From a virus, in the IMG/VR virus record IMGVR_UViG_3300049259_000040, positions 1 through 58,368 of that record: a stretch of DNA of 58,368 nucleotides. The stretch is one strand, 5' to 3'. The notes below the pieces were generated by a model, which did not search any database, had not been told where the DNA came from, and saw only the letters and a program-made list of their open reading frames with translations. Positions 1 through 58,368 of this stretch are shown here, in pieces. The position numbers and the translations under genes are program-made. How positions within the stretch are numbered: position 1 is the first letter of the stretch; every line of letters starts with the position of its first letter.

Positions 1-127
1 GGGAAACAATGGCAGACACGATTACGGTCAGCTTGATCGACGCAGACGCTTGGGAAGACGTATCGCCGCGGCAGTTCAAGGCGATCGGCGAGCGCTTCCT
101 GCACGAACGTCAACGGCGAATCGAGGA
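1..127. repeat. Terminal redundancy (assembly overlap), left copy
   Basis: These 127 bases are identical to the last 127 bases of the window. A perfect overlap of exactly 127 bases is what a de Bruijn assembler run with k=127 leaves at the ends of a circular contig. It is therefore read as proof of circular closure, not as a physical terminal repeat. The true genome length would be 58,241 bases. Confidence 0.95.
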
Positions 128-305
128 GCTCTTGAGGCTCCAGCCAAATCTGACGAAGCCACCGAGGCAAGACGACGAGGACAAGGCCGAGGAGAAGCGC
201 GGGCGCGGTCGTCCACCTGGCTCCAAGACGCAGGACGTCGACTACGACAAGCTGCACGCGCAACGTCTCGAGCAGATGGCGCAAGCGAATGGGAGCGCGC
301 AATGA
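9..305 (+). CDS. Small protein with an AT-hook-like motif
   Basis: A 98-residue protein. The N-terminal half is acidic and helical, and the C-terminal half is highly charged, carrying KRGRGRPPGSK near residues 63-73. That matches the GRP core of AT-hook minor-groove DNA-binding motifs, so DNA binding is an inference. Because the genome is circular, its upstream region is at 58202-58249, where the element CGAACGGGGAAAC ends one base before this ATG. It overlaps the next gene by an ATGA stop/start and is the downstream part of the operon that crosses the junction. No family is recognised. Confidence 0.75.
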   Translation: MADTITVSLIDADAWEDVSPRQFKAIGERFLHERQRRIEELLRLQPNLTKPPRQDDEDKAEEKRGRGRPPGSKTQDVDYDKLHAQRLEQMAQANGSAQ

Positions 306-556
306 GCAACGCTCTCCGCAACATGACAACGCCGCGTCATCCGTTCGTGATGACTCAGGCGCAGCTCTACCACGAGCGCATCCTCACCTGGATCGGGCGG
401 CAGGAAGCGCCGGTATCGCTGCTCACCATATCGACGAAGACCGGCGTCTCTCAGAAGATGACGCGCAGGACGCTGATGGCTCTCGTCGAAGAGCAGCGAA
501 TCTCGGTCGTCGGACGCAACGCGAGTGGCAAGATGTACAAGATTCGCAGTATGTAA
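302..556 (+). CDS. Small winged-helix-like protein
   Basis: An 84-residue basic protein whose ATG overlaps the stop of the gene before it, so the two are probably translationally coupled. Residues 20-75 look like a winged helix-turn-helix: a helix with HERILTWI, then a segment resembling a recognition unit (STKTGVSQKMTRRTLMAL), then a short strand pair ending in RNASGKMYKI. A DNA-binding regulatory role is inferred. A GC-rich hairpin (559-593) follows directly. Confidence 0.7.
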   Translation: MSNALRNMTTPRHPFVMTQAQLYHERILTWIGRQEAPVSLLTISTKTGVSQKMTRRTLMALVEEQRISVVGRNASGKMYKIRSM

Positions 557-558
557 GT

Positions 559-593
559 GCCCCCGCCGCTCCCGCAAGCTCCGCTCCGGGGGC
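559..593 (+). terminator. GC-rich hairpin after the early operon
   Basis: GCCCCCG (559-565) pairs perfectly with CGGGGGC (587-593) around a 21-base loop, directly after the stop codon at 556. There is no T-tract, so this is a weak or factor-dependent terminator candidate or an RNA-stabilising hairpin. The rest of the 557-802 gap shows no convincing gene. Confidence 0.35.
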
Positions 594-802
594 CGGCGGC
601 ATAACACGGGAAGGGGAGGTCGGTTGAGTTTGTCGCCGACCACCCTTCTCGTTCCGACCATCGATCGTTGGAAGCTGCTCACGAGATTGACGCCTTCGCC
701 CGACGCGCACGCTGGAGTTTCCCACTTTGTTTTCTCCAGTACGCGCGCGGTTCTCGTGAGCAGCTTCGACCGATTCGCTGGAAATACTCGGGAAATACAC
801 GC

Positions 803-1219
803 ATGGACGACGTCAGAAATGCATGGGCAGCGCTGTCTATTTTCCACGACCTTTTCCACCTGCCGTGGGCGCTACTCGCGAGCAAATACCCGAGCAGCGC
901 GCCGACGTGGGTGGCGATGAGCTGGATGCTGTGGTGCGCGCTGTGGACGTGGGTCGCGTCGGTGGTCTTTGCCGGCCTGCGCGCGCAACGACGTTGGCTC
1001 CAGTCGTTCGGGAAGCTGGGCATGCGCTCGATGTACGTGCGCATGCCTGACGGGCAATACCTGCATCCGAGGCACGACGTCGTGGGAAAGTTAGCGCGCG
1101 TGCCGGGCCACTACGAGAGCGACCCGCCTCGCCTCGAGTGGATTCCCTGCCCGCCGCCCGACCACAAGCCCGCGATCAACAAGGCGCGAGTGAAGGCGAC
1201 GCCGAAGACCGCTTCATAG
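803..1219 (+). CDS. Membrane protein, unknown function
   Basis: A 138-residue protein with one or two hydrophobic, tryptophan-rich segments around residues 18-55 (HLPWALLASKY, then MSWMLWCALWTWVASVVFAG), followed by a basic, probably cytoplasmic tail rich in proline near the end. The ATG was chosen because CTCGGGAAATACACGC, a degenerate form of the phage's common upstream element, precedes it; upstream in-frame starts lack any ribosome site. The 3' end overlaps the convergent gene on the other strand by six bases. It is the last gene of the junction-crossing early operon. No family recognised; a lysis or exclusion function is possible but unsupported. Confidence 0.6.
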   Translation: MDDVRNAWAALSIFHDLFHLPWALLASKYPSSAPTWVAMSWMLWCALWTWVASVVFAGLRAQRRWLQSFGKLGMRSMYVRMPDGQYLHPRHDVVGKLARVPGHYESDPPRLEWIPCPPPDHKPAINKARVKATPKTAS

Positions 1220-1612
1220 CTTTGCGCCAATCGCACGGAGGAAGTCATTGTACTCGGCCGCCGTCATCGCCTGGCGTTGCTCGATCGGCGTGCCATCCAC
1301 TGTTGCTTTCAACGGGTCGTAGCGGGTGTCGATGTACTGGTACGGGATGTTGGCCAAGTTCGTCGTGTCCAGCATTCGCTGCATGGCCTCTTGCTGCTGG
1401 CGCGCGCGCACGGTCGGGTCGTACACGGTGACGCTGCTCCCATACTTCATGAACACCGCCCCGATGGGAAGCTCGGGCTTTGGCGGAACTGGCAGCGGCT
1501 TGGGTTGACGCGCCAGCTTCTCGGCGTGCTTGCGCCTTCGACGACGAGACCACCAAAGCCGAGCGCATCGGTACGCTAGGTATGCGCGATCAACGGTCTC
1601 GTCGCTGATCAC
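1214..1612 (-). CDS. Hypothetical protein with basic N-terminal stretch
   Basis: A 132-residue protein starting with GTG, whose GTGA overlaps the stop of the gene upstream. An aromatic/arginine-rich patch (RLWWSRRRRRKHAEK, about residues 18-32) is followed by a proline-rich linker and then a folded-looking C-terminal half ending in YNDFLRAIGAKL. It is the last gene of the leftmost minus-strand array and meets the + operon tail-to-tail. No family recognised. Confidence 0.65.
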   Translation of the reverse strand: MISDETVDRAYLAYRCARLWWSRRRRRKHAEKLARQPKPLPVPPKPELPIGAVFMKYGSSVTVYDPTVRARQQQEAMQRMLDTTNLANIPYQYIDTRYDPLKATVDGTPIEQRQAMTAAEYNDFLRAIGAKL

Positions 1613-1935
1613 GGCTCGTCCCTCAGCGCCAGCTCGACCGCGTTCGCCGATGCCGCGAGAATGCTAGCAAGCTCTTGCTGTCCTGCTGCGCTGCAACGAC
1701 CTGCGGTACGACGCAGGTTTTCGACCTCTACCTCGACGCGCTCGATTTTGGTCTGAAGTTCACGCAGGTCGGGATCGCGTTCGCACTTCTTCCGCAGATA
1801 TTCTCTGCGACTTGCTTTTTTCCATTCATCTGGCGTGATCGACTCGATGGTTTCCACGCTAACCCCAGTCTGCGCGGACAGCATCTCGTACAGCTTTCGA
1901 CGAACTGCAGCGTCTTGCTCCTCTCTGCTGGTCAT
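1609..1935 (-). CDS. Hypothetical protein, partly coiled coil
   Basis: A 108-residue protein. The N-terminal third (MTSREEQDAAVRRKLYEML) is helical and charged. Residues 60-85 (LRELQTKIERVEVEVENLRR) have heptad spacing typical of a short coiled coil, so it may oligomerise. It overlaps its neighbours on both sides by four bases, so it belongs to a tightly coupled operon. Function unknown. Confidence 0.7.
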   Translation of the reverse strand: MTSREEQDAAVRRKLYEMLSAQTGVSVETIESITPDEWKKASRREYLRKKCERDPDLRELQTKIERVEVEVENLRRTAGRCSAAGQQELASILAASANAVELALRDEP

Positions 1936-2180
1936 GAATGCTCCTCGGCGTAGCCCTTGAAGTTGTCGATGAGCGCGGCGCGCTGCGTGACTAGCTCGGC
2001 GTTCTCCATCTCGAGCTCGCGGATGCGCTGGGTCAGAAGTTTGCAATGGACGACGATGGCGCGAATGGCAAACGTGCAGTCTGGGCAATCTGGATAGCCA
2101 TCGTGAGCACGCGAGTACCTCAACGTGCCGGCGTCCATCGCGGCAATCATGTCGTCCCAGGTGTTCACGAGCTTTGTCAT
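1932..2180 (-). CDS. Hypothetical protein with CxxC pair and coiled coil
   Basis: An 82-residue protein. A DCPDC motif near residues 31-35, with a further Cys and His nearby, could bind a metal. The C-terminal half (LTQRIRELEMENAELVTQRA) is a clear short coiled coil. The ATG lies in a 4-base overlap with the preceding gene. Similar small Cys-plus-coiled-coil proteins occur in the other accessory cassettes of this genome. Function unknown. Confidence 0.7.
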   Translation of the reverse strand: MTKLVNTWDDMIAAMDAGTLRYSRAHDGYPDCPDCTFAIRAIVVHCKLLTQRIRELEMENAELVTQRAALIDNFKGYAEEHS

Positions 2181-2359
2181 CGCGTCCTCTCCACCTCAGG
2201 CGCCAACGCATCGATCAATGCGATCGCTTTGGCGACAATCTTGCGGCTCTCCTGCGCAAACCTCTGTGCGTGTAACTTGCGACACGGAGCGCACAATCCA
2301 GATGCGTGCCCAGTGCGTATGTGCCAGCACGACGCGCACCAGGTCTTCTCAGTCGTCAT
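2177..2359 (-). CDS. Small zinc-ribbon-like protein
   Basis: A 60-residue protein with CASC near residue 8 and CAPC near residue 23, a spacing compatible with a small zinc ribbon, followed by a helix. The ATG is the one overlapping the stop of the upstream gene by four bases; longer in-frame extensions are composition shadows. Predicted metal binding is an inference from the cysteines; partner and role are unknown. Confidence 0.65.
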   Translation of the reverse strand: MTTEKTWCASCWHIRTGHASGLCAPCRKLHAQRFAQESRKIVAKAIALIDALAPEVERTR

Positions 2360-2664
2360 CGCGTCTTCTCCAGCTCGCGCAGGGCGATTACCGCAGCGTA
2401 CAGCTGCGCATTGAACAGCGTGGCACCTGGCGAGCGAATCGCTGCGCCGGACGGGTCTGCCAGGTACGCATCGCACACGCGGGCCTTCGCTTCGAGCAGA
2501 AGCACGCTCCTCGCTGTTGTCGACAGTTCGTGCAGCCGTTTGTCGACGCAGTAGGTGTCGACAGCTTCGAGCAGCTTGGCGCGCTCGCGGGCAGCGCCAG
2601 TCGGCGAGCGCAGCATCTTGTATTCGTGCACGGCGGCGAAGAGCTTGTTGGCGGCGTCGGTCAT
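2356..2664 (-). CDS. Hypothetical helical protein
   Basis: A 102-residue, mostly helical protein (MTDAANKLFAAVHEYKMLRS at the start), without obvious metal-binding or catalytic motifs. The ATG overlaps the stop codon of the gene upstream (ATGA), fixing the start and implying coupled translation. Function unknown. Confidence 0.65.
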   Translation of the reverse strand: MTDAANKLFAAVHEYKMLRSPTGAARERAKLLEAVDTYCVDKRLHELSTTARSVLLLEAKARVCDAYLADPSGAAIRSPGATLFNAQLYAAVIALRELEKTR

Positions 2665-2864
2665 TTTACGCCCCACAACCGAACGGCCTTGCGCTCGTCC
2701 GCTCGACCAGCCTGGTACGCCTCGGCGATGAGCTCCGAGACGTAGGCATCGACGGCACTTGCTCGAGGCCCGCGCCCGTGCCCGGTGTGGATGGCGACGA
2801 ATGCCCCGTCATCGACCCATGCGCTGATCAGCTCCCAGAACTTCGCTTTATGCTCTTCGGTCAT
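2661..2864 (-). CDS. Small hypothetical protein
   Basis: A 67-residue acidic-to-neutral protein beginning MTEEHKAKFWELISAWVDDG. The start is set by the ATGA overlap with the upstream 58-residue gene. No known motif. It is one link in the same overlapping array. Confidence 0.6.
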   Translation of the reverse strand: MTEEHKAKFWELISAWVDDGAFVAIHTGHGRGPRASAVDAYVSELIAEAYQAGRADERKAVRLWGVK

Positions 2865-3037
2865 GGCTCGATCCCCATCTCCAGGTTCTGGCCGTGGCGC
2901 TTGTTGTCGAGCCAGCGCTCTTCGGTCTCTGTAGTGTTGAGCATGGACATCAACTCGCCCCACTCGGACGGGTAACCCTCGGCGCCGAGGCTCCACTGAT
3001 AGACGTTGTCCAGCAGCTCGATTTGTCGCTCAGTCAT
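2861..3037 (-). CDS. Very small hypothetical protein (58 aa)
   Basis: A 58-residue frame beginning MTERQIELLDNVYQW and ending in NLEMGIEP. It is supported by its ATGA overlap with the next gene, its overlap with the upstream gene, and by AAGGGACGACACG before the ATG, related to the upstream element seen elsewhere in the genome. Acidic, tryptophan-containing, no recognised family. Confidence 0.6.
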   Translation of the reverse strand: MTERQIELLDNVYQWSLGAEGYPSEWGELMSMLNTTETEERWLDNKRHGQNLEMGIEP

Positions 3038-3341
3038 CGTGTCGTCCCTTCTCGTGTCGTTTCACATTGGCCTGTGAAGCCTCGTCGCGGCATGTCTGCC
3101 CGCACGTAGGGCAGCGCGGATACTCGGCTGGACGCCCACGCGTCGAGCCTTTGGCCAGCGCCTTGCTCACGTGCTGCACCCAGCAGGGCGATGGCAGCCT
3201 ACCCTCACGCTCGGCCCTCACGGCGTCCAGTTCGGTGAGGCGTTTGGCCGTGGCCTGACGCCAGGCCAGCTGTTCCTCGGGCGTCAGCGAGGCGTACGCA
3301 GCCTTGGCAGCGCGCTTGCGGATGTCGTCAGCGCGTGTCAA
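3030..3341 (-). CDS. Zinc-finger-like small protein
   Basis: A 103-residue basic protein. Near the C-terminus CPTCGQTC is followed by H and H (VKRHEKGRH) in a C2H2-like arrangement, suggesting a zinc finger. The N-terminal half is a charged helix (LTPEEQLAWRQATAKRL). The likely start is TTG, overlapping the stop of the previous gene as TTGA. A nucleic-acid-binding role is inferred only. Confidence 0.6.
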   Translation of the reverse strand: MTRADDIRKRAAKAAYASLTPEEQLAWRQATAKRLTELDAVRAEREGRLPSPCWVQHVSKALAKGSTRGRPAEYPRCPTCGQTCRDEASQANVKRHEKGRHDD

Positions 3342-3655
3342 GACGCGTCACCGTCTGGCTTGTAGCAACGCACTAGTTCGTCGACTGTTGCCGCTCGGCC
3401 GTAGGCTTTCGCAAGCTCGTCCTGCAAGTTGTAGAGCGGCGTCATATTGCTTTCTGGATGGAAGCCCAAGACCACTGACGCCTCGTAGGCGGGCCGGCGG
3501 TAATCCCGCATCCAGTCGTCCTGCGCGCTTAGAATGTCCATCAGGTGCTGCCCGCGCTCATGCATCTCCCGGATGTCTGGCCTGTGCTCTGGGACGCTCT
3601 TTTGCGAGCACTCGCTCATCAGCCACGCAAGCGCTGTCGCTACTCTTCCGGTCAT
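3338..3655 (-). CDS. Hypothetical protein
   Basis: A 105-residue protein starting MTGRVATALAWLMSECSQKS. Mixed alpha/beta composition without a recognisable motif. Four-base overlaps with both neighbours. Function unknown. Confidence 0.65.
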   Translation of the reverse strand: MTGRVATALAWLMSECSQKSVPEHRPDIREMHERGQHLMDILSAQDDWMRDYRRPAYEASVVLGFHPESNMTPLYNLQDELAKAYGRAATVDELVRCYKPDGDAS

Positions 3656-3903
3656 GTCGTCACCTGCTCGATCTCCAGCAGCTCGTCTATTGCCGACAGC
3701 TGTGCACTGATGTCGCCGCGCATCCCGCTGTCACGCAAAACCGACCAGGCCTTGCGCACTTTTAGCAACGTCCACAGCGCGTCTTCGGCCGTAGCGCACG
3801 CGTCCTTCACGTCGGGAATATTGCTGTGCTTTGCGGCTATTCGCAGATGCACGATTGCTTCTTCGAATGCGCTTACCGTGTCGCGTCGTGCTTTGTCGGT
3901 CAT
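3652..3903 (-). CDS. First gene of the left minus-strand operon
   Basis: An 83-residue helical protein (MTDKARRDTVSAFEEAIVHL). It is the promoter-proximal gene of the array running down to 1214. CACGAAAGGGAAGACACC before the ATG is a variant of the upstream element, and a good sigma-70-type promoter (TTGACA and CATAAA, 17-base spacer) lies 37-65 bases upstream. Function unknown. Confidence 0.7.
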   Translation of the reverse strand: MTDKARRDTVSAFEEAIVHLRIAAKHSNIPDVKDACATAEDALWTLLKVRKAWSVLRDSGMRGDISAQLSAIDELLEIEQVTT

Positions 3904-3939
3904 GGTGTCTTCCCTTTCGTGTCGTTCGCTGTCGAGTCG

Positions 3940-3968
3940 TTTATGCGCTGGGTCGTGACGGGTGTCAA
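3940..3968 (-). promoter_or_regulatory. Promoter of the left minus-strand operon
   Basis: On the minus strand GTGTTGACA provides a perfect -35 (TTGACA, 3968 to 3963), then a 17-base spacer, then CATAAA (3945 to 3940) as the -10. The same GTGTTGACA-spacer-CAT pattern precedes the dpdA-like gene at 5299. It would drive the genes from 3903 leftwards. Confidence 0.6.
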
Positions 3969-4018
3969 CACGAGTTTTGTGGAAAAGAGGTTGAGTGGTG
4001 TTGTGCTAGGTTACGGCC

Positions 4019-4381
4019 ATGAGCTACTCCGACCTTGACCCAAAGACGCAGCACGACATCGACCTGCTCGATAAGCACATCAACCTGGGCGAGCCGAGCA
4101 CGGGCGCGATGCGTCATGCGTGGCTGCGCGTCCGCTCGCTCGCCGAGAAGTCCGCCGAGGTGCTCGAGGTAGACGATGCCGCCGCGAAGATTGTGGCCGC
4201 TCGCTCTGCCCTCTTCGACCTCTGGTACCTGCGCCGCGACCCGATCGCCGAAGGCTGCGCGCCCGAGCCCGACTGGGATTACGTGTTCCGCCTCTGCATC
4301 CACACCATCAGTCACGCGATTGGCGACGACCAGTACGGCGCCATCCCGGCCTTGCCGCCGACTGCCGATGACGACATGTAA
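4019..4381 (+). CDS. Hypothetical protein
   Basis: A 120-residue acidic protein (MSYSDLDPKTQHDIDLLDKH), probably all-helical in its first 90 residues. It sits alone on the + strand between two minus-strand groups, divergent from the promoter at 3940-3968 and convergent with the gene ending at 4409. The opposite strand is also open but has poor codon character. No family recognised. Confidence 0.6.
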   Translation: MSYSDLDPKTQHDIDLLDKHINLGEPSTGAMRHAWLRVRSLAEKSAEVLEVDDAAAKIVAARSALFDLWYLRRDPIAEGCAPEPDWDYVFRLCIHTISHAIGDDQYGAIPALPPTADDDM

Positions 4382-4408
4382 CCTTGGCAGTCGTGAAAGC
4401 GTCCGGCC

Positions 4409-4642
4409 TCACGGGGCCAGGGCGAGTGCGAGTGTCTCCAGGTACGTGTCGACCGCTCGTTGAGCTGTCCGTGCACGCCGAGCTTCCAGTGCGATCAGCG
4501 CGCGCTCCGAGCGGTAAGCGCTGCCCATGAACGCACGGAACATCGCGGCTGCGGTGAGTGGGTACGTCTCGCTCCTGGCGATCGATGCCTGCAAGCGTAG
4601 GCACAAGACGCTGCTCTCGATGGCGTGCTCGAGGTGCGTCAT
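4409..4642 (-). CDS. Small helical hypothetical protein
   Basis: A 77-residue protein (MTHLEHAIESSVLCLRLQAS), strongly helical, with an Arg-rich centre. The ATG overlaps the stop of the 58-residue gene upstream by four bases, so the two form an operon. Function unknown. Confidence 0.65.
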   Translation of the reverse strand: MTHLEHAIESSVLCLRLQASIARSETYPLTAAAMFRAFMGSAYRSERALIALEARRARTAQRAVDTYLETLALALAP

Positions 4643-4815
4643 TGCGTCTCCAGCCAGTAGCGAGCGTTGGCGTCGCAGTCCTCGGCAGCAGCCTCGATGC
4701 GATCCGCTTCGAGCGGGTAGCCCTCGCCGCGACGCTTTGCAGCCTCGCTCTTGAGGCGTGCGCTCTCCCGTTGCTCCACACGCGCTAGCAGTTCTCGACC
4801 TTGTTTTGATGTCAT
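4639..4815 (-). CDS. Very small helical protein (58 aa)
   Basis: A 58-residue charged helix (MTSKQGRELLARVEQRESAR...), ending in NARYWLETQ. A perfect copy of CGAACGGGGAAAC (minus strand, 4831-4819) ends three bases before the ATG, and the stop overlaps the next start. Function unknown. Confidence 0.7.
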   Translation of the reverse strand: MTSKQGRELLARVEQRESARLKSEAAKRRGEGYPLEADRIEAAAEDCDANARYWLETQ

Positions 4816-4818
4816 CGT

Positions 4819-4831
4819 GTTTCCCCGTTCG
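4819..4831 (-). promoter_or_regulatory. Upstream element CGAACGGGGAAAC
   Basis: Exact 13-base copy, reading on the minus strand, three bases before the ATG of the 58-residue gene. See the finding on this repeated element. Confidence 0.7.
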
Positions 4832-4898
4832 TGGTCTCATCAGTGCAGGCGTCACCTGCAGACGGGCTAGGCCCGTTTCGACCTGTCAGGTTGACGAT

Positions 4899-5114
4899 TC
4901 AACCTGTCCAATGCGGACCGTGGTCACGTTCTTCGTCGAGCCAGGGGTCTTTGTTGGCCATGAGATCTTCGATCGCTTTCGCAGATTCGCACACGTCGCG
5001 AATGAACCAGCCGCGATCTCGTCCGTGCCTACCGCTCTGGTCCCAGGGTAGCCACAGTGCGTTGTCGAGCAACGCCTGCTTGTGTAGATTGAAGAGATAT
5101 TCGCGTCGGGTCAT
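4899..5114 (-). CDS. Small hypothetical protein, tryptophan-rich
   Basis: A 71-residue protein (MTRREYLFNLHKQALLDNAL) with conserved-looking Trp residues (WLPWDQSGRHGRDRGWF). Start chosen for the strong GGAGGACGA ribosome site immediately upstream. Divergent from the dpdA-like gene; the 184-base region between them holds the + promoter at 5238. Function unknown. Confidence 0.65.
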   Translation of the reverse strand: MTRREYLFNLHKQALLDNALWLPWDQSGRHGRDRGWFIRDVCESAKAIEDLMANKDPWLDEERDHGPHWTG

Positions 5115-5237
5115 TCGTCCTCCGTCGTGCTGACGACAGATATGTAGCGCCGTGCTTTGCTGACTGCAACATCTTTTCGTCGAAAAGCGTGTTGAGCACA
5201 TTCAACGTGGCTCAATCTCTTTTTGTAGTAATGCGTG

Positions 5238-5265
5238 TTGACATGTCTCCGGCGCGGTGCATAAC
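5238..5265 (+). promoter_or_regulatory. Promoter of the dpdA-like gene
   Basis: TTGACA (5238-5243), a 16-base spacer, then CATAAC (5260-5265). The extended -35 GTGTTGACA and a -10 beginning CATAA match the promoter at 3940-3968 on the other strand. It lies 34 bases upstream of the start at 5299. Confidence 0.6.
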
Positions 5266-5298
5266 TAGAGCACTCGACGCGAAAGAAGGGTTAGAGAT

Positions 5299-6126
5299 GT
5301 GCAGACGTTCTATCTCGGCGCTCATCGATACAACTGGGCATGCGACGGGCTGACCGACCAGTCGCTGTTCATCTCTGACCGCACGTTGCGTCGTCGTGTG
5401 ACTCCGTTCGCGCCGGCAGTTACGCGATGGGCGCTAGATAGCGGCGGCTTCACCGAGCTCTCGCAGAACCGATTGTGGACGGTTTCGCCTGCCGAGTACG
5501 CGCAACGTGTACGGCGCTACCAGCGCGAGCTTGGACTGATGGACTTCGCGGCGCAGCAAGACTGGATGTGCGAACCCGAGATGCTTGCGCACAATGGCCT
5601 ATCGGTCGTGACCCATCAGTCGTGGACGATCACCAACTACCTTGAGCTCCGCGAGCTCGCGCCGGAGGTGCCGTGGGCACCGACGGTGCAGGGGTGGAGC
5701 CTTGGTGACTACTGGCGCCACGTTGAGGAGTGGTACCGACGAGGTGTTGAGCTGCACGCGCTGCCTGTTGTCTGCGTGGGGTCGGTGTGCCGCCGAGAGA
5801 ATCCGGCTTCGGCCGCTAACATCTTGTCTTCGCTCGCGGCTGATGGACTCTCGCTCCATGCGTTCGGGGTCAAAGCTGAAGTGCTGGCGTTATGCCATGA
5901 GCAGATTCAGAGTTCTGACTCGATGGCCTGGTCAACGCACATGCGAGCCGAGCGTAATGCCGCAAAGAAAGCCGGGTTGCCGTACAAGCACCTCGACCCG
6001 AACAGCCTCACGTGCGGTCTGCAGTGGGTGGATAAGACAATCAATCGCGCCCGCGGCATCGGGCAGGTTGAGACGGATTGCCAAGACGAAACGGGTCAGC
6101 TTGAGATGTTCGAGGCTGCGTGCTGA
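5299..6126 (+). CDS. dpdA: DpdA-like deazapurine DNA transglycosylase (TGT fold)
   Basis: A 275-residue protein of the tRNA-guanine transglycosylase superfamily, most like the phage DpdA proteins that exchange guanine in DNA for a 7-deazaguanine base. Seen directly: ALDSGGFTEL at residues 45-54, the family DSGGF motif with the catalytic Asp (D47); a second conserved Asp in AAQQDWMCEP (D88); VVCVGSVCRR (157-166), a base-binding loop signature; LHAFGVK (186-192); and SSDSMAWS near 205-212, in the position of a TGT active-site Asp. Start is GTG with AAGGG upstream; the ATG two bases earlier is out of frame. It has its own promoter. No folE/queD/queE/queC-type precursor genes are in the genome, so precursor would have to come from the host. 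Known family members give resistance to host restriction. A standalone tRNA enzyme is less likely because the protein is short and lacks the TGT zinc site. Confidence 0.85.
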   Translation: MQTFYLGAHRYNWACDGLTDQSLFISDRTLRRRVTPFAPAVTRWALDSGGFTELSQNRLWTVSPAEYAQRVRRYQRELGLMDFAAQQDWMCEPEMLAHNGLSVVTHQSWTITNYLELRELAPEVPWAPTVQGWSLGDYWRHVEEWYRRGVELHALPVVCVGSVCRRENPASAANILSSLAADGLSLHAFGVKAEVLALCHEQIQSSDSMAWSTHMRAERNAAKKAGLPYKHLDPNSLTCGLQWVDKTINRARGIGQVETDCQDETGQLEMFEAAC

Positions 6127-6163
6127 GTGCTGCTAGGGGCACACGGCTGCGTCACAATCATTC

Positions 6164-6631
6164 ATGGCAACGCAGCCGCCACCACCTCCGCCAAGACGCC
6201 CGCGAGTCGTCACGCTGCAGCCGGGAGCAGCATCACGCGCGGAGGCGAGGCTAGCCGCTCAGATGGCTGGAAAGGCGCCTCCCGTGTACGGCCGCGCGCC
6301 TACGCTCATGACGCCCGCAGAGCTCAAGGCGAGGCGAGAGCGACTAGCGACCAACCCGCTCGCGCCCAGTCCAAGCCCTAGCCCGCTATCCACAAACACG
6401 ACCACGACCAGCGCCACCCACCTCACGCAGCGCACGACGCTGCAAGGCTTGGGGGCTACGGGGGCTGCTACGACGTCGCCGAGCCCAACAGCGACCGAGC
6501 GGGTGACATGGTGGCGTCGTAGGGCGTACCTGCCCGTCGAGCTGTACATCGCGATCTTGACGCTGGTGATCTCGGCGGTGAACCTGGGCGCCATCGTTTG
6601 GCTGGTGATGCGAATGCGAGCGATGCAGTGA
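6164..6631 (+). CDS. Proline-rich protein with C-terminal membrane anchor
   Basis: A 155-residue protein. Residues 1-110 are low complexity and rich in Pro, Thr and Ser (PPPPPPRR, SPSPSPLSTNTTTT), and residues 125-150 form one hydrophobic helix (LYIAILTLVISAVNLGAIVWLV) preceded by WWRRR. This is a tail-anchored layout with the disordered part most likely in the cytoplasm. GTGA of the next gene overlaps its end. Function unknown; a lysis or membrane-remodelling role cannot be tested here. Confidence 0.6.
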   Translation: MATQPPPPPPRRPRVVTLQPGAASRAEARLAAQMAGKAPPVYGRAPTLMTPAELKARRERLATNPLAPSPSPSPLSTNTTTTSATHLTQRTTLQGLGATGAATTSPSPTATERVTWWRRRAYLPVELYIAILTLVISAVNLGAIVWLVMRMRAMQ

Positions 6632-7011
6632 AAGAGCCAGTTGTGACCTATCAGCCTGTTCGCTTCGGGCTTTCGAAAGCTCAGCGCAAGGAAGCCAAGC
6701 GGCGAGCGAATGACCGGGCGATGCTCGCGGCTGGATTGCGACCGCCGACGCGGAACGCACCGCCGCCACCAGCGTCGATCACGCTAGCGACGGTGATTAG
6801 GCCAGCACCGCAGGCACCACGAGACTGGCCAGAGCTCGCAGAGTTCGAGGCAGCAGTCGACTCTATGCTTGATGCCAAAGACCTCTCCGGCTTCGACAAG
6901 CTCTGCAGAACGTACGCTGACGCGTTCTTAGGGCGAAAGTCCCGACGCGGCGACCGACAGGGCGCGTCGTCTCCGGCTAAGCCTCGCGTGCTCGAGGACT
7001 GGGAATGCTGA
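6628..7011 (+). CDS. Hypothetical basic protein
   Basis: A 127-residue protein with a GTG start overlapping the upstream stop (GTGA). It contains a Lys/Arg-rich N-terminal helix (LSKAQRKEAKRRANDRAML), a Pro-rich linker and an acidic helix (WPELAEFEAAVDSML). It is the last gene before a long noncoding interval. No family recognised. Confidence 0.6.
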   Translation: MKEPVVTYQPVRFGLSKAQRKEAKRRANDRAMLAAGLRPPTRNAPPPPASITLATVIRPAPQAPRDWPELAEFEAAVDSMLDAKDLSGFDKLCRTYADAFLGRKSRRGDRQGASSPAKPRVLEDWEC

Positions 7012-7414
7012 CTACCGAAAGCACTCGCCTCGCGAGCCGCGGGACGGCAAGCGAGCACGGCTGTCCAATCCTCATAGACCTCTCTGCGTCGTGGCAGTCG
7101 ATCCGGAAGGTGGTGCCCATGCTCCACGGGGGTAGAACAGACTACCCAGTCAGTGCTTGGTAGGGCCTGCCGCTTACGCCGTCGTTCTGCTAGCTCCAGC
7201 AGTACTTGGCTGTTCGCGGCCCTTGACCCTGCCGGTGTTCGTACACGCTCACATGGCGTCCACGGTACTCGGCGATCTCCATCCGCGGCGGGTGTTCCCA
7301 AGGGTCTGTCTATCTGGACCCTCGCGAGCTATCCGAGGCTCGCCACCACTCACCCAGCTTACATGGCCGTAGCCAGCGGTAATCCCAACGGACAGGGACG
7401 GTGAGCTGCACAGG

Positions 7415-7442
7415 GAGCGAGGGCACACGCCTCTTCTCGCTC
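7415..7442 (+). terminator. Hairpin, possible terminator
   Basis: GAGCGAG (7415-7421) pairs with CTCGCTC (7436-7442), and a small inner GGC-ACAC-GCC hairpin can also form. No T-run follows, so termination is uncertain. Confidence 0.35.
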
Positions 7443-7496
7443 ACTATCTAGTCCGCTTATGAAGCAGCCGTCAGCAGCAGGCAAGAACTTTCGGAC

Positions 7497-7510
7497 GTGA
7501 CATTAGTCAC
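7497..7510. promoter_or_regulatory. Palindromic operator candidate GTGACATTAGTCAC
   Basis: A perfect 5+5 palindrome with a 4-base centre in an AT-rich noncoding stretch, about 60 bases upstream of the TTGACA at 7571. Its half-site GTGAC/GTCAC is the same pentamer that forms the iteron array inside the replication initiator gene (51574-51723), suggesting a shared binding protein. Confidence 0.45.
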
Positions 7511-7549
7511 ACAATAACCAGTGCATTAGCTTAAAGTTAATTAGTGCCA

Positions 7550-7578
7550 ACTGTCACAACATCATGAGTGTTGACAGT
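7550..7578. promoter_or_regulatory. Inverted repeat overlapping a -35 box
   Basis: ACTGTCA (7550-7556) and TGACAGT (7572-7578) are perfect inverted arms; the right arm covers the TTGACA at 7571-7576. A repressor bound here would block that promoter. Confidence 0.45.
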
Positions 7579-7598
7579 GCATCTATACGTGTCATCTC
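7571..7598 (+). promoter_or_regulatory. Promoter candidate of the GTGTTGACA type
   Basis: GTGTTGACA with TTGACA at 7571-7576, a 16-base spacer and CATCTC (7593-7598) as a poor -10. It shares the extended -35 with the sites at 3963 (minus strand) and 5238. It would produce the candidate small RNA and the downstream small-gene operon. Confidence 0.4.
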
Positions 7599-7604
7599 TC
7601 GCTC

Positions 7605-7719
7605 GCCGTCATGTGCGACTGACCCTCGAACGTGTCTGACTCGAAGCCCCGACCAGCCCAGCAACGCGCGTCTCGCAGTCACGCAGCGGGTGAGGTCGGG
7701 GCCTTCCCTTTCCGATTTT
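7605..7719 (+). ncRNA. Candidate small RNA ending in a GC stem and T-rich tail
   Basis: Downstream of the promoter candidate, GCCCCGACC (7646-7654) pairs perfectly with GGTCGGGGC (7694-7702), followed by CTTCCCTTTCCGATTTT (7703-7719). The loop is 39 bases and could fold further. No reading frame accounts for the conservation-like structure. The 5' end is inferred from the promoter and is approximate. Confidence 0.3.
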
Positions 7720-7758
7720 GGTGGCTAGACACAAGACTTGCTGTACGCTTCGCGAGCA

Positions 7759-7983
7759 GTGAGGCGTAAAAGCCAACGCGTGCGCCTGGCAGATGACGAA
7801 CAGATGAGGCTGAGACAACTCGCCGCGAAGATCGGTCTCGCTCCACTGGCAGAGCGCGCTCGGGTGTCTCGACTGGTGATCGGCTCAGCGATGGACGGCT
7901 TGCCGCTGTTCCCTGAGTCGGCACGACGCATCCGCGCGTACCTGTCAGCGCTCGAGGCGCCACATCCATCCGAGGTGGACTGA
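7759..7983 (+). CDS. Small helix-turn-helix-like protein
   Basis: A 74-residue basic protein if GTG 7759 is used; a TTG at 7738 would add seven residues, and neither start has a clear ribosome site. Residues about 15-65 (LRQLAAKIGLAPLAERARVS... then LFPESARRIRAYLSAL) have the size and pattern of a compact helix-turn-helix domain, so a regulator of the operon it heads is plausible but not proven. TGATG overlap with the next gene. Confidence 0.5.
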   Translation: MRRKSQRVRLADDEQMRLRQLAAKIGLAPLAERARVSRLVIGSAMDGLPLFPESARRIRAYLSALEAPHPSEVD

Positions 7984-8288
7984 TGACTACTGTTGATGAA
8001 GCTAAGGCAGCGATCGCGGACTTTACGGACCGGCCCGGAAGCGGTTACGGATGTCCGGGGTGTATAGAGGTTTCGTACCGAGAATCGTATGTGATGGACC
8101 CGCCGCCTTCGCAGGCCACTGGGTGGCATCACCAGCCGGACCGAGCTGGCTGGATCAAAAAGTGTCCAGCTACTCTAGCCGAACGTCCGTACGCATGGAT
8201 TGCGGAGATTCAGCCGGAAAAGCTCGCTGAGTTTATGACGGCTCATCAGGATCCATTTGCGCTTGATGAACTCAAGGAACTGCTGTGA
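7983..8288 (+). CDS. Hypothetical protein with CPGC motif
   Basis: A 101-residue protein containing YGCPGCIEVSYRE near residue 25 and several Trp/Pro residues (WHHQPDRAGWIKKCP), suggesting a small metal-stabilised fold. Overlaps the lipoprotein gene downstream by four bases. Function unknown. Confidence 0.6.
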   Translation: MTTVDEAKAAIADFTDRPGSGYGCPGCIEVSYRESYVMDPPPSQATGWHHQPDRAGWIKKCPATLAERPYAWIAEIQPEKLAEFMTAHQDPFALDELKELL

Positions 8289-8575
8289 CCACCCGCGTCT
8301 TCACCGTGCTTCTCTTCCTGGCTCTCACCGGCTGCGAGTCGTGCGACAAGCCTGTCGAGCCACCGCATTGCGAGCCGCCAACGCCTCCACCTTGGGTGAC
8401 AGACGACGCTGGCGATGACGCAGGCACACCGGAGCACCGCGAGCTCATCGAGCTTCTCAGGCAGCGTCCCGTGCGTACTGGGCACCAGTGCGACCGCAGG
8501 CGCGACCCGGCGTGCAAGGCAGCCAGCCGCTCGCAGCGGCGTCACAGCGGCGTGCGCAGGGTGGTCGGCTGCTGA
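8285..8575 (+). CDS. Small lipoprotein (possible outer spanin)
   Basis: A 96-residue protein with a GTG start. An N-terminal signal (VFTVLLFLALTGC) ends in a lipobox LTGC with Cys17, so lipidation and export are expected. The first residues after the Cys are proline-rich (CDKPVEPPHCEPPTPPPW), as in Rz1-type outer spanins, followed by an acidic DDAGDDAG stretch and a basic tail. An Rz1-like role is only a suggestion because no inner spanin overlaps it; superinfection exclusion is the main alternative. Confidence 0.6.
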   Translation: MTTRVFTVLLFLALTGCESCDKPVEPPHCEPPTPPPWVTDDAGDDAGTPEHRELIELLRQRPVRTGHQCDRRRDPACKAASRSQRRHSGVRRVVGC

Positions 8576-8727
8576 TGACCATCCGCCAGCAGCTCGTGGT
8601 GTTTAGCGTCGGCCTGACGCTGCTAGCAGTCGCGAGCGCGCTGGCGTCACTTCAGCATTGCGTGCTGGACGTGGTGCCGATTCACGACTCGACGTTCGAT
8701 GACAGTGATGCGGGGAGCGAGACATGA
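8575..8727 (+). CDS. Small single-span membrane protein
   Basis: A 50-residue protein beginning MTIRQQLVVFSVGLTLLAVA, one hydrophobic helix then an acidic extracytoplasmic tail (DSTFDDSDAGSET). Coupled by overlap to the lipoprotein before and the gene after. The pairing lipoprotein plus membrane protein could form an envelope complex; function unknown. Confidence 0.55.
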   Translation: MTIRQQLVVFSVGLTLLAVASALASLQHCVLDVVPIHDSTFDDSDAGSET

Positions 8728-9029
8728 CAGCGAAATGGCTACCAGCCGGCATGAACGCAGGCAGCGTGAGCACGTACAACGATGTGATGCGCTTGGTTAC
8801 GCCTAGCGCACTGCCGGAGACTCCAGAGTGGCTGCGGCGATTGGAGGCCAACGAAGACTTTCAGGAGTTCTTGCGAACGCTGCGCGGCACTCCACCCGAG
8901 TTTTTGAATGCCATGTCAGTGGTAAAAGTTTTCACTAACTTCGCCATGGCGGCCGTGCATTTCGGAGCGCTCGTTGATTCTGCCCGTCACGTGATCGAAG
9001 CCAATAGCCGAGAACGAGGCAAAGCATGA
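8724..9029 (+). CDS. Hypothetical protein
   Basis: A 101-residue mostly helical protein (ETPEWLRRLEANEDFQEFLR near the middle) with a mildly hydrophobic C-terminal helix (VFTNFAMAAVHFGALV). Four-base overlaps on both sides. No family recognised. Confidence 0.6.
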   Translation: MTAKWLPAGMNAGSVSTYNDVMRLVTPSALPETPEWLRRLEANEDFQEFLRTLRGTPPEFLNAMSVVKVFTNFAMAAVHFGALVDSARHVIEANSRERGKA

Positions 9030-9781
9030 CTGACAAGTGCGAGTGCGAGCTGTGCCGGCGTCGTGAGTTGCATCCGGAGTTGACGCCGACGTCTGTCGAT
9101 CGCGTGGACGGCGCGCGCGGCAAGCCGGTTGTCCGATGCACGAAATGCGATTGGGCGATTATCGGCGGCGTTGGATACGGGGTCGACGGTCACTGCTACG
9201 AGTGCACGGAGAAGCAGATCGAGGAGTTCACCGAGTTCGCTGCCGACGGCATGTCGCTGGACGACTCTGAGCTCTCGGCGAAGTCGTGGGAGGGGCCGGC
9301 GTTCTCCGACAAGTGGGCGCGTATGGCGCTCGACGCAATCGGCGACAAATGGCTGACTTACGTTGCTCCCGAAGCTCTCGCTCCGAGCGATTATGCCCAG
9401 CGCGCGTTCGACAACACGACCAACCTGGAGATGATCGATCCAGCGACTAAGGCTGAATGGAAGCGGCGCCTGGCTGAGTCTGCAGAGCTCGTCCCCGCCG
9501 ACGACCACGAGACGCACGAGCGTGTGCACGCCGAGACGCGCGATCGTCTTGGACTGCCACCGCAGTACGCTACCGCCAAAGCGCGGGAGGAGCGTTTGCG
9601 TGCACTCGGGTTCGAGGAACCGACTGACGAGCAACGCGCGCGCGGCATGTTCGGCGCTGGGCTGCCGAAGTACGCAACTAGCGAACTGGCGCCCGTCGAC
9701 TGCCGAGCGTGCGGCCGCGTGCTGGGAAGCCCCGAAGAGTTCATGGCGCATGAGTGCGCAGCGGAGACGAATGATGCCTAA
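9026..9781 (+). CDS. Multi-zinc-finger protein, unknown function
   Basis: A 251-residue protein with cysteine clusters at both ends: CECELC near residue 5, CTKC near 38 and CYEC near 58 could form two zinc ribbons; the C-terminal CRACGRVLGSPEEFMAHEC matches a C2HC or C2H2-like finger. The middle is a charged helical region. DNA or RNA binding is likely by analogy with zinc ribbons, but no named family is recognised. Its end overlaps the next lipoprotein gene. Confidence 0.65.
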   Translation: MTDKCECELCRRRELHPELTPTSVDRVDGARGKPVVRCTKCDWAIIGGVGYGVDGHCYECTEKQIEEFTEFAADGMSLDDSELSAKSWEGPAFSDKWARMALDAIGDKWLTYVAPEALAPSDYAQRAFDNTTNLEMIDPATKAEWKRRLAESAELVPADDHETHERVHAETRDRLGLPPQYATAKAREERLRALGFEEPTDEQRARGMFGAGLPKYATSELAPVDCRACGRVLGSPEEFMAHECAAETNDA

Positions 9782-10214
9782 GACCAAGCCCAAGTTGCCC
9801 ACCATGCCCACGAAGCCGAGCAAGCCTTCCAAGCCCAAAGCGCCGCTGTTCGGCAGCAAGAAGAAGGGCGTCGCCTGTGCTGCGCTCGCGATGAGCCTGA
9901 CGGGCTGCGCCGCAACGCAGGCGTATGTCGCGCAGCATCCCGACCAAGCCGAGATCATCAACGCCGTCGCGCAGGGCGTGCAGTGTGCCGACCCGCTCGT
10001 CGCGTCAGCCATCAACGGTGCCAGCTGGCAATCGCTCACCGCGGGCGCGCTCTCGTGCGTCATCAGCTTGGTCGACGGCGGCAAGCTCAAGCCCGAGCTG
10101 CAGACTGTCGCCGAGTCGGCTGCGTACGATCACTTGCAGCGCGCGCGTGACCGCGTCGTCACCAGCAAGGCTGTCTGCGCAGCTCTTAGCTTCGACCCGA
10201 AGCCGGCGAACTGA
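9771..10214 (+). CDS. Putative lipoprotein with Lys/Pro-rich N-terminus
   Basis: A 147-residue protein. Tandem ATG codons (9771, 9774). An unusually long, positively charged leader (KTKPKLPTMPTKPSKPSKPK) precedes a hydrophobic segment and a lipobox-like LTGC at about residue 47 (CAALAMSLTGCAATQAY). The mature part is helical with a conserved-looking CADPL and a second Cys. The basic leader is longer than a typical n-region, so export should be tested. Second of three lipoprotein-like genes in this operon. Confidence 0.55.
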   Translation: MMPKTKPKLPTMPTKPSKPSKPKAPLFGSKKKGVACAALAMSLTGCAATQAYVAQHPDQAEIINAVAQGVQCADPLVASAINGASWQSLTAGALSCVISLVDGGKLKPELQTVAESAAYDHLQRARDRVVTSKAVCAALSFDPKPAN

Positions 10215-10215
10215 C

Positions 10216-10410
10216 ATGACCTGGCTCGTCAGCTTGTTCTGTCGCGTGTTCGCTCACCACGGCGCCGGCAAGACGTGGGTGACGACGTACGAGCACAGCG
10301 ACAACGAAGGCGCTGACCCGGACGTGCTCTACCCTCGTCGCACGCTCGTGTGCGAGCGCTGCCAGGACGTGATCGAGAGCGCTATCTACGACTTGCCGGA
10401 GGATGCGTGA
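10216..10410 (+). CDS. Small protein with CERC motif
   Basis: A 64-residue protein (MTWLVSLFCRVFAHHGAGKT...) with a hydrophobic start, then CERCQDV and YDLPEDA. The Cys pair plus two His suggest a small metal site. The GTGA of the following gene overlaps its stop. Function unknown. Confidence 0.6.
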   Translation: MTWLVSLFCRVFAHHGAGKTWVTTYEHSDNEGADPDVLYPRRTLVCERCQDVIESAIYDLPEDA

Positions 10411-10616
10411 CAGCATCAGGCTGCGCTGCCAACTCAGACTTCGACCCGCACGCGTTCACCAATACGTGCGCTGACTGCGGCGATCTCTACTCGAATCTCG
10501 TGCGCCCGCCAGAAGGCGTGAAGTTCGGATCGTTGTTTGCCGATGAGGACGAGGGCGGAGACTTTGCGGTCATCTGCCTTCCGTGTCTTAAGCTCCGGAG
10601 AGCGAGCAAGAGATGA
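10407..10616 (+). CDS. Small zinc-ribbon-like protein
   Basis: A 69-residue acidic protein starting at GTG. CADCGDLYSN and a later CLPCLKLRR give a two-knuckle, zinc-ribbon-like arrangement. It follows another Cys-pair protein, so the two may be related in function. Unknown role. Confidence 0.6.
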   Translation: MTASGCAANSDFDPHAFTNTCADCGDLYSNLVRPPEGVKFGSLFADEDEGGDFAVICLPCLKLRRASKR

Positions 10617-10831
10617 CCAAGAAAGAGCAGGAACTCGACGTGTTCGTCCGCTCGATCCTCCTGGCGTGGATCGACCACAACTCGAACTGGAACGACCGGG
10701 TGGTGTCTCGCGATATTCTGAACTCCTGCGCCCGCCAGTTCTTCGGCGAAGCGGACTACGAGATGCACGTCGAGCGTGTCAGGCGCCGATGTCGCGAGCA
10801 GGACAAGGCGCGTGCGGAGGGCAGGCTATGA
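10613..10831 (+). CDS. Hypothetical helical protein
   Basis: A 72-residue protein (MTKKEQELDVFVRSILLAWI), helical and highly charged at the C-terminus. Overlaps its upstream neighbour by four bases. No known motif. Confidence 0.6.
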   Translation: MTKKEQELDVFVRSILLAWIDHNSNWNDRVVSRDILNSCARQFFGEADYEMHVERVRRRCREQDKARAEGRL

Positions 10832-10863
10832 CCTACGCGCTCGCTGCAGCGGAGGATGCGTGA
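10828..10863 (+). other. Eleven-codon reading frame between genes, duplication remnant
   Basis: ATG (in ATGA overlap with the gene before) to TGA encodes MTYALAAAEDA. Its first half repeats 20 bases found at 11075-11094 inside the start of a lipoprotein gene, and its second half repeats 13 bases found at 10398-10410. It looks like a scar of a small recombination or duplication, or a leader peptide that passes ribosomes to the gene at 10863. Confidence 0.5.
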
Positions 10864-11069
10864 TGCGCTTGCGAATCAACGCGACGCCGTCGTTATTCCT
10901 CAGCGCCATGGATGTGCGCGTGTACCGAGATCCGTACGAAGAAGGCGACGCGATTTGCATGCTGAGCCTGGCTTTGCAAGCCCAGCCGAGCATGTATACA
11001 GCGATCTGCGCTGAGCTTGAGAAGGCGGTCAACGACGTCTTGGCACTTCACATGGATGACAACGATTGA
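10863..11069 (+). CDS. Hypothetical protein
   Basis: A 68-residue protein (MRLRINATPSLFLSAMDVRV) with beta-strand-like N-terminus and a helical, acidic end (LHMDDND). Its ATG overlaps the stop of the eleven-codon frame (TGATG). Function unknown. Confidence 0.55.
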   Translation: MRLRINATPSLFLSAMDVRVYRDPYEEGDAICMLSLALQAQPSMYTAICAELEKAVNDVLALHMDDND

Positions 11070-11263
11070 TGCCGACCTACGCGCTCGCTGCAGCCCTTCT
11101 GCTCGTCGCGTGCGGCTGGCCTCGCAGCCAGTACGACCACACGTTGATCGGCCACCACGGGGCGCCAGGCGTGACCGTGGTGAGCATCTGCGAGCCGCCG
11201 TGCTGCGAGTCGGAGTTCGACGCTGGCGTTGCGACCGAGTTCCCGGAGAGTTGTTGGCAATGA
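11069..11263 (+). CDS. Small lipoprotein
   Basis: A 64-residue protein with a short signal (MPTYALAAALLLVACG) whose LVAC lipobox places the lipidated Cys at residue 15. The mature part has three more cysteines (CEPPCCESEF, SCWQ), so disulfides in the periplasm are likely. Third lipoprotein-like gene in this operon; candidates for function are superinfection exclusion or lysis. Confidence 0.6.
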   Translation: MPTYALAAALLLVACGWPRSQYDHTLIGHHGAPGVTVVSICEPPCCESEFDAGVATEFPESCWQ

Positions 11264-11367
11264 ATCGGACAGCTGCAACCAGGTTCCAGCTCGGCGGACG
11301 GCTCACGGTGAGCCGGTCCGGTGCTCTGTTTTGCCGAGCGAACTTGGTTGGAGCCGTTCGGCATTGA
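11260..11367 (+). CDS. Possible microprotein (35 aa)
   Basis: A 35-residue basic frame (MNRTAATRFQLGGRLTVSRS...) joined to the lipoprotein gene by an ATGA overlap. Only the overlap and position support it. Confidence 0.35.
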   Translation: MNRTAATRFQLGGRLTVSRSGALFCRANLVGAVRH

Positions 11368-11376
11368 GGCCAGCTC

Positions 11377-11550
11377 ATGAAAGACGACGAAGCCATCGCG
11401 CACATCAACGAGCACATGAACAAGAGCCCGGCGCGGCTGAACGTACAGCTTGCATGGCGGCACCTGCTCGTGCGTCTCGCGTGGCTTGGCGAGCTCGAAG
11501 CGGCATGGATTCAAGAGATGCATGCCAGCGAGGAGGCAACGAAGCCATGA
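11377..11550 (+). CDS. Very small helical protein (57 aa)
   Basis: A 57-residue frame (MKDDEAIAHINEHMNKSPAR...) with a Trp/Leu-rich amphipathic centre (WRHLLVRLAWLGELEAAW). Its ATGA overlap with the following gene supports it. Function unknown. Confidence 0.5.
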   Translation: MKDDEAIAHINEHMNKSPARLNVQLAWRHLLVRLAWLGELEAAWIQEMHASEEATKP

Positions 11551-11786
11551 GCCTTGTGACTATCATGGTCAGCCCGCTCTGGCGTGCGCAGATCGAAGCT
11601 GGCTCGACCGAGGTCGCTTCGATGCAGATGCGTGGCTACAAGGTCACGTACAACCCGTACGTGCCTGCGTATGCTCCGCTCGGTCGACAGCCGATGTGGA
11701 AGCGTGTCGCCCGCGCGTTGCGACTCATGAAACCGGCCAAGCGTCAGCCGCAGGTGTTCGTGCTGCCCGAGGAGGTGACGCTATGA
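11547..11786 (+). CDS. Hypothetical protein
   Basis: A 79-residue basic protein (MSLVTIMVSPLWRAQIEAGS). Start fixed by ATGA overlap; good GAGGAGG site upstream. No known family. Confidence 0.55.
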   Translation: MSLVTIMVSPLWRAQIEAGSTEVASMQMRGYKVTYNPYVPAYAPLGRQPMWKRVARALRLMKPAKRQPQVFVLPEEVTL

Positions 11787-12028
11787 GCCTTGCAAACAAA
11801 GGGCGCGACGACAGCGCCATCGACCTCGCGTACGACCCCGAGGAGCGCGTGTACGTGTGCGCCAAGTGCAGCCTGAGCGGTGACGTTGACGCGCGTCTGC
11901 CGCATCCGCAAGCAGCGCTCGAACACGTCGCGATGCACATGGTGAGCGGCGATAGCGTGCCCGAGTACGTGGGTCAGACGCTCCAGGGTGATGATGAAGT
12001 TTGGCAGTACCGGAAGGTCGAGGAGTAG
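11783..12028 (+). CDS. C2H2-like zinc-finger protein
   Basis: An 81-residue protein with CAKCSLSGDVDARLPHPQA then HVAMH, matching the C-x2-C ... H-x3-H spacing of a classical zinc finger, followed by an acidic tail. It lies three bases before the metacaspase gene and might be co-regulated with it. DNA-binding is inferred. Confidence 0.6.
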   Translation: MSLANKGRDDSAIDLAYDPEERVYVCAKCSLSGDVDARLPHPQAALEHVAMHMVSGDSVPEYVGQTLQGDDEVWQYRKVEE

Positions 12029-12031
12029 ACG

Positions 12032-12838
12032 ATGGCCAATGGATTTTCGCTTCACGTCGGGCTCAATAGCGTAGACGCGCGCCACTACGGTGGATGGGAC
12101 GGCGCTCTGTACGGCTGCGAGAACGACGCCAACGACATGGCGACCGTGGCAGCTGATGCAGGCTTCGCGCGCCAAGTCATCCTGCTGACGAAAGACGCGA
12201 CCGCTGCGCACGTGCTCGCGACGCTGCGAAGCTACTGCCAGATTGCGAAGCCTGGGGACACGGTGCTGTTCACCAACAGCTCGCACGGTGGCCAGCTGCC
12301 CGACGAGAACGGCGACGAAGCCGACCACGCCGACGAGACGATTTGCACTTACGACCGGGAGGTCTGTGACGACGAGCTCGCGGCCGTGTGGTCGCTCGCG
12401 AAGCCCGGCGTCCGCATCCTGACTGTCAGCGATAGCTGTCACAGCGGCACAGTCGTGCGGCTGATGCCGACTCCCGGCAACCTGATGCGCGAGTCTCGCG
12501 AGATGCACCCAGCTGTCGCCCGCGCGACGTACGAGCAGAACCGCGACGTGTACGATCCCATCCTGCGTGACCCCGGACTGCGCGAGTACCGCGGCCAGAT
12601 TCAAGCGTATGTGCTTCATTTAGGCGCGTGCGCTGACAATCAGACCAGCTTCGATGGCAGCGTGAACGGTCTGTTCACCGAGAAGCTGCTCGCCGTGCTC
12701 AAGAAAGAGCCCAAGTCGTACGGTGACTTGGTTGCGCGCGTGCGGCGCTTGATGCCGTCCGACCAGACGCCCGAATACCGCTACGCAGGCCCGCGCTGCC
12801 CAGCGTTCGAGGCGAGCAAGCCGTTCAGCATCACATGA
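12032..12838 (+). CDS. Phage metacaspase / caspase-fold peptidase (C14 family)
   Basis: A 268-residue single-domain caspase-fold protein. Visible signatures in order: first strand and loop FSLHVGLNSVDARHYGGW (residues 5-22); GALYGCENDANDM (24-36), the L-x-G-C-xx-D-A segment of bacterial caspase-family proteins; TVLFTNSSHGGQ (77-88) with catalytic His85; RILTVSDSCHSGT (128-140) with catalytic Cys136 in the DSCHSG motif typical of metacaspases; and acidic residues around 91-111 that could form the calcium or P1-pocket region. Both dyad residues are present, so it should be an active cysteine peptidase cutting after Arg or Lys (family knowledge). No prodomain or signal peptide, so cytoplasmic. 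Neighbours are small accessory genes and, 555 bases downstream, the terminase. Possible roles: virion-protein processing, host take-over, or counter-defence. It could also be cargo conferring a lysogen trait. Confidence 0.88.
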   Translation: MANGFSLHVGLNSVDARHYGGWDGALYGCENDANDMATVAADAGFARQVILLTKDATAAHVLATLRSYCQIAKPGDTVLFTNSSHGGQLPDENGDEADHADETICTYDREVCDDELAAVWSLAKPGVRILTVSDSCHSGTVVRLMPTPGNLMRESREMHPAVARATYEQNRDVYDPILRDPGLREYRGQIQAYVLHLGACADNQTSFDGSVNGLFTEKLLAVLKKEPKSYGDLVARVRRLMPSDQTPEYRYAGPRCPAFEASKPFSIT

Positions 12839-13113
12839 CAACTCCCAACAACGTCAAAGTCTACTGGTCAAAGTTCCAAAAGTCTGGGCTGGCGTGGCGC
12901 GTGGTTGTCAGGCAGCCAGATGGCTCCGACACGCTTCTGGAGATTCGCTCGCCGAAAGATAGCGACCTCAACGTTCACACGCAGTGGCTGAGCGACCAAG
13001 TGCTAGAGCGCGTCTCCGGAACGCTAGCCAGCATGGACCAAGCAACATGCGCGTTGGACAGCGAGTGGCCGCCCGAATACCTGCCACTGAAAGAGGTCGC
13101 CGACAAACCATGA
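12835..13113 (+). CDS. Hypothetical protein
   Basis: A 92-residue beta-rich protein (NVKVYWSKFQKSGLAWRVVV near the start, then DTLLEIRSPKDSD). The ATG overlaps the metacaspase stop by four bases, so it is co-translated with it and could be its partner, substrate or inhibitor; this is inference from position only. Confidence 0.6.
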   Translation: MTTPNNVKVYWSKFQKSGLAWRVVVRQPDGSDTLLEIRSPKDSDLNVHTQWLSDQVLERVSGTLASMDQATCALDSEWPPEYLPLKEVADKP

Positions 13114-13394
13114 CCAAGAAGCAATCGGTCAAAGAGCGCTTGGCGGAGTACATCGAGCCGCATCTCAAGCCAATGGTCACCGTGGTTGCGACCGTGGCCT
13201 ATCAGCCCGGGCGCGGCGCGATGGCGCAGATATCCGCAGCGGCGCTGCTCATCAAGACGGCGATCGAGTGCGACGAGAAGTCGGTCGAACTCACCGAGGA
13301 GCAACAGACGCGCGTCACGAGAGCGGTCGACATGCTCGAGCTAGAGCGCGAGTACCAAGAGCGCCGCGAGCGCGGTGAGTACGGCGTGTCCTGA
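13110..13394 (+). CDS. Candidate small terminase subunit
   Basis: A 94-residue helical protein whose stop shares a base with the large terminase start. Position directly upstream of terL, small size, a basic N-terminal helix (KKQSVKERLAEYIEPHLK) and a C-terminal charged coiled-coil-like helix (RAVDMLELEREYQERRERG) fit a terminase small subunit. Sequence alone does not identify the family, so the call rests on context. Confidence 0.4.
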   Translation: MTKKQSVKERLAEYIEPHLKPMVTVVATVAYQPGRGAMAQISAAALLIKTAIECDEKSVELTEEQQTRVTRAVDMLELEREYQERRERGEYGVS

Positions 13395-15199
13395 TGGAAG
13401 TTGTCGCCGCCAAGTCGCTGAGTAACAAGGAGGTCGTCGACGCCTTTTGGCACGGCGGCAACCTCAAGTTCCTCATGCACGACGGGCAGAGGCGCTGCCG
13501 CGACCAGATTCACGCTTGGCGAGCCATCGACCAGAACTCGGACACGCACAGTCTAATCGCTGGCAGCATGCCGCGCGTCTTCTGCGTCGCGAAAGCCGGC
13601 CGCTTCGGCGGGACAACGCTGTTGCTCTGGATCATGGCAGAGCTGCAAGTGTGGTTTGCCGAAAAGCACAAGCGCCCGATGTTTCTGCGCTTCACCTCGG
13701 CTTGGCAGAAGTCCATCGACGAGATTATCGGCGCGATCGTCCCGCAGTGCTTCGAGACGGCACCGCCCGAGTGCAGGCCTCAATACTTCGGCAAGCGCGG
13801 CACCAAGCCCGCTGGCCTGTACTTCCCAGTCTACGGGCCGATGAACGGCGGCAGCATCGCGCTCGCTGGTCTCGACATGAACCCGGACGCGACGCGCGGT
13901 CAGGCAAGCGATGGCGACGTCGTGTCCGAAGCGGCGTTCGTCAAGAAGCTCGATTACACCCTGCGCTCGGTCCTCTATCGCCAGTACCAGGGACGACCTT
14001 GGGCTCGCGCGTTCATCGAGAGCAGCGCGCCGAAGGACCTGCACACCGACTGGGAGCGCATCTACGTCCCTGACTGCAAGATGCGTGGCGCGTACTTCTC
14101 CGCGACGATCGAGGACAACTCGCGGCTGTCTCGCGCCGAGAAGGACGCGTTCATCTCGGCGGCCGGTGGCCGTGGCAATGCCAACTGCGAGCGCGAGTAT
14201 TTCAACGTCATCAGCGGCGACCCGCAGAAGCGGGTGTTTCCAGAGTTCGAGCCCGCGCAGTTCGTGCGCGACATGCCGCGACCCAAGCACGCCTACGCGC
14301 TCGCTGGCTTCGATCCCGGCTTTCGGCACCTATTCGGCGCGCTGTGGGCCTACTACGACTTCGAGCGCGCAACGATCGTGGTGCAGGACAGTTGGGCAGG
14401 CTCGAACGCCTCGACCGCCAAGGTGGCGTGCATCACAGCCGCTCGCGAGTACAGCCTCTACGGCGCGCTGCCTCCGATGTCGCTGTCGTTCATCCCTCTC
14501 GAACGCGACGACAATCGGCTCGGCTGGCGAGACTACCTGCGCGGCGATCGGTGTGAGGAGCTGGCTGACGACTTGTTCGAGCTGTCGACTATGGCGCCGA
14601 TCGATCGCCCCGACTACGAGCACCGGCCGGGTAAGTTCGTGCGCTTCGATCGGCCTGGACAATGGACGTACTACGACAACGTGTCGCGTCACGAGTTCAT
14701 GCCGAACCCCGAGACGCGCGTTGCCGACGTCGACCTGAAGCTCATCGCTGACATGCGTGAGACGTTCGGGTTCGACTTCCAGACGACGACCAAGGAAACG
14801 TTGCGCGGCATGGTGAACAACGCGCGTGCGTGGTTCTCGCAAGGTCGCATCGTGTTCTTGCCAGACTGCGGTCCGGTGATCGACCACGTGCACGCGGCGC
14901 AATGGGCCGATGACGGCAAGAAGCTCGACGAGCACAGCGTCTATGGTCACTACGACCTTGCGGCTGCGCTGACCTACGCTATCCGCTACTTCGCGCTGAT
15001 CGAGAACCTGAACCCGATGCCGCCAGTGGGCGTGATCGAGTCTCGCGATCGTCCCGGCGCAGTCGTCGAGCGCATGCCGTGGCAAACGACGCTCCCGCAC
15101 GAACTCGAAGTAGACCGACGCATCGAAGCCTTTGAGGCTGAACTCGCCGCCGAGCGCGGCAGGATGCGCGACCCCGTGAGAATGAGGCCATTCAAGTGA
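13394..15199 (+). CDS. terL: Large terminase subunit (packaging ATPase/nuclease)
   Basis: A 601-residue protein that translocates DNA into the prohead and cuts it. N-terminal ATPase: CVAKAGRFGGTTLLLW (residues 64-79) is a deviant Walker A in which the lysine sits early (K67), as in lambda gpA, rather than before the Thr. The likely Walker B is GDVVSEAAFV (about 174-183), keeping the catalytic Glu but with Ser where Asp is usual. C-terminal RNase-H-like nuclease: LAGFDPGFRHLFG near residue 297 supplies the first Asp, and HYDLAAALTYAIRY near residue 518 the last Asp. Full length for the family. Followed without gap by small genes rather than directly by the portal. Confidence 0.93.
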   Translation: MEVVAAKSLSNKEVVDAFWHGGNLKFLMHDGQRRCRDQIHAWRAIDQNSDTHSLIAGSMPRVFCVAKAGRFGGTTLLLWIMAELQVWFAEKHKRPMFLRFTSAWQKSIDEIIGAIVPQCFETAPPECRPQYFGKRGTKPAGLYFPVYGPMNGGSIALAGLDMNPDATRGQASDGDVVSEAAFVKKLDYTLRSVLYRQYQGRPWARAFIESSAPKDLHTDWERIYVPDCKMRGAYFSATIEDNSRLSRAEKDAFISAAGGRGNANCEREYFNVISGDPQKRVFPEFEPAQFVRDMPRPKHAYALAGFDPGFRHLFGALWAYYDFERATIVVQDSWAGSNASTAKVACITAAREYSLYGALPPMSLSFIPLERDDNRLGWRDYLRGDRCEELADDLFELSTMAPIDRPDYEHRPGKFVRFDRPGQWTYYDNVSRHEFMPNPETRVADVDLKLIADMRETFGFDFQTTTKETLRGMVNNARAWFSQGRIVFLPDCGPVIDHVHAAQWADDGKKLDEHSVYGHYDLAAALTYAIRYFALIENLNPMPPVGVIESRDRPGAVVERMPWQTTLPHELEVDRRIEAFEAELAAERGRMRDPVRMRPFK

Positions 15200-15372
15200 G
15201 CGCTGAAGAGAAGAACGAACTTGTGTACGGCGAGTGGAGCAACGCGCAGTTGCTCGCTGCTGTGATTACGCGCCTGTCGCACCAGGGGCCGAGCTACGAG
15301 AATGCGCAAGCCGCTGTTCATATCCGCACCGCGCTCCTGTGGATGGGAACGCCGAAGGAGAAGCTGCCATGA
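15196..15372 (+). CDS. Very small hypothetical protein (58 aa)
   Basis: A 58-residue protein (MSAEEKNELVYGEWSNAQLL...) with a GTG start overlapping the terL stop (GTGA) and a stop overlapping the next ATG. Helical; function unknown. Confidence 0.6.
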   Translation: MSAEEKNELVYGEWSNAQLLAAVITRLSHQGPSYENAQAAVHIRTALLWMGTPKEKLP

Positions 15373-15521
15373 TTAGCCGATCAAACGCGCTTCTCAATCT
15401 GCTAATCGCCCTGACGATGTTTGTATCAGGCTACCTGGTTGGCAGACAGACCATGGGCATGGCTGCCGTATCCTACTGTGGGTCCTGCGGACGCGAAGCG
15501 TTCAGGTCGGTGTGGCCATGA
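15369..15521 (+). CDS. Small membrane protein with CGSC motif
   Basis: A 50-residue protein: MISRSNALLNLLIALTMFVS is a hydrophobic N-terminal helix, followed by YLVGRQ and a CGSCGREAF segment. Probably an inner-membrane single-span protein. Coupled to both neighbours by overlaps. Confidence 0.55.
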   Translation: MISRSNALLNLLIALTMFVSGYLVGRQTMGMAAVSYCGSCGREAFRSVWP

Positions 15522-15865
15522 TCATCATCTCGATCATGTGCGCGACGCTGTTTGCTCTCGGGCTGCTCGCGTTCTTCTTCGACTGGTCGAAGCTGCGCCA
15601 GCCGAAGCCGCACGACGACTTCGCGCGCCGTATGTCTCAGGTGGAGTTCGACACGAAGCAATCGCTCTCGGAGATGCGCGCGACGATCGACACGTTACGA
15701 CGCGACATGCTCGGCCACGCCGACGACGCGCGACGAGCGGCGCTGCGTGTGACGAACGAGTTGGAAGACAAGCGCGTGTACTTCGACATGGCACTACAGC
15801 GGGCGGATAACGAGCGCTCGAAGACGATGCAAGACGCGGCCGACATGATGAGCCGCAGGAGATAG
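15518..15865 (+). CDS. Membrane-anchored coiled-coil protein (possible inner spanin)
   Basis: A 115-residue protein. Residues 1-22 are hydrophobic (MIIISIMCATLFALGLLAFF); the rest is a long charged helix with heptads (FDTKQSLSEMRATIDTLRRD to the end). N-terminal anchor plus periplasmic coiled coil is the design of i-spanins, but the outer partner is not adjacent (a Pro-rich lipoprotein is at 8285), so the assignment is tentative. It could instead be a structural scaffold-associated protein. Confidence 0.55.
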   Translation: MIIISIMCATLFALGLLAFFFDWSKLRQPKPHDDFARRMSQVEFDTKQSLSEMRATIDTLRRDMLGHADDARRAALRVTNELEDKRVYFDMALQRADNERSKTMQDAADMMSRRR

Positions 15866-15869
15866 CGAG

Positions 15870-16268
15870 ATGACTAATGACCAGGTATGGGCACTGTTCG
15901 AGCGTATGCAGGGCGAGATCGCCCGAGAGATTCGAAACCTACTGGGCGAGCCGCCCTATGATCAAAAGCTATTCGACGACGCGCAGCGCACGCGGCGCGT
16001 CGAATCGCTGAAGATTGTAGCGGCTGACCCCAGGAGCGAAGCAGAGCGTCATGAGGCGTGGCGTGAGCAGCATGTCGCGCTTGGCTGGACGCAGGGGGCG
16101 GAGTTCAAGCCGGAGATCAAGCAGCACACCAATCTAGTGCCGTTCGATCAACTTCCCGCGACCACGCAGAGCAAGGTCCGCATCTTCGACATCGTGGCGA
16201 AGTATGCGCAGGCAATCGTCCAAGACGAGGCTGAATACAAGACAGAGTATCCGTCGGAAGGACTTTGA
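15870..16268 (+). CDS. RyR-domain protein
   Basis: A 132-residue protein. Residues about 55-115 match the RyR domain (PF02026) pattern: E-R-H-E-A-W-R, then GWTQG, then K-Q-H-T-N-LVPFDQLP, then a helix beginning TTQSKVRIFD. RyR domains occur as stand-alone or fused modules in many phages and bacteria and are thought to bind a small ligand, possibly a nucleotide derivative. Here the copy is single and lies between terminase and portal, so it may be a minor virion or infected-cell protein. Ligand unknown. Confidence 0.65.
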   Translation: MTNDQVWALFERMQGEIAREIRNLLGEPPYDQKLFDDAQRTRRVESLKIVAADPRSEAERHEAWREQHVALGWTQGAEFKPEIKQHTNLVPFDQLPATTQSKVRIFDIVAKYAQAIVQDEAEYKTEYPSEGL

Positions 16269-16270
16269 AA

Positions 16271-16645
16271 ATGGAAGCCACACCCATCAAGCCTGAAGAG
16301 AAGTACGACGTGACGTTCTGGGACGGCAAAGCGCACGACCCGGAGATCAAGGAAGGCTCGCCCGAAGTTGTGCCCACCACGCCAGGCAGCAACGAACTGC
16401 CACGCGGCATCGTGGTCGGTTACGTCGGCAGCATCCTCGAAGGCGACGGCAACACCGTCCACCCCGGTGACGCGATCGTGAAGCTGTTCGTGAGCGGCCA
16501 GCTGGCAGCAGTCGTCGGCCTCGAGCGTCAGCGCGCGCTGACGTTGTTCGGCTTCGAGGAGCTGTCCGAAGACGAGGTCGAGGACGAAGATTCCGGCTTG
16601 CCGAAGCTGCCGGCGTCGAGTCTGACTAACAAAGAGGACGAGTGA
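16271..16645 (+). CDS. Hypothetical protein, acidic C-terminus
   Basis: A 124-residue protein. The ATG at 16271 has a GGAAGG site; a TTG six bases earlier is less likely. Beta-rich centre (RGIVVGYVGSILEGDG...VKLFVSGQLAAVVG) and a very acidic tail (ELSEDEVEDEDSG). Operon with the portal. No known family. Confidence 0.6.
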   Translation: MEATPIKPEEKYDVTFWDGKAHDPEIKEGSPEVVPTTPGSNELPRGIVVGYVGSILEGDGNTVHPGDAIVKLFVSGQLAAVVGLERQRALTLFGFEELSEDEVEDEDSGLPKLPASSLTNKEDE

Positions 16646-16647
16646 GC

Positions 16648-17250
16648 ATGGCCGCGCCCGACAAGACTCCCGAGCCAGCGAAGCTCCCAGCGGCATCGCC
16701 GTTCAAGTTCAAGATCGCCGAGATACCCGTCGACACGTTCGGCGGCATCGGCACGACGTCTGCCGAACTCGACGACCGCAACCCGCTCCAGGAGACGTAC
16801 TTCATCCACGTGCGCGACAAGTTCGAAGCAGCCGCCGCGAAGGAGTGGCTGTTCAAGAACGCACCCGAGGTGCCCTACGACAACCTTCGCGAGACGCTGC
16901 CTTTGGACAAGCTGACGCCTCGCAGTATCGTCATCCTGCTCGCCCGCAAGGGAACCATCATGCGTCCAGTCGAGCCTGCTCAGCCGGTCGAGGGGCGCAC
17001 GATGGAAGGTTTCCTCGCGCACAAGGATGTGCCTGTTGCGAAACTTGCCGAGCAGATGGCCGCGTACGGTCCGATCGAGGTCTCGCGCTTCTATCGCAAT
17101 CGCTCGCGGCTCTCTGGCGGCGGTCTGGACGTGAACGCGTTTCTCCACGAACTAGGGCTCCTCATTCACCCCTACACGTTCGGCTGGGTGGATGCGCCGA
17201 GTCGAGCCGACCAGCCTCCGGGCACGACCGTGTATCTCAAGCAAGTCTGA
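16648..17250 (+). CDS. Hypothetical protein upstream of the portal
   Basis: A 200-residue protein. ATG preferred over the overlapping GTG at 16642 because GAGGA is better spaced. Pro/Ala-rich N-terminus, then an alpha/beta region (TYFIHVRDKFEAAAAKEWLF). Placed in the packaging/head operon; possibly a minor head protein, unproven. Confidence 0.6.
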   Translation: MAAPDKTPEPAKLPAASPFKFKIAEIPVDTFGGIGTTSAELDDRNPLQETYFIHVRDKFEAAAAKEWLFKNAPEVPYDNLRETLPLDKLTPRSIVILLARKGTIMRPVEPAQPVEGRTMEGFLAHKDVPVAKLAEQMAAYGPIEVSRFYRNRSRLSGGGLDVNAFLHELGLLIHPYTFGWVDAPSRADQPPGTTVYLKQV

Positions 17251-17295
17251 AGTGACGCAACCTGAACCGAGCTTGCGGGGTAGTAGGCCGATGAG

Positions 17296-19665
17296 GTGGA
17301 CGGACAAGAAGTAGGACCGGAACAGCAGCAGGACGACGATCCGTTTGCGCCCGCCGTCGAGCCCGAGCCCAGTTACGTCAAAGAGAAGACGTATTGGGCC
17401 AAGTGGAAGGGCGACGACCTGATCGACGCGTTGAAGGAGAAAACGCGCGACTTCTACGAGGCTGCGCGACTTCAAGGCCTGCTCGATCGTTGGATTATCT
17501 CGTACGCGTTCCACCACGGCACGACGCCCGACGACTTGCGCGAGCTCGCGACGATGGTCGTCAACTTCACGGGCGCCGAGCTCGAGCGCGTGCGTTTCCA
17601 CATCAACTTGAACCGCAGCTACAACCGGCACAGCGCGATCATGGCGCTCGGCGAGAAGCCGGCGTTCAAGGCCAAGACGCTGAACAACGACCAGCGCAGC
17701 CTCGCGAAGGCTGAGCTGTCAGACAAGATCGTGAACGGCCTGTACGGTCGCTACTACGAGAAGTACGACGCGCCAGTGGCCGAGGGCGAAGGCTTCGCGG
17801 GCGCGTGCGGCACGCATACGAAGTGGGATTTCAAGAGCGGCGACGAGGTCACTGTCGACGCGCCGAGCAAGCGGCCTGTCATCGACCCGAACACTGGGCA
17901 GCCGGCGACTGACGGCCAGGGCAATCAGCTCCTGACCGACATGACTGACGAGCAAGGCAATCCCGTCACGCATCCCGTGCAGACGGTGAGCGGCGCTCCG
18001 CAGGTGTCGGTGTTCTACCCATGGAACAAGGTCATCGAGACGCAGACGACGGCGAACGGCGACGACCTGTGGACCATCATTCGCGAGCCTGACAACAAGT
18101 GGAACGTCATCGCGCAGTTTGGCGAGGAGTACACCGACGACGTCTTGGCGCAGGAGCCTGGGTTCAACGACGAGTACAGCTTCTGGCGTCTCTTCAACCT
18201 GCAAGCACTCGAGAGTCGCAACAAAGACACGCTGATCGTCCAGCACTTCTATCACGCACGCTGCCCCGCGATGCCGGACGGCCGCTACGTCGTGTTCGTC
18301 GGCGACGTCATGTTGTGGGATGGGCCGTGCCCGACGAAAGAAGGCCTGCCCATCAGCGAGATGTGCTCGTCCAAGTGGGTCGAGACGGTGTTTCCGTTCG
18401 CCGACAGCTGGGACATCGTCTCGCTGTGCCAAGCGCTCAATCAGTGCACGAGCGATGAGCTGCAAAACCTGTCGCTGTTCGGTCGACAGACGACGTACGG
18501 ATGGAAAGGCAGCGGCGTCACCGGCAGCGGCCTGACTAAAGGCACGCACTACGACCTGCCGCCAGACAGTAAGCCGCCCGGCGCAGTGATGCTCGCGCAG
18601 ATGCCGCCGACGCAGGAGTTCAAGTCGTACGTGCTGCAGATGATGGACCGCATGATGGGCCAGAACGGCACCACGCGCGGTGAGCCCGACGCGAACGTGC
18701 GCTCTGGCGAGATGGCCGCGCTCCTCGACTCCATCAGCATTCGCTATCAGAGCTTTCGCCAGCAAGCGGCGCGCCGCTACCGCATTCGCAACGCGCAAAT
18801 CATCGTCGACATGATCGCTCGCTACGGCGAGACGCAGTTCCTGGTCGACATCGCCGGCGTCGAGGATCGCAGCTACGTCATGTCGTTCACGAAGGACGAC
18901 CTTCAGGGCGTGCAGCGCATCGACATGGATGTGGTCAGCCCGATGATGCAGACCGTCAGCGGACGGCTGCAATGGATGAAGGAGCTGCTCGCGATCCAGA
19001 ACCCGCAGGACCGCGCGGGTGCGTACGACTTCGTGGTCAACGGCGACCCCGACACGTTCTTGTTCCGCGATCGCTCTGGCCGCGAGCTGGTGCGCCGCGA
19101 GAACGAACGACTCATCACCGGGAGCGATGACGTTCAGCCATCGGTGACCGACAACCCGTTCATCCACGTCCCGATGCACCAAGCGGCGATCGACAGGCTG
19201 CTCAGCGCTGACGAGCCTGACATGGCAGCGGTCAACCGCGTGCGCATGCACATGCTGATGCATCAGTCGACGTACCTGATGGATGCGCAGCCGCTCATGT
19301 GCCAGCAGCTGGGCTTCCAGCCGCCACCGGCCATCGGCCCGACGCAGCAGCAGATGCAACAGGCGCAGTTCGATCCGAGCACGCCGATGGGCAACGCCGC
19401 CTGGCGCTTCCAACTGCAGGTGCAGGGTGGCGCTCCCATCGTTCCTCCCGTTGCGCCGCTCGCGCCCAATGGCGCCCAGCTGAACCAGGGCGCTCCTGGA
19501 CAGCCACCGCCGAACCAAGCAGCCGGCGCACCGACGTCGCTCGGAGCGCCCAGCGACCCGAGCTCGCCCGGCACTTCGGGCACGCCCCAAACCGATCACC
19601 CCGGCACGGGCACTCCCATGCCGCAACCGTCTCAGCCGCCGCCGCAAGCCGGCGCGCAAGCGTAG
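17296..19665 (+). CDS. Portal protein
   Basis: A 789-residue protein located between terminase and scaffold/coat genes; size and order match the large portals of podoviruses (P22 portal is about 725 residues). N-terminal helices with WAKWKGDDLIDALKEKTRDF, a central alpha/beta core, a stem/wing part rich in Arg and Gln, and a long Pro/Gln/Gly-rich tail (about residues 680-789) that is probably disordered. It would form the dodecameric DNA channel and docking site for terminase. Start is GTG. An open frame of 646 residues on the opposite strand is a composition shadow. Confidence 0.8.
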   Translation: MDGQEVGPEQQQDDDPFAPAVEPEPSYVKEKTYWAKWKGDDLIDALKEKTRDFYEAARLQGLLDRWIISYAFHHGTTPDDLRELATMVVNFTGAELERVRFHINLNRSYNRHSAIMALGEKPAFKAKTLNNDQRSLAKAELSDKIVNGLYGRYYEKYDAPVAEGEGFAGACGTHTKWDFKSGDEVTVDAPSKRPVIDPNTGQPATDGQGNQLLTDMTDEQGNPVTHPVQTVSGAPQVSVFYPWNKVIETQTTANGDDLWTIIREPDNKWNVIAQFGEEYTDDVLAQEPGFNDEYSFWRLFNLQALESRNKDTLIVQHFYHARCPAMPDGRYVVFVGDVMLWDGPCPTKEGLPISEMCSSKWVETVFPFADSWDIVSLCQALNQCTSDELQNLSLFGRQTTYGWKGSGVTGSGLTKGTHYDLPPDSKPPGAVMLAQMPPTQEFKSYVLQMMDRMMGQNGTTRGEPDANVRSGEMAALLDSISIRYQSFRQQAARRYRIRNAQIIVDMIARYGETQFLVDIAGVEDRSYVMSFTKDDLQGVQRIDMDVVSPMMQTVSGRLQWMKELLAIQNPQDRAGAYDFVVNGDPDTFLFRDRSGRELVRRENERLITGSDDVQPSVTDNPFIHVPMHQAAIDRLLSADEPDMAAVNRVRMHMLMHQSTYLMDAQPLMCQQLGFQPPPAIGPTQQQMQQAQFDPSTPMGNAAWRFQLQVQGGAPIVPPVAPLAPNGAQLNQGAPGQPPPNQAAGAPTSLGAPSDPSSPGTSGTPQTDHPGTGTPMPQPSQPPPQAGAQA

Positions 19666-19674
19666 GAGCCGACA

Positions 19675-21045
19675 GTGTCAGAAGGACCTTTCAGCGGAGG
19701 TGCCGAGGGCATCTCGATGTCAGTAGGCGAGGGCAGTGACGCCCCCGGCCAGAGCGAACAGCAGCCCGCACAAGACCAGGGGCAGCGTCAGCAAGAGCAG
19801 CGTGCGCCTCAGCGCCAGCGCGCTCCGCAGAAGCCGCAGCGAGCGTCTATCGGCGACTTTGGCCGGTACGCGGGCCAGCCCGAGACGTACACCGACGTCG
19901 ATGGCTCGCCCGAGGACCCGTCAGACCCGCTGTCAGGGCTGGTGGACCGATCGGTCCAGGGGCAGGCAGGCCAGGAGCTGGCGACCGTCGCGGACGAGCA
20001 GGAGGCCGTGCGCAAGCAGTCGGCGAAGGACGCGCGCGCCGCCAACGGCAAGCCCGAGCCGGAGTACGAGGCGACGCTCGTCGAAGATGACGCGCGCGTG
20101 CAGTCCGACCCGCGCTACGCCGAGTGGCAGAAGAAGGCTGAGCAGCTCGACGCCATCATGACGGGGCAGCTCGAGCATGACGATTACCTCGGCATGCTCA
20201 TCCCTCACGAGTTCGACGGCGGTCGGAAGGGAACCATCAGCGTCAAAGAGCTGAAGCGCGGCAACCTGCGCGAGGCCGACTATCACAAGAAGCTGCGCGA
20301 ACTGCACCAGCTGCGGCAGCGCTACGAGGTCGCCGAGCAGGGCCTGCACCAGTTCGTCGGCGCGATCGTCAGCGGTGAACCGAACCAGTTCTTCGCCGCG
20401 ATGAACATCGTCCCCGGCGCGATGGAGACGTTCAAGAAGTCGGCGCTCGTGTTCGGCTTCCAACTCGACGCCGAGAACCAGCTTGCGCCCGAGCTGCGTC
20501 AGGCGATGCAGGAGAAGCGCCAGCTTCAAGCGATCGCACAGCGTCAGCAGCTGGAGATTCAGAATCTGCAGCGCATGCAGCAACAGCAGGTGCAGCAGCA
20601 GCCCGGGCCCGACGCCGCGTTCCTCGAGCATCAGCTGCAGCAGTTCCTGCCGCTCGCCGCCAAGCGTCTTGCCGAGCGCGGCACGCCGTACGTGGACAGC
20701 CCGCTCGCGCAGAGGCTCGGCAAAGAGACGTGGGACGTGTTCATCCAGAACTTCAACGGCAGCGTGACGCTCGATGACGTGGTCGACGTGCTCGCGAGCA
20801 TCCAGCAGCAGGTCGCTGACTACATCGCGAGCGGGTACGTCCAGCATGTTCCGGAGGCGTCGAGACAGCTTCCCCCGGTCGGCCGCACTGCACCAGCACC
20901 TTCGGGAGCGCTCGCTCAGCGCGCCGGCGCACCCAACTACGCCGGCAGCGTGAACCAGGCGCCGCGCGGCAGCGGAGCGTCGAACGGTCGCCCGCCCGAG
21001 CGCATGCGCATCGGTGACATCGCTCAAATCAACAGGATGCGCTGA
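19675..21045 (+). CDS. Scaffolding protein
   Basis: A 456-residue protein between portal and coat. Low-complexity Gln/Pro/Arg-rich N-terminus (residues 25-55), then a charged, mostly helical body with coiled coil around residues 275-310 (RQQLEIQNLQRMQQQQ). Such a long, hydrophilic, Gln-rich helical protein directly upstream of the coat gene is the usual pattern for head scaffolds that shape the prohead and leave. No protease catalytic motif seen. GTG start with GGAG at good spacing. Confidence 0.7.
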   Translation: MSEGPFSGGAEGISMSVGEGSDAPGQSEQQPAQDQGQRQQEQRAPQRQRAPQKPQRASIGDFGRYAGQPETYTDVDGSPEDPSDPLSGLVDRSVQGQAGQELATVADEQEAVRKQSAKDARAANGKPEPEYEATLVEDDARVQSDPRYAEWQKKAEQLDAIMTGQLEHDDYLGMLIPHEFDGGRKGTISVKELKRGNLREADYHKKLRELHQLRQRYEVAEQGLHQFVGAIVSGEPNQFFAAMNIVPGAMETFKKSALVFGFQLDAENQLAPELRQAMQEKRQLQAIAQRQQLEIQNLQRMQQQQVQQQPGPDAAFLEHQLQQFLPLAAKRLAERGTPYVDSPLAQRLGKETWDVFIQNFNGSVTLDDVVDVLASIQQQVADYIASGYVQHVPEASRQLPPVGRTAPAPSGALAQRAGAPNYAGSVNQAPRGSGASNGRPPERMRIGDIAQINRMR

Positions 21046-21470
21046 TGTCGTCGGATGACTTCGACCCAACACGCACGCCGCCAGCGCCCGAGCCCGTCAC
21101 GCCGATACGTGAGCGGCCTATCAGCCGACAACAGGCGAAGTGGATAGAGAACAGGACGCGCGGCGCAGTCGACGCGATGATCGGCTCGACCGAGCGGCGG
21201 CAGAAGCTCGCCGACGAGGCCATCGCTGAGCGCGAGGCCAAGAACTTGGAGCTTCAGCGCAAATGCCTGGACTACGAGTTCATCAACCTGCGCCTGCGCA
21301 TAGTCCTCGAGGCGTGCGCGCGCCGTCTTGGCGGACGCGTCGTGTTCGACCGTGAAGAGATTTTGAAGCAGTGCGCGAGAGGTCGCGTAGTGGTGGATGA
21401 AGAGAGTGACAGAATCACGTTGGCGCTTCTTCCAGAGTTAGAAATCGCCACATCTGACACTGAGTGTTGA
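21045..21470 (+). CDS. Hypothetical protein downstream of scaffold
   Basis: A 141-residue protein with Pro-rich start (PTRTPPAPEPVTPIRERP) and a helical middle (EAIAEREAKNLELQRKCLDY). Its ATG overlaps the scaffold stop. Possibly an accessory head-assembly factor; no family recognised. Confidence 0.55.
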   Translation: MSSDDFDPTRTPPAPEPVTPIRERPISRQQAKWIENRTRGAVDAMIGSTERRQKLADEAIAEREAKNLELQRKCLDYEFINLRLRIVLEACARRLGGRVVFDREEILKQCARGRVVVDEESDRITLALLPELEIATSDTEC

Positions 21471-21737
21471 CTTCGTTGCCACTACATAACAAATCTGTCT
21501 TAGCCCGGGACTGCGCGTTAGCTACCCCGCAACACACGCAGTCAGGGTGTCCAAACCCAAACTGACACTGATACCTGAAGCGACGGACTGACAAAGACCA
21601 AACGCTCGCACTCGACGGACGCCAAGCACGCTCACTGAGCACTTAGGCCAGCCGTCATCCAGTACGCGAGATAGTAGTCGGCGCAGCACACCTCGGCGGA
21701 CGGGACCAACCCTGTTTTCCAATCATGAGGTGATGCA
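21471..21737. promoter_or_regulatory. Leader region of the major capsid gene
   Basis: A 267-base gap in an otherwise tightly packed late operon. It starts with GTGTTGACT (TTGACT 21467-21472), the same extended -35 as other phage promoters, but the -10 is poor (ACAAAT at 16-base spacing). The segment is rich in A/C and lacks a gene. It may be an extra promoter plus long 5' leader raising coat expression. GAGGTGATGCA before ATG 21738 is a good ribosome site. Confidence 0.4.
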
Positions 21738-23084
21738 ATGGCGTCATTGGCTAACGTCAATGGTCTTTTCAAGCAACGTTACGGCCGCTGGATCGAGCCG
21801 CTTCCCGACGAGCACACGCTCGCGGACTTCGGCGACTTCATCCCGGCAGAGGCGCGTCCCGGCCTCGGCTACAACTTCCCGATCCTGAGTGCGATCGAGC
21901 ACGGTCAAACGGCCGACATCTCGGGCACTGCGTTCGCGCTGAACAGCGCGATCGACTCGAACGTGAAGAACGCGAACTTGGATGGCTCGACCATCATGTT
22001 GCGCGCGTCGATCCCGTACGACGTCATCTACAAGTCGTTGAACGGCACCGGCCAAGGCAACCAAGGCGGCGCGTTCAAGACCGCATTGGACCAAGCGGTC
22101 CAGGCGATGCTGATGGGCGCTGGGCTCTACCGCGAGCTCGCTCTCGCGTACGGCCCCGGCAGCAGCACGACGCTCGGCAGTAACATCGGCGTCGTCAACA
22201 GCATCACTGCTGGGACGAACGTCTCGGCGAACCTGACGATCTCGCTCACGCAGTCTTCGTGGATTCCAGGTCTCTGGATTCTCGCGCAGAACATGCTGAT
22301 CGACCTGTTCAACGCAGCCGGCACCACGCTGCAGTCGAACGGGCTGAAGGTCGTGGGCCGACCGGACCCGTCGAAGGCTCAGATCACCATCATCGCGACC
22401 GCTGCGACGACCACGGGCGGCACGTTCGTCCCTGTGGCTGGCAACGTGATCGTTCCGTACGGCTGGTTCAACAAGTCGTGCGTCGGCCTCGAAGCCATCT
22501 ACAACAACACCGGCACGCTGTTCGGTATCGACGCTTCCACGGTCGCTCCGTGGCGCGCGAACGTGTTCAGCGCCGGCAACGCTGCCCTGACTCGCGCGAA
22601 GATCATGTCTTACTGCGCGATCATCTCCATCAACGGCACGAAGAACGGAGGCAGCCTGTTCGTCAGTGCGCCGACGTTCGCCGCGCTCGCTGAGGAGTTC
22701 AACTCGGTGATGACGCCGTCAGCTTCGGGCATCGCCAGCGTCACCACATACGACGGCAACAACAACAAGCGTAGCAAGGAAATCGGCTCGTCCGAGCTTG
22801 CCTACGTGACCGCCGCTGGCGTGGTGAAAGTCGTCGTCTATCAGTACATGAAGCAAGGCGAAGCCTTCTTCATCGCGAACGACAACTTCCGCCGCGTGGG
22901 TTCGACCGACCTCACGATGCGTCCGATCGGCGGCGGCGCGGAAGCGTTCTTCCTGCAAGCGCCGAACAACGCGGGTGCTGAGATTCGTATCTACAGCAAC
23001 CAGGCTCCAGTGTTCGAGATGCCCTACCGGAACTTCCTGGTGAACAGCGTCGTCAACACCGGCTACGACGTGCCGCCCGTCTGA
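21738..23084 (+). CDS. Major capsid (coat) protein
   Basis: A 448-residue protein following the scaffold gene and preceded by its own leader with a strong ribosome site; length is close to P22 coat (430). N-terminal helix-turn (LFKQRYGRWIEPLPDEHTL), long beta-rich middle with many Gly, Thr and Asn, and a compact C-terminal domain ending YRNFLVNSVVNTGYDVPPV. A GC hairpin follows at 23099-23123, which would separate coat mRNA from the rest. No motif proves the HK97 fold, but order, size and composition do. Confidence 0.82.
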   Translation: MASLANVNGLFKQRYGRWIEPLPDEHTLADFGDFIPAEARPGLGYNFPILSAIEHGQTADISGTAFALNSAIDSNVKNANLDGSTIMLRASIPYDVIYKSLNGTGQGNQGGAFKTALDQAVQAMLMGAGLYRELALAYGPGSSTTLGSNIGVVNSITAGTNVSANLTISLTQSSWIPGLWILAQNMLIDLFNAAGTTLQSNGLKVVGRPDPSKAQITIIATAATTTGGTFVPVAGNVIVPYGWFNKSCVGLEAIYNNTGTLFGIDASTVAPWRANVFSAGNAALTRAKIMSYCAIISINGTKNGGSLFVSAPTFAALAEEFNSVMTPSASGIASVTTYDGNNNKRSKEIGSSELAYVTAAGVVKVVVYQYMKQGEAFFIANDNFRRVGSTDLTMRPIGGGAEAFFLQAPNNAGAEIRIYSNQAPVFEMPYRNFLVNSVVNTGYDVPPV

Positions 23085-23098
23085 TGTGAGCTGAGGCA

Positions 23099-23123
23099 GC
23101 GGGCGGTCATGGTGGCCGCCCGC
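23099..23123 (+). terminator. Hairpin after the coat gene
   Basis: GCGGGCGG (23099-23106) and CCGCCCGC (23116-23123) form a perfect 8-bp stem with a 9-base loop, 15 bases after the coat stop. No T-run; acts as a partial terminator or 3' stabiliser. Confidence 0.5.
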
Positions 23124-23152
23124 GTCTCGCCCCGACTCTCATTGGAGGAATC

Positions 23153-23698
23153 ATGGCAATCGTCGTTCAAGACTGCCCACTCGAAAGCTTCAAGGTTTTG
23201 CCCGGCGTATCCCCGCCGACCCCGTTTCTCGAATACACCCAGACCGGCGTTCTCGCGACACAGTTCCCGTTCACGACTCTCGTCTTCCCTGACAGCGTCT
23301 TGAGCGGCGGATTCTGGATGGTGTCGACTGGCGTTGTCGGCGCTACACCGGCGATCTCGATTGCGATCGACTGGTACTTGGCCAGCGGCGCAACCACAGC
23401 ATTGAATGTGCGCTTTGGCGCCGCCATTGGCGTCGTCGGGTCAACCGCAGCTGGCATTTTCAACGTTCCGTCGAAGGCGCTAGCCACTGCCGTGATGTCG
23501 ACAACCGCTGCGCCTTCTACGGCGTTCGGTTCGGTGCGCACTGCCATCGCTGGAGGCACTGACGGCGGCACTCTCGCTGCCGCGAACGGGCCGTTCACGA
23601 TCGCGATCAAGGTGTTCCGCGATGGCACTGACGCGCTCGATACGGCGGTCGGCGACGTCAAGGTCCGCAAAATCACCGTCCTTTACCAAGACACATGA
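23153..23698 (+). CDS. Head decoration or surface protein, beta-sandwich
   Basis: A 181-residue, beta-rich, Ala/Gly/Val-rich protein between two hairpins, with a strong GGAGGAATC ribosome site, so probably abundant. The C-terminal signature IKVFRDGTDALDTAVGDVKV resembles the end of the protein at 36042 (VKIFRDPANAGDTNTADAV), suggesting a shared jelly-roll-like fold. Position after coat suggests a decoration or head-fibre protein. Confidence 0.55.
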   Translation: MAIVVQDCPLESFKVLPGVSPPTPFLEYTQTGVLATQFPFTTLVFPDSVLSGGFWMVSTGVVGATPAISIAIDWYLASGATTALNVRFGAAIGVVGSTAAGIFNVPSKALATAVMSTTAAPSTAFGSVRTAIAGGTDGGTLAAANGPFTIAIKVFRDGTDALDTAVGDVKVRKITVLYQDT

Positions 23699-23706
23699 GT
23701 TTCCGG

Positions 23707-23740
23707 GCCAGCGCGGTCTGGTTGGCTCCGCCGCGCTGGC
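23707..23740 (+). terminator. Intrinsic terminator candidate
   Basis: GCCAGCGCGG (23707-23716) pairs perfectly with CCGCGCTGGC (23731-23740), loop 14 bases, followed by TTCTGGTTT. The strongest terminator-like hairpin in the late region; it would isolate the coat/decoration transcript. Confidence 0.6.
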
Positions 23741-23763
23741 TTCTGGTTTGAAAGGTTTTGCGA

Positions 23764-24474
23764 ATGCCGATGTTCGATCCTTCAATGTTACAGGGCCTGG
23801 CCCAACAGCTCGCCGCTCGCGGCGGCGGACAGGGCGAGGGCGGCGGCGTTCCTGGTGCCGGCGCACCTGAAGGCGGCATGCCGGCAGGGAACACCGGCGT
23901 CGTCCCTCCGTGGCTCGCGCAGATTCGCGGTGGCAACCCGTTGGGTGGACTGCCACCAGGCGCAGCGCAGGGCGGCGGCGGATTCAACCCGCTCGCGGCA
24001 CTGCAAGCACGCTTCGGCGGCATGGGCGGTCATGGACATGGTCACGGTGGCTTCCAGCTGCCTCCGTGGCTGGCTGCGATGCGCGGTCAGGGTGGACAGG
24101 GCGGCACGCCCATCGTCCCGCAAGGTGGCGGGCAAGGCGCAGGCATGCAGGTCCCGCAGAGTGGTGGCATGAGCGCTGGACTCTGGAACCCGGCGCAGTG
24201 GGGCGCAGGCAATCCCAACGCTCAGGCGATCGCTCAGCGCGTGATGCCAGTGGCCGGCGCGAGCCCGCAAGCAGCTCCGCAGACTCCAGCAGCAGCTCCG
24301 GCGCAGACGCAAGCTCGTGCGTGGGACCCATCGTCATGGGGCGCTGGCAAGCCGGACGCTCAAGCGCTGATGCATCAGAACATGGCGACTGACGGTGGCG
24401 AAGAGGGCGTCGTCCAAGGCGCCAAACAGCCCACGGTCGCTGGCGCCAGTCAGCGCGTCAGGCGGTCGTACTGA
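23764..24474 (+). CDS. Gly/Gln-rich hypothetical virion protein
   Basis: A 236-residue low-complexity protein rich in Gly, Gln, Ala and Pro. The ATG follows GAAAGG. Internal repeats: LWNPAQWGAGNPNAQAIAQR and AWDPSSWGAGKPDAQALMHQ share the pattern W-x-P-x-x-WGAG-x-P-x-AQA, and PPWLAQIRGG/PPWLAAMRGQ repeat earlier. Likely a disordered structural or ejection-related protein. Adjacent to 24474 with a one-base overlap. Confidence 0.6.
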   Translation: MPMFDPSMLQGLAQQLAARGGGQGEGGGVPGAGAPEGGMPAGNTGVVPPWLAQIRGGNPLGGLPPGAAQGGGGFNPLAALQARFGGMGGHGHGHGGFQLPPWLAAMRGQGGQGGTPIVPQGGGQGAGMQVPQSGGMSAGLWNPAQWGAGNPNAQAIAQRVMPVAGASPQAAPQTPAAAPAQTQARAWDPSSWGAGKPDAQALMHQNMATDGGEEGVVQGAKQPTVAGASQRVRRSY

Positions 24475-25007
24475 TGGCGTTTCCCATTCTCGCGCTCGCG
24501 TCGATTGCGGCTGACCTGATGTCCAAGAAGGACGAGGACAACCGCTGGAAGACTGCGAACCTCGGACAGATCGAACAGTCACGCCTCGGCGACTTCAAGC
24601 AGATCGTCCAGGGCGGACGCGCGACGCACGAGTACGGACAGCTTGCTCGGCCGACTGGCAGCAGCGGGCTTGGCGGCGCGCTGCAAGCGCTGGGTTCGCT
24701 CGCAGGTGCATTCGGTGGCGGCTCCGAGAGCGAGACGCCGTCGACCAACCTCGAGAAGCCAGACTTGCTCAAGAACTACGACCCCGAGGCTGACGCCAAG
24801 TACAAGGGCGGCCTCTCGCTATTCAACGAGGACGCTGGCAGCGGCGTTCCCAAGGACATCAGTGCGGCGACCGAGAAGCCGCTCGTCATCGGCGCGATCG
24901 ATGTCTCGCCCGGCAAGCTCACCGATAACCCAGACGACGTGAGCGACAGCCTGACCAAGTCTGTCATCAAGCGCAGCACTCCGAGGTTTGGCGGCTCGTT
25001 CTTCTGA
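24474..25007 (+). CDS. Hypothetical virion-region protein
   Basis: A 177-residue protein with a hydrophobic start (MAFPILALASIAADLMSKKD) and a Gly-rich centre. The N-terminus resembles membrane-penetrating starts of ejection proteins, but no family is recognised. Part of the head-to-tail gene run. Confidence 0.55.
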   Translation: MAFPILALASIAADLMSKKDEDNRWKTANLGQIEQSRLGDFKQIVQGGRATHEYGQLARPTGSSGLGGALQALGSLAGAFGGGSESETPSTNLEKPDLLKNYDPEADAKYKGGLSLFNEDAGSGVPKDISAATEKPLVIGAIDVSPGKLTDNPDDVSDSLTKSVIKRSTPRFGGSFF

Positions 25008-25020
25008 GAGGCGGTAGCGC

Positions 25021-25980
25021 TTGAACACGACGGAGCTGATAGCGATCGTTCGCCGCAACTGCATGCTCGAGGATGGAGCGGTTGACTACACGGACACGGT
25101 CATCCTGCGCGAACTCACCGACGCGTTGACGACCAAGTTCGAGCGCTACGTGTTGGACGCGAAGGCGAACTACTGGATCCACAACTTCGACATCGCGCTG
25201 ACCAGCGGGCAGGACTCGTATCGTCTGCCCACGCGTGCGATCGGCGTGAGCAAGGTCGAACTCGCGGGACCTTCGCCGGCTGCGACCGGCTGGGCTCGCT
25301 TGCCGCAGGTGAGCGAAAACAACATCAACTACTTCCAGAGCCCGATCCAGTCGATCGACCAGCCGCAACGCTGGCTCCTGCGCGGCGATAGCGTCGTGCT
25401 CGACCCGTGCCCAGCGAGCGGCTTCAACCTGCGTATCTGGTACTACGTGAAGCCAAGTCGGCTCACACCAGTTCAGGCCATCGGCAACATCTCAGCCGTT
25501 GTTCTCGGTCCGACGCCGCAGATTCAGTACGATTCCGTGCCGCTCGGATACAACTCGGCCGGTAGTAGCTTTGCGCTCACCACGTCGACGCCTATCGACG
25601 TGCTCTCAACTGGCTCGTGGCACGAGCTGAAGCTGGTCAACCAGCTCGCTGCCAGCGTTGGTGGCGCGTCGATGAACTTCCCGGTTGGCACCGACCTGTC
25701 TGACGTGCAGGTCGGTGACCTCGTTCGCGGCGGCGACAACACCGAGTTCCCTCAGATTCCCGAGGACTATCACCGCACGCTTGCTGACATCGCGAGCGTC
25801 AAGATCCTCATTCAGCGCGACTTTCAGAACAAGGCGCTCGGCTACGCGCAGGACGCCAACGCCGACATTCAGCGGTTCGCGAACATGATCTCCCAGCGCG
25901 TGCAGGAGGAGTCGTTCACGCACCGCGCCACGCTACCGTCGCTCCAGCTTGGGCGTTACTGGGGAGGCTACGGGCGCTGA
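25021..25980 (+). CDS. Head-tail adaptor (P22 gp4-like) protein
   Basis: A 319-residue protein. The N-terminus (TELIAIVRRNCMLEDGAVDY, then a helix TDTVILRELTDALTTKF) has the all-helical pattern of phage adaptor proteins that bind the portal ring; an inserted beta domain covers about residues 55-240, and a C-terminal helical segment completes it. TTG start with GAGGCGG upstream. Position before the 872-residue tail protein fits the connector order portal-adaptor-nozzle. Assigned by pattern and synteny. Confidence 0.6.
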   Translation: MNTTELIAIVRRNCMLEDGAVDYTDTVILRELTDALTTKFERYVLDAKANYWIHNFDIALTSGQDSYRLPTRAIGVSKVELAGPSPAATGWARLPQVSENNINYFQSPIQSIDQPQRWLLRGDSVVLDPCPASGFNLRIWYYVKPSRLTPVQAIGNISAVVLGPTPQIQYDSVPLGYNSAGSSFALTTSTPIDVLSTGSWHELKLVNQLAASVGGASMNFPVGTDLSDVQVGDLVRGGDNTEFPQIPEDYHRTLADIASVKILIQRDFQNKALGYAQDANADIQRFANMISQRVQEESFTHRATLPSLQLGRYWGGYGR

Positions 25981-28598
25981 TGCAGCAGCTGTTTCTAGCG
26001 TCGCTGGGCATCATCACCGAGCCCAACAAGATCGCGTCGACGCAGCCCGGCTCGTTGACTGAACTGTCATATCCGCTCGTGTGTCGCTCGCCCGGCGTAG
26101 TGGAAGCGGCGCCGAACTGGACGACGGCGCTCACCGTCTCGACGCTCAACCGTAGCTACGTCTTCAGCGTCGACAAATATGTGTTGGTTGTTTCGAATCG
26201 TTCTTCCGACAACCTATGGTTCGTCCGGTGGTTCGACACGAGCACCAATACTGTTTCATTCAACATTCAGATGACTGGGCCCCTCGGCACACCCGACACG
26301 ATGGACCCTTTCGGTCGATTCGGCGCGGTAACGGTGCGGGACCGAACCATCCTGTTGGCCAGCAATAGCCCACTAGTCTTCGACTATATCAATCCGGCAA
26401 CAACTGCGCAGGCGTTTATGCGCATGCCGGGATTGCAGACACCGAACATCAGTTCCGTGTCAGAGGCAGACCCTGGCACTGGGTCTGCGCTCGAAAACAA
26501 CAAGCACACATCTCTCACGGCGGTTATACGCCGAATCTTTTCTGACGGGTACGAACTGTTCAGCGCTCCGTCAGGGGCGTCGTGGTTCTCGGAGATTGCT
26601 CTTGTCTCCGGTCTGACCAACATGCAGGTCACTGTGAACTTCGACGGATCGCAAGCTGTCGTTGGAGACGTCGTCGAGATTTACCGTACCAAATCTCAGG
26701 CATACACCGGATCGACCGGGACAAACGTCGGTGGTGACTATTTCTTGTCTATGTCGGTGACTCTGACGGCTACAGACATCACCAACGAGTTTGTCTCCAT
26801 CGTCGATAAGATCCCTGACAGTTCTCTCGGCGAGGCTCTCTACACCAACACTGGTGTGTCAGGCGGCAACGCTATGGCGCTCAATCCGCCGAGCGCCAAG
26901 AGCATCGCTTACTACCGCGGACACACGTTCTACAACAACTACACGCAGGGCAGCGTTTGGAACCTGCGCGTTGGCTCGTTCTGGGGAACCATGGGCACTT
27001 CCGCGAGCGGTGTCCCGGCCGGGCCAAGGAAATCTGGCATAGGGCAGCGGGCCGCGGTCGGTACATCAGCGCTGGGTAGCCCTACCATCACCGGAGTCTC
27101 AGCCGGCGATATCGCTGGGATTGTCATCGGCCAATTCTACCTGAGCCCAAACTTCCTGAATAGCGCACGCGTAACCGCTGTAGGAGCCACAACGATCACC
27201 CTGAGCTCCAACGCAACGATCGCGGGTAGCGCAAACCACTTCATTTATGATGTTGTAGAAATAACGTACAGCGGGTCTACGGTGTTGTACAACATGTCGT
27301 CGCTTCCCCTCTTCTACAACTCGCTGGCAGGGCTCACCGTAAACTACGGGAAGTTTTCATTCACTGGCCTGGGCATCATCCTGTCAACTCCGTACGGGAG
27401 CGGCAGTTTGCAGCCGATCCCCGCAGAAGACATTTCTGTGTTTCTGCGTTACCTCGACGGGGCCACGTCCAACAGTTCGTTTAGCGTCCGAGCTACCAAC
27501 GGGTGGAACTACGTTCCGCAACTTCCACGCATCGAGCTTGGTGAGACAGCTCGGACGTTTGCGTCAACCACGACAAAGAACGGCGTCGCCTGGTCGGAGA
27601 AAGACGAGCCGGAATATTTCTGCGGCACCAACGTAGACAACGTCGGCGGTGGCGAGGTTTTGGCGGTCGCTGCTACGCGCGATGCGCTCTGGTATTTCTG
27701 CACTGACGGTGTGTTCCGTTGGTCAGGCACAGGCGGCTCGGTCGCCGATGGCTACGACTGGCGTCTAGACCCGATCGACAAGACGTTCGTGATCGCTGGT
27801 CCGCAGGCATATTGCGTGCTGCGCGACCACGTCTACGCGTACGGCAATCGCGGATTCATTCGGATCGACTCGGCCGGCAATGTCACCGAGATAAGCGCTG
27901 GACGCTGTGATGACGTCATGCCCGGCCGCACGTGGATTGGACTGGCATATACCGGCAATGCTGCGCTGCAGCAGCTGGACGGTCCAAACGGCTACTACCT
28001 GGTAGCTGACGACAAGAATAACGAGGTTATACTGAAGAAGAAGGATCTCGACTTCACTGGTTTCATCTGGATTTACAACGCTCACCAAGACTGCGTTACG
28101 CGAGACGCTCCAAACTCCATCGGAGGATTGTCGCCGGATCATGGAGTCTGGAACGAGTCCGCTGCCAAGATTTACCACGCGTGCACGGACACCGGGACGA
28201 ACGTGCTGACGATTCGCGCCAATAGCGGCGTCGTGGCGACTGGCAGCACGTACACGTTTCAACCTGCCGTTACGGATGATCCATTTACGATGCGTCAGTT
28301 TCAGCGCGTCGAAGTCGTGTTCGACGTCGCGTCTAATCCGCAAAACGTCTCGGTCACGTGTCGCTTCAACGACAACACGTCTCTCGACCAGACGCGCTTC
28401 TTCCCTAGCGCCAGCACGTCCTCTAGTGGGCCGAGTGTCAACAACCGCCTATCGTTCATCGTCCCGCGCAACGCACCGGCCGTCGCCAACACGATCAAGA
28501 TCACTCTCGTCGTAGGAGGCAGTAGCCTGGCGTACATCCGCCTGCTCGGCGTCGCGCTCAAGTACAGCACTCCCACTGAGCAACGGAAGGCGCGCTGA
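25980..28598 (+). CDS. Tail nozzle/stabilisation protein (gp10-like)
   Basis: An 872-residue, beta-rich protein without long disordered regions, starting one base inside the adaptor stop. Repeated strand-turn units with W/F-x-N-D patterns suggest beta-propeller and beta-sandwich domains, as in P22 gp10 or T7-type nozzle proteins that plug and extend the portal channel. Somewhat lower GC and more AT-ending codons than neighbouring genes. Fibres and the ejection proteins follow. Function assigned from size and order. Confidence 0.6.
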   Translation: MQQLFLASLGIITEPNKIASTQPGSLTELSYPLVCRSPGVVEAAPNWTTALTVSTLNRSYVFSVDKYVLVVSNRSSDNLWFVRWFDTSTNTVSFNIQMTGPLGTPDTMDPFGRFGAVTVRDRTILLASNSPLVFDYINPATTAQAFMRMPGLQTPNISSVSEADPGTGSALENNKHTSLTAVIRRIFSDGYELFSAPSGASWFSEIALVSGLTNMQVTVNFDGSQAVVGDVVEIYRTKSQAYTGSTGTNVGGDYFLSMSVTLTATDITNEFVSIVDKIPDSSLGEALYTNTGVSGGNAMALNPPSAKSIAYYRGHTFYNNYTQGSVWNLRVGSFWGTMGTSASGVPAGPRKSGIGQRAAVGTSALGSPTITGVSAGDIAGIVIGQFYLSPNFLNSARVTAVGATTITLSSNATIAGSANHFIYDVVEITYSGSTVLYNMSSLPLFYNSLAGLTVNYGKFSFTGLGIILSTPYGSGSLQPIPAEDISVFLRYLDGATSNSSFSVRATNGWNYVPQLPRIELGETARTFASTTTKNGVAWSEKDEPEYFCGTNVDNVGGGEVLAVAATRDALWYFCTDGVFRWSGTGGSVADGYDWRLDPIDKTFVIAGPQAYCVLRDHVYAYGNRGFIRIDSAGNVTEISAGRCDDVMPGRTWIGLAYTGNAALQQLDGPNGYYLVADDKNNEVILKKKDLDFTGFIWIYNAHQDCVTRDAPNSIGGLSPDHGVWNESAAKIYHACTDTGTNVLTIRANSGVVATGSTYTFQPAVTDDPFTMRQFQRVEVVFDVASNPQNVSVTCRFNDNTSLDQTRFFPSASTSSSGPSVNNRLSFIVPRNAPAVANTIKITLVVGGSSLAYIRLLGVALKYSTPTEQRKAR

Positions 28599-28975
28599 TG
28601 CCCGGCATTCGCAACCGCGTCAAGAGCATCCGCAACGCAACCTGGGGCAATGGCGGCAAGGACGGCGCTGCATCCGCTCGTGACGTCGGTGAGTCCATCC
28701 GCGACATCGATCGCGCGTGGCGCACCAACCTGACGCTGAACCGCATCGACTTGTCGCAGGCGTACACGCCGCCCATCGCCATCAGTTCGCCGTTCGTCCC
28801 TGCCGCGCTCATCGTCGGCAAGGTGCAGGTGACGCGCGACATCACGTTCGTGCCCGGCGTCTCCGCTGACTGGTCGTACGTCGGTGGCGAGATTCGCATC
28901 TCGAAGCTCTCGAACTCGGCGGGCGAGCTCGTCGTCGGCACGTCGTACGACATCACGATCGTGGTGATTGGATAG
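28598..28975 (+). CDS. Small structural protein
   Basis: A 125-residue protein with a basic N-terminus (MPGIRNRVKSIRNATWGNGG), then a helix and a beta-rich C-terminal half (VQVTRDITFVPGVSADWSYV). One-base overlap with the nozzle gene. Could be a tail-knob or needle-like component; unproven. Confidence 0.5.
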   Translation: MPGIRNRVKSIRNATWGNGGKDGAASARDVGESIRDIDRAWRTNLTLNRIDLSQAYTPPIAISSPFVPAALIVGKVQVTRDITFVPGVSADWSYVGGEIRISKLSNSAGELVVGTSYDITIVVIG

Positions 28976-28978
28976 GTT

Positions 28979-30982
28979 ATGCCAACCCAAGACAACGGCT
29001 TCGGCGACTACTGGCAGAGCGCATTCGGACCCGGCGCAATCGCTCCCGGCCCCGTCGTGCAGGCGCCGACAGCTGCGTACCTGGCAGGAGGAGGAAACCA
29101 AGCCAGCGCCTACAACGGTGGCATGCCGTTGTCTCCCGAGGAGCAGGGGTTTCAGTCGCTGCTGAACGGGTACAACAACCAGCAGTCGACGATTGCCCAG
29201 AACCGACAGCAGCTCGACCTACTCGGGCGACTCGGTCAGAACACGACCAACATCGACCAGGACGCCATGAACGGCATCATGGGTCAGATTGGTTGGCAGG
29301 ACACCCAGAACGTCAACTTCGGCAACCAGTCGCAGGGGCTCGTCAACCAGCTTCAGGGCTACACGAACGATGCCAACTCCTACGACTGGGGAAACCTCGG
29401 CAACTATCAGTCACAGCTAGGTGCGATCAACGCCAGCAACAACTCCTACATGGGCGGTTATACCGCCCAGTACAACCAGCTGATAAACCCGATGTCATCG
29501 GGCGTGTCATGGGCCGGCGACCTGACATCGCAAGCAGCGCAGGCGTATGCCGACCCGCAGGCCATCGCGGCTCAGTACGCGGCGCAGGCGCAGCTCGCAG
29601 CCATCGGCAACGGTTCGCTCGATGTGTCGCTCTCGGGAAACCAGGGCTACCAGGGTCTGTTGAACTACGCCAACGGCGGCAACAAGGTCGACCCGATGTC
29701 GATCGTCGGCATGAACCAGCTGCAAGGCGTGGCGAATGGCTCGCTTGACCTGCATCCAGGCGACATCGACCCGCAGGCGTACGCAGCGCTCACCGATGCG
29801 CGCGACAAGTACAAAGGCTTGACGACGCCCGAGGTCACCGACGCTGAGCGGCTCATCTGGGAGCAGGCTCGACTCAACCAAGAGCAAACCGACCGCGCGA
29901 ATCGCACCGCGGTCAACTCGCAGCTGCGTCAGCGCGGACTGTCGGGGGCGGGACAGCAGATTGCCGGCAGCGCGCTGGCGTCGCAGACCAACAGCGAGAA
30001 CGCACTTCTTACCAGCCTCTCCGCGAACTCGAACGCGGTGCAGCGCGCAATGGCAGCCCTCGGCGGCTACGCCGACGTGTCGTCGCAGATGAATAATCAA
30101 GCGAACGCGCTCGGCTCGCAGAATCAGGGCACGCGTCTGGGCGCGCTCAACAACCTCACCGGCATAGGCGCTCAGATTGAGAACGCGAACGCGAACCGGC
30201 AGCTGTCAGCGACTGGGCAAGCGGCGGGCTTGTACGAGAGCAACGCGCAGAGCAACAACAACCGGCGCGCTGACGGTACGTACCAGGCCGGCCAACTCGC
30301 TTCCAACATGCGGTCGCAGAGCTTCAACGAATCCTACAGCCGCGGCCAGGCAGCTGACGCAACGGCGCAGTTCAACCGCGTGCAGTCGATCGGCGTCGAC
30401 GAGTACAACGGGCAGTTCGCCATGGCGGACGCGAACCGCCGAGCCAATCTCGCACAGAGCTACGCGCAGACCGGCATCCAGACGAACCAAATCAACGCTG
30501 GCAATGACCTGAACATGTTCAACGCGGGCGCTGCGACGAACGCAACCACGTTCGGGCGCAATCAGGGCGTGCTGCAAGCGCAGGACACCACGAACTCTCG
30601 CATCAACCAGCTGGCCCAACAGCAGACGAACGCGCGTCTGCAGGCCGGCTACGGCCAGATCGGCCTGAACGATGCGGCGTTCGGGCGCAACTCCAACCAG
30701 ATCGGCGCGGGCATGGGCCTGAATCAGCAATCGGCCGACGCGTACACCGGCTTGCAGCAAGGCATGGGCGGACTAGCGCTCAGCAGCAGCCAAGCGGCGG
30801 CGGCGAAGGCACAGGCGCAAGACGACAACGCCGGCGGCCCTGACTGGGGCAGCGGCGCAAAGGGGCTAGGCGTTGGCGCTGGAACGGGCGCTCTGATCGG
30901 CTCAGCTATCCCCGGCGTCGGCACTGCGATCGGCGCGGGCGTCGGCGCAGTAGCCGGCGGCCTGTACGGACTGTTCGCCTAG
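28979..30982 (+). CDS. Ejection (internal virion) protein, Asn/Gln-rich
   Basis: A 667-residue protein with extremely high Asn, Gln, Ala and Gly content and long helical arrays (QQSTIAQNRQQLDLLGRLGQ). The last 40 residues are a glycine-zipper/membrane segment (GVGAGTGALIGSAIPGVGTA). This is typical of podovirus proteins packaged in the head and injected to make a channel through the envelope. First of three consecutive long low-complexity genes, as in gp7/gp20/gp16 of P22. Confidence 0.6.
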   Translation: MPTQDNGFGDYWQSAFGPGAIAPGPVVQAPTAAYLAGGGNQASAYNGGMPLSPEEQGFQSLLNGYNNQQSTIAQNRQQLDLLGRLGQNTTNIDQDAMNGIMGQIGWQDTQNVNFGNQSQGLVNQLQGYTNDANSYDWGNLGNYQSQLGAINASNNSYMGGYTAQYNQLINPMSSGVSWAGDLTSQAAQAYADPQAIAAQYAAQAQLAAIGNGSLDVSLSGNQGYQGLLNYANGGNKVDPMSIVGMNQLQGVANGSLDLHPGDIDPQAYAALTDARDKYKGLTTPEVTDAERLIWEQARLNQEQTDRANRTAVNSQLRQRGLSGAGQQIAGSALASQTNSENALLTSLSANSNAVQRAMAALGGYADVSSQMNNQANALGSQNQGTRLGALNNLTGIGAQIENANANRQLSATGQAAGLYESNAQSNNNRRADGTYQAGQLASNMRSQSFNESYSRGQAADATAQFNRVQSIGVDEYNGQFAMADANRRANLAQSYAQTGIQTNQINAGNDLNMFNAGAATNATTFGRNQGVLQAQDTTNSRINQLAQQQTNARLQAGYGQIGLNDAAFGRNSNQIGAGMGLNQQSADAYTGLQQGMGGLALSSSQAAAAKAQAQDDNAGGPDWGSGAKGLGVGAGTGALIGSAIPGVGTAIGAGVGAVAGGLYGLFA

Positions 30983-30990
30983 GAAACACC

Positions 30991-33111
30991 ATGTCGAACC
31001 CATTCGATCAAGACAACCAAGAAGACCAAGACCCCGAGGCGGTGCGCGGTCTCATCGCTGCGGCGCGCGCGTCGGGCGACTTCAACATGGACCTGTCGCA
31101 GGACCCCGAGGTGCTTGGCGCCAACGCGTTCTCGCGCATGCGTTCGCAGATGCTCGACCAGGGCAAGACCGACGCGCCCGTACAGCACTTCGTCGACCCG
31201 CGCAACGAGATGTCGCCGGAGCAGTTCCTGTCAGCCGCGCAGGGTCGTGACGATGTCGACCCGAACATGACGATGTCGCCCGAGCAGTTCTCGGAAGCGG
31301 CAGCCATCCGCGGCCTCAAGAGCCTCGCACCTGCGCCTGTACTACCCAGAGACCAAGGCCGGCCCGTCGACATGGACCTCATGCGCGACCCGGCCGCGCT
31401 CCGCGGCATCGCGCCGGATGAAGCGAAGGCGCGCCTAGACCAGCAGCTGCAGCTTTTGCCCGAGCGTGAAGCGTCCATGCGCCCGCAGGGGACGCCGCCG
31501 ACGCCTGACGTGAAGGCAACCACACCCCCGCCTGCCGACGCCACGGACGAGCGTCCAGCGTCGCAAGCGAGCGTGGTCTCGCCCGACACGCGAGTTCGCT
31601 TGCCTGGCAGCGAGGACAAGGGCGCGATGCCCAGCCTTCAGCTGCGCGCCGAGAGCAAAGAGCCGCCCGCGATGCGCGGCTACACGCCCGACGCCATCCG
31701 CGGCCTGACCGGGCGCTCCTCGCGGCAAACTGACGAAGGGCCGGACGTGAACCCGTTGGCCGTGCTCGCCGCTGCGCTCGACCGCAACCCCGGACGCGCG
31801 CTCGCCGAGGTGATGAGTGTCGCCGGGCAGCAAAAGCAGGCGTGGCAGGCGAATCGCCAGAAGCAGGCGCAGCAAGACATCGAGAACGAGCAGAAGGCCG
31901 GATTGAACGCCGCGCAGATCGAGCACCTGCGCACTACCGGCAAAACGGCCGGCGACTGGGAAGCCGACAAGAGCGCACGGGACTGGGAGCGTATCCGACT
32001 GGCCGGCGATGCCGAGGGACGTCGCGGCCAGGTCACCGACCGCACGCTGAACCCGGAGAACGCGGCGCAGCAGGCTCTCGTCAAAGGCATCGTCGCTCGC
32101 AGCGGCGGGCGCATTAGCGAATCCGACTTGGCCGGCATGGACGACAAGGCGCTCGGTCGCTTTGCGCACGCCATGAACTTGCAGCTGGACAGCGCGAACA
32201 CGCCGCAGAAGGCAGCGGATGCGGCGACGGTCGCCACGTCGACGACGAACGCCGAGCAGGCAGCGCTCATCGCGAACGCGCCAGCGCTTGGTGCTGCTCG
32301 CGGCGTCGGAGCTGCTGCCGCCAATGAGACCACACGAGCTGGCGAAGTGAAGACTGCAGCGGACACATCGGCCGCGCGCGAAGTCGGCGCTGACAAGGGA
32401 CGGCGCGAAGTTACGCTCGGCAAGACGCCCGCGCTCTCCGAGGTCGACAACCCAGACCGCTACGCCTCGCTGACTCCTACTGAACTCGCAGACGCTAACA
32501 AAGCAGCGTCTGCAAAGGCCGTGTTCGACGACCAGATGGGCATTTTGAAGCGTGTGCGGGCTGATGTCGGACACGCGCAAGTGATGCCTAGCGGCGCAAA
32601 GTCGGAATACGACGCAGCGGCCAAGCTCGCGATCGGACAGCTGCCGTCGCTCACCGGCACAGGCGTTATCAACGAAAACGAGCGCATCAACTTCGAGAAG
32701 ATGATCATCCAGTCGGGCTTGACGCTCGGCGATATCGTCAACCTCGGCGGCCAGGGCGACGTCGTACTGGACCAGCTCGGAGGCTCTCAAAGATCGGTCG
32801 ACAGCGCATACACGACCAAGCTCAAGGGCTACGGGTTGCGACCCGTAGCCCAGACCAAAAGCCAGAATCGCGCGCAAGAGCTTCAAGCTCTGCTCCAGCA
32901 GCAGCCAGCGCCGCAAGGCCAGGGTGGCGGCTTCGATGTTCCTGGTCAGCTACCGCCGATGGCAGGACGGCCACCTCCGATGCCGGCTGACGCAGCGCGC
33001 GCGCCGCAGGGTGGCACCGTTCAGATGCGCTCGCCTAGTGGCAAAGTCGGGCCGGTTCCAGCCGCTGCGGTCGACAAGCTGACGCAGCGTGGATGGGAGT
33101 TGGTGCAGTAA
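30991..33111 (+). CDS. Ejection (internal virion) protein
   Basis: A 706-residue helical, Ala/Arg/Asp-rich protein without signal or catalytic motif. Internal short repeats: MSPEQFLSAAQ and MSPEQFSEAAA; also MRGYTPDAIRGLTG and MRDPAALRGIAPDE. The C-terminal 60 residues are Gln/Pro-rich. Position between two similar proteins supports a DNA-ejection role. Confidence 0.55.
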   Translation: MSNPFDQDNQEDQDPEAVRGLIAAARASGDFNMDLSQDPEVLGANAFSRMRSQMLDQGKTDAPVQHFVDPRNEMSPEQFLSAAQGRDDVDPNMTMSPEQFSEAAAIRGLKSLAPAPVLPRDQGRPVDMDLMRDPAALRGIAPDEAKARLDQQLQLLPEREASMRPQGTPPTPDVKATTPPPADATDERPASQASVVSPDTRVRLPGSEDKGAMPSLQLRAESKEPPAMRGYTPDAIRGLTGRSSRQTDEGPDVNPLAVLAAALDRNPGRALAEVMSVAGQQKQAWQANRQKQAQQDIENEQKAGLNAAQIEHLRTTGKTAGDWEADKSARDWERIRLAGDAEGRRGQVTDRTLNPENAAQQALVKGIVARSGGRISESDLAGMDDKALGRFAHAMNLQLDSANTPQKAADAATVATSTTNAEQAALIANAPALGAARGVGAAAANETTRAGEVKTAADTSAAREVGADKGRREVTLGKTPALSEVDNPDRYASLTPTELADANKAASAKAVFDDQMGILKRVRADVGHAQVMPSGAKSEYDAAAKLAIGQLPSLTGTGVINENERINFEKMIIQSGLTLGDIVNLGGQGDVVLDQLGGSQRSVDSAYTTKLKGYGLRPVAQTKSQNRAQELQALLQQQPAPQGQGGGFDVPGQLPPMAGRPPPMPADAARAPQGGTVQMRSPSGKVGPVPAAAVDKLTQRGWELVQ

Positions 33112-34964
33112 TGCCGTCGTTCGACGAAGAGCTGCAGGCAGCGCTCGCGGGCGACGGTGGCAAAGGCGGCTCGTCATTCGACGACGAACTCAAAGGCGCG
33201 CTCACGGACCCGTCGCAGGGCGGTCGCGTGCCGCCCGAGCAGCAGCAACCGTCCGACCCATCACCGCGCGTCGTCGACAACCCTCAGGCGAGCGTGCGCG
33301 CTGGCATTCCCGAGCAGGGCCCGCCGCCGGCACAGAACCAGCAGATCGAGCCGCAGTCGAAGGACTGGCTCACCGGAGCGATCACCGCGCTCGCCAACGG
33401 GTACCGAGCGATCGGCGGTACGTTCGCGGATGACGGGGTGAACCCATCGCAACCCGCAATAGACGCGGCGCCTGCCTACAACGCGCGCATGCAGGATGTT
33501 GCGGATCATCCCTGGAAGACCGCAGCGCGCGTAGTGTCGTCTCTGGCTGCTCCTGTCGTGAGCGGCATGGGCGGAGCGATTCCGCAGGCGGCATCGGCCG
33601 CGCTCGAGACGTACGGCGACACGGGTGACGCGCAGAAGGCTGGCATGAGTGGTCTCGCTGGCGGCGTCGTGGCCAAAGGCGCCGAGCTCGGCGGTCGTGC
33701 GGTCTCAGCGCTCGCGCGCGAGTTCCAGGAGTCGGGCCTCAAGAATCGCCTCTCCGCTGCCGGCCTCGACTTCGACAAGCTCGCAGCCGAGAAGGGACCG
33801 CAGGCAGCGCTCCAAGTCGCGCGCGACATCGAGGAGCAGGGCCTGCACAAGGGCAAGGGCGTGATGGGCTGGGCACCGCAGCCGGCGCAGACGTACGCCG
33901 ACAACGCAGCCGCTGCGAATGCCGAGGGACTGGCCGGAATGAAGAGTGCCGAGGAGGGCCTCGCCGCGCTGCCGAACCCGCCGCGCGTGAACCTCGATCC
34001 CATCCAGCAGAAGTTGCGCGCGAGCGCTGGCCAGAACGCTCGCATGATCGACCCGGCGGGCGCACAGGACGCGAGTTTCCGCGCCGACATGGCGGACCGT
34101 ATGCAGCAGTACGGCGGCAACGACTGGCAGAACGCGCTCGATAACCGGCGCTACCTGGACAGCAACATCAACTGGGGCTCTCGCGGCGGCTACGAAGGTG
34201 CAGGCATGCAGGAGCAGGCTCGCCGCGACGTGGCGAACCCACTGCGCGAGGAAATCAGCAGCGCGCTCGATCGCGGCATGGCGAACAACGTCGACTCCAA
34301 CGCGACGCAGTTCGCACCCAGCGTTCCCCGCGAGCTCGGACAGGGCTGGCAGAACGCGCGCGACCAGTTCGCTCTTGGTGCGCAGGTCGAGCCCGCAGCG
34401 CGCCAGCTGGCAACGCAGCAGCAGGGTGCTGGGTTCCTGTCTCCTGCGGGCTTGGCAGGCGGTGCAGCGGCGCTAGGCGGCATGTACACGGGCCACCCGG
34501 TCGCGGGCTTGGCGGCGGGCCTCGGAACGCAGCTGGCACGGAATCGCGGCTCGAGCGCGATGGCTGGCTCGCTCGAGGGCGCGAGCTCGGCGCTCGGCAC
34601 GATGGGCGAGGGCGCGTCGTGGCTCTCGAACAACGCTGGCATTCCCGCTGCAGCAGCTGGCGGCGGCGACATCGCGCAGTCGCTCTTGAACCGCGGGCAG
34701 CGGCAGGCGCCGATGCAGACGTCGGGCGGCAGCCAGGGCATGGAGAACAGTCGTGGCGACATTACCTCGCAACAGGTTGAGTCCATCTTGCACGACGAGA
34801 ATCGCGCGAAAGCGTTGCAGCCGTGGGCGACGGAGCTTGCGGCTAACAATGCCGCCAAGGATGACAGCGCGTTCGCTGCGAACATCGAGAAGCTGCAGCG
34901 CAAGGACCAGAAGTTCCGAGAGCGCGTCAAGATGCTGCTCGGACAGAACGTTGGAGGACAGTAA
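33111..34964 (+). CDS. Ejection (internal virion) protein, third of set
   Basis: A 617-residue protein. It begins with a tandem repeat MPSFDEELQAAL / SSFDDELKGAL, a Pro/Gln linker, then a long Ala/Gly-rich part with several mildly hydrophobic glycine-zipper segments (LAGGAAALGGMYTGHPVAGL, LAAPVVSGMGGAIPQAAS). A membrane-interacting injected protein is the best guess. No lysozyme-like catalytic motif was recognised. Confidence 0.55.
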   Translation: MPSFDEELQAALAGDGGKGGSSFDDELKGALTDPSQGGRVPPEQQQPSDPSPRVVDNPQASVRAGIPEQGPPPAQNQQIEPQSKDWLTGAITALANGYRAIGGTFADDGVNPSQPAIDAAPAYNARMQDVADHPWKTAARVVSSLAAPVVSGMGGAIPQAASAALETYGDTGDAQKAGMSGLAGGVVAKGAELGGRAVSALAREFQESGLKNRLSAAGLDFDKLAAEKGPQAALQVARDIEEQGLHKGKGVMGWAPQPAQTYADNAAAANAEGLAGMKSAEEGLAALPNPPRVNLDPIQQKLRASAGQNARMIDPAGAQDASFRADMADRMQQYGGNDWQNALDNRRYLDSNINWGSRGGYEGAGMQEQARRDVANPLREEISSALDRGMANNVDSNATQFAPSVPRELGQGWQNARDQFALGAQVEPAARQLATQQQGAGFLSPAGLAGGAAALGGMYTGHPVAGLAAGLGTQLARNRGSSAMAGSLEGASSALGTMGEGASWLSNNAGIPAAAAGGGDIAQSLLNRGQRQAPMQTSGGSQGMENSRGDITSQQVESILHDENRAKALQPWATELAANNAAKDDSAFAANIEKLQRKDQKFRERVKMLLGQNVGGQ

Positions 34965-35296
34965 TGCTGGGGGAGCCCGAGGCAATTGTGTGCTGCCCGC
35001 CTGCCGCGTCTGATGACGCAGCCGACCGCTCGCGCTCGCGGATATTCGCGTTCGGGGCTACCGCCAGCACGGTCGTGATCGATGTCGGCGCAGCGCAGTG
35101 CTGGATCACGGTCACGTGCGACCAAAGCGTGCTGATGCGCGCCTCATTTCTGAACTCGCTCGGTGACCCGATCACTGGTGATTGGCCAATCTGGCAATTC
35201 AGCTACCAACAGTTTTTCGTCAACGGCGACCGATTCGTGAAGTTCAAGGGTCTCGGAACGGCCGGCAATGTCTGGATCTACGTTTCCAATCGATGA
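34964..35296 (+). CDS. Hypothetical beta-rich structural protein
   Basis: A 110-residue protein (MLGEPEAIVCCPPAASDDAA) with a beta-rich C-terminal two thirds (TASTVVIDVGAAQCWITVTC; WQFSYQQFFVNGDRFVKFKG). Marks the change from ejection genes to small surface proteins. Function unknown. Confidence 0.55.
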   Translation: MLGEPEAIVCCPPAASDDAADRSRSRIFAFGATASTVVIDVGAAQCWITVTCDQSVLMRASFLNSLGDPITGDWPIWQFSYQQFFVNGDRFVKFKGLGTAGNVWIYVSNR

Positions 35297-35310
35297 TGGA
35301 GGTTTGAGTT

Positions 35311-35769
35311 ATGGCCACGGGATGGGGTCGACGTATTCGAGTCGACGTGTTCACGCGCGGTGCGACTAACCAATCGGCGACTGGTGCGCCGTCGACGTTT
35401 GCCGCTTCACTGCACACGGGAAATCCCGGCGACGACGGGCAAACTGTAAACGAGGTCAGTCAAACAACCTCGGGCTACGCTCGTCAGTCGCTCACATTCT
35501 CGGCGCCAACGGCGTTTGGCTCGTTGACCGTTGACACCGCGAGTGTCGGCGCGAACGCCGCGACCATCACTTTCGGACCGAGCGCAGGCGCAAGTGCTGC
35601 GTGGGGTGTCATTACGTACGTCGGTCTGTGGACCGCCACCGGAACAGCTCTCACGGAGTCCACGTACCTAGGCCGTGCGCTCGTCAGCGTGTCTCAGAAC
35701 GTAGCCGGCGCTGGAGTCACGCTCACGATCGCAACAGGCGGGCTCACCATGGGTTGCATCAGCGCATGA
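35311..35769 (+). CDS. Phage fibre-locus protein, beta-sandwich
   Basis: A 152-residue protein. The motif FAASLHTGNPGDDGQTVNEV followed by SGYARQSLTF is widespread among small phage proteins encoded beside tail fibres, usually annotated only as structural. Ends in hydrophobic beta strands. Likely a virion surface component. Confidence 0.6.
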   Translation: MATGWGRRIRVDVFTRGATNQSATGAPSTFAASLHTGNPGDDGQTVNEVSQTTSGYARQSLTFSAPTAFGSLTVDTASVGANAATITFGPSAGASAAWGVITYVGLWTATGTALTESTYLGRALVSVSQNVAGAGVTLTIATGGLTMGCISA

Positions 35770-36038
35770 TGATCGATGCTAGATTCACCGAGAACGAGAC
35801 GGGCATGGAAGTGCTCGTCTCGTGTCCGCTTCCCTGGGGTAACACCCCGAAGCAAGCACTCGTCAAGTTTCCTGACGGGAGCGTCTACAGCATCCCGGAC
35901 GCGGAGCTCGGCAAGCACTACACGTGCGTCTCGCCGCAGAGCATCGAGATACGTGCGTTCGGCGGCACTCCGTTCATGCGACCAACGGCGACGCAGCGAA
36001 AGCTCGACGAAAAGAAGCCGGAGCCCGGCATCGAGTAG
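35766..36038 (+). CDS. Small hypothetical protein
   Basis: A 90-residue protein (MMIDARFTENETGMEVLVSC) with a beta-rich body and a Lys/Glu/Pro-rich tail. ATGA overlap with the previous gene. Function unknown. Confidence 0.55.
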   Translation: MMIDARFTENETGMEVLVSCPLPWGNTPKQALVKFPDGSVYSIPDAELGKHYTCVSPQSIEIRAFGGTPFMRPTATQRKLDEKKPEPGIE

Positions 36039-36041
36039 TCC

Positions 36042-36548
36042 ATGGGAACAACCAAACAGTGGCTTGATCCCGTAGGCGCCCACGTCTTCACGACGGTCAA
36101 CCCGCCCGAGTTCACGCAAGCAAACGGCACGAACTTCCCCGTCAATGGGTATGCGTTCGATGGTGCGGGCGCGGCCGTCGAGGCGATGTTCTTCGAGGTT
36201 CCAGTTGTCAACTACGGCAGCGGGAACCTGACTGTCCTGGTCGACTTCTACACGTCGGCGACGACCAATGCGACCGTGTGGCAAGCGGCTATCAGCGTCA
36301 CGACTCCCAGCGATGCTCAGTCGATGCTGACTGATGCGTTCGCCACGGCCAACGCTGCGAGTGCCGTCACGAGCAACTCCACCGCCAACGGCCCGCTACG
36401 AGCCACGATCACCGTCAGCAACCTAGACAGCATCGCAACCGATGACCGCATGACCGTGAAGATATTCCGTGACCCCGCGAACGCTGGCGATACCAACACA
36501 GCGGACGCGGTCTGTTTCGGCGTTTGGATCACGTGGTCGGATGTGTAA
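36042..36548 (+). CDS. Surface protein, jelly-roll-like
   Basis: A 168-residue beta-rich protein (AMFFEVPVVNYGSGNLTVLV ... VKIFRDPANAGDTNTADAV ... GVWITW). Its C-terminal signature matches the protein encoded after the coat gene (23153), so the two may be distant paralogues. Located among fibre-region genes; a host-binding or decoration role is inferred. Confidence 0.55.
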   Translation: MGTTKQWLDPVGAHVFTTVNPPEFTQANGTNFPVNGYAFDGAGAAVEAMFFEVPVVNYGSGNLTVLVDFYTSATTNATVWQAAISVTTPSDAQSMLTDAFATANAASAVTSNSTANGPLRATITVSNLDSIATDDRMTVKIFRDPANAGDTNTADAVCFGVWITWSDV

Positions 36549-36557
36549 GGAGAAAAC

Positions 36558-36770
36558 GTGTTGACTAAGTCCCAACTGCAGGCGCTGCTGTTTTCGATCG
36601 CTAACAGCAAGTTCCAGTCGCTCGTCGACTGGTACAACGCCGTCAACAACAACGACGCTACGCTCGCTGCGACCAAGAAGGCTGAGGTCAAAAAGTGGGA
36701 TGACCTGAGAGACATCGTGAACCAGGGCATCAATCAGCTCGATGTGATCGCTGCCACGCCAAGCTCGTAG
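36558..36770 (+). CDS. Small helical protein in the fibre locus
   Basis: A 70-residue protein with GTG start and an excellent AAGGAG site. Helical (MLTKSQLQALLFSIANSKFQ), acidic-basic balanced. May be a fibre chaperone or structural subunit; no family recognised. Confidence 0.5.
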   Translation: MLTKSQLQALLFSIANSKFQSLVDWYNAVNNNDATLAATKKAEVKKWDDLRDIVNQGINQLDVIAATPSS

Positions 36771-36773
36771 TTC

Positions 36774-38783
36774 ATGGCGGTTACCCAGACTAGTTCCGGC
36801 ACAGCGAATGCCGCTCCATGGCTTGGACGCAATGGCAGTCTAAACAATACTGTCGATCTGCAGACGAGCACGTACTCGATAGCGTTTCGCATAAAATGGA
36901 GCGTCTCGGGAACCGCCACTGACTACACGACGCCGTACATGTCCATCGGGACAGGTACGGCGGTCAAAGGCTTCTTCACGCAGCGCCAAAACGGTGGCGC
37001 TGCCACAGCGCATATCGGCTATCGGTGGACCGGCTCGGCCGTAGCCGGAAGCATCTGTACGGCAACCGGCGGATATGGCTCCACGACTGCGTGGGTCCAC
37101 ATCTGTTACACGTACGATGGCACGACGATCCGCAGCTACATCGACGGTGTAGCGAGCGGCACTGCCGCGAGCACGTCGACTGGTCTCACGACAGGCAACG
37201 TCACTGTGCTAGGCATCGGCGGGCCGCTGTCAGGCGTCACGTCAGATGTCGTGATGTTCAAGCGGGCGTTGTCCGCGGCTCAGGTCACGCAGCTCGCGCG
37301 CGTGCGCTTCCCAGCATTCGCCCAGGGCAGTGCCGACGTCATCGGTTTCTGGCCGATGACGGACGACTCGTCGCTCACGAATGCCGGGCTCGACTATAGC
37401 GGAAGCGCCAACCACTGCACCCTGCAGGCCAGTGGAGCGGCCAATCCAGCGGTATCTGCGACCAGCGTTCCCTTCCCATACAATGGTCGCGGCAACACTC
37501 GCATCTTCCTGCCGACGTCGGTCGCGCTGGATCCAGTTGCGGGTACGACGAACGTCACGGGCGCAGCGACGTTGCTCGCGCCGCTTGCCGCCTCGGGCAC
37601 GACCAACGTCACCGGCTCGGCGACGTTGCAGGCGTTCCTTACCGCCGCCGGCACGACGCAGGTCAAGAACACCGGCGCGCCGTTCGATAAACTGTTCGCC
37701 TTCCTGGCCCCTGCCGGAACGACCAGCGTCACTGGCGCGGCCAGTTTCCTCGTAAGCGCGGCCGGCACGACCAACGTCACTGGCTCGTCGACGCTCACCG
37801 CGCCGCTGGCAGCTGCTGGCACGACCAACGTCACGGGTGCTGTTTCGGTGCTTGCACCGCTTACGGCTGCGGGCTCGACCCAGGTCACAGGCGCTGCGGC
37901 CCTCGGCGCGAATCTGAGCGCCACGGGCACGACGAACGTGACCGGGTCGGCAGCTGTACGTGCGCCGCTCGCCGCCGTCGGCACGACCAACGTTACGGGT
38001 GCCGCCGCCGCGCTGGCCGCTCTCACCGCCTCGGGAACGACCAACGTTACCGGCGCTGACGCCCTGGCGGCTCCGCTCGCTGCCGCCGGCACAACGAACG
38101 CTACCGGCGCTGCTGCCACTCTCGCCGCCCTAGCCGCGGCTGGCACAATCAACGTCACCGGGGCGGTCGCGCTCACCGTGTCGCTCACGGGCGCTGGCTC
38201 CACGCAGGTCACCGGCGCCGCCCAGCTGCCCGCGCTCCTGACGCCCAGCGGCCTCACGAACACGACCGGGGATGCCGCCCTCACGGGCGCTGCCCCGACA
38301 TGGGCGGGCTCCACGCAGGTGACGGGCGCCGCAGCTCTGCTTGCCCCGATTACCGCGGCAGGCAGCACCCAGGCGACCGGTGCGGTGGCGCTCGCGGCCC
38401 CGCTCGCGGGCTCGGGCACCACGAACACGAGTGGCGCGGCGACGCTGAGCGCGTTCCTCTCAGCGTCCGGCGTAACCAACGTCACCGGCGCGGCTGCCTT
38501 GAACGTGGCGCTGTCGGCAGCTGGTTCCGTGCAGGCGCGCGGCGATGTCTCGCTGGCAGCTCCGCTGCTTGCGATCGGCACGACCAACGTCAGCGGGACC
38601 GATGCGCTGATGGCGCAGCTCTCGGCGGCGGGCATGACGTCGTGCTTCGGCGCGTGCGTGATGACTGGCGGGACTCCTATCGGGCCGAGCGGGCCAGGTC
38701 AGGGGCCGGGCTTCTACAAGGGCAACATCAACCGGCGCAACATGTCGATCGCCGGCAGGCGCAGCACGCGCTTCGGCAGATAG
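36774..38783 (+). CDS. LamG-like tail fibre with about 20 tandem 18-residue repeats
   Basis: A 669-residue protein, candidate receptor-binding fibre. Residues 1-245 form a concanavalin-A/LamG-like domain (TYSIAFRIKWSVSG, WVHICYTYDGTTIRSYIDGV, VVMFKRALSAAQVTQLARVR), typical of sugar-binding laminin-G folds. Residues about 257-625 consist of some 20 copies of an 18-residue unit, consensus GTTNVTGAAALLAPLAAA, of which copy 3 is longer and copies 14 and 19 are diverged. The C-terminus is Gly/Pro/Arg-rich (GPSGPGQGPGFYKGN). Repeats likely form a regular beta-structured shaft; copy number may vary by recombination. An open frame on the opposite strand here is a repeat artefact. Confidence 0.7.
   Translation: MAVTQTSSGTANAAPWLGRNGSLNNTVDLQTSTYSIAFRIKWSVSGTATDYTTPYMSIGTGTAVKGFFTQRQNGGAATAHIGYRWTGSAVAGSICTATGGYGSTTAWVHICYTYDGTTIRSYIDGVASGTAASTSTGLTTGNVTVLGIGGPLSGVTSDVVMFKRALSAAQVTQLARVRFPAFAQGSADVIGFWPMTDDSSLTNAGLDYSGSANHCTLQASGAANPAVSATSVPFPYNGRGNTRIFLPTSVALDPVAGTTNVTGAATLLAPLAASGTTNVTGSATLQAFLTAAGTTQVKNTGAPFDKLFAFLAPAGTTSVTGAASFLVSAAGTTNVTGSSTLTAPLAAAGTTNVTGAVSVLAPLTAAGSTQVTGAAALGANLSATGTTNVTGSAAVRAPLAAVGTTNVTGAAAALAALTASGTTNVTGADALAAPLAAAGTTNATGAAATLAALAAAGTINVTGAVALTVSLTGAGSTQVTGAAQLPALLTPSGLTNTTGDAALTGAAPTWAGSTQVTGAAALLAPITAAGSTQATGAVALAAPLAGSGTTNTSGAATLSAFLSASGVTNVTGAAALNVALSAAGSVQARGDVSLAAPLLAIGTTNVSGTDALMAQLSAAGMTSCFGACVMTGGTPIGPSGPGQGPGFYKGNINRRNMSIAGRRSTRFGR
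37540..38665 (+). repeat. Tandem 54-base coding repeats in the fibre gene
   Basis: About 20 imperfect tandem units of 54 bases, each encoding GTTNVTG plus an Ala/Leu-rich half. The DNA core is ACGACCAACGTCAC with silent variation, so purifying selection on the protein and slippage or recombination of the DNA both seem to act. Confidence 0.8.
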
Positions 38784-38796
38784 AAAGCAGGACACA

Positions 38797-39213
38797 TTGG
38801 GATCCAGGCGCGAAAGCATCTACACGTTATCGACGCAGGCCACGCGCGTACTTGGTCCGGTGGACCTATACGAGTGCGGCGCGTTCACTTTCACCGTCCA
38901 GGTGAGCACGACGGGCACGCTGACGGGCACGTCCATCCAGCTGCGCGCGAGCAACATCGGCAGGGCCGACCCCGTCGCCAGTCCCGCGCCGTTCCTGGTT
39001 GGCAGCCAGGTGGCCTCAATCTCACCAGCTGTCACCGGCATTGCGGACGCCGACGCCAGCGGCAACATCGCACTGACGAACATCGCGAGCGGCACGTTCG
39101 AGCGGACGTACGCGATCGCAACGTTTCCGCGGCTAGTCTGGTTCGATGTTGTGTACGGCTCAGGAGGCGGCACGCCAACATTCTCCATCGCCGTTGGCGC
39201 TTGGTCGCGCTGA
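38797..39213 (+). CDS. Small surface protein, copy A of a tandem pair
   Basis: A 138-residue beta-rich protein with TTG start and AGGA site. Begins M-G-S-R-R-E-S-IYTLS and ends with IAVGAWSR. The next gene encodes a clear homologue of the same length. Likely a fibre-tip or head-surface protein; function unknown. Confidence 0.55.
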   Translation: MGSRRESIYTLSTQATRVLGPVDLYECGAFTFTVQVSTTGTLTGTSIQLRASNIGRADPVASPAPFLVGSQVASISPAVTGIADADASGNIALTNIASGTFERTYAIATFPRLVWFDVVYGSGGGTPTFSIAVGAWSR

Positions 39214-39222
39214 GGTGATGCT

Positions 39223-39642
39223 ATGGCCTCACGTCGCGACCTCACGTACGTCCTGAGCATCAGCCCGAACACGAGCACGATCGTCGGCCCTATCGACTCG
39301 AGCGAGACCGAGACGTTCACGTTCTCGCTCCGCTACGCCATCACGGCCGGCACCGTCACCGACGCGACGATAACCGTCCGTGGCAGCAACTTTGGCCGAG
39401 GGGCCAGCGCGCCGCCGACCGTCGCCATCGCATCGCTTGTTACGCCCAACCCGCAGCCTGGATTCAGTATCAACGAGGGTGGCGGTGTAATCACCTGCAA
39501 CGCGAGCACGATTGGCGCCTACGAGCAGACCTGGGTGATCACGGGAACGGCGATGCCGCGCCACCTCTGGTTCGACTGGCAGTACAACTCGGGTGGCGGG
39601 CTAGTGACAGCCGACCTCGCGATTGGCGCATGGTCTTCCTGA
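39223..39642 (+). CDS. Small surface protein, copy B of a tandem pair
   Basis: A 139-residue protein homologous to the previous one: MASRRDLTYVLSIS at the start, a shared VGPID/VGPVD segment, a shared F.WFD.QY/F.V.Y GSGGG block, and IGAWSS at the end. The pair probably arose by tandem duplication and diverged, as is common in host-range loci. Confidence 0.55.
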   Translation: MASRRDLTYVLSISPNTSTIVGPIDSSETETFTFSLRYAITAGTVTDATITVRGSNFGRGASAPPTVAIASLVTPNPQPGFSINEGGGVITCNASTIGAYEQTWVITGTAMPRHLWFDWQYNSGGGLVTADLAIGAWSS

Positions 39643-39645
39643 CAG

Positions 39646-40104
39646 CTAGCGCGCCGGCTGATTGACCGGGTAGGGGTTGGGCAGCATGCTCGCGTCCACC
39701 GTTCGCACCGACTCCTCCTGCACTGCCGGCAGCGGGTAGAGCGGTGAGCGCACCGACTGCGGAGCGACGGCGGGCTCGGACGCGCGCGGCTGGGTGCCTT
39801 CGGGGTGTTGCCGACGCCACGCGCGGAACTCGTCCAGCTCACGCTCCTTCTCGAGCTCTGAGCGCACCTCGGACTTGGCGACCTTTGCGGCAACCCCGGC
39901 GCCGATCGCGCCCAGTATCGCGCCGAGAATTGCGCCTTCCAGGACGTACACGCCAACCCCGGTCTCTCCGCGCTCAGCTGCGGAGATTGCGCCCGCACTA
40001 CCTAGCGCCATGCCGCCGCCAATAGCAGCCAGCGTTCCGTATCCGGTCGCGCAGCCGGAAAGCAACGTGCAGCTTACAGCGGCAGAAATGAGAGTTCTGT
40101 TCAT
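39646..40104 (-). CDS. Lipoprotein with glycine-zipper and coiled coil
   Basis: A 152-residue protein. Signal MNRTLISAAVSCTLLSGC ends in the lipobox LSGC (Cys18). Next a Gly/Ala-rich hydrophobic segment (LEGAILGAILGAIGAGVAAK), a charged helix (SEVRSELEKERELDEFRAW) and a Pro-rich end. The layout resembles bacterial glycine-zipper outer-membrane lipoproteins. It faces against the late operon and has ACGGGGAAAAG just before the ATG, like the early/lysogenic genes, so it may be expressed in the lysogen (for example superinfection exclusion). Confidence 0.65.
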   Translation of the reverse strand: MNRTLISAAVSCTLLSGCATGYGTLAAIGGGMALGSAGAISAAERGETGVGVYVLEGAILGAILGAIGAGVAAKVAKSEVRSELEKERELDEFRAWRRQHPEGTQPRASEPAVAPQSVRSPLYPLPAVQEESVRTVDASMLPNPYPVNQPAR

Positions 40105-40216
40105 CGTCTTTTCCCCGTCATTAGTGACGATATGCGGCGAGTGTTGCGGTTGACCCGGTCGGCATCATGATCAGTGCATGAGCGCGCAGTAACAAGCGCT
40201 CACAGGAGTCTTTGTT

Positions 40217-40510
40217 GTGGGCAAGCCTCTCGTTTCGACGGGCGCTTTGCGTGCTTTTGTGAAGGTGTTTGGCGGGGTGCTCGCAGCGGTTTCGGTCATC
40301 GCAGGGCTGCCTGTTGCACCTTGGGTCGCGAAAATCATCGGCATCGTTGGCGGCGCGCTAACGGGCTGGGCGACCACGAGCACATGGGACACGCCGAACG
40401 CTGAACTGCCGATGGAGTGGCAGTCGTCCCCTTTGGCGCCAGCCGTGCCGACGCCATCAGACCAGCCAATGACCAGCTCGGCGGTCGGCATGGACGACGT
40501 GAACCAGTGA
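40217..40510 (+). CDS. Two-span membrane protein, holin-like
   Basis: A 97-residue protein with GTG start and CAGGAG site. Residues about 12-30 (FVKVFGGVLAAVSVIAGLPV) and 33-52 (VAKIIGIVGGALTGWATTST) are two membrane helices, followed by a Pro-rich hydrophilic tail. Size and topology suit a holin, and it ends the late operon, but the endolysin is 16 kb away; a second candidate sits next to it (56049). Confidence 0.5.
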   Translation: MGKPLVSTGALRAFVKVFGGVLAAVSVIAGLPVAPWVAKIIGIVGGALTGWATTSTWDTPNAELPMEWQSSPLAPAVPTPSDQPMTSSAVGMDDVNQ

Positions 40511-40707
40511 CGCACGAGCAGCTCGCCGAGCTCGCGGGGATGCTCGGTGAGCGGCTCGACATGGCAACGGCTGAGCTTCTCCAGTTCGTCCACAAGCAGA
40601 CCGGCAAAGAGCTGCAGGGCGAGGCGGTCGACCAGCTGCGCAGGCGTCTCGCTTGGCACCTAGCGTTGGCGGCGGCGGCTGTCGTCGACCAGACGTCACG
40701 ACGCTAG
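40507..40707 (+). CDS. Small protein paired with the holin-like gene
   Basis: A 66-residue helical protein (MTHEQLAELAGMLGERLDMA), GTG start in a GTGA overlap with the upstream gene. It ends with a weakly hydrophobic Ala-rich helix (LAWHLALAAAAVVDQT). Could be an antiholin or accessory; not recognised. Last gene of the late transcript. Confidence 0.45.
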   Translation: MTHEQLAELAGMLGERLDMATAELLQFVHKQTGKELQGEAVDQLRRRLAWHLALAAAAVVDQTSRR

Positions 40708-40752
40708 CTATTCCGCTGGACTGCCGGTGTGCGAATGTGGCAGAGACGTCGT

Positions 40753-40807
40753 GCCCGGCCGCCGCGGGGGTTGGACGTTTCCCCGTTCCCCCTGTCGACG
40801 GCCGGGC
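40753..40807. terminator. Terminator region between convergent operons
   Basis: GCCCGGCCG (40753-40761) and CGGCCGGGC (40799-40807) are perfect inverted arms with a loop that can itself pair GGGGG with CCCCC. It lies between the + late operon and the - early region and could stop transcription from both sides. The remaining 40708-40884 holds no gene. Confidence 0.5.
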
Positions 40808-40884
40808 GTTCCTGCTTTGCGAGCGCCGTACTGGCCGCTAGCAGTCCCCGAGAGCAAGCGCCGGGGGAGGTAGGCGTAGCACCG

Positions 40885-41256
40885 TCAGCGCTCCGCTTCT
40901 ACGGTCTTCGGTTCGTCTTTGAGGGCGGCTTCGAGGTCGATGGCGCAGTCATCGCAGTTGTCATCGTAGGTCTTGCGCCAGTAATCCGGCAGCGCCTCGA
41001 CGCGCGCGAGCATAGCCCGCAGCTCGACGATGCGCAGCTCGGCCGCTAGTTGCGCGTTGCTGAACAGGTCTCGCTCCTCGCGCAGCCGACGCACTTCATC
41101 GTCCATAACGACCAGCATCGACCCGAGGACGGTCAGTTCCTCGTTGCGCTGCCGCTCGCGAAGCCAGTCCGCGTGCTTCATCGCGGTCTCCGGCGTCATG
41201 TGCTCTGGACGACCACTGCGTAGACCCACGCCGCCTGTCCCATCGTCGACTGTCAT
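40885..41256 (-). CDS. Coiled-coil accessory protein, family A
   Basis: A 123-residue protein. Start chosen at the ATG preceded by GGAACGGGGGACGAG, a variant of the common upstream element; an alternative GTG lies 81 bases earlier. C-terminal half is a coiled coil (MDDEVRRLREERDLFSNAQL) ending LARVEALPDYWRK...LEAALKDEP. The same ending (RVEALP-x-x-W and EAAL(K/R)D) recurs in the proteins at 43425 and 45888, so these are paralogues. Function unknown. Confidence 0.6.
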   Translation of the reverse strand: MTVDDGTGGVGLRSGRPEHMTPETAMKHADWLRERQRNEELTVLGSMLVVMDDEVRRLREERDLFSNAQLAAELRIVELRAMLARVEALPDYWRKTYDDNCDDCAIDLEAALKDEPKTVEAER

Positions 41257-41476
41257 CTCGTCCCCCGTTCCTTGCGTTTCCATTGGTCCTTTTCCTTGCA
41301 CATCCGTCGCACCTTCTGCGACCGCTTCAAAAATCACTTCTTTTCACGTATGGTCTGACCAGCATGACGTATTGTGTGGGCACGTCCGACTGAACGTCTG
41401 GCGGCCAGCGTCACCGATAAAACCTCAGTGTTTCCGCTGTCTCGCCGCGTTGTGCGCAGCTTTCCGACTGTCGCTT
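41257..41476. other. Region downstream of integrase, attP candidate zone
   Basis: A 220-base gap at the 3' end of the integrase gene, where attP often lies. It contains a small hairpin (GTCGCA/TGCGAC near 41308-41324) and AT-richer stretches (CAAAAATCACTTCTTTTCACG). No core site can be defined without a host chromosome. Confidence 0.3.
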
Positions 41477-42532
41477 TCAACCCGTTCTACCGTCTTTCTG
41501 TCGCATAGTTGCGACACCGCTCGATGCCTTCAGTCGCGGCAGCGCGTTCGCGGCTTCGTGCAGGTGGTCGCTTCGCTTCGAAACGTTGGCGTAAACAGAT
41601 TCGAGCATCTTCACGCTGTTGCCCATCATTTTGGCCAGCGTGAGGATCGGCACTCCAGCGCGTGCGAGTGCTGTGGCGTAGCTTCCGCGCAGGTCGTTGA
41701 CGCTGATGTCGTCGTCGAGCCCAGCGCGCTTTGCTGCCCGCTTCAACGTCTTGTCGATGTTCGGCTTGTGCTTCGGCGCGAACCCGCACCAGCCCGAAGC
41801 TCGTAGCGGCAGAAGTTCGGAGAACAGCTCGTCCGGGATCGGCACCCAGCGCTTCGAGCCTTTGGTCTTCGTGCCGTTCACGAAGACGTAGCGGCCTTCC
41901 CAATCCACCTCGGTGATCTTCCACGGCTCGCTCGCTCGCAAGCCGAGCTGCAGATACGCCTGGAAGTACAGCTTCAGGTGAGTCGGGATGGCGAGCAGCA
42001 GCGTGCGCTGGTCGTCAGCCTCGATCACACGTTGCGGCTTGTGCGTGATTTCGCCGAGGTCGGGGAACTTCGGCGGCGTCATTCCCACTGCCTTGAAAGC
42101 TTGCCCGAGGCAGTTCAGCTCTCGGTGCGTCGTCCATGCCGTCTTGGTCTTGCGGCTCTCGATGCAGAACGCTCGCACCGCGTCTTCGTCGATGTCGGCG
42201 AGCTGCTTGTCGGCGCCGAAGTGAACGACGAGTGTGGCGCTGCGATACATGATGTGGTCGTGCGTTGACTGCGACTTGCCGGCTAGCTCGGCCGCCGCGG
42301 AGAGCGCTTTGAGCGCTTGTTTGAGTGTTTTGCTTGGGCGCGCTGCAGCTTCGCCTCGAGTCGCGAAGCTACGTTCGATATCTCGCGCGATTCCTTCTGC
42401 GGTCTGTCGGGATTTTGCTGTGCCGTCGTCTCTGACGCCTGTCGACTTGGCGACTCGCCGCCGTTGGGTGCCATCCCAGAAGTGAACCCAGCATTGCCAG
42501 ACATCTGATTTTTGCCGTCTGAAGAGCTCCAT
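41477..42532 (-). CDS. int: Tyrosine recombinase integrase
   Basis: A 351-residue integrase that would insert and excise the prophage. N-terminal part with VWQCWVHFWDGTQRRRVAKS fits an arm-binding domain, residues 70-165 a core-binding domain. Catalytic residues visible: R199 in LGLRASEP, K224 in TKTKGSK, R282 in VNDLRGSY, nucleophile Y314 in ESVYANV. Two usual His positions are replaced: Asn279 where box II normally has His, and Asn305 in MMGNSVK where His or Trp is usual, nine residues before Tyr. Start with AAAGGGG site. Its first 250 bases overlap the excisionase-like frame. Active enzyme likely but chemistry at these sites deserves testing. Confidence 0.85.
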   Translation of the reverse strand: MELFRRQKSDVWQCWVHFWDGTQRRRVAKSTGVRDDGTAKSRQTAEGIARDIERSFATRGEAAARPSKTLKQALKALSAAAELAGKSQSTHDHIMYRSATLVVHFGADKQLADIDEDAVRAFCIESRKTKTAWTTHRELNCLGQAFKAVGMTPPKFPDLGEITHKPQRVIEADDQRTLLLAIPTHLKLYFQAYLQLGLRASEPWKITEVDWEGRYVFVNGTKTKGSKRWVPIPDELFSELLPLRASGWCGFAPKHKPNIDKTLKRAAKRAGLDDDISVNDLRGSYATALARAGVPILTLAKMMGNSVKMLESVYANVSKRSDHLHEAANALPRLKASSGVATMRQKDGRTG

Positions 42533-42714
42533 GACTGACCCCTTTCAAGACGACGGACGTACTCCATCAGCCGGCGCTCCGAAACTCTCCAGCGATTGCC
42601 GACCAGCTGTGCGCCGCCCAGTGCGCGCATGACCGCGTATGCGTGGTCTCGACCGCACCCGAGCGCGCGCTGGACAGCGGCAGCGCCCACGAGGCGGGGT
42701 AGGTCACTAGCCAT
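42283..42714 (-). CDS. Excisionase-like helix-turn-helix protein
   Basis: A 143-residue protein. Residues 1-60 form a MerR/excisionase-type winged helix: LPRLVGAAAVQRALGCGRDH, AYAVMRALGGAQLVGNRWRV, RRLMEYVRRL. The last 80 residues are basic, low complexity and lie in the stretch shared with the integrase start in another frame. Adjacent and upstream of int, as xis genes often are. The overlap (about 250 bases) is unusually long. Xis or a transcriptional controller of int. Confidence 0.65.
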   Translation of the reverse strand: MASDLPRLVGAAAVQRALGCGRDHAYAVMRALGGAQLVGNRWRVSERRLMEYVRRLERGQSWSSSDGKNQMSGNAGFTSGMAPNGGESPSRQASETTAQQNPDRPQKESREISNVASRLEAKLQRAQAKHSNKRSKRSPRRPS

Positions 42715-43187
42715 CACCACTCACCGCTAGCACCACCACCGCCGAAGTCTCCGCCGCCGCCAGAGAACGAATCCCCGGTGTCCGGCGTCGACGTGTCGGT
42801 GCTTAAAAACGCGTCAACGACAGCCTCTGCGACGTCCACAACAGCCTGCGCGAAGCTGCTGTCGTCGTAGCTCGTGCTCGACGTCTCGCCCTCGTAGCGT
42901 CGGTACGCGGGATCCTCGTTCATCGGCACGCCATACGCTGGCACCGGCGCCTCGACACGCTGCGCTTTCGACACAGGAGACAGAGCCGCGATCGCTGCCG
43001 CGTTGACCGTATTGCGATTCCGGTGCGTGTAATCGCAATACGCTTGCGGAAGGTCGCGCAGGTTCACGACCCAGGTCGATCCGACTTGCCATGCTGCGCT
43101 CGCGACTGTCGCCGTGAACTTCGGCTCTTTGCCGATGGTTGGGTGGTAGTAGACCTTGTCTCCGACCTTGACGTCTTGCTTATTCAT
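42714..43187 (-). CDS. Hypothetical protein with Gly-rich tail
   Basis: A 157-residue protein. N-terminal SH3-like beta segment (VKVGDKVYYHPTIGKEPKFT) suggests a KOW/SH3-type fold. C-terminus is acidic then Gly-rich (DSFSGGGGDFGGGGASGEW), like the tails of several bacterial small proteins with unknown role. ATG preceded by AACGGGAGAAGG. Operon with xis/int. Confidence 0.6.
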   Translation of the reverse strand: MNKQDVKVGDKVYYHPTIGKEPKFTATVASAAWQVGSTWVVNLRDLPQAYCDYTHRNRNTVNAAAIAALSPVSKAQRVEAPVPAYGVPMNEDPAYRRYEGETSSTSYDDSSFAQAVVDVAEAVVDAFLSTDTSTPDTGDSFSGGGGDFGGGGASGEW

Positions 43188-43428
43188 CGATGCCTTCTCC
43201 CGTTGCTAGCTGTTGCGTGAACTGCTCTTCCATGAACTGCTCGTACTGACGCAGCTCGGTCTCCGACACCTCGATCTCGTGCTCTTGCAGCGCTGCCATG
43301 TACTCGCTCATCACAGCCGAGAGCGGCACAGGCTTCGTCTCCACCACTGCCGGCTTGCGGTACTGCTGGCGACCAGCGAAGCACACGTGAGAGCCGTGCA
43401 TCTCTTGGCGGCATTTGAAGCACTTCAT
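43180..43428 (-). CDS. Small Cys-containing protein
   Basis: An 82-residue protein starting MKCFKCRQEMHGSHVCFAGR, a CxxC-H-C zinc knuckle, followed by a helical acidic region (ELRQYEQFMEEQFTQQLA). Four-base overlaps on both sides. Function unknown. Confidence 0.6.
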   Translation of the reverse strand: MKCFKCRQEMHGSHVCFAGRQQYRKPAVVETKPVPLSAVMSEYMAALQEHEIEVSETELRQYEQFMEEQFTQQLATGEGIDE

Positions 43429-43775
43429 GGCTTGTCCTTCAACGTCGTCTCGATCATGACCGCCGCGGCTCTCAGCGCGGACGCCGTGGCCTGCGCGATG
43501 CGCATCTCAGCGGCTGGTCGTACGTCGACCAGCCAACCATCCGCCATCTCGCGGAGCGTCGCAGGCATCTCGTCCACACGCGCGAGCTTGGTTTTGAGTT
43601 CTGTAACGCATCGATCGTCGAACTCCAGCCACGCAGCGAATGCTTGGGCCTTGCCAACGTCGACCGCAGCATCCACCGCACCGCGCAATCGGCGCACTTC
43701 GCACGCCAGCGGGTCAATGCTCGACGCCTCGGCTAGCGCGCTCTCTACTTCGTCTCGTGATGGGATGTACGTCAT
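43425..43775 (-). CDS. Coiled-coil accessory protein, family A
   Basis: A 116-residue protein. Its first 40 residues (MTYIPSRDEVESALAEASSI then DPLACEVRRLRG) are nearly identical to the protein at 45888, and the 90 bases encoding them are a near-perfect DNA repeat (43691-43780 and 46295-46384). The rest contains KLARVDEMPATLR and ends TTLKDKP, the family ending. Duplicated accessory gene of unknown role. Confidence 0.65.
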   Translation of the reverse strand: MTYIPSRDEVESALAEASSIDPLACEVRRLRGAVDAAVDVGKAQAFAAWLEFDDRCVTELKTKLARVDEMPATLREMADGWLVDVRPAAEMRIAQATASALRAAAVMIETTLKDKP

Positions 43776-43780
43776 GGCTG
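43691..43780. repeat. 90-base direct repeat, copy 1
   Basis: Near-identical to 46295-46384 (constant offset 2604, no gaps, only a few mismatches). It covers the start codon and first 30 codons of two minus-strand paralogues plus a few upstream bases. A recent duplication, or gene conversion. Confidence 0.85.
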
Positions 43781-44071
43781 GTCTTCTCCGAGTTCTTGGC
43801 GCAACACGGCTAGCTCTAGGCGAGCTTTCATGCTCGCCTCGGCGAAGCGCTTGAGCGCTGACTCTATCGCTAGCAATTCGTCTTGCGTTGGCGGCTCAGA
43901 CTTCCAACGCATCTCTATGGACGAGATGCGCGGCACGGTCAGTCCAGTTGAACGCGCAAGCCACCCCATAGTGCACTCACGTCCGGCAGCGACGCGCAGT
44001 GCACGAAGGTGCCCTGCGATGATGGCTCGTTGCATCGGCAACGTCAGACTCGGCGCTTCCTCGAGCGTCAT
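43772..44071 (-). CDS. HTH (XRE-like) regulator
   Basis: A 99-residue protein. Residues 15-60 (IIAGHLRALRVAAGRECTMG WLARSTGLTVPRISSIE split here) fit an XRE/Cro helix-turn-helix with recognition helix around TVPRISSIEM. C-terminal helix could dimerise. Might regulate the int/xis operon; not tied to known families. Confidence 0.55.
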   Translation of the reverse strand: MTLEEAPSLTLPMQRAIIAGHLRALRVAAGRECTMGWLARSTGLTVPRISSIEMRWKSEPPTQDELLAIESALKRFAEASMKARLELAVLRQELGEDQP

Positions 44072-44086
44072 GGCGTTTCTCCGTGC

Positions 44087-44248
44087 TCACTCATCGGACA
44101 ATCCCCATGCGGGATTCGACTCGTTCGGGTCATAGATCACCTCACCAGTTGATTGTGCGTACACAGTTCCGTCGCTCGTCCTGACCAGCCGTGTGTCGTG
44201 CTCGGCGTCGTACAGCGCCTGCAGCTGGGCTGCGATGTCAGGCGCTTT
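44087..44248 (-). CDS. Open frame without a normal start, joined to the Sak4-like gene
   Basis: A 53-codon frame with protein-like composition (YDAEHDTRLVRTSDGTVYAQ) ending TGA at 44087. It has no ATG, and GTG occurs only late (CTG codons are present earlier). The ATPase gene upstream ends ATG-AAA-AGC-GCC-TGA in a different frame at 44238-44248. A +1 shift at AAAA would fuse the ATPase to this frame (MK to APDIAAQ). It may be a frameshifted C-terminal extension, a CTG-started gene, or the result of a homopolymer error. Confidence 0.4.
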   Translation of the reverse strand, partial: KAPDIAAQLQALYDAEHDTRLVRTSDGTVYAQSTGEVIYDPNESNPAWGLSDE

Positions 44249-45299
44249 TCATCTGCGCTGGGTGCGTCTCCTCGAAGACTTCGAGCAGTGCTTTGCGGGC
44301 GTGCTTGATTGCTTCCTGGCACGCGTACCGCACAAACGATGCGTCACTCTTGTTTGGGTCTAGGCTGCCCATCCGCGCTTCACGGTCGTCGATGAGCATG
44401 TGCAGCACGTCGGCCGGCGCTTCCGCGATTGGCGTTCCCGACCATCGACCACCGCCGTACTCGAAGCTCTTTGGAATCTTCGAGTAGTCGGGCTGACGAC
44501 GCTTGGGCTCTTCCGGAGGCGCGACGTCCTTTGGCTGCGTTTGCGGCGCAGCTGCTGCCGCGGGCTGTGCCGATGGCTCGGTCGACGCCATCTCTGCGCC
44601 GCTCTCGTGGAAGTCTCTGACCGTCTTGGCGAAGTGGTCCAGCTCGTTGACGCTGACGTAGTCCTGCTTGATCGAGTGGATGCGCGACTTGGTCACGTTG
44701 TACGCGTGGTCTTCGAGCCGCAGCTCGCCGTACACGGTGAAGATGTACTCCATGCCCGCGCGCTGGATCGGCTTCATGCCCTTGCGCACCGGGACCTGGA
44801 CCTTCCTTCCGCCCGGCTTGGTCTGCTCCTCGAGCACGTACTCTTGATGCGACTGCAGCGTCACCACGATGTGTGAGCTGCACTGCGTGATGGCGTTCGT
44901 CAGCTTGTTCTGCAGCGGCGTCACCGCGCCCCAGCCATTGGTGAAGGCGTTGTTGCCCTTGAGCTTGTCGACGGTCTCCAGCGCGCCGCCTTCTCCAGCC
45001 CATGCGTGCGAAAGCGAGTCGATGACGATCACGTCGTACTTCTCGCGCTCCGCCAGTGCGATAGCGTCCAGGTAGTTCTGGATCGAGAAGTTGTCGAGGT
45101 TGAGCGTGTCGAAGTGCAGGTCGTTGAGTCCGGCGTACAGCGATGCGCTGCTGTTCTCCGTGTCGACGACTGCGATGCGCTGGCCGAGCGCCCGCGCTAT
45201 CTCCAGCGCCCATAAAGTCTTCCCGGAACCCGACGGACCGGCTAGGGCGATGCGCGCTTTGGTCTTGGTGCGCGTCGCCGGCTTGAATGCGAAGCCCAT
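44238..45299 (-). CDS. Sak4-like recombination ATPase
   Basis: A 353-residue P-loop ATPase related to RecA-core phage proteins of the Sak4/AAA_24 group, which work with single-strand-binding protein in homologous recombination. Walker A GPSGSGKT (21-28), Walker B YDVIVIDSLSHAW (about 90-102), a sensor-like TLQSHQEYVL near 155, and RRP-x-Y in the C-terminal extension after a Pro/Ala-rich linker with AQPAAAAAPQTQ (about 245-256). No RecA L2 loop seen, in keeping with the group. Upstream of a short frame discussed separately. Confidence 0.75.
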   Translation of the reverse strand: MGFAFKPATRTKTKARIALAGPSGSGKTLWALEIARALGQRIAVVDTENSSASLYAGLNDLHFDTLNLDNFSIQNYLDAIALAEREKYDVIVIDSLSHAWAGEGGALETVDKLKGNNAFTNGWGAVTPLQNKLTNAITQCSSHIVVTLQSHQEYVLEEQTKPGGRKVQVPVRKGMKPIQRAGMEYIFTVYGELRLEDHAYNVTKSRIHSIKQDYVSVNELDHFAKTVRDFHESGAEMASTEPSAQPAAAAAPQTQPKDVAPPEEPKRRQPDYSKIPKSFEYGGGRWSGTPIAEAPADVLHMLIDDREARMGSLDPNKSDASFVRYACQEAIKHARKALLEVFEETHPAQMKSA

Positions 45300-45469
45300 C
45301 AGCGTGCCTCCTTGATGAGCTTCGCCTCGACGCGCGCGAGCTTCTTCTCTGCATCGCTAATGCAGTTGATTGTCGGCGTCTCAAGATGCTCAGTCCTCGT
45401 CCAGGCTGAAGGGCGTCGAGTCTTCCACCACGCCTTCGCGGCACGCAGTACGCGTTCCTCGTTCGTCAT
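45299..45469 (-). CDS. Very small protein (56 aa)
   Basis: A 56-residue basic frame (MTNEERVLRAAKAWWKTRRP ... EKKLARVEAKLIKEAR) joined by stop/start overlaps to both neighbours and followed by AAGGAGG for the ATPase gene. Central Trp pair. The ending resembles the LARVEA block of the family A proteins. Function unknown. Confidence 0.55.
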   Translation of the reverse strand: MTNEERVLRAAKAWWKTRRPSAWTRTEHLETPTINCISDAEKKLARVEAKLIKEAR

Positions 45470-45891
45470 ATGGCCTCAGCCTTGTCAGCGACCTCGTTGG
45501 CCGCTGTGTTCGGCCGACGGATGCGCGGCTTGCCCTTGTCGCTGCGCTCGACACGCGGCTTGCGTACCTTCAACTTCGCTAGTTGCGCTTCGTCGAGCAT
45601 ACCGAGCGCGCGCTCCTCCGCAGCGAGCGCTGCCTTTTTGGCGGTCACCTCGGCGCGCAGACGCTTCTGGCAATCGAAAGCGAGCTCGCGGGCGAACTGC
45701 AAGCCCTCGGCGTCGAGGTCCTCGAACACGATCTCTAGGTTGTGGCGTTTCTCATCTGTCATCATGTCGTCTCCTTCATCGGCGCGGCACCAACGTGTGC
45801 CGTTCCAAAAGTCGTCACCGTCATCGCGGCCGTACATCGTCTCGTTCGCGTCAGCTGCCCAGTCGACGCTCAGGTGTTGGTCCGGCGTCAT
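45466..45891 (-). CDS. Hypothetical coiled-coil protein
   Basis: A 141-residue protein. N-terminal 40 residues are acidic with GDDFWNGTRWCRADE; then a helical region (LRAEVTAKKAALAAEERALG) and a very basic end (KVRKPRVERSDKGKPRIRRP). ATGA overlap with the gene upstream sets the start at 45891, although MMTDEKRHN further in is an alternative. Confidence 0.55.
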   Translation of the reverse strand: MTPDQHLSVDWAADANETMYGRDDGDDFWNGTRWCRADEGDDMMTDEKRHNLEIVFEDLDAEGLQFARELAFDCQKRLRAEVTAKKAALAAEERALGMLDEAQLAKLKVRKPRVERSDKGKPRIRRPNTAANEVADKAEAI

Positions 45892-46379
45892 GGCTCGTCT
45901 TTCAGCGCTGGGCGTACGTATCGGCCGGCCGCGAGCGAGTTCGCACGTTCTTCCTCAAGCTCATCACGCAGCCGGCGCACTTCGGACTCAGCGTCCAGCG
46001 CGCGGACTTGGTACTTATCCGCCTCGTCGTGAGCGCGTTCCAGGCGTCTCGCGGCATCGTTCAGCGCGTCATTTAGTGCCCGGAGAGCCTCCTTGTGCTC
46101 GTCACGGGCTTTGATATCGCATGCGTCCCTCAACGCGGCTTCGAGTTGGAGCGCAGCGCCGGTCCAATCGTCGCCGATGATTCGCGCCTTCCATTTGTCA
46201 GGCAGCGCCTCGACGCGCGCGAGCTTGGTTTGCAGCTGATAGAGCTGCTCGTGCGTTTCTCCTGCGCGCTCTTCGCCGTCAAGCTGACGAAGCCGGCGCA
46301 CTTCGCACGCTAGCGGGTCAATGCTCGACGCCTTGGCAAGCGCGCTCTCTACTTCGTCTCGTGATGGGATGTACGTCAT
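45888..46379 (-). CDS. Coiled-coil accessory protein, family A
   Basis: A 163-residue protein with the duplicated N-terminus MTYIPSRDEVESALAKASSI, then a long coiled coil (RALNDALNDAARRLERAHDE ... EVRRLRDELEEERANSLAAG) and an ending ALKDEP. It contains the KLARVEALPDKWK block shared with 40885 and 43425. A longer version of the family with an inserted coiled coil. Function unknown. Confidence 0.65.
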   Translation of the reverse strand: MTYIPSRDEVESALAKASSIDPLACEVRRLRQLDGEERAGETHEQLYQLQTKLARVEALPDKWKARIIGDDWTGAALQLEAALRDACDIKARDEHKEALRALNDALNDAARRLERAHDEADKYQVRALDAESEVRRLRDELEEERANSLAAGRYVRPALKDEP

Positions 46380-46384
46380 GGCTG
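46295..46384. repeat. 90-base direct repeat, copy 2
   Basis: Second copy of the repeat described at 43691-43780, covering the start of the coding sequence and the few bases before it. Confidence 0.85.
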
Positions 46385-46597
46385 CACCTCGAAGTCTTCG
46401 CCGCAAATCTTGTTGAGTCGTTCGGGCGCGTAGCAGCTGGGATGCTCAAGATTGAGCGCCTTCAGTTGCTTGACGGTGCGCGTGGTCAGTCCGGCTTCGA
46501 ATGCTTGCGCGCATGGGAAGTCCCAGTGCCAGCACGACGCGCGCAAGCACTCGTCGCAAACCGTCACCTGGACGTCATCGGTGTACGGCTTGCTCAT
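46376..46597 (-). CDS. Small cysteine-rich protein
   Basis: A 73-residue protein (MSKPYTDDVQVTVCDECLRA) with CDEC, a CW and two later cysteines (SCYAPERLNKICGED). Likely a metal-bound small fold. ATGA overlap upstream. Function unknown. Confidence 0.6.
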   Translation of the reverse strand: MSKPYTDDVQVTVCDECLRASCWHWDFPCAQAFEAGLTTRTVKQLKALNLEHPSCYAPERLNKICGEDFEVQP

Positions 46598-46842
46598 GGG
46601 TGCGCTCCTCCAAGTCCGCGGTGCATCACTCCGCACTCAGCGCAGTACGCCGTCGCGCGTTCCCAGTCGGCGCCGTCGATCACGACTTGCTGCGTGCGTA
46701 TCGTCTTCTTGTCGAGCTGGTGGAACAGCGAGTCGTCGATGTCGAGCAGCAGGCTGACCTTGATGCGCCAGCGCGGACGCTCGCACTTGCACGTGCCGCG
46801 GCTGGTGGCGGCAAGGCCGATCGGCTTCTTGCGCGCGCTCAT
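46594..46842 (-). CDS. Small zinc-ribbon-like protein
   Basis: An 82-residue basic protein with CKCERPRWR near residue 17 and CAECGVMHRG near 70, a possible zinc ribbon joined by a beta/helix region (VSLLLDIDDSLFHQLDKKTI). Overlap with both neighbours. Function unknown. Confidence 0.6.
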   Translation of the reverse strand: MSARKKPIGLAATSRGTCKCERPRWRIKVSLLLDIDDSLFHQLDKKTIRTQQVVIDGADWERATAYCAECGVMHRGLGGAHP

Positions 46843-47069
46843 GACTTTACCTCGCACTCACCGCTCAACAGCCGCCGGGCCGCGTTCGCTGCTTTGGCGC
46901 TTGTGCACGCTGCTAGGACCCGAATAGGTCGACTGTGCCTGCCGACGTATCGGTGCTCGAGCACGAAGAACTTCCCGCGCGTCTCAGGCTTCACGAAGCC
47001 ATCACGGTCGTAAAATGGCCCGCGATCAACGACGAGACGCGGCGGTTCCAGGTCGCTTTGGATGGTCAT
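46839..47069 (-). CDS. Small hypothetical protein
   Basis: A 76-residue protein (MTIQSDLEPPRLVVDRGPFY), mixed beta/alpha, basic C-terminal half (RRLLSGECEVKS). Start fixed by overlap with the coiled-coil gene. Function unknown. Confidence 0.6.
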   Translation of the reverse strand: MTIQSDLEPPRLVVDRGPFYDRDGFVKPETRGKFFVLEHRYVGRHSRPIRVLAACTSAKAANAARRLLSGECEVKS

Positions 47070-47815
47070 GGCTTCGGCTCCCAGCGCAGCAGCCACACCG
47101 CGACGATCTTCTGATCGCTATCGATGAGATCGATGTCGTCGTTTTCGAGGATGTCGATCGCCTGTGCTTCGCGCGTCTTGCGCCAGTCGGCGCCGGACGA
47201 TGTCGCGACATAGCTCTTGTCGCCCTGACGCGACTCGCGCCATTGACGCTCGCGGTCTGTAGAGGCGGCCAACTCGGCCTCCAGCTCCTTGATGCGTTGA
47301 AGCGACTCCGTGGCCTCAGCGCTGACCTCGTCGTACATCCTGGCGAGTTCTTCGAGGCGCTTCCCTTGCAACTCGATGATGTTCGCTTGGCGGGCGACCA
47401 GCGACCTCTCGGTGGCCAGTTCGGCTCTCCACTGCTCGATCGCGCGGGCCTTCTCGTCCAGCTCCGCCAGCGCCAGCTCGCGCGCTGCGTTCAGTCGTTT
47501 GCCTAATGTTCTTGTGCCCTCCAAGTCGGCACGTAGTTCGTCGCGCTCGCGCGTCAGCTCGGCGTTGTCCGCTCTGCAGGCTGACAGCGCGTCGTCGGTC
47601 TGCTGCAATGCCTGTTCTGCCACGAGCTTGCCAGCACGCGCGATGCTCACCTCGACGTGAGCCTCGTCGCGCTCGCGTTGCAGCCGCTCGATCGTGCCGT
47701 TCAGATCCGCGATGACGTTTCCCTGCAAGACGCACGTTTGCCGGTACGGGTCGTCGCTGAGCCCTGCGTGCGCTCGATTCATTGCCATCTGCCTTGCGTC
47801 GTCTTCGGTCGTCAT
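47066..47815 (-). CDS. Long coiled-coil protein
   Basis: A 249-residue protein. Residues about 35-200 are an almost uninterrupted coiled coil (IERLQRERDEAHVEVSIARA, ELTRERDELRADLEGTRTLG, LQRIKELEAELAASTDRERQ). The last 45 residues look folded (ILENDDIDLIDSDQKIVAVW). Organisation resembles the family A proteins but longer. Could be a scaffold for the accessory proteins; function unknown. Confidence 0.65.
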   Translation of the reverse strand: MTTEDDARQMAMNRAHAGLSDDPYRQTCVLQGNVIADLNGTIERLQRERDEAHVEVSIARAGKLVAEQALQQTDDALSACRADNAELTRERDELRADLEGTRTLGKRLNAARELALAELDEKARAIEQWRAELATERSLVARQANIIELQGKRLEELARMYDEVSAEATESLQRIKELEAELAASTDRERQWRESRQGDKSYVATSSGADWRKTREAQAIDILENDDIDLIDSDQKIVAVWLLRWEPKP

Positions 47816-48063
47816 GCTGCGCTCTCCTCTGCGTCTCGCTTGCCGAGCTCGCGGCTAATCTCGTCCTTCAGCTGTCGCAATTCTCGGCGCCGAATCCTGA
47901 CCGCCTCCCTGCGCTCCCTGATGCGTTGGAGCTCGTGCGCGATCTGAGTCTCCTCAAGCTTCGCGTACTGCCGCGCGCGCTCGATGGGGTCGATGATGAC
48001 GAAGTCGCGTCCGTTCGCGTCTGTGAGCACTATCTGTGCGCTCGTGATGTCTGCAAATCCCAT
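47812..48063 (-). CDS. Small coiled-coil protein with upstream element
   Basis: An 83-residue protein. Beta-rich start (ITSAQIVLTDANGRDFVIID) then a charged coiled coil (RIRERREAVRIRRRELRQLK). An exact CGAACGGGGAAAC (minus strand 48079-48067) ends three bases before the ATG. Function unknown. Confidence 0.65.
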   Translation of the reverse strand: MGFADITSAQIVLTDANGRDFVIIDPIERARQYAKLEETQIAHELQRIRERREAVRIRRRELRQLKDEISRELGKRDAEESAA

Positions 48064-48066
48064 GTT

Positions 48067-48079
48067 GTTTCCCCGTTCG
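48067..48079 (-). promoter_or_regulatory. Upstream element CGAACGGGGAAAC
   Basis: Exact copy on the minus strand, three bases before an ATG. Confidence 0.7.
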
Positions 48080-48094
48080 TCGTGAGTTGTCAGG

Positions 48095-48256
48095 TCAGAT
48101 GACCGCGCGCCGTGCTTGGCGCATCGGCTCGTCGGCGCCGATGAAGTCCATCGTCAGGTCGGCCAGCGCCATGTCGCGCTCGCGCTCTGTGATGACGCGC
48201 TCTTCGTACATCTGCTGCAGTTCCTCGCGCTTCGCTTTGTACTCTTCGTAGTCCAT
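48095..48256 (-). CDS. Very small helical protein (53 aa)
   Basis: A 53-residue charged helix (MDYEEYKAKREELQQMYEER...) with a strong AGGAGAGAGAGAC ribosome site. It precedes the coiled-coil gene at 47812. Function unknown. Confidence 0.55.
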   Translation of the reverse strand: MDYEEYKAKREELQQMYEERVITERERDMALADLTMDFIGADEPMRQARRAVI

Positions 48257-48268
48257 GTCTCTCTCTCC

Positions 48269-48640
48269 TCACTCCGCCCAGCACGCGCTGATGCGTGGCA
48301 GGCCGTTGTGCTCCAATGCCTCGTCAAACCCTTCGCGCACGAAGGGCAGGGCTCTTGCTGTCGTCTCCTCGTTGCCAGGGATGAGCCAGATGAGATCGGC
48401 GTCGGTGACCACGTCGTAGCTGTCGTCTGCGAGCTCGCACGCGGCCCTCCATTGCTCGTAGGCGCGTTCGCCTAGCTCACGGGCCTTGCGCTGTTCGGCG
48501 AGCGTTAGAGGCGGTAGGATGCGAACGTGGGAAGAATGACTATGGAGAGGACCCGATGATTCGTGCACCGGGTCCTCTCCACTTCCCCGTCCATCACCTC
48601 TCGGTGCTCCTGTCGCGATGACGGCTGCTTGCGTTGTCAT
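48269..48640 (-). CDS. Hypothetical protein
   Basis: A 123-residue protein with a low-complexity Gly/Ser/His-rich start and a helical folded C-terminal half (LAEQRKARELGERAYEQWRA ... ICH-free, ending SACWAE). ATGA overlap with the HNH gene. Function unknown. Confidence 0.5.
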   Translation of the reverse strand: MTTQAAVIATGAPRGDGRGSGEDPVHESSGPLHSHSSHVRILPPLTLAEQRKARELGERAYEQWRAACELADDSYDVVTDADLIWLIPGNEETTARALPFVREGFDEALEHNGLPRISACWAE

Positions 48641-49398
48641 CGCTGAATCTCCTGCGCCCTCGCACTCGGTCGCTTTACCTTAGCCTCAGGTTTTAGGCGG
48701 CGCTGATATTCCATCGCGCACGTTCGGCACACGCGCGAGCCGTGGCGGCTTGGCCGAAAGTAAACGTTCTCTGGCGTGTACTCATGCCCGCGAGCGCAGT
48801 GCGTCTTCTTGGGTTTAGGCCAAGCGTTCTTCCGCCGAGCCGACTCTCGGCTTTTCGTCCGTAGGCACTCAGCACATCTGCGCCTGAGCTTGCCGCGGTC
48901 AGCGCGGAAAATTAGGTTGGATCCAAAGAACGGATGACCTTTCACGCAGTGCGTCCGCAGTGCCGGTCCGCTGTTCCTCGCGTTTTGCTGATGCGTGACA
49001 GCGCGAATGCACCTGAGCGCGACACAGTTCCTATTGCGGCACTCGTGGTCGAGTTCAAGCCCGGCAGGCACGGAACCGTTGGCCAGTTCCCACGCGACGT
49101 GGTGGGCGAACCGTAGGACGTTGTGAGGCTTCCCATTCTTCGAAAAACGGACGTTGCTGTATCCGACGGTGACGACTCCGTACCCAGCTTTGTGCTTTCT
49201 CTTTGATGTCCAAAACACACAGCCGTTCGGCTGTGGTGACGAGTAGCGATCGATTACTTTTCGTAGGTCGTCGTCGGAACGAAGTCTGACGCCAGGCTGA
49301 GTTCCGAACTTCCCAGGGCCACGTAGTGAGGACCAGTGCTCGCCCGGAGCAAGCAATCTCTTCTCGCGATTGAGGACCGAAACGTCGTCGTAAGGCAT
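48637..49398 (-). CDS. HNH homing-type endonuclease with zinc fingers
   Basis: A 253-residue protein. Residues about 95-145 form an HNH domain: RFAHHVAWELANGSVPAGLE, then LDHECRNRNCVALRCIR and HQQNARN, with the DH and second H/N of the metal-binding finger. C-terminal half has two similar Cys blocks, CVKGHPFF...CAEC and CARGHEYTPENVYF...CRTC, which can be zinc-stabilised DNA-binding repeats. Start chosen at AAGGGGTCTCCGAAG-ATG, seventeen residues into the longest frame. Such free-standing HNH genes are often selfish homing elements; it may also be a restriction/packaging nuclease. Confidence 0.7.
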   Translation of the reverse strand: MPYDDVSVLNREKRLLAPGEHWSSLRGPGKFGTQPGVRLRSDDDLRKVIDRYSSPQPNGCVFWTSKRKHKAGYGVVTVGYSNVRFSKNGKPHNVLRFAHHVAWELANGSVPAGLELDHECRNRNCVALRCIRAVTHQQNARNSGPALRTHCVKGHPFFGSNLIFRADRGKLRRRCAECLRTKSRESARRKNAWPKPKKTHCARGHEYTPENVYFRPSRHGSRVCRTCAMEYQRRLKPEAKVKRPSARAQEIQR

Positions 49399-49775
49399 CT
49401 TCGGAGACCCCTTGTAGCTCGAACCCAACTGGGTTGCGACCCAATACATCTGTCACGGACGCATGGAGAGCGCAACCCATCTGTCAGGATTTATTCTGCC
49501 GAACTGGTTCGTTCGGAGCCCAGACGGGTCCTAAGGCAACAAAACCGCCACGTGTGGCTCATAGCCACTACTCTAGGCGGCACGTGTGGTTGCGTTACAC
49601 ACACGTTGCAAAAGCGTCGATCTCATACCTGTGGTCGTAAGCAAGGATGTCATCGTTTGCTCAGAGCTGAGGCAAAGAGGAGCTAATGCGTCATCTCTCC
49701 CTCAATGACGCTGAAACTCTGTGATGTGAAATCCGCTACGCCCCCGCGCGCGGTCTTCTAGTCTACGTGGCTAGG
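49399..49775. other. Intergenic region between HNH and repressor genes
   Basis: A 377-base stretch lacking a plausible gene. It contains the palindrome GTGGCT-CAT-AGCCAC (49554-49568) and two copies of CACGTGTGG (49549-49557, 49581-49589) 32 bases apart, about three helical turns. Possibly an operator cluster for the promoter of the minus-strand HNH operon. No tRNA-like fold found. Confidence 0.4.
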
Positions 49776-50216
49776 TTACCCACGATTTGCCGTGAAAGGG
49801 TGCCTCGTGAGCTCACGCACGGCTTGCGTGAGTGCGGCTACCTGACCTTTCAGTTCCTTCACTTCCTTGTCCCTCTCTTGTTCCCGGCGCTCCTTCCTCG
49901 CCGCATCCAAACTGAATACGTTGTGTATCAGGTCACCAACATCGACCGGCTCTTCGAGCTCCGAGAAGAAAAATTTCGGATCGATGTTTAAATGATCAAT
50001 CACGCCTTGAATGATCGAGTCGCCGATTCCCCGGCGTCCAGAGCTTTCGACGTTGGTCCATTTGCTGATGAAGCTCTCGTGGCACCCAATGGCGGTAGCT
50101 ATCTCGGACTGGCTCATCTTTTTCCGCCCGCGCTGCTCGTCTCCCCTTTGTAGGTAGATAAGTAGCTGGTTGAACCGGGATGCCGCCCTGGTGATTCGGG
50201 GTGGTGGAGGTGCCAT
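49776..50216 (-). CDS. CI-like repressor (HTH plus coiled coil)
   Basis: A 146-residue protein, divergent from a Cro-like gene. Helix-turn-helix around residues 30-58: KKMSQSEIATAIGCHESFIS then KWTNVESSGRRG. Then a middle region (ILN-type IDHLNIDPKFFFSELEE) and a C-terminal coiled coil (EQERDKEVKELKGQVAALTQ) for oligomerisation. It lacks a LexA/S24 self-cleavage domain, so induction would need another route (antirepressor or other). Encodes, with 50315, the lysogeny switch. Confidence 0.65.
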   Translation of the reverse strand: MAPPPPRITRAASRFNQLLIYLQRGDEQRGRKKMSQSEIATAIGCHESFISKWTNVESSGRRGIGDSIIQGVIDHLNIDPKFFFSELEEPVDVGDLIHNVFSLDAARKERREQERDKEVKELKGQVAALTQAVRELTRHPFTANRG

Positions 50217-50218
50217 AT

Positions 50219-50238
50219 GTCTCAGCTTCCCCCGAGAC
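50219..50238. promoter_or_regulatory. Operator candidate in the switch region
   Basis: GTCTC (50219-50223) and GAGAC (50234-50238) form an inverted repeat next to the repressor start. It lies between the divergent genes and could bind CI or Cro-like protein. Confidence 0.4.
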
Positions 50239-50253
50239 GACGTGCCAGTGGGC

Positions 50254-50281
50254 TTGACTTGAGGAACCCATTTGTCATGCT
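50254..50281 (+). promoter_or_regulatory. Rightward early promoter candidate
   Basis: TTGACT (50254-50259), 16-base spacer, CATGCT (50276-50281). Same -35/spacer/CAT pattern as the sites at 5238, 3963 (minus) and 7571. It would drive the Cro-like gene and replication operon. Confidence 0.5.
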
Positions 50282-50314
50282 CTCGCTGTGCAGAGCCCAA
50301 CAACAACGGACGCC

Positions 50315-50542
50315 ATGGCGGAAGACCCGCACACCAGGCTTCGCGAACTGCGGATTGCAAACTCGCTGACGCAGGAGAAGGCGGCCGAGCGATTCGGCTG
50401 TGCCGCCTCCTACATCTCTAAGATCGAGAACAGGGAGCGCGTCCCCGGTCGACGTATCGCTAAGAGAATCGAGGTCGTCACAACGAAGCTCGGCGATCCG
50501 ATTCTCGTAGGTGACTGGGACGACGAAGATTTCGAGGACTGA
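50315..50542 (+). CDS. Cro-like XRE regulator
   Basis: A 75-residue protein: RLRELRIANSLTQEKAAERF, GCAASYISKIENRERVPG is a canonical XRE helix-turn-helix covering residues 8-45; acidic tail DWDDEDFED. ATG used; a GTG 27 bases earlier would lie on the expected +1. Opposite orientation to the repressor. Probably the lytic-side regulator. Confidence 0.7.
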   Translation: MAEDPHTRLRELRIANSLTQEKAAERFGCAASYISKIENRERVPGRRIAKRIEVVTTKLGDPILVGDWDDEDFED

Positions 50543-50888
50543 CCCATGCGCGTACTGTGCATCTCGCATGGACCACTGTTGTCGCCGACGCGCATAGCCG
50601 GGGCAAGCCCACGCATAGCGCAATCGCGTTGCAATACGTTGGCTTGGTCACTCTCGTACACAGCGAGCAATACGAAGATTGCGCACGTTGGAACGGCGCC
50701 CGGTAATCCCGGCCACCGTTCGAGCAGGCGCAACAGCATGTCCCCCCGTGCTCGCGCCCGTTCGCTGAGGTCGCCGCCGCTGTCTTAGCTCGCGTTACGA
50801 CGCGCTGAGCTTGGCGTCTGTCAGCGGCGGCGCCTCGGAGTAGTGTCCGCATTTGAGCATACAACTGTAATCATTGGAGAATACGCTG
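50543..50888. other. Poorly coding interval after the Cro-like gene
   Basis: About 345 bases. A possible 80-residue frame (50546-50788, MRVLCISHGPLLSPTRIAGA) has unusual Ser/Arg-rich composition and no ribosome site, so it is not called. TTGAGC/TAATCA near 50853-50873 could be a weak promoter for the next gene. Confidence 0.35.
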
Positions 50889-51083
50889 ATGGCAAAGCCA
50901 AAAGGGAGCACGGACGCAGCGCTCGCGTACGACGCGAAGAGGCAAGCGCAGAAGCGCGCTGCGTCGCGGTCGACTCGCGGGTGGACGCAGGAGCAGGAGA
51001 CGCCTGGCGAGCACGAGCGGCGCAAGCACGCCGAGCTTGAGGCGTACGGACAGCTGAGCATCTTCAACAGGACAGAGGTGTAG
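50889..51083 (+). CDS. Small basic protein
   Basis: A 64-residue Lys/Arg/Ala-rich protein (MAKPKGSTDAALAYDAKRQA) preceded by TTGGAG. Ends with AYGQLSIFNRTEV, reminiscent of short C-terminal clamp-binding-like QL-x-x-F peptides (QLSIF), which would suit a protein in a replication operon. That motif match is an inference. Confidence 0.55.
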   Translation: MAKPKGSTDAALAYDAKRQAQKRAASRSTRGWTQEQETPGEHERRKHAELEAYGQLSIFNRTEV

Positions 51084-51085
51084 CG

Positions 51086-51202
51086 GTGGCCAAGAAACGA
51101 AAAACCCCGCCAAGGGTGAAGACCTCGGCAGGGCAAACAAACAATCGACCTATCCAAAAGCTAACACGCTCGACGCTGAGCGCAAGCGGCGAGGTTGGTT
51201 GA
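51086..51202 (+). CDS. Possible microprotein (38 aa), basic
   Basis: GTG-started frame (MAKKRKTPPRVKTSAGQTNN...) ending one base before the initiator gene ATG. GAGG lies upstream. The same bases read on the other strand form a terminator-like hairpin with a T-run, so the interval may have a second role. Confidence 0.4.
   Translation: MAKKRKTPPRVKTSAGQTNNRPIQKLTRSTLSASGEVG
51098..51133 (-). terminator. Minus-strand intrinsic-terminator-like hairpin
   Basis: On the minus strand CCCTGCC (51133-51127) can pair with GGCGGGG (51111-51105), followed by TTTTT (51104-51100). It would stop any leftward transcript coming from the replication genes towards the repressor. No gene on the minus strand needs it, so chance is possible. 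Confidence 0.35.
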
Positions 51203-52135
51203 ATGGATTTCTCGAACGAGAGCTACGTGCGTCTTTACACGCGCGACACGACTACGTGGAAGCGACTCGAGTGGGACGGTCAGAACGTGCTCATGCAGAT
51301 CCTGCGAAAGCTGGATAGGGCGGGTGTTCTCGACCTGGAAGGCATGGACCCGATAGCTGCAGTTGTCATGCACACGGGTGGCCCGACGAAGACCATCGAA
51401 GTCGCATTGGGGCGTCTCGTGTCACTCGGCGTCGTTGTCATAGATGACGACCGACTCATCTTCCCAAAGTTCATCGAAGCGCAAGAAGCGAACAAGACCG
51501 ACAAGCAACGGCAGAAGGAATGCCGCGAGCGCCGCCGTTCTCTTCGAAACCATGACGTCGACAAGCTAGAAGAGTCACAAAACGTGACTAAATGTCACGC
51601 GAGTCACGCGCTCGGTCACACGGTCACAAACGCTGTCACACGCGTCACGCCGGATGTCACTCTTAACTCTGCAGGGCAGTGCAACGCCGAGCGTGTCTCT
51701 AACACTCCGTCACAAATCGTGACTCCCCCCGAAGGGCGGGCACGATTGAAGACCCCCAGCTTTGAAAGGCCGCCAGTCGGGGAGGCGCCTCCAGACCTGC
51801 CACCTCCCGAGCCTCTCCTCGTAGCTCGCATCCGCAAGGAGTACAGCGAGCGCTACCTGCAGAAGTACGCAGCTGCTGCGCCGTCCGACAACTGGGCGGA
51901 GCGGGAGCTTGAGAAGTGGTGCAACCAGTCGTCCGGCCCTCGCGGCTGCACTCCAGCCGAACTCGTCGTCAAGCTGCTTGATGGGTTGTTCGCGACGAAG
52001 AACGCGAACGTGATTCGTCTCAAGCACAAGCTTGGATGCGTCGTGAAGAACCCGCTCGAGTTCCTCGATGGCGTCGAGCCCGACGTCAGGGTCATGCCGT
52101 ACCACCTACGCGACCTCGATGCGGGGATGCGATGA
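51203..52135 (+). CDS. Replication initiator, lambda O-like
   Basis: A 310-residue protein directly before dnaB with ATGA overlap, the order of lambda O and P. Residues 1-110 form a winged-helix-type DNA-binding domain (VRLYTRDTTTWKRLEWDGQN ... VALGRLVSLGVVVIDDDRL). Residues 122-180 are a low-complexity Thr/Val/His-rich linker whose DNA holds the GTCAC iteron array. The C-terminal part (LVARIRKEYSERYLQKYAAA, WAERELEKWCNQ, VKLLDGLF) is helical and may recruit DnaB. It would bind the iterons within its own gene. Confidence 0.7.
   Translation: MDFSNESYVRLYTRDTTTWKRLEWDGQNVLMQILRKLDRAGVLDLEGMDPIAAVVMHTGGPTKTIEVALGRLVSLGVVVIDDDRLIFPKFIEAQEANKTDKQRQKECRERRRSLRNHDVDKLEESQNVTKCHASHALGHTVTNAVTRVTPDVTLNSAGQCNAERVSNTPSQIVTPPEGRARLKTPSFERPPVGEAPPDLPPPEPLLVARIRKEYSERYLQKYAAAAPSDNWAERELEKWCNQSSGPRGCTPAELVVKLLDGLFATKNANVIRLKHKLGCVVKNPLEFLDGVEPDVRVMPYHLRDLDAGMR
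51574..51723 (+). other. Replication origin candidate: phased GTCAC iterons
   Basis: Eleven copies of GTCAC (or its complement GTGAC) in 150 bases: starts at 51574, 51584, 51594, 51603, 51615, 51623, 51635, 51644, 51656, then 51709 and 51719. The first nine are spaced 8-12 bases apart, mean 10.25, that is one helical turn, so all face the same side. They sit in the linker-encoding part of the initiator gene, as the lambda origin lies in gene O. Confidence 0.7.
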
Positions 52136-53439
52136 AGAACGCCCAACCGTTCCCGAGTAACCTCCTGCTCGAACGCAAGGTCATCGAGGGACTGGTCAAC
52201 CTCGAGGCTGACTTCGCCGAAGCGCTGGAGCTCAGCGCTGACTGCTTCTACGACCGCACGCATCAGCGTGTGTTTGAGATCTGCAAAGCGCTGCAGTCGC
52301 AGAAGCGACCTGCAGACCAAGTGCTCGTGCTCGAGCAGCTCGGCGACGACCCGGATGCACGCCCCTTCGTAGCCTCTCTCGGCTTCCCACCGAGTCAGAA
52401 CCTGGGCGCTTGGTGCGAGCAGCTGCGAGCGTTGCGAACGTTGCGCAAGACCATCGAAGCCGGATTGCGACTTGCAGCTCTCGGCTTCGAGTCCGCCGAC
52501 GACCCGAGCGCCTACCTCGACCAAGCGTCGAAGATGTTCGCCGAGGCGCTGAACACTCGGTCGTGCAACGCCCAGATTCAGCCGATGGACTCGATCATGG
52601 GCGAGGTCATGGAGGACCTGCGCTCGAAAGAGGCCAACGCGGCTACGAGGATTCTCTCCACCGGCTTCTTTCAGCTCGACCATGCACTGGGTGGTCTGGA
52701 GCCTGGAAGGGTCTACGTGGTCGCTGGGCGCACCGGGATGGGCAAGTCCGCCCTCGCCAACCAGATAGCCATGCTTGTCTCATCCATGGGACATCGTGTG
52801 CTCGCTTTCAACCTAGAGATGACGCCGAAAGAGGTTGGTCGGCGTATGGTCTCGGTCGCTGCCGGCGTCGACGGTCGCGCTCTGAAGCGAGGCAAGCTCA
52901 GCGAACTCGAAGCCAAGCGAGCCACGCGTTCTGCTGAGAAGATTGCAGGCTTTCCGCTCGAGTATCCGCGCACGACGGACATCACGATCGAGGAGTTGCG
53001 GCGCACAGCGCGCTCGCGCATGTCGGACGGTTTGCGCTTGGTCGTTGTCGACTACCTGCAGCAAGTGAAGACGGCTGAGCATCTAGAGAGCCGCGAGCAA
53101 TCGGTCGCAGCGGTCAGCCGTGGGCTCAAGCAGATGGCGCTGGAGCTGGAGATTCCGGTCATAGCCGTCGCGCAGCTGAATCGCGACTCGGAGAAGCGCG
53201 CGTCGCAGAAGCCAGGTCTTGCTGACCTGCGCGAGTCGGGAGCGATCGAGAACGATGCCGACGTCGTCTGCCTTCTCTATAGGGACGAGTATTACAACCA
53301 GCAGACGAAGGAGCCTGGAACTTGCGACGTCATCGTTGCGAAGAATCGCGACGGTGAGACTGGCGTTAGCAAGATGCTGTTTGAGAAGCAGTTCACGCGC
53401 TTCAAGGACCGAATCACCTCGGAGGCGAGCCATGGATGA
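52132..53439 (+). CDS. dnaB: Replicative DNA helicase (DnaB family)
   Basis: A 435-residue hexameric helicase. N-terminal domain (residues 1-145; NLLLERKVIEGLVNLEADFA) and RecA-like C-terminal domain. Walker A AGRTGMGKSAL (198-208), FNLEMTPKEVGRRMVS, Walker B LVVVDYLQQV (about 303-312), VAAVSRGLKQMALELEIPVI and the AQLNRDSEKR arginine-finger region with DLRESGAIENDAD. Full-length for the family. Start overlaps the initiator stop. No phage polymerase or primase gene was seen, so host Pol III and DnaG would be loaded. Confidence 0.93.
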   Translation: MKNAQPFPSNLLLERKVIEGLVNLEADFAEALELSADCFYDRTHQRVFEICKALQSQKRPADQVLVLEQLGDDPDARPFVASLGFPPSQNLGAWCEQLRALRTLRKTIEAGLRLAALGFESADDPSAYLDQASKMFAEALNTRSCNAQIQPMDSIMGEVMEDLRSKEANAATRILSTGFFQLDHALGGLEPGRVYVVAGRTGMGKSALANQIAMLVSSMGHRVLAFNLEMTPKEVGRRMVSVAAGVDGRALKRGKLSELEAKRATRSAEKIAGFPLEYPRTTDITIEELRRTARSRMSDGLRLVVVDYLQQVKTAEHLESREQSVAAVSRGLKQMALELEIPVIAVAQLNRDSEKRASQKPGLADLRESGAIENDADVVCLLYRDEYYNQQTKEPGTCDVIVAKNRDGETGVSKMLFEKQFTRFKDRITSEASHG

Positions 53440-53887
53440 CTCCGAGTTCGATGCCATCAAGTCGCGAATCGAAGCTGCGGCGCTCGTCCTTCGCAAAAGA
53501 GGCTACGGGCATTTCGATCCGGGTGAGCTCGGCTCTCCTGTAGAGCTCGCTCCGGACGTTATCGAACGCCTGGAGAATAGGCTCGACGATGACGCGCGCG
53601 GATTCTGCGAGCGCATGATCGAGCCGCTCAAGATGAAGGAGCCGCGTCTTCGGTGCGAGCAGTGCCGCGTTGCAGACCTCGGTCTGTGCGACGTGTGCAG
53701 CGCCGCCTTTCATGATGCGCGGAAAGTGCCGATCGAGACGACGCTGCCGCTCGATCAGGAGCTGCTGTCGCAGAACGCCGAGCATCAAATGCGGGTCGAG
53801 GCCAGCGTCAAATATCTGGAGATACTGCGGGAGCACCAGGCACAGGAACAGCGTGAGCTGCGAGCTGCGCTCAAGAACAGAAAGTAA
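53432..53887 (+). CDS. Hypothetical Cys-containing protein
   Basis: A 151-residue protein overlapping the dnaB stop. A C4 cluster CEQCRVADLGLCDVC (about 76-90) may bind zinc; the rest is helical (SVKYLEILREHQAQEQRELR). Likely a replication accessory protein by position, not recognised. Confidence 0.6.
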   Translation: MDDSEFDAIKSRIEAAALVLRKRGYGHFDPGELGSPVELAPDVIERLENRLDDDARGFCERMIEPLKMKEPRLRCEQCRVADLGLCDVCSAAFHDARKVPIETTLPLDQELLSQNAEHQMRVEASVKYLEILREHQAQEQRELRAALKNRK

Positions 53888-53895
53888 CGGGGAAA
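53886..53895 (+). promoter_or_regulatory. Upstream element variant AACGGGGAAA
   Basis: AACGGGGAAA ends three bases before the ATG at 53899; the leading CG is changed (GTAACGGGG). Confidence 0.5.
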
Positions 53896-53898
53896 GAC

Positions 53899-54153
53899 AT
53901 GTCAGACCAAACGACGATGATGGAGCGGCTCATTGAAGCCGCGAAGGATAGGGCAGCGGACCTCGCTGCACTGGTGCTGTTCGAACTGGTAGGGCTGAAC
54001 GACCGCGTGCTGCGCAGGTACGGTCGGCTGACGATGACGCGCATCACGCGAGAGATGCAGCGGATCTCTCAGCAGCAGCAGTCGATGGCGTATGGCTGCC
54101 AGGACCCGGACTGCCCAGAGTGCAGGCAGCAGCGCCAGCTCGAGGTGAACTGA
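53899..54153 (+). CDS. Small Cys protein
   Basis: An 84-residue protein (MSDQTTMMERLIEAAKDRAA) with helical body and CQDPDCPECRQ near the end, a possible zinc site. One-base overlap with the next gene. Function unknown. Confidence 0.6.
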   Translation: MSDQTTMMERLIEAAKDRAADLAALVLFELVGLNDRVLRRYGRLTMTRITREMQRISQQQQSMAYGCQDPDCPECRQQRQLEVN

Positions 54154-54944
54154 TGGAGCCGACGAACCGCATGTCGGCAGCAGACGCCGCCAAGTTCCGC
54201 GCAAGCGTGCAGGGCGGTCAGCCTGCTGCGAAGAAAGCCAGCAAGCGCCCGAGGCCGCGAGGTGGCCACAAGACCGAGCGACTCATCGACCCGTCGCACG
54301 AATCGCGCGAAGGCGGCACGATTCAAATCATCGAAGTGCCCTGCTATCTCGCAGGCGCGAACGAACTGATCGGCTGGTACAAGAACAACCTCGACTGGCT
54401 CGCCGACAAGACGCGTCGCGAGGCGCGCACGAAGGTCATCGAGACGCTGCACCGGTTCCTGCCCGAGTGGTGCGTCGACCTCACGGCCAGCGAGCTCGCC
54501 AGCGGCAACGCTGCCAAGCTGCGCAGCCAGGTCAACTTCATCGTCCTGTCGCGCGTCAGTCCCGACGAGCTCGACGACGACAACGCGGAGTCAGCGCTGA
54601 AGGGCGTGCGTGACACCGTGACCTCGTGGCTCAAGTTCGGCGGCTTCACGATGGACGTGAAGGTCAAAGGCAAGAGCTACAAGCGCTGGATGATCCAAAA
54701 CGCGGAGGGCAAGGTCAGCGAGTTCGCGCTCTCTGGCATCGGCCACAACGACTCGGGTGTGTTCCACGCCGAGAACAACCCGCGAGGTGATCTGCAACTC
54801 GCGTACATGCAGACCATCAGACCAGCGACCAAGTACCGCCAGCGCACGCTCACCGAAATGCGTGCGGGCGTCATCGCGCAGAAGTATCAGCCAGGTCGCT
54901 ACGGCGTGCGGATCGAGCTGCACAAGCGATTGCCCACCGAGTGA
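54153..54944 (+). CDS. Candidate RusA-like resolvase
   Basis: A 263-residue protein. The segment FIVLSRVSPDELDDDNAESA then LKGVRDTVTSWL (about 129-160) resembles the RusA-type DxDN...K...D active-site pattern, with Asp141-143, Asn144, Lys150 and Asp154; the Lys is further from the DN than in E. coli RusA. Preceding VPCYLAGANELIGWYKNNLD and a basic N-terminus (KKASKRPRPRGGHK). It fits a Holliday-junction resolvase acting on replicated or packaged DNA, but other nucleases are possible. Confidence 0.45.
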   Translation: MEPTNRMSAADAAKFRASVQGGQPAAKKASKRPRPRGGHKTERLIDPSHESREGGTIQIIEVPCYLAGANELIGWYKNNLDWLADKTRREARTKVIETLHRFLPEWCVDLTASELASGNAAKLRSQVNFIVLSRVSPDELDDDNAESALKGVRDTVTSWLKFGGFTMDVKVKGKSYKRWMIQNAEGKVSEFALSGIGHNDSGVFHAENNPRGDLQLAYMQTIRPATKYRQRTLTEMRAGVIAQKYQPGRYGVRIELHKRLPTE

Positions 54945-54975
54945 CACAATCGACCTAACACCAACCAATAGCTAT

Positions 54976-55003
54976 TGACTCAATGCCATGTACGACATCA
55001 AGA
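54976..55003 (+). promoter_or_regulatory. Promoter candidate before the lysis-side operon
   Basis: TTGACT near 54976 with a 16-base spacer and ATCAAG as a weak -10, in an AT-rich 86-base gap after the resolvase-like gene. It may start a separate transcript for the small genes and lysis cassette. Confidence 0.35.
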
Positions 55004-55013
55004 TAACAAATCA

Positions 55014-55026
55014 CGAACGGGGAAAC
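55014..55026 (+). promoter_or_regulatory. Upstream element CGAACGGGGAAAC
   Basis: Exact copy, four bases before the ATG at 55031. Confidence 0.7.
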
Positions 55027-55030
55027 GTTC

Positions 55031-55222
55031 ATGGATAAGACAGCTGAGGCACGTGCAGAGGGGTTAGACCTCGTTGACGACTTGCGCGCGCACATATTCC
55101 GCGCAGTGCGTCACGGTCTGAAGATCGATAGGTGGACGCTGGAAGCGCAACTGCGCGCGTCGTGCGACTTGCTCGCACTCGCCGGCCACATCGTCGATGC
55201 CGAACCGGAGAACGACCAATGA
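55031..55222 (+). CDS. Small hypothetical protein
   Basis: A 63-residue helical protein (MDKTAEARAEGLDLVDDLRA). Preceded by the 13-base element; overlaps a tiny membrane-protein frame. Function unknown. Confidence 0.6.
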   Translation: MDKTAEARAEGLDLVDDLRAHIFRAVRHGLKIDRWTLEAQLRASCDLLALAGHIVDAEPENDQ

Positions 55223-55311
55223 CGCTGCCGTCAGTCGATCTCGTGTGCGCAGTCTCCATGTTCATGCTCGGCATGGCCGTAGCGATGAAGTTCATCGAGT
55301 CGCTGCCGTGA
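55219..55311 (+). CDS. Membrane microprotein (30 aa)
   Basis: A 30-residue frame (MTLPSVDLVCAVSMFMLGMA...) made of one hydrophobic helix, with stop/start overlaps on both sides. Could be a lysis or regulatory peptide. Confidence 0.5.
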   Translation: MTLPSVDLVCAVSMFMLGMAVAMKFIESLP

Positions 55312-55427
55312 AGCGCGTGCTGCGCTTGACGCGCCGCAACGTGGCCTTCTGGGGTTTGCTTGCGCTGCTCAGCGTGGCTGCTGGGTACTGCGCAACGCTG
55401 CATCTAACGATCTGGGCGGTGTCATGA
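55308..55427 (+). CDS. Membrane microprotein (39 aa)
   Basis: A 39-residue frame with GTG start: basic head (MKRVLRLTRRNVAFWG) then a hydrophobic helix (LLALLSVAAGYCATLH). Typical single-span positive-inside protein, coupled to its neighbours. Unknown role in envelope. Confidence 0.5.
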   Translation: MKRVLRLTRRNVAFWGLLALLSVAAGYCATLHLTIWAVS

Positions 55428-55639
55428 CGTACTTGATGAGCGAACTGAAATCGATGGGCGTGTCGGAACTCGGCATCAAGATGCGTGAGTTCCGGCGTCT
55501 GCGAAGGTTGCGCCAAATCGACTTGGCAAAGAACCTCGGGATATCGGTCGACATCGTCCGTAAGCTCGAAGTCGGTAAGAAGCATCCGGACGAGCAGATG
55601 CGTTCGAGCATAGAAGCGCAGCTGGAGTTGATTACGTAG
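55424..55639 (+). CDS. XRE-type HTH protein
   Basis: A 71-residue protein: FRRLRRLRQIDLAKNLGISV, DIVRKLEVGKKHPDEQM is an XRE helix-turn-helix (residues 20-58). It may control the lysis-side operon or act as a second switch protein. Overlap with the membrane microprotein before it. Confidence 0.65.
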   Translation: MTYLMSELKSMGVSELGIKMREFRRLRRLRQIDLAKNLGISVDIVRKLEVGKKHPDEQMRSSIEAQLELIT

Positions 55640-55672
55640 CCGCGTGATGCGGCGCTAGAAGTAGAAGTTCAA

Positions 55673-55685
55673 CGAACGGGGAAAC
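55673..55685 (+). promoter_or_regulatory. Upstream element CGAACGGGGAAAC
   Basis: Exact copy, three bases before the ATG at 55689. Confidence 0.7.
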
Positions 55686-55688
55686 AAC

Positions 55689-56045
55689 ATGTTGGGATTT
55701 TTGCTCGGATGGACAGCGCGAGGCGCTGCCGAAGACGTGGCCGATGAAGTTGCAGACGCTGTAGGCAAGGGCACGCGCGCTATAGACAAGGCTGGCCGTG
55801 CAGCGGCTGGCAAGATTGCCGAGGTCACGGGCTTGTCCTGCCCGAAGACGCTCGGGCCTCACTACTATCCGGAGTGGGATGAGAGCGTGAGTCCGCCGAC
55901 CAAGACGTGCCGCGATTGCGGGTACGTCGTGGAAATGACCGAGGGTAGCGCGACATGGAATCGCTACGTCGCTTCACACTCCGCTGACCCGGAGGAATAC
56001 GCTGAGCGCGACGAGCCGTCGCTCTTCACCAGGCTGTTCGGGTGA
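55689..56045 (+). CDS. Protein with amphipathic head and zinc-like CxxC
   Basis: A 118-residue protein: N-terminal MLGFLLGWTARGAAEDVADE, helical Ala-rich middle, TCRDCGYVVEM cysteine pair, and C-terminal FTRLFG. Recurrent hydrophobic LFG ends are also seen in other microproteins of this region. Immediately upstream of the holin-like gene. Unknown role. Confidence 0.55.
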   Translation: MLGFLLGWTARGAAEDVADEVADAVGKGTRAIDKAGRAAAGKIAEVTGLSCPKTLGPHYYPEWDESVSPPTKTCRDCGYVVEMTEGSATWNRYVASHSADPEEYAERDEPSLFTRLFG

Positions 56046-56048
56046 TGC

Positions 56049-56450
56049 ATGTCGCGTCAGCCACAGCTGGTCCGAGAGATCGAGACGCGCAAGCGCATCG
56101 AGGAGACGCACACGCACGAGCGCTTCTTCGAGCAGCCGCGCACGCGCATGGACGTCGGCGTTCACGTCCTGTTCGGCGCTGTCCGTGGGTTCGTTATGTT
56201 CATCGTCGCGACCACGCGCTACCTAGTCTTGCCGGTGGTTGGGTTCACCACGCGCTTCAGCTTGCTTATGGTCGCTGATGTTGCAGTGTTCACGACGGCT
56301 CGCGTGATGCTCAACTTGGAGCGCGCGGCCGACAAGAAGTGGCCATGGCAGCTGCGAATCCTCGACGAGTGGTCGGGTGGCGAGCTGCCAGAGTCGATCG
56401 AAGTAGAGGCGAGGCTGTTGCCCGCAGGAGAGAGCGACGATGACAACTGA
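56049..56450 (+). CDS. Candidate holin (two membrane spans)
   Basis: A 133-residue protein. Hydrophilic N-terminus (residues 1-35), then two close hydrophobic segments (FGAVRGFVMFIVATTRYLVL; RFSLLMVADVAVFTTARVML) and a charged C-terminus. Its ATG is two bases downstream of the previous gene's stop, and its stop overlaps the endolysin start by 11 bases. Position directly before the endolysin makes it the better holin candidate of the two. Not recognised by sequence. Confidence 0.55.
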   Translation: MSRQPQLVREIETRKRIEETHTHERFFEQPRTRMDVGVHVLFGAVRGFVMFIVATTRYLVLPVVGFTTRFSLLMVADVAVFTTARVMLNLERAADKKWPWQLRILDEWSGGELPESIEVEARLLPAGESDDDN

Positions 56451-56895
56451 CAGAGTAGCGATCACGGAGGCGATTCCACTCTGGTATTCGATCGCGGCAG
56501 CAGAACTCGGCGTGCACGAGCTCGCTGGCGTGACGAACACCGCGCGCATTCTCGAGTACCACGCGACCACGACACTGCACGCGAACGACGATGAGACGTC
56601 CTGGTGCTCTTCATTTTGTAATTGGGCGCTGATGCGCGCTGGCATCCACGGCACGAACAGTGCTGCAGCGCGCTCATGGGCTACGTGGGGCGTTCCATTG
56701 CAGCTTCCGAAGCTCGGGTGCGTCGTGGTGCTCGAACGCCCAGAGGCGGGTCCTAGCGCTGGCCACGTTGGCTTTTTCGTGCGAGCGAGCGAGGACGGCA
56801 AGACGGTTCACCTGCTCGGCGGCAATCAAGCCGGGAAGGTGTGTGGAGCGGACTACCCAGCGGCGCGAGCGATCGCGTACCGCTGGCCGAAGTGA
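56440..56895 (+). CDS. Endolysin (TIGR02594-type, CHAP/NlpC-like)
   Basis: A 151-residue protein. IPLWYSIAAAELGVHELAG, TSWCSSFCNWALMRAGIHGT with catalytic-type Cys in SWCSSF (about residue 52), GHVGFFV with the catalytic His (about residue 109) and HLLGGNQAGKV match the TIGR02594 family of small amidase/peptidase-like phage lysins. No signal peptide, so export via a holin is expected. It would cut peptidoglycan at the end of infection. Unusual place in the genome: in the early operon next to replication, not after tail genes. Confidence 0.78.
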   Translation: MTTDRVAITEAIPLWYSIAAAELGVHELAGVTNTARILEYHATTTLHANDDETSWCSSFCNWALMRAGIHGTNSAAARSWATWGVPLQLPKLGCVVVLERPEAGPSAGHVGFFVRASEDGKTVHLLGGNQAGKVCGADYPAARAIAYRWPK

Positions 56896-56910
56896 CGTGA
56901 CTAACAACAA

Positions 56911-56923
56911 GGAACGGGGAAAC
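56911..56923 (+). promoter_or_regulatory. Upstream element variant GGAACGGGGAAAC
   Basis: Differs from CGAACGGGGAAAC at the first base; ends two bases before the ATG of the 20-residue frame. Confidence 0.6.
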
Positions 56924-56925
56924 GT

Positions 56926-56988
56926 ATGACGTTGATTCTAGCAATTGGGTTTCTGGTCTTCTTCGCTGGCGATGGAGACGACGAGTGA
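56926..56988 (+). CDS. Membrane microprotein (20 aa)
   Basis: ATG to TGA encodes 20 residues: a hydrophobic stretch (MTLILAIGFLVFFAG) plus DGDDE. Supported by the upstream element and by a GTGA overlap with the next gene. May be a small membrane peptide or a leader for the gene after it. Confidence 0.5.
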   Translation: MTLILAIGFLVFFAGDGDDE

Positions 56989-57170
56989 GCTTGAGCGCGA
57001 GCGAGAAGCTCGAGGTGTTGGGCGACATGGTGCACGGGCGCGAGCCTGGGTACATGCGGCGCGACTGGTCACTGACGAACGGGGGCATCGCCGACTCGAT
57101 GCAAGAGGCAACGAACTGCGACCCGAAGCACGGGCTCCTGTGGGAGCTGTTCTTCTGGTGGATGGAGTGA
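56985..57170 (+). CDS. Small hypothetical protein
   Basis: A 61-residue protein, GTG start overlapping the microprotein stop. Ends in WELFFWWME, very aromatic. Function unknown. Confidence 0.55.
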   Translation: MSLSASEKLEVLGDMVHGREPGYMRRDWSLTNGGIADSMQEATNCDPKHGLLWELFFWWME

Positions 57171-57172
57171 GT

Positions 57173-57358
57173 ATGGGCTGGTTGAGCAATCTGTTTGGTG
57201 ATGACGACGACCTGGCCGATCGCATCATCGCGTTGACCAGCCCCGAAGCGCGCGCTGCTGCGGTAGATCGCGCTCGCAATGATCGAGAAGACGACGAGAC
57301 CGACAGGACGGCGATCCGGCAGGTCAACGAGCTGCGCAGCGGCGCCAGGGTCAAGTAG
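57173..57358 (+). CDS. Acidic microprotein with WLSNLFG start
   Basis: A 61-residue protein beginning MGWLSNLFGDDDDLADRIIA. An amphipathic N-terminal W-x-x-LFG followed by acid residues recurs in 57390 and, at the C-terminus, in 55689 and 57625. Possibly a membrane- or protein-docking peptide. Confidence 0.55.
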   Translation: MGWLSNLFGDDDDLADRIIALTSPEARAAAVDRARNDREDDETDRTAIRQVNELRSGARVK

Positions 57359-57371
57359 CGACACGTCAGTA

Positions 57372-57384
57372 CGAACGGGGAAAC
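57372..57384 (+). promoter_or_regulatory. Upstream element CGAACGGGGAAAC
   Basis: Exact copy, five bases before the ATG at 57390. Confidence 0.7.
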
Positions 57385-57389
57385 AACAC

Positions 57390-57623
57390 ATGGGAATCTG
57401 GAACGCAATATTTGGTGGTGACGACGGCGAGATTGCATCGCTGCGTGGTCGAGTGGAGAAGCACGAAGAGATGTGCGGAGAATACGGCAAGGTCGGCGAG
57501 TACGCGGCGCTGCTGGCCAAAGGCATGCCTGGCGGGTCCGGTATGACGGCTTGGGAAGAGTCGCGCTTCTACAAGCTGCGCGACGAGATCGATCGGTGGA
57601 CGGCGAAAGGCTGCGGGCGCTGA
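57390..57623 (+). CDS. Small protein with WNAIFGGDDGE start
   Basis: A 77-residue protein (MGIWNAIFGGDDGEIASLRG). Acidic-basic helical body with two Cys (MCGEYG, KGCGR). Shares the W-x-x-(L/I)FG + acid start with its neighbours. Function unknown. Confidence 0.6.
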   Translation: MGIWNAIFGGDDGEIASLRGRVEKHEEMCGEYGKVGEYAALLAKGMPGGSGMTAWEESRFYKLRDEIDRWTAKGCGR

Positions 57624-57624
57624 C

Positions 57625-57912
57625 ATGGCATTCGACATGAAGAGGGTCCGTCGGACATTGGGCACGATCGAGGAAATCAACGCCAACGACGCCGCTACAC
57701 AGGAAGACATCGACGTGATCACCGATCGGCTGAGCGTTCTCAACAGCGAGGCTGACGCGGAGATGCGCCGGCTGGCTGGTCGGCACGACATTGGCGATCC
57801 GCACGAGTTCGCGCTCAAGGTGAAGTCGGGCGAGTACAATCGCGGCAACGGGTACGGCAGTCGCGAGAACATGGATGAAGGCGGCGGGTTCTGGAGCTGG
57901 CTCTTCGGCTGA
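57625..57912 (+). CDS. Hypothetical protein with WSWLFG C-terminus
   Basis: A 95-residue helical protein (MAFDMKRVRRTLGTIEEINA) with a Gly-rich end and C-terminal GGGFWSWLFG. ATG directly follows the previous TGA. The recurrent LFG ends suggest a shared binding partner. Confidence 0.6.
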   Translation: MAFDMKRVRRTLGTIEEINANDAATQEDIDVITDRLSVLNSEADAEMRRLAGRHDIGDPHEFALKVKSGEYNRGNGYGSRENMDEGGGFWSWLFG

Positions 57913-57914
57913 GC

Positions 57915-58223
57915 ATGCCAGTCGAAGACATCAGGCAGTGCGCAACTTGCAATCGCTCTTACGTTGTCCCGACGCCACCAGCATTGCACTTCGGTCAGTG
58001 CGAGCGGCATCGGGCAGCGTTCCGACTCATGGGTCAGCAGACGCAAAGACGCGTGCACGGTTACTTGCAGCGACTCAGCAGGCGATATCCGGACGGCGTG
58101 TGGAAGCGGCTTCCTGGGTGGCAGTTCGTCGATGAGGCAAACAAGCGATCGTGCACGCTCGATCGACGCACGAAGAAGCTGTACTGGGACGACACGAGAG
58201 AAGTAGTGAGACTCAAGAAGTGA
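57915..58223 (+). CDS. Basic protein with CATC motif
   Basis: A 102-residue protein (MPVEDIRQCATCNRSYVVPT) with CxxC near residue 9 and a later C-x2-H (QCERHRAAF), consistent with a zinc finger, then a basic beta-rich part (RRTKKLYWDDTREVVRLKK). Followed by the upstream element of the gene at position 9. Confidence 0.6.
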   Translation: MPVEDIRQCATCNRSYVVPTPPALHFGQCERHRAAFRLMGQQTQRRVHGYLQRLSRRYPDGVWKRLPGWQFVDEANKRSCTLDRRTKKLYWDDTREVVRLKK

Positions 58224-58235
58224 CGCAGTCACTAG

Positions 58236-58248
58236 CGAACGGGGAAAC
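58236..58248 (+). promoter_or_regulatory. Upstream element CGAACGGGGAAAC
   Basis: Exact copy, one base before the ATG at 58250 (the gene at position 9 on the circle). Confidence 0.7.
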
Positions 58249-58368
58249 AATGGCAGACACGATTACGGTCAGCTTGATCGACGCAGACGCTTGGGAAGAC
58301 GTATCGCCGCGGCAGTTCAAGGCGATCGGCGAGCGCTTCCTGCACGAACGTCAACGGCGAATCGAGGA
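58242..58368. repeat. Terminal redundancy (assembly overlap), right copy
   Basis: Identical to positions 1-127 and containing the first 39 codons of the gene at position 9. Joining the ends gives a continuous map with the promoter element intact. Confidence 0.95.

What the first reader, a model, noticed from the sequence alone, without database searches (positions are those of the whole stretch)
5299..6126. Lone DpdA-like transglycosylase without precursor genes
The protein has the DSGGF, GSVCRR and SDSMAWS signatures of phage DpdA, the enzyme that places 7-deazaguanine bases into DNA. Most known systems carry folE/queD/queE/queC or gat-type genes; none is visible here. The phage may use host preQ0 or preQ1, giving a minimal one-gene anti-restriction system under its own promoter.
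Basis: partly seen in the sequence, partly recalled or inferred. Interest (0 to 1): 0.75.

Follow-up and report, generated by a model that had tools for sequence, protein, structure and literature searches.

The report
Lone phage DNA-guanine exchange enzyme (DpdA)
This virus carries a single gene for an enzyme that probably swaps ordinary guanine in DNA for a modified base it must get from its host; such solitary genes are already known to be common in phages, so this is an ordinary member of a known group.

Summary
ORF 5299-6126 (+, 275 aa, GTG start) is a DpdA-family transglycosylase: Pfam DpdA E 4.9e-54, no tRNA-TGT match. Its predicted model is best matched by 7ui4, "DNA preQ0 insertase DpdA", and the conserved residues are intact. 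The record ends in a 127-bp direct repeat, so the genome is probably complete. No QueC, QueD or VUT/YhhQ gene was found.

The framing does not hold. "DpdA without precursor genes" was the largest published class in 2019 (76 phages, PMC6884629). In this lineage 46 of 49 records of 20 kb or more lack QueC. The one LC-MS-tested lone-DpdA mycobacteriophage, Orion, was unmodified; Salmonella phage 7-11 carried about 0.02% of Gs. "Minimal anti-restriction system" is therefore unproven, and "own promoter" is weak.

Added here: the gene is accessory, absent from 5 of 5 structural relatives. The window protein has lost its relatives' Cys-rich C-terminal motif. In 46 of 171 relatives dpdA lies directly beside a VUT/YhhQ-like transporter gene, a likely salvage pair that the window lacks.

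The parts
5299..6126 (+). dpdA: DpdA-family DNA guanine transglycosylase, 275 aa, GTG start
   Evidence: predicted fold pLDDT 92.1, best PDB match 7ui4
5437..5451 (+). DSGGF motif (residues 47-51); D47 invariant
   Evidence: 153 of 153 sequences have D47; D72 of phage 9g DpdA aligns
5560..5562 (+). D88, invariant
   Evidence: 153 of 153
5779..5796 (+). GSVCRR motif (residues 161-166)
   Evidence: G161 153/153, C164 152/153, R165 152/153, R166 151/153
5857..5859 (+). H187, aligned with H196 of phage 9g DpdA, the histidine that PMC6884629 says DpdA2 lacks
   Evidence: 153 of 153; 9g numbering; alignment
5914..5934 (+). SDSMAWS motif (residues 206-212); D207 invariant
   Evidence: D207 153/153; D215 of 9g DpdA aligns
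5983..6006 (+). site of the lost Cys-rich motif: residue 236 is Ser (Cys in 141 of 153), residue 233 is Asp (Cys in 114 of 153)
   Evidence: that the motif binds zinc is inference
5238..5265 (+). promoter-like TTGACA-N16-CATAAC in the 97-nt gap before dpdA (read by eye)
   Evidence: the consensus scan reports no site
1..127 (.). terminal direct repeat, left copy
   Evidence: exact match with 58242-58368
58242..58368 (.). terminal direct repeat, right copy

Best explanation
The gene encodes an accessory (moron) DpdA of a temperate tailed phage. It most likely works like TGT and DpdA: an Asp attacks C1' of a deoxyguanosine in DNA, guanine leaves, and a free 7-deazaguanine base (preQ0 most likely, possibly preQ1) takes its place. 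The phage seems to make and import no such base itself, so any modification depends on what the host makes or salvages and is probably sparse and host-dependent. Shown here: family, fold, intact conserved residues, no precursor or transporter gene found, absence from structural relatives. Inferred: activity, DNA as substrate, identity of the base, any protective effect.
For: Pfam DpdA E 4.9e-54 and no match to TGT (PF01702) at E<=10. AlphaFold model, mean pLDDT 92.1, from 72 sequences; best PDB match 7ui4, DNA preQ0 insertase DpdA, Foldseek E 4.1e-7, VIA Z 18.2 over 237 residues. Eight core residues invariant in 153 of 153, and the core is shared with phage 9g DpdA, whose expression alone in E. 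coli puts dPreQ0 into plasmid DNA from host precursor (PMC6884629). Relatives lie in mobile elements: of 152 neighbourhoods, 35 have an integrase family, 22 a DNA methylase family and 15 a Prim-Pol. 46 of 171 relatives sit beside a queuosine-precursor-type transporter, which ties the lineage to salvaged bases. Phage integrase at 41477-42250; dpdA absent from 5 of 5 structural relatives with positive controls ringing.
Against: VIA cannot separate DpdA from TGT by fold (Z 18.2 against 17.3-18.1). Orion, a lone-DpdA mycobacteriophage, has no detectable modification (PMC6884629). The window protein has lost C-terminal cysteines that most relatives keep. 12 of 50 genomes carrying this lineage have neither full QueC nor a VUT match, so a precursor source is not always visible. 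The host of this phage is unknown.
Confidence: 0.6

Rival explanations
1. The gene is a DpdA by descent, but in this phage and its host it makes no modification: no precursor is available, or the enzyme has decayed. It is carried as neutral or host-conditional cargo.
For: Orion result (PMC6884629). Lost Cys-rich motif and a long branch, 0.86 against a median of 0.21. Accessory status.
Against: Every residue invariant in the 153 sequences is kept, the frame is open with a coding-like signal, and the model is confident; decay would be expected to touch these.
Confidence: 0.25
2. The lone lineage has moved to another base or another nucleic acid: a transglycosylase that uses a purine analogue other than preQ0/preQ1, or acts on RNA other than tRNA.
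For: 12 of 50 carrier genomes lack both full QueC and a VUT match. Hutinet et al. note that singleton DpdAs form clusters of their own and may have diverged in function. 43 of 50 carrier genomes have no TGT, so the gene persists without a Q pathway.
Against: The pairing with a VUT/YhhQ-type transporter inside the same lineage, and QueC/QueD/QueE/FolE-like genes near dpdA in 4 of 171 loci, point to 7-deazaguanines. Draft genomes may miss genes.
Confidence: 0.12
3. A tRNA-guanine transglycosylase that alters host tRNA.
For: Same fold; TGT rows reach Z 17.3-18.1. PHROGs labels the family queuine tRNA-ribosyltransferase.
Against: No TGT (PF01702) match at E<=10 against DpdA at 4.9e-54. 275 aa against about 350-392 in most listed TGT chains. 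Recurrent DNA methylase and mobile-element neighbours of relatives.
Confidence: 0.03

Closest known systems
Lone-DpdA phages (group three of Hutinet et al. 2019, PMC6884629: Mycobacterium phage Orion, Salmonella phage 7-11)
   Same: One DpdA gene, no preQ0 or G+ synthesis genes; the phage relatives of the window protein are nearly all mycobacteriophage genes, at 36-43% identity in most listed rows (60 of 399 rows shown).
   Different: In the tree the window falls, with weak support (SH-aLRT 80-82), among viral rows and Myxococcota, Planctomycetota and some actinobacterial rows, apart from the mycobacteriophage rows. It lacks the Cys-rich C-terminal motif.
DpdA of Enterobacteria phage 9g (dG+ pathway)
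   Same: Conserved core including the HGFG histidine (H196 in 9g, H187 here).
   Different: 17% identity; 9g carries GTP cyclohydrolase, QueD-type, QueC-type and QueE-type genes beside dpdA.
Bacterial DpdA, PDB 7ui4
   Same: Best structural match.
   Different: 413-residue chain, 12% identity. In bacterial dpd islands dpdA goes with dpdB and other dpd genes (PMC11888242, passages); none was recognised here.

Membership tests
DpdA (PF23859) | Match above the family's curated cut-off | tested here: met
   183.7 bits against 27, residues 3-254
DpdA (PF23859) | Conserved Asp residues and the histidine that separates DpdA from DpdA2 in PMC6884629 | tested here: met
   D47, D88, H187, D207 in 153/153; H187 aligns with 9g H196
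DpdA (PF23859) | TGT-like fold | tested here: met
   7ui4 Z 18.2, TGTs Z 17.3-18.1
DpdA (PF23859) | Inserts a 7-deazaguanine base into DNA | not testable with these tools
   needs LC-MS or an enzyme assay
Lone-DpdA phages (group three of PMC6884629) | DpdA without preQ0 or G+ synthesis genes in the genome | tested here: met
   QueC and QueD absent at E<=10; no folE/que/gat family in the PHROGs and Pfam scans of ORFs; 127-bp terminal repeat. FolE, QueE, QueF not searched one by one
tRNA-guanine transglycosylase (PF01702) | Match to the TGT profile | tested here: not met
   no PF01702 row at E<=10
tRNA-guanine transglycosylase (PF01702) | C-terminal zinc site (recalled from TGT structures) | tested here: inconclusive
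   relatives have a Cys-rich motif here, the window has Ser/Asp; metal binding not tested
vut-dpdA salvage pair (as described here) | VUT/YhhQ-like gene directly beside dpdA | tested here: not met
   no hit in 717 window frames; no frame with 3 or more membrane segments

The most novel reading that the evidence does not exclude
This DpdA lineage is a mobile-element enzyme of salvage. It travels alone or coupled to its own base importer, and its lone members, like this one that has shed the C-terminal Cys motif, exchange guanine in DNA for whatever purine analogue the cell offers, perhaps not preQ0 at all, since 12 of 50 carrier genomes show neither QueC nor VUT.
Probability: 0.12. Interest if true: 0.6.

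Novelty: new member of a known kind. Interest (0 to 1): 0.27.

Why it matters
What lone DpdAs do has been open since at least 2019: they were the largest class in that survey, yet the two tested phages were unmodified or barely modified. The window adds a probably complete genome in which the gene is accessory and stripped of a motif. The wider lineage supplies the more useful lead: about a quarter of the loci examined pair dpdA with a transporter gene, which makes the salvage idea directly testable with two genes in a laboratory strain.

Tried and rejected
VUT-DpdA fusion: frame lengths of 440 and 477 aa in two records suggested one. Checking frames showed VUT and DpdA in no case in the same open frame; rejected.

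Hidden transporter or partner in the window: none. Window neighbours fall in none of the neighbour clusters.

Host: relatives by DpdA and by a Sak4-like protein (3 of 282 Myxococcota genomes; no other window gene matched in those 3.6-kb loci) do not settle it. Three structural proteins found no relative in IMG/VR; one found five.

Pairing against QueC in carrier genomes: QueC in 9 of 18 VUT-paired and 15 of 32 unpaired genomes, so pairing neither replaces nor follows QueC. The 50 genomes come from 50 of the 80 genome loci, chosen by hand, one locus per genome; one of the unpaired loci (L112) lies in a genome that also holds a paired locus (L129).

Sequence search of solved structures found nothing relevant. 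No tRNA and no Rfam family in the window. A single-sequence scan of IMG/VR found no relative; the alignment did.

Full report
Observation. The ORF at 5299-6126 is real: 275 codons from GTG to TGA. It matches Pfam DpdA (PF23859) at E 4.9e-54 over residues 3-254, with no other Pfam family at E<=10, and phrog_1279 at 3.4e-58; NCBIfam has no match.

Genome. The window is an entire virus record of 58,368 bases. Its first and last 127 bases are identical, as in an assembled circular or terminally redundant genome, so the unique length would be 58,241. I read it as probably complete. My gene caller gave 83 genes. Recognised: integrase 41477-42250 (-), Sak4-like 44238-45299 (-), DnaB-like helicase 52132-53439, HNH 48637-49449 (-); in the containers a spanin, repressor-like HTH proteins, a tail-lysozyme and a CHAP match, and head proteins. 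An integrase and repressors point to a temperate tailed phage.

Absence of precursor genes. QueC and QueD profiles gave no match at E<=10 in six frames, with 14 and 9 of 14 control genomes ringing. PHROGs named no folE, que or gat family (10 proteins) or in the 97 ORFs of the three containers; Pfam was run on 76 of those 97. An HMM of the lineage's VUT transporters found nothing in 717 frames, and no frame has three membrane segments.

Enzyme. AlphaFold with 72 sequences gave mean pLDDT 92.1, pTM 0.87. The best PDB match is 7ui4, DpdA (Foldseek E 4.1e-7; VIA Z 18.2, 237 residues, rmsd 3.9), with TGT rows close behind at Z 17.3-18.1. Fold alone therefore does not separate DNA from tRNA enzymes; sequence does. 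In 153 distinct sequences D47, D88, H106, G132, G161, H187, D207 and S208 never vary. H187 aligns with H196 of phage 9g DpdA, the residue that Hutinet et al. say DpdA2 lacks (PMC6884629, parts 1-4 of 7 read). One difference stands out: near residues 229-236 most relatives have His and Cys (C at 236 in 141 of 153, at 233 in 114 of 153), and the window has Ser and Asp. Zinc binding there is inference.

Relatives. tblastn: 399 of 50,697 phage records, 391 of them Mycobacterium phages, and 54 of 72,556 plasmid records, 27 Streptomyces. IMG/VR: 282 relatives, 80 kept. Prokaryote genomes: 220 relatives, 80 kept, mostly Actinomycetota. In a tree of 153 rows the window has a long branch (0.86, median 0.21) and sits, with support of only 80-82, among unpaired viral rows and Myxococcota, Planctomycetota and a few actinobacterial rows. 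Neighbourhoods within 5 kb in 152 loci hold an integrase family (35 loci), a DNA methylase family (22) and Prim-Pol (15): many of these genes travel on mobile elements.

Lone or not. Of 49 records of 20 kb or more (49 of the 80 viral loci), 3 have QueC and 12 have a VUT match. With an HMM built here, 46 of 171 loci (18 of 80 viral, 26 of 80 genome, 1 of 5 phage, 1 of 6 plasmid) have a VUT gene beside dpdA on the same strand, upstream in 41 and downstream in 5. In 36 of the 41 the VUT stop lies within 6 nt of the start of the DpdA match, which suggests translational coupling. Some rows are near-copies (L132, L134, L136 and L138 have identical DpdA). The six transporters tested score below NCBIfam's cut-off for queuosine precursor transporter (27-46 bits against 50.95), so their substrate is inferred. 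Transporters in phage que clusters are in print (EC151, PMC8310023, passages), and YhhQ occurs in about 9% of bacterial dpd islands (PMC11888242, passages). A transporter-dpdA pair without synthesis genes was not seen in the listings of three searches.

Precursor in carriers. Among 50 carrier genomes, full QueC is in 24, TGT in 7 and VUT in 28. Twelve, all with unpaired dpdA, have neither QueC nor VUT; by locus title seven of them are Actinomadura. Drafts may miss genes, and the 50 were picked by hand from 80.

Accessory status. Five IMG/VR records share a 448-aa protein of the head region with the window (59-61% identity), and the order of the structural genes. None of the 5 has DpdA at E<=10, while the window and 3 further records with DpdA ring in the same search. 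One of the five is only 19 kb, so its absence says little.

Literature and verdict. PMC6884629 reports 182 viruses, with DpdA-only phages the largest group (76). LC-MS found no modification in Orion and 50 dADG per million nt in 7-11. 9g dpdA alone in E. coli gave 790 or 84 dPreQ0 per million nt, without the EcoRI resistance seen with dG+. So the window is a new member of a known class. A host-fed, sparse modification is the likeliest function (0.6); no modification in its present setting is the main rival (0.25). Interest 0.27: the finding itself is ordinary, and the transporter pairing in its relatives is the part worth a follow-up.

Noticed in passing
L073 9489-10753, L132 7477-8765, L004 3992-5292 and 43 more loci: A divergent VUT/YhhQ-like transporter gene lies directly beside dpdA on the same strand in 46 of 171 loci, upstream in 41 and downstream in 5: a possible two-gene salvage module.
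   Followed up: partly
L172 3132-6494 and 21 more loci: A DNA methylase family (Pfam C5 methylase, with an N6_N4 match) recurs within 5 kb of dpdA in 22 of 152 loci.
   Followed up: no
L100-L102, L104, L107, L108, L113: Lone dpdA recurs in seven Actinomadura genomes in which neither full QueC nor VUT was found.
   Followed up: partly
L022 9992-10813: The window's sister row in the tree (support 82) also lacks the Cys-rich motif.
   Followed up: no
window 13394-30982: Structural genes share their order with five IMG/VR phage records of 61-64% GC at 27-61% identity; no near-DNA relative of 15000-39500 is in the phage collection.
   Followed up: partly
L011 6242-7156, L013 1088-2188: PAPS-reductase-family genes lie within about 3 kb of dpdA on two plasmids.
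   Followed up: no

Follow-up and report, generated by a model that had tools for sequence, protein, structure and literature searches.

The window, that is, the whole stretch of 58,368 nucleotides analysed here, is an IMG/VR virus record that carries a tyrosine integrase gene (41477-42532, minus strand; PHROG 2.3e-34, Pfam 1.3e-13), indicative of a temperate lifestyle, together with a gene for a stand-alone metacaspase of the GSU0716 type (Peptidase C14) at positions 12032-12838 of the plus strand. The latter is a single intact frame with an ATG start, encodes 268 amino acids and begins 3 bases past the preceding ORF within a long same-strand run, no promoter-like match being found at its start, so that the metacaspase looks co-transcribed with lytic genes. 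The preceding ORF (11783-12028, plus strand, 81 amino acids) does show the CxxC...HxxxH arrangement of a possible zinc finger that the initial annotation had pointed out, but it matches no Pfam or PHROG family, its link to the protease finds no support and a role as regulator was set aside. In the case of the 92-residue ORF whose start overlaps the metacaspase stop by 4 bases (12835-13113, plus strand), the ORF call is sound, but a function as partner or inhibitor of the protease finds no support: neither Pfam nor PHROG recognizes the ORF, no homologue was detected in the other phage metacaspase loci, and overlaps of 4 bases are ordinary in the window (24 of 88 same-strand gene pairs). Further downstream on the plus strand lie the inferred large terminase (13394-15199), which lacks a Pfam or PHROG match of its own and is therefore named by position and by homologues in the phage family (a relative's terminase has the Walker A motif GRQVGKTF), the major head protein (21738-23084; PHROG major head protein 1.8e-7, and relatives), which together with the terminase serves as family marker, and a CHAP endolysin-like protein (56440-56895; Pfam 1.3e-7). 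Searches for RNA families and tRNAs returned none. Two minus-strand genes of the window (43425-43775 and 45888-46379) have nearly identical starts (MTYIPSRDEVESALA...SSIDPLACEVRRLR), and judging from these sequences the pair is probably a recent partial duplication.

The membership of the protein in the caspase superfamily is supported at several levels. Pfam Peptidase_C14 (PF00656) matches it with 1.9e-22 and 80.5 bits (cut-off 21.4), and a full-length alignment with GSU0716 of Geobacter sulfurreducens (PDB 3bij) gives an E value of 7e-58 and 44% identity. An AlphaFold2 model obtained from an alignment of 44 related sequences reached a mean pLDDT of 91.5 and a pTM of 0.90, and in the Foldseek/VIA structure matches this model superposes on 3bij with a Z of 38.7 and 2.0 Å over 261 residues, followed by Arabidopsis metacaspases (Z 24.6-26.7) and then by caspases (about 19), so that the match of the predicted structure to the caspase fold is far beyond chance. 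The features of the GSU0716 type are likewise present, namely homology along the whole length, a single domain and conserved CExDAxD, DNQxSxDG and QTP blocks. The initial annotation, made from the letters alone, had thus placed the ORF exactly, and its reading as a caspase-fold protease, for which it had proposed structure prediction and a C14 fold search as a check, agrees with the profile, the homology and the model.

The catalytic machinery appears complete. The metacaspase (C14B) dyad pattern HG...DSCHS is provided by His85 (NSSHGGQ; codon 12284-12286, plus strand) and Cys136 (SDSCHSG; codon 12437-12439, plus strand), neither of which varies among the 64 phage relatives or the 31 cellular ones. 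The His85 motif was absent from every search pattern used to collect these relatives, and the Cys136 motif was present in just one of them, which 10 relatives, differing at the next residue, could not have matched. Random drift of the two residues among close relatives, which had been named as grounds for abandoning the initial reading, is therefore not observed, and the initial description holds in that the protease stands alone, its dyad is intact and the phage is temperate. The published S1-pocket residues of TbMCA2, C92, D95, S156 and D211 (PMC4357240), align with C29 and D32 (C29-x-x-D32, 12116-12127), S83 (12278-12280) and D134 (12431-12433) of the window protein, all on the plus strand, and these predicted pocket positions are conserved in 62-64 of the 64 phage relatives; such an intact acidic S1 pocket leads to the prediction of cleavage after Arg or Lys. 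The calcium site is different. TbMCA2 uses four aspartates, D173, D189, D190 and D220 (PMC4357240), the first three of which correspond, through the alignment of Yca1, to D101, D113 and D114 (within 12332-12373, plus strand), conserved in 56-62 of the 64 phage relatives, whereas the fourth is replaced by R143 (12458-12460, plus strand), which leaves the four-Asp site incomplete. A basic residue, R or K, is also usual at this position in the relatives, being present in 54 of the 58 phage proteins scored and in 29 of the 31 cellular ones. Because GSU0716 is likewise basic here, R143 bears on the use of Ca2+ and not on C14 membership, and with Arg or Lys at the fourth ligand nearly throughout, Ca2+ dependence is not to be assumed; the residue itself suggests that it is weak or absent. 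The idea of a Ca2+-gated activation following holin opening is weakened by the same replacement, found in almost all prokaryotic members. Finally, the active site in the crystal structure 3BIJ is occupied by a self-peptide, IRYRA, lying over the catalytic residues (PMC3881575), and the loop that matches it in the window protein contains R156 (12497-12499, plus strand), which aligns with the Arg of IRYRA and is nearly invariant in an alignment of 14 sequences, making this loop a likely site of self-blocking or self-cleavage.

The closest known counterpart, the uncharacterised GSU0716 (3BIJ), coincides with the window protein in fold, dyad, pocket and stand-alone single-domain organization, and differs from it in having a longer loop after the catalytic Cys, SGHGGQ in place of SSHGGQ, and a location on a bacterial chromosome, whereas the window copy resides in a phage and clusters with the copies of two related phages, L003 and L045, in a separate phage clade. 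With TbMCA2, Yca1 and Arabidopsis MC4/MC9 the protein has in common the C14B catalytic core, the dyad and the acidic S1 pocket; unlike these eukaryotic metacaspases, it shows neither a prodomain nor the long type II linker, besides the Arg at the fourth Ca2+ ligand. Virus-encoded caspase folds are also found in giant eukaryotic viruses such as Yasminevirus and medusavirus (BFVD), although these caspase-domain proteins are just 8-24% identical to the window protein and fall outside its subfamily. The megaphage record LR745208, which is unannotated, also encodes a stand-alone C14 protein, but it is 33% identical and of another subgroup (GCVNDA type). The caspases of bacterial conflict systems (PADLOC 'caspase', NCBIfam EACC1-associated caspase) share the C14 domain, but they are usually multi-domain proteins with partners, in contrast to the single domain seen here. 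The NCBIfam model NF047832 (EACC1-associated caspase, cut-off 140 bits) did not match the window protein and left the L045 protein far below its cut-off, while in PADLOC the 'caspase' profile matched the window protein with 1.9e-8 and other systems gave only scattered weak matches in the window.

Capsid and terminase homology places the window phage in an undescribed podovirus-like family of 11 IMG/VR records, whose named members are the window, L003, L045 and L159-L168. L003 and L045 share with the window the terminase (47% and 36%, respectively), the inferred portal (46% and 27%), the head protein (59% and 41%) and further genes, and a head-protein scan recovered ten relatives of the window, these two among them; the sole GenBank phage approached by the head protein was a distant Silvanigrella phage record (23.5%). 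A terminase homologue is present in 11/11 family records, whereas the C14 gene occurs in 3/11 (window, L003 and L045); some of the eight records devoid of it may be fragments, but three of the eight are 66-75 kb long. Moreover, the three copies occupy unrelated positions: before the terminase in the window, at a DnaB-like helicase and adjoining replication genes in L003, and overlapping the end of the CHAP endolysin gene in L045. This carriage is that of a mobile accessory gene and not of a core morphogenesis protease, and it bears directly on the suggestion, already made in the initial annotation, that the enzyme would trim virion proteins as a prohead protease. A gene upstream of the terminase and a cysteine protease able in principle to trim head proteins would suit that role; a prohead protease would nevertheless be a family-wide gene of the head module, while here 8/11 records do without the gene and its position is untied to head genes, so virion maturation was rejected on distribution and is regarded as highly improbable. 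The placement beside the packaging module holds for the window, but in relatives the slot upstream of the terminase is a variable accessory site with short genes and, in places, a Dam-like methylase or a radical-SAM-like protein (assigned by sequence). In L172, L173, L156 and L177 this pre-terminase slot holds methylase-like or radical-SAM-like genes instead of a metacaspase.

Phylogenies of the protease and of the capsid tell different stories. In the metacaspase tree the copies of the window, L003 and L045 are monophyletic (98/98), L003 and L045 being sisters (100/97), while in the head-protein tree L045 groups with L167 and L166 (100/100), apart from L003, which groups with L159-L161 and L164 (93/98). 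This conflict fits an exchange of the gene inside the phage family and its retention by selection, and it argues against a fresh pick-up from a host as well as against a role in head maturation. An inactive passenger of host origin, retained by chance, could in principle account for a patchy distribution, as phages often pick up host genes, but the catalytic and S1 residues are conserved over 64 divergent phage copies, the deep phage clade holds members at 47-50% identity and the reading frame is undamaged, which together leave very little room for such an explanation.

Phage metacaspases are rare in reference collections and recurrent in uncultured ones. When three different phage metacaspases served as tblastn queries, a single one of 50,697 GenBank phage records matched, an uncultured phage of 485 kb, and PHROGs hold no family that represents these proteins, one family of unknown function weakly matching 6 of 18. 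Nearly all the predicted viral structures in BFVD sharing the fold belong to giant eukaryotic viruses. Profile scans of IMG/VR contigs, on the other hand, yielded overlapping sets of 46 and 65 loci, and, once near-copies were removed, 64 distinct phage metacaspases with the dyad present in all. In these viral contigs, scans with the lone window metacaspase or terminase found no relative, and alignments of at least two sequences succeeded. Two host-like records (L049 and L082) and some short ones were counted as metacaspases and excluded from the whole-record hydrolase searches described below. Most of the proteins are single domains of 245-330 residues, and short hydrophobic or amphipathic N-termini were noted by eye in several of them (L045, L058, L063 and L130). 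The protein family is therefore already known, and it is its carriage by phages as a distinct, repeated and mobile accessory gene that appears to be undescribed in the literature searched, where no report of a phage-encoded metacaspase was found, which does not prove its absence from the literature. Intact caspase-type proteases thus recur in uncultured phages, yet they are represented by a single GenBank record in 50,697 and by no PHROG family, as would befit a neglected enzyme class.

Across unrelated phages, metacaspases tend to sit beside lysis genes, frequent neighbours being endolysin, holin-like and lipoprotein genes. Small membrane proteins or lipoproteins make up 19% of the neighbours within two genes on either side and 10% of those farther off (64 loci; p 7e-5, permutation <1e-3), and the loci fetched once the idea existed gave 16% versus 9% (p 0.06). 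Peptidoglycan hydrolases of six different families were found within about 2 kb of the metacaspase in seven unrelated phages, namely SLT (L056), NlpC/P60 (L064), GH108 (L078), muramidase (L098), GH25 (L107 and L111) and amidase (L145); the corresponding p of about 1e-4 is optimistic, as the choice of families was guided in part by neighbours already seen. In L045, the CHAP protein whose gene end is overlapped by the metacaspase belongs to TIGR02594 (1.3e-22), and the CHAP protein of the window is 39% identical to it by tblastn. Not all the genomes follow this pattern: a hydrolase is present but distant from the metacaspase in L050, L076, L125 and the window, where no lysis gene is nearby (the CHAP gene starts at 56440) and none of the four nearest neighbours is membrane-like. 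A similar association is seen among cellular relatives. In a Deinococcus plasmid protein the metacaspase is fused to a peptidoglycan-binding domain (read from the sequence), in a Palleronia plasmid a peptidoglycan-binding/CHAP-like gene, its CHAP-like part also read from the sequence, lies directly behind it, pSymA of S. meliloti carries it in company with a C1 peptidase and a member of TIGR02594, and in R. ruizarguesonis a chitosanase and an L,D-transpeptidase are near it. From these observations it could be proposed, with considerable doubt, that caspase-type proteases take part in host killing by phages of many kinds, as the protease arm of the lysis module, paired with peptidoglycan hydrolases and linked or fused to them in bacteria too.

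Caspase-type proteases have been studied as host weapons, in cell death and in anti-phage defence. A question posed by the link with lysis and cell-wall hydrolases in phages and bacteria is whether the phage enzymes kill or open the host or rather disarm its defences. The latter possibility, a counter-defence protease that would cleave a host anti-phage component or a host death effector, is the strongest of the rival explanations, and a tentative case can be made for it. The gene is mobile, patchy and located in variable slots, although such slots gather accessory genes of every kind. Genes of the Acb2/Tad1 hairpin-domain type lie adjacent to the metacaspase in L045 (8909-9130, minus strand, 73 amino acids) and two genes away in L077 (7111-7320, plus strand, 69 amino acids); Acb2 and Tad1 are nucleotide sponges in the known cases, but this company is kept in just 2 of the 64 loci and is absent from the window. 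The window itself encodes DpdA, for 7-deazapurine insertion into DNA (5299-6126, plus strand; Pfam PF23859 4.2e-54), which suggests that the phage DNA is modified and suits a phage facing restriction. Just after the terminase and 3 kb downstream of the metacaspase, it also encodes an RyR-domain protein of 132 amino acids (15870-16268, plus strand; Pfam PF02026 5.3e-7), which may be a counter-defence gene by analogy with a phage RyR-domain protein reported to degrade Thoeris signals (PMC13232231). Against this reading, the literature searched yielded no known example of a caspase-fold protein that a phage uses for counter-defence.

The opposite role, in which the protease of a lysogen would stop competing phages or kill the infected cell, as in prophage-borne defence or superinfection exclusion, seems unlikely. 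The phage is temperate, caspase-type effectors are known and the PADLOC 'caspase' profile does recognize the window protein; besides, the metacaspase of L004 lies near SIR2-like and PHP/ATPase-like genes (by sequence only), and effector-like neighbours accompany some cellular relatives, further bacterial copies adjoining patatin-, TIR-, CHAT- or C1-peptidase-like genes as in conflict systems. However, the window gene looks co-transcribed with lytic genes, the L045 copy overlaps the end of an endolysin gene, and neither a sensor domain nor a partner is conserved.

The preferred interpretation, to which we assign a probability of about 0.5, is that the metacaspase of the window, of GSU0716 type and predicted to be competent, belongs to a phage clade and persists as a mobile accessory gene, and that during infection it most likely cuts host proteins after Arg or Lys and does not mature virions. 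The protease would be produced as part of its polycistron and held inactive by the loop that contains R156; self-cleavage near this residue, as the likely switch, would open the enzyme towards a target that could be either an envelope or a cytosolic protein of the host. Members encoded in lysis cassettes would likely help to kill or open the host late in infection, whereas for the window copy, with no lysis gene in its neighbourhood, only the broader role of a host-directed protease is claimed. Triggering host death, blocking it or cleaving a defence component, the other jobs offered in the initial annotation, are all possible.

Two further observations concern the relatives of this enzyme. 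The metacaspase of L116 (7893-8762, plus strand) has an N-terminal lipoprotein-like signal (MTRFTQLMVMMGFCAVMVGC), recognized by eye, which suggests an envelope location for some phage metacaspases. Finally, in the plasmid clusters L180 (1117-5840), L181 (3927-8645), L179 (4917-6521) and L178 (889-2411), metacaspases of the GSU0716 type are paired with cell-wall hydrolases or peptidoglycan-binding domains, with a C1 peptidase in the cluster of L180 and a C25 peptidase farther along in L181, and these four clusters could represent a candidate bacterial effector system.

Follow-up and report, generated by a model that had tools for sequence, protein, structure and literature searches.

The window, by which we mean the whole stretch of 58,368 nt analysed here, corresponds to a circle: its first 127 bases are repeated as its last 127, which leaves 58,241 unique bases. 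A match to a major head protein is found at 21738-23084, and the window also encodes an integrase, a Sak4-like protein and a DnaB-like helicase. The labels of the terminase and of the rest of the structural block are putative; they come from homology with four relatives (G001-G004) and from gene order, not from family matches. The gene calls number 105. The caller scores a start a little higher when GGGG is near it, and this could slightly favour starts with the element described below. The phage collection we have searched contains no close relative, either by DNA or by the terminase-like protein. Five IMG/VR loci, four large records and one fragment, are related by their capsid, with about 60% identity. 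Searches for prophage relatives, as a route to the host, and for relatives of one non-structural protein found none, and an Rfam scan of the window gave no match.

A 13-nt element, CGAACGGGGAAAC, is repeated in this circle. The copies and related features are the following:

58236..58248, plus strand: exact copy, 1 nt before the ATG at 58250 (gene 9-305 on the circle)
57372..57384, plus strand: exact copy, 5 nt before the ATG at 57390
55673..55685, plus strand: exact copy, 3 nt before the ATG at 55689
55014..55026, plus strand: exact copy, 4 nt before the ATG at 55031
4819..4831, minus strand: exact copy, 3 nt before the ATG at 4815
48067..48079, minus strand: exact copy, 3 nt before the ATG at 48063
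56911..56923, plus strand: copy with 1 mismatch, 2 nt before the ATG at 56926, 20-codon ORF (MTLILAIGFLVFFAGDGDDE)
53884..53896, plus strand: diverged copy with 3 mismatches, before the ATG at 53899
3907..3919, minus strand: diverged copy with 3 mismatches, before the ATG at 3903
40110..40118, minus strand: nine-base core ACGGGGAAA only, before the ATG at 40104
40777..40789, minus strand: orphan copy with 1 mismatch, not followed by a start codon
40753..40807: very stable hairpin which carries the orphan copy at the apex, the element on the minus strand and its complement, GUUUCCCCGUU, on the plus strand

As the record is circular, the gene opened by the ATG at 58250 is the one at 9-305, and the six exact copies are all distinct. 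Only 0.0015 exact copies would be expected on both strands under an order-2 model. When one mismatch is allowed there are eight copies (0.075 expected under the same model), and seven of these, on both strands, have an ATG 1-5 nt after them; the background chance of an ATG at 0-6 nt is 0.088. With up to two mismatches the number of matches rises to nine, against 1.6 expected. The additional one, at 29383, is in the structural block and has no ATG after it.

The original prediction placed exact copies 1-5 nt before the ATGs at 58250, 57390, 55689 and 55031 on the plus strand, and at 4815 and 48063 on the minus strand, and all of them are confirmed. The close variants it proposed are more uneven. 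The one before 56926 is real, with one mismatch, and opens only the 20-codon ORF; the one before 53899 has diverged at three positions, that before 40104 (minus strand) keeps just the core, and those before 41256 (minus strand) and 803 are weak and unconvincing. The copies at 3907 and 40777 are additions to that list. The 20-codon ORF, 56926-56988, is hydrophobic, has its own copy of the element and overlaps the GTG (56985) of the next gene. It may code for a leader peptide or a tiny membrane protein.

The distribution of the exact copies among genes is not uniform. They are found at six of the 44 starts preceded by a gap of at least 10 nt, against none of the 61 starts with a shorter one (p=0.004), and they lie 26-86 nt downstream of the preceding gene on the same strand. 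The copies had been said to occur only in the non-structural arms. This holds as a count, with a copy at 6 of the 75 called starts of non-structural genes and at none of the 30 of structural genes, a difference which is not significant alone (Fisher p=0.18).

The genes with the element which we have tested encode small proteins. We have analyzed ten proteins, eight from genes with the element or a variant and two from neighbouring genes: none matches Pfam, two have weak PHROG matches and no RNA-binding protein has been identified among them. Small genes, mostly without family matches, with a repeated element at their boundaries might suggest a recombination linker, that is, short identical boundaries for the movement of small genes, kept by exchange instead of regulation. 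Nevertheless, the spacing to the ATG varies from 1 to 5 nt, the flanks are not shared, and it is the start codon, not the ends of the genes, which sets the position of the element. We consider this explanation extremely improbable.

When the seven copies associated with starts are aligned, 12 of the 13 positions are fixed. These 12 columns, together with the adjoining base at either end, are above the 99th percentile of random columns, while the remaining flanking columns are below it: conservation ends at the element. The Shine-Dalgarno core, GGGG, is inside it, and conservation extends past this core. Between the last base of GGGG and the ATG there are 5-9 nt, a normal Shine-Dalgarno spacing. 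The predicted duplex with the anti-Shine-Dalgarno sequence has -7.8 kcal/mol for the exact copies and a median of -8.7 for other starts, calculated with an actinobacterial-type 16S tail, which may not be that of the host. This pairing is average, the median of the other starts being at least as favourable, so that a stronger ribosome site does not by itself account for the fixed bases or for the exact identity of the copies.

The regions upstream of the copies have little in common. For six of the seven start-associated copies the best promoter-like score is at background level (random mean 6.89, sd 0.79), and no column is conserved at the distance of a -10 or -35 box. The copy at 55014 is the only one with a promoter-like pair above background (8.5), as would be expected if the element were the start region of mRNAs with a very short leader, with a promoter just upstream. 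Such a start region had been offered as one of two interpretations. It does not agree with the scores of the other copies, with the absence of conserved promoter columns or with the exact copies being placed 26-86 nt after a gene on the same strand, and we regard it as very unlikely.

Elements with this anatomy have already been described in other phages. Pope et al. define the Start-Associated Sequence (SAS) of cluster K mycobacteriophages, GGGATAGGAGCCC, with 11-19 copies per genome; a tight distance to the start codon separates it from stoperators, and the ESAS, an inverted repeat located upstream of roughly half of the cluster K sites, is outside the definition (PMC3203893). Cluster EF Microbacterium phages have a SAS of another sequence, with about ten copies and a weak ESAS (PMC7302621). 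According to a 2025 survey of 188 cluster K phages, the role of SAS still awaits experimental verification (PMC12699233). It is called ill-defined in the Adephagia paper, where gp51 is suggested to act on the translation of SAS genes (PMC11373665). We have found no functional test of SAS in the limited collection of literature searched. SAS were found again in our analysis, in loci L148, L149 and L205-L206.

The element of the window shares with the cluster K SAS its length of 13 nt, its asymmetry, the near-identical copies a few nt before starts which are mostly ATG, the association with genes after intergenic gaps and the conservation past the Shine-Dalgarno core. Cluster K SAS are restricted to non-structural genes, as the exact copies here are by count. 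It differs in sequence, it has fewer copies, it uses both strands and it has no ESAS-type element upstream: in the seven aligned copies, only the base adjoining the element is conserved. The EF SAS, which is independent of cluster K in sequence, has the same anatomy, a different consensus and a weak ESAS. The Shine-Dalgarno core of the window is weaker than those of K and EF, GGGG with a mismatch 5' of the core. Near-identical copies, proximity to an ATG, a gap before the gene and a Shine-Dalgarno core within a wider conserved stretch are all found here, and the element is best filed as a SAS: the kind has been described, while its consensus and the group of phages are new.

The stoperators of cluster A phages are also asymmetric 13-mers, oriented with transcription and located in short intergenic spaces; they are sites for a DNA-binding repressor, act on transcription and are not defined by their distance to a start codon (PMC9283540). 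A site of this type, with a repressor bound in the short gaps to halt transcription, would fit the length, asymmetry, orientation and location of our element. However, seven of the eight copies are 1-5 nt from an ATG, and such a distance is no defining feature of stoperators; it is on this ground that Pope et al. separate the two (PMC3203893). No phage repressor was identified in a non-exhaustive search of the window. We consider a repressor site improbable; the promoter and short-leader readings are, like this one, less likely than a role in translation.

Our preferred explanation is that this phage-specific SAS is an extended ribosome-binding site, a unit which serves small non-structural genes preceded by an intergenic gap. 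We give it a probability of about 0.6. It starts from what has been directly observed: the copies, their position and orientation, their association with gaps and the absence of conserved flanks. Position, spacing, the agreement between the strand of the copies and that of the genes, and their overrepresentation at genes preceded by a gap all support a ribosome site, from which we infer that the ribosome uses the element and that it acts in cis. SAS genes, coming after a gap, could not rely on translational coupling to the preceding gene. At the normal spacing, the GGGG core and the 3' end of 16S rRNA would form an imperfect duplex which includes one G-U. The flanking CGAAC and AAAC would be fixed for a further reason, most simply as a start region free of structure and adapted to the host ribosome.

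The original prediction combined a ribosome site with a translational operator. The first part is supported by the evidence just given. The second is possible: a phage protein or RNA would recognise the whole 13-mer and switch these genes together on or off. RegA acts in this way on the early genes of T4. An operator would account for 12 of 13 positions being fixed in seven copies when rRNA can pair with only part of them, and the orphan copy displayed in a hairpin also points in this direction. Pope et al. leave open both a SAS acting alone and one which binds a host- or phage-encoded RNA or protein (PMC3203893). On the other hand, the ten proteins analyzed have yielded neither a Pfam match nor an RNA-binding protein, and six SAS phages which we have checked do not contain an antisense orphan copy away from starts. 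We consider the operator a tentative alternative to an extended ribosome site.

A search for the motif in relatives had been proposed as a check. None of the five capsid relatives contains the motif of the window repeatedly, each of them has at most one single-mismatch 12-mer, and we have found no other relative which carries it as a repeat. G003, which shares structural genes with the window phage, has the same anatomy with a different sequence, (G/C)AAAGGACACGCT, whose AAAGGAC core is nearer to the EF SAS than the motif of the window is. A query with GAAAGGACACGCT and up to one mismatch finds ten matches in G003 (0.11 expected), nine of which are 0-4 nt before an ATG; two mismatches add two further matches, one of them before an ATG. 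The G003 motif is present at 8 of 56 starts after a gap and at 1 of 61 others (p=0.014, with one uncalled motif start excluded), and at 9 of 91 non-structural and 0 of 26 structural called starts (p=0.20). An 8-mer test in G001, G002 and G004 has revealed no comparable set.

Searching viral contigs for the motif followed by ATG gave at least 118 stretches, and 61 with a longer pattern, with one match in each. In one set of them a homologous gene is shared, preceded by this ribosome site; we interpret the rest as mostly due to chance. The gene in question is small (MYPS/MYPK...) and preceded by ACTAGnGAACGGGGAAAC or a near form, which resembles the context of the copy at 58236 in the window (L023, L028, L042, L044, L057, L061, L062, L069, L073, L076, L096 and L102). 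This likeness is apparently a case of convergence.

Two other repeats deserve mention. G003 contains a second start-associated repeat: four copies of GGGCTGAGCC are found directly before the ATG of neighbouring genes (L140:2750-3661), and three of these copies overlap a previous gene. In G001-G004 (L132-L147), 16 called starts, many of them structural, have a hairpin, CUC-CGGGAU-GAG, at 22-28 nt upstream. There are 19 copies in these four phages, 17 with exact CTCCGGGATGAG, one with a base change and one with an extra base; examples are L135:12943-12972 and L142:10198-10227, both on the minus strand. There is no copy in the window. The arms of the outer stem vary among copies and remain complementary, and the mean folding energy is -9.04, against -5.24 with shuffled 3' arms (none of 300 shuffles is as low). 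It has the look of a regulatory RNA element for late genes, one not yet described.

The orphan copy in the window, 40777-40789 on the minus strand, is in the gap between two convergent gene calls, which end at 40707 (plus) and 40885 (minus). None of 3000 random 61-nt windows is as stable as the hairpin at 40753-40807, on either strand; with an 81-nt window, 34 of 3000 are. A stable hairpin between convergent genes is ordinary, as a terminator. A near-exact SAS at the apex of such a hairpin is not.

A similar arrangement is found in two cluster K1 phages, Anaya and Adephagia, scanned from 20000 to the right end. Both have an orphan SAS whose other strand forms a hairpin with a 10-nt loop, CCUCCUAUCC, complementary to GGATAGGAGG. 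The local stability is unusual in Adephagia (56 of 3000) and weakly so in Anaya (163 of 3000). The homologous region has been matched in 128 phage records, 11 of which were folded: the exact loop is present in eight, CCUCCUUCCC in two, and Keshu has none. In the stem of ten phages 97.6% of 168 cells are paired, and two pairs have changes in both partners (a number attained in 78 of 500 shuffles); the covariation score is reached by 11 of 500 shuffles, so that covariation is modest. Covariation between loop and SAS was discarded as proof of pairing in trans, as the SAS of Hammy stays GGATAGGAG while its loop is CCUCCUUCCC.

Other SAS phages differ. No antisense orphan turned up in those parts of ZoeJ, Pixie, Kratio and Aminay which were checked, nor in AnnaSerena, and in Unicorn there is just a diverged loop. 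One minus-strand SAS copy is present in ZoeJ and one in Aminay, both of them before a leftward gene. G003 has an orphan SAS-like copy inside long inverted arms, GTGTTCGTGTCTC and GAGACACGAACAC, in a divergent intergenic region (L143, G003 60261-60400); we have not counted it as a further hairpin case because locally it folds no more stably than usual: of 3000 random 61-nt windows, 2125 are at least as stable. We should also note that a noncoding gap near the right end of cluster K genomes contains blocks conserved across subclusters: CTTTTAGACT, a GGCCCC hairpin and GGCTGGTCACC (L149:38448-38879 and homologous regions of L148, L155-L163 and L165-L166). It is possibly an unannotated RNA gene.

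The hairpins suggest that SAS sites might have an RNA partner: a hairpin RNA with the SAS complement as its apical loop (GUUUCCCCGUU for the window, CCUCCUAUCC for cluster K1) would pair in trans with every SAS ribosome site and shut off or time the whole set. Read on the other strand, the orphan would be a decoy. We hold such an RNA to be unlikely, possible but not general, because several SAS phages have no antisense orphan and the change in the Hammy loop is unmatched in its SAS.

In summary, the element is strongly non-random, and its most likely mechanism is extended translation initiation, in which a partner molecule may be involved. The window and G003 add two SAS consensus sequences, and we have found no close relation of these phages to clusters K and EF. 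Phage-specific SAS thus look like a recurrent solution, not a quirk of one cluster. As these two relatives have matching structural genes and different SAS, it is suggested that the element is tied to the non-structural arm. The orphan copy in a hairpin, also found in Adephagia, provides a concrete candidate partner for an element described in 2011. In the window, the hairpin is placed between the gene ends at 40707 (plus) and 40885 (minus), and might form the 3' end of the structural/lysis transcript. If the RNA partner is real, this hairpin would link structural and lysis transcription to the shut-off of the SAS genes.
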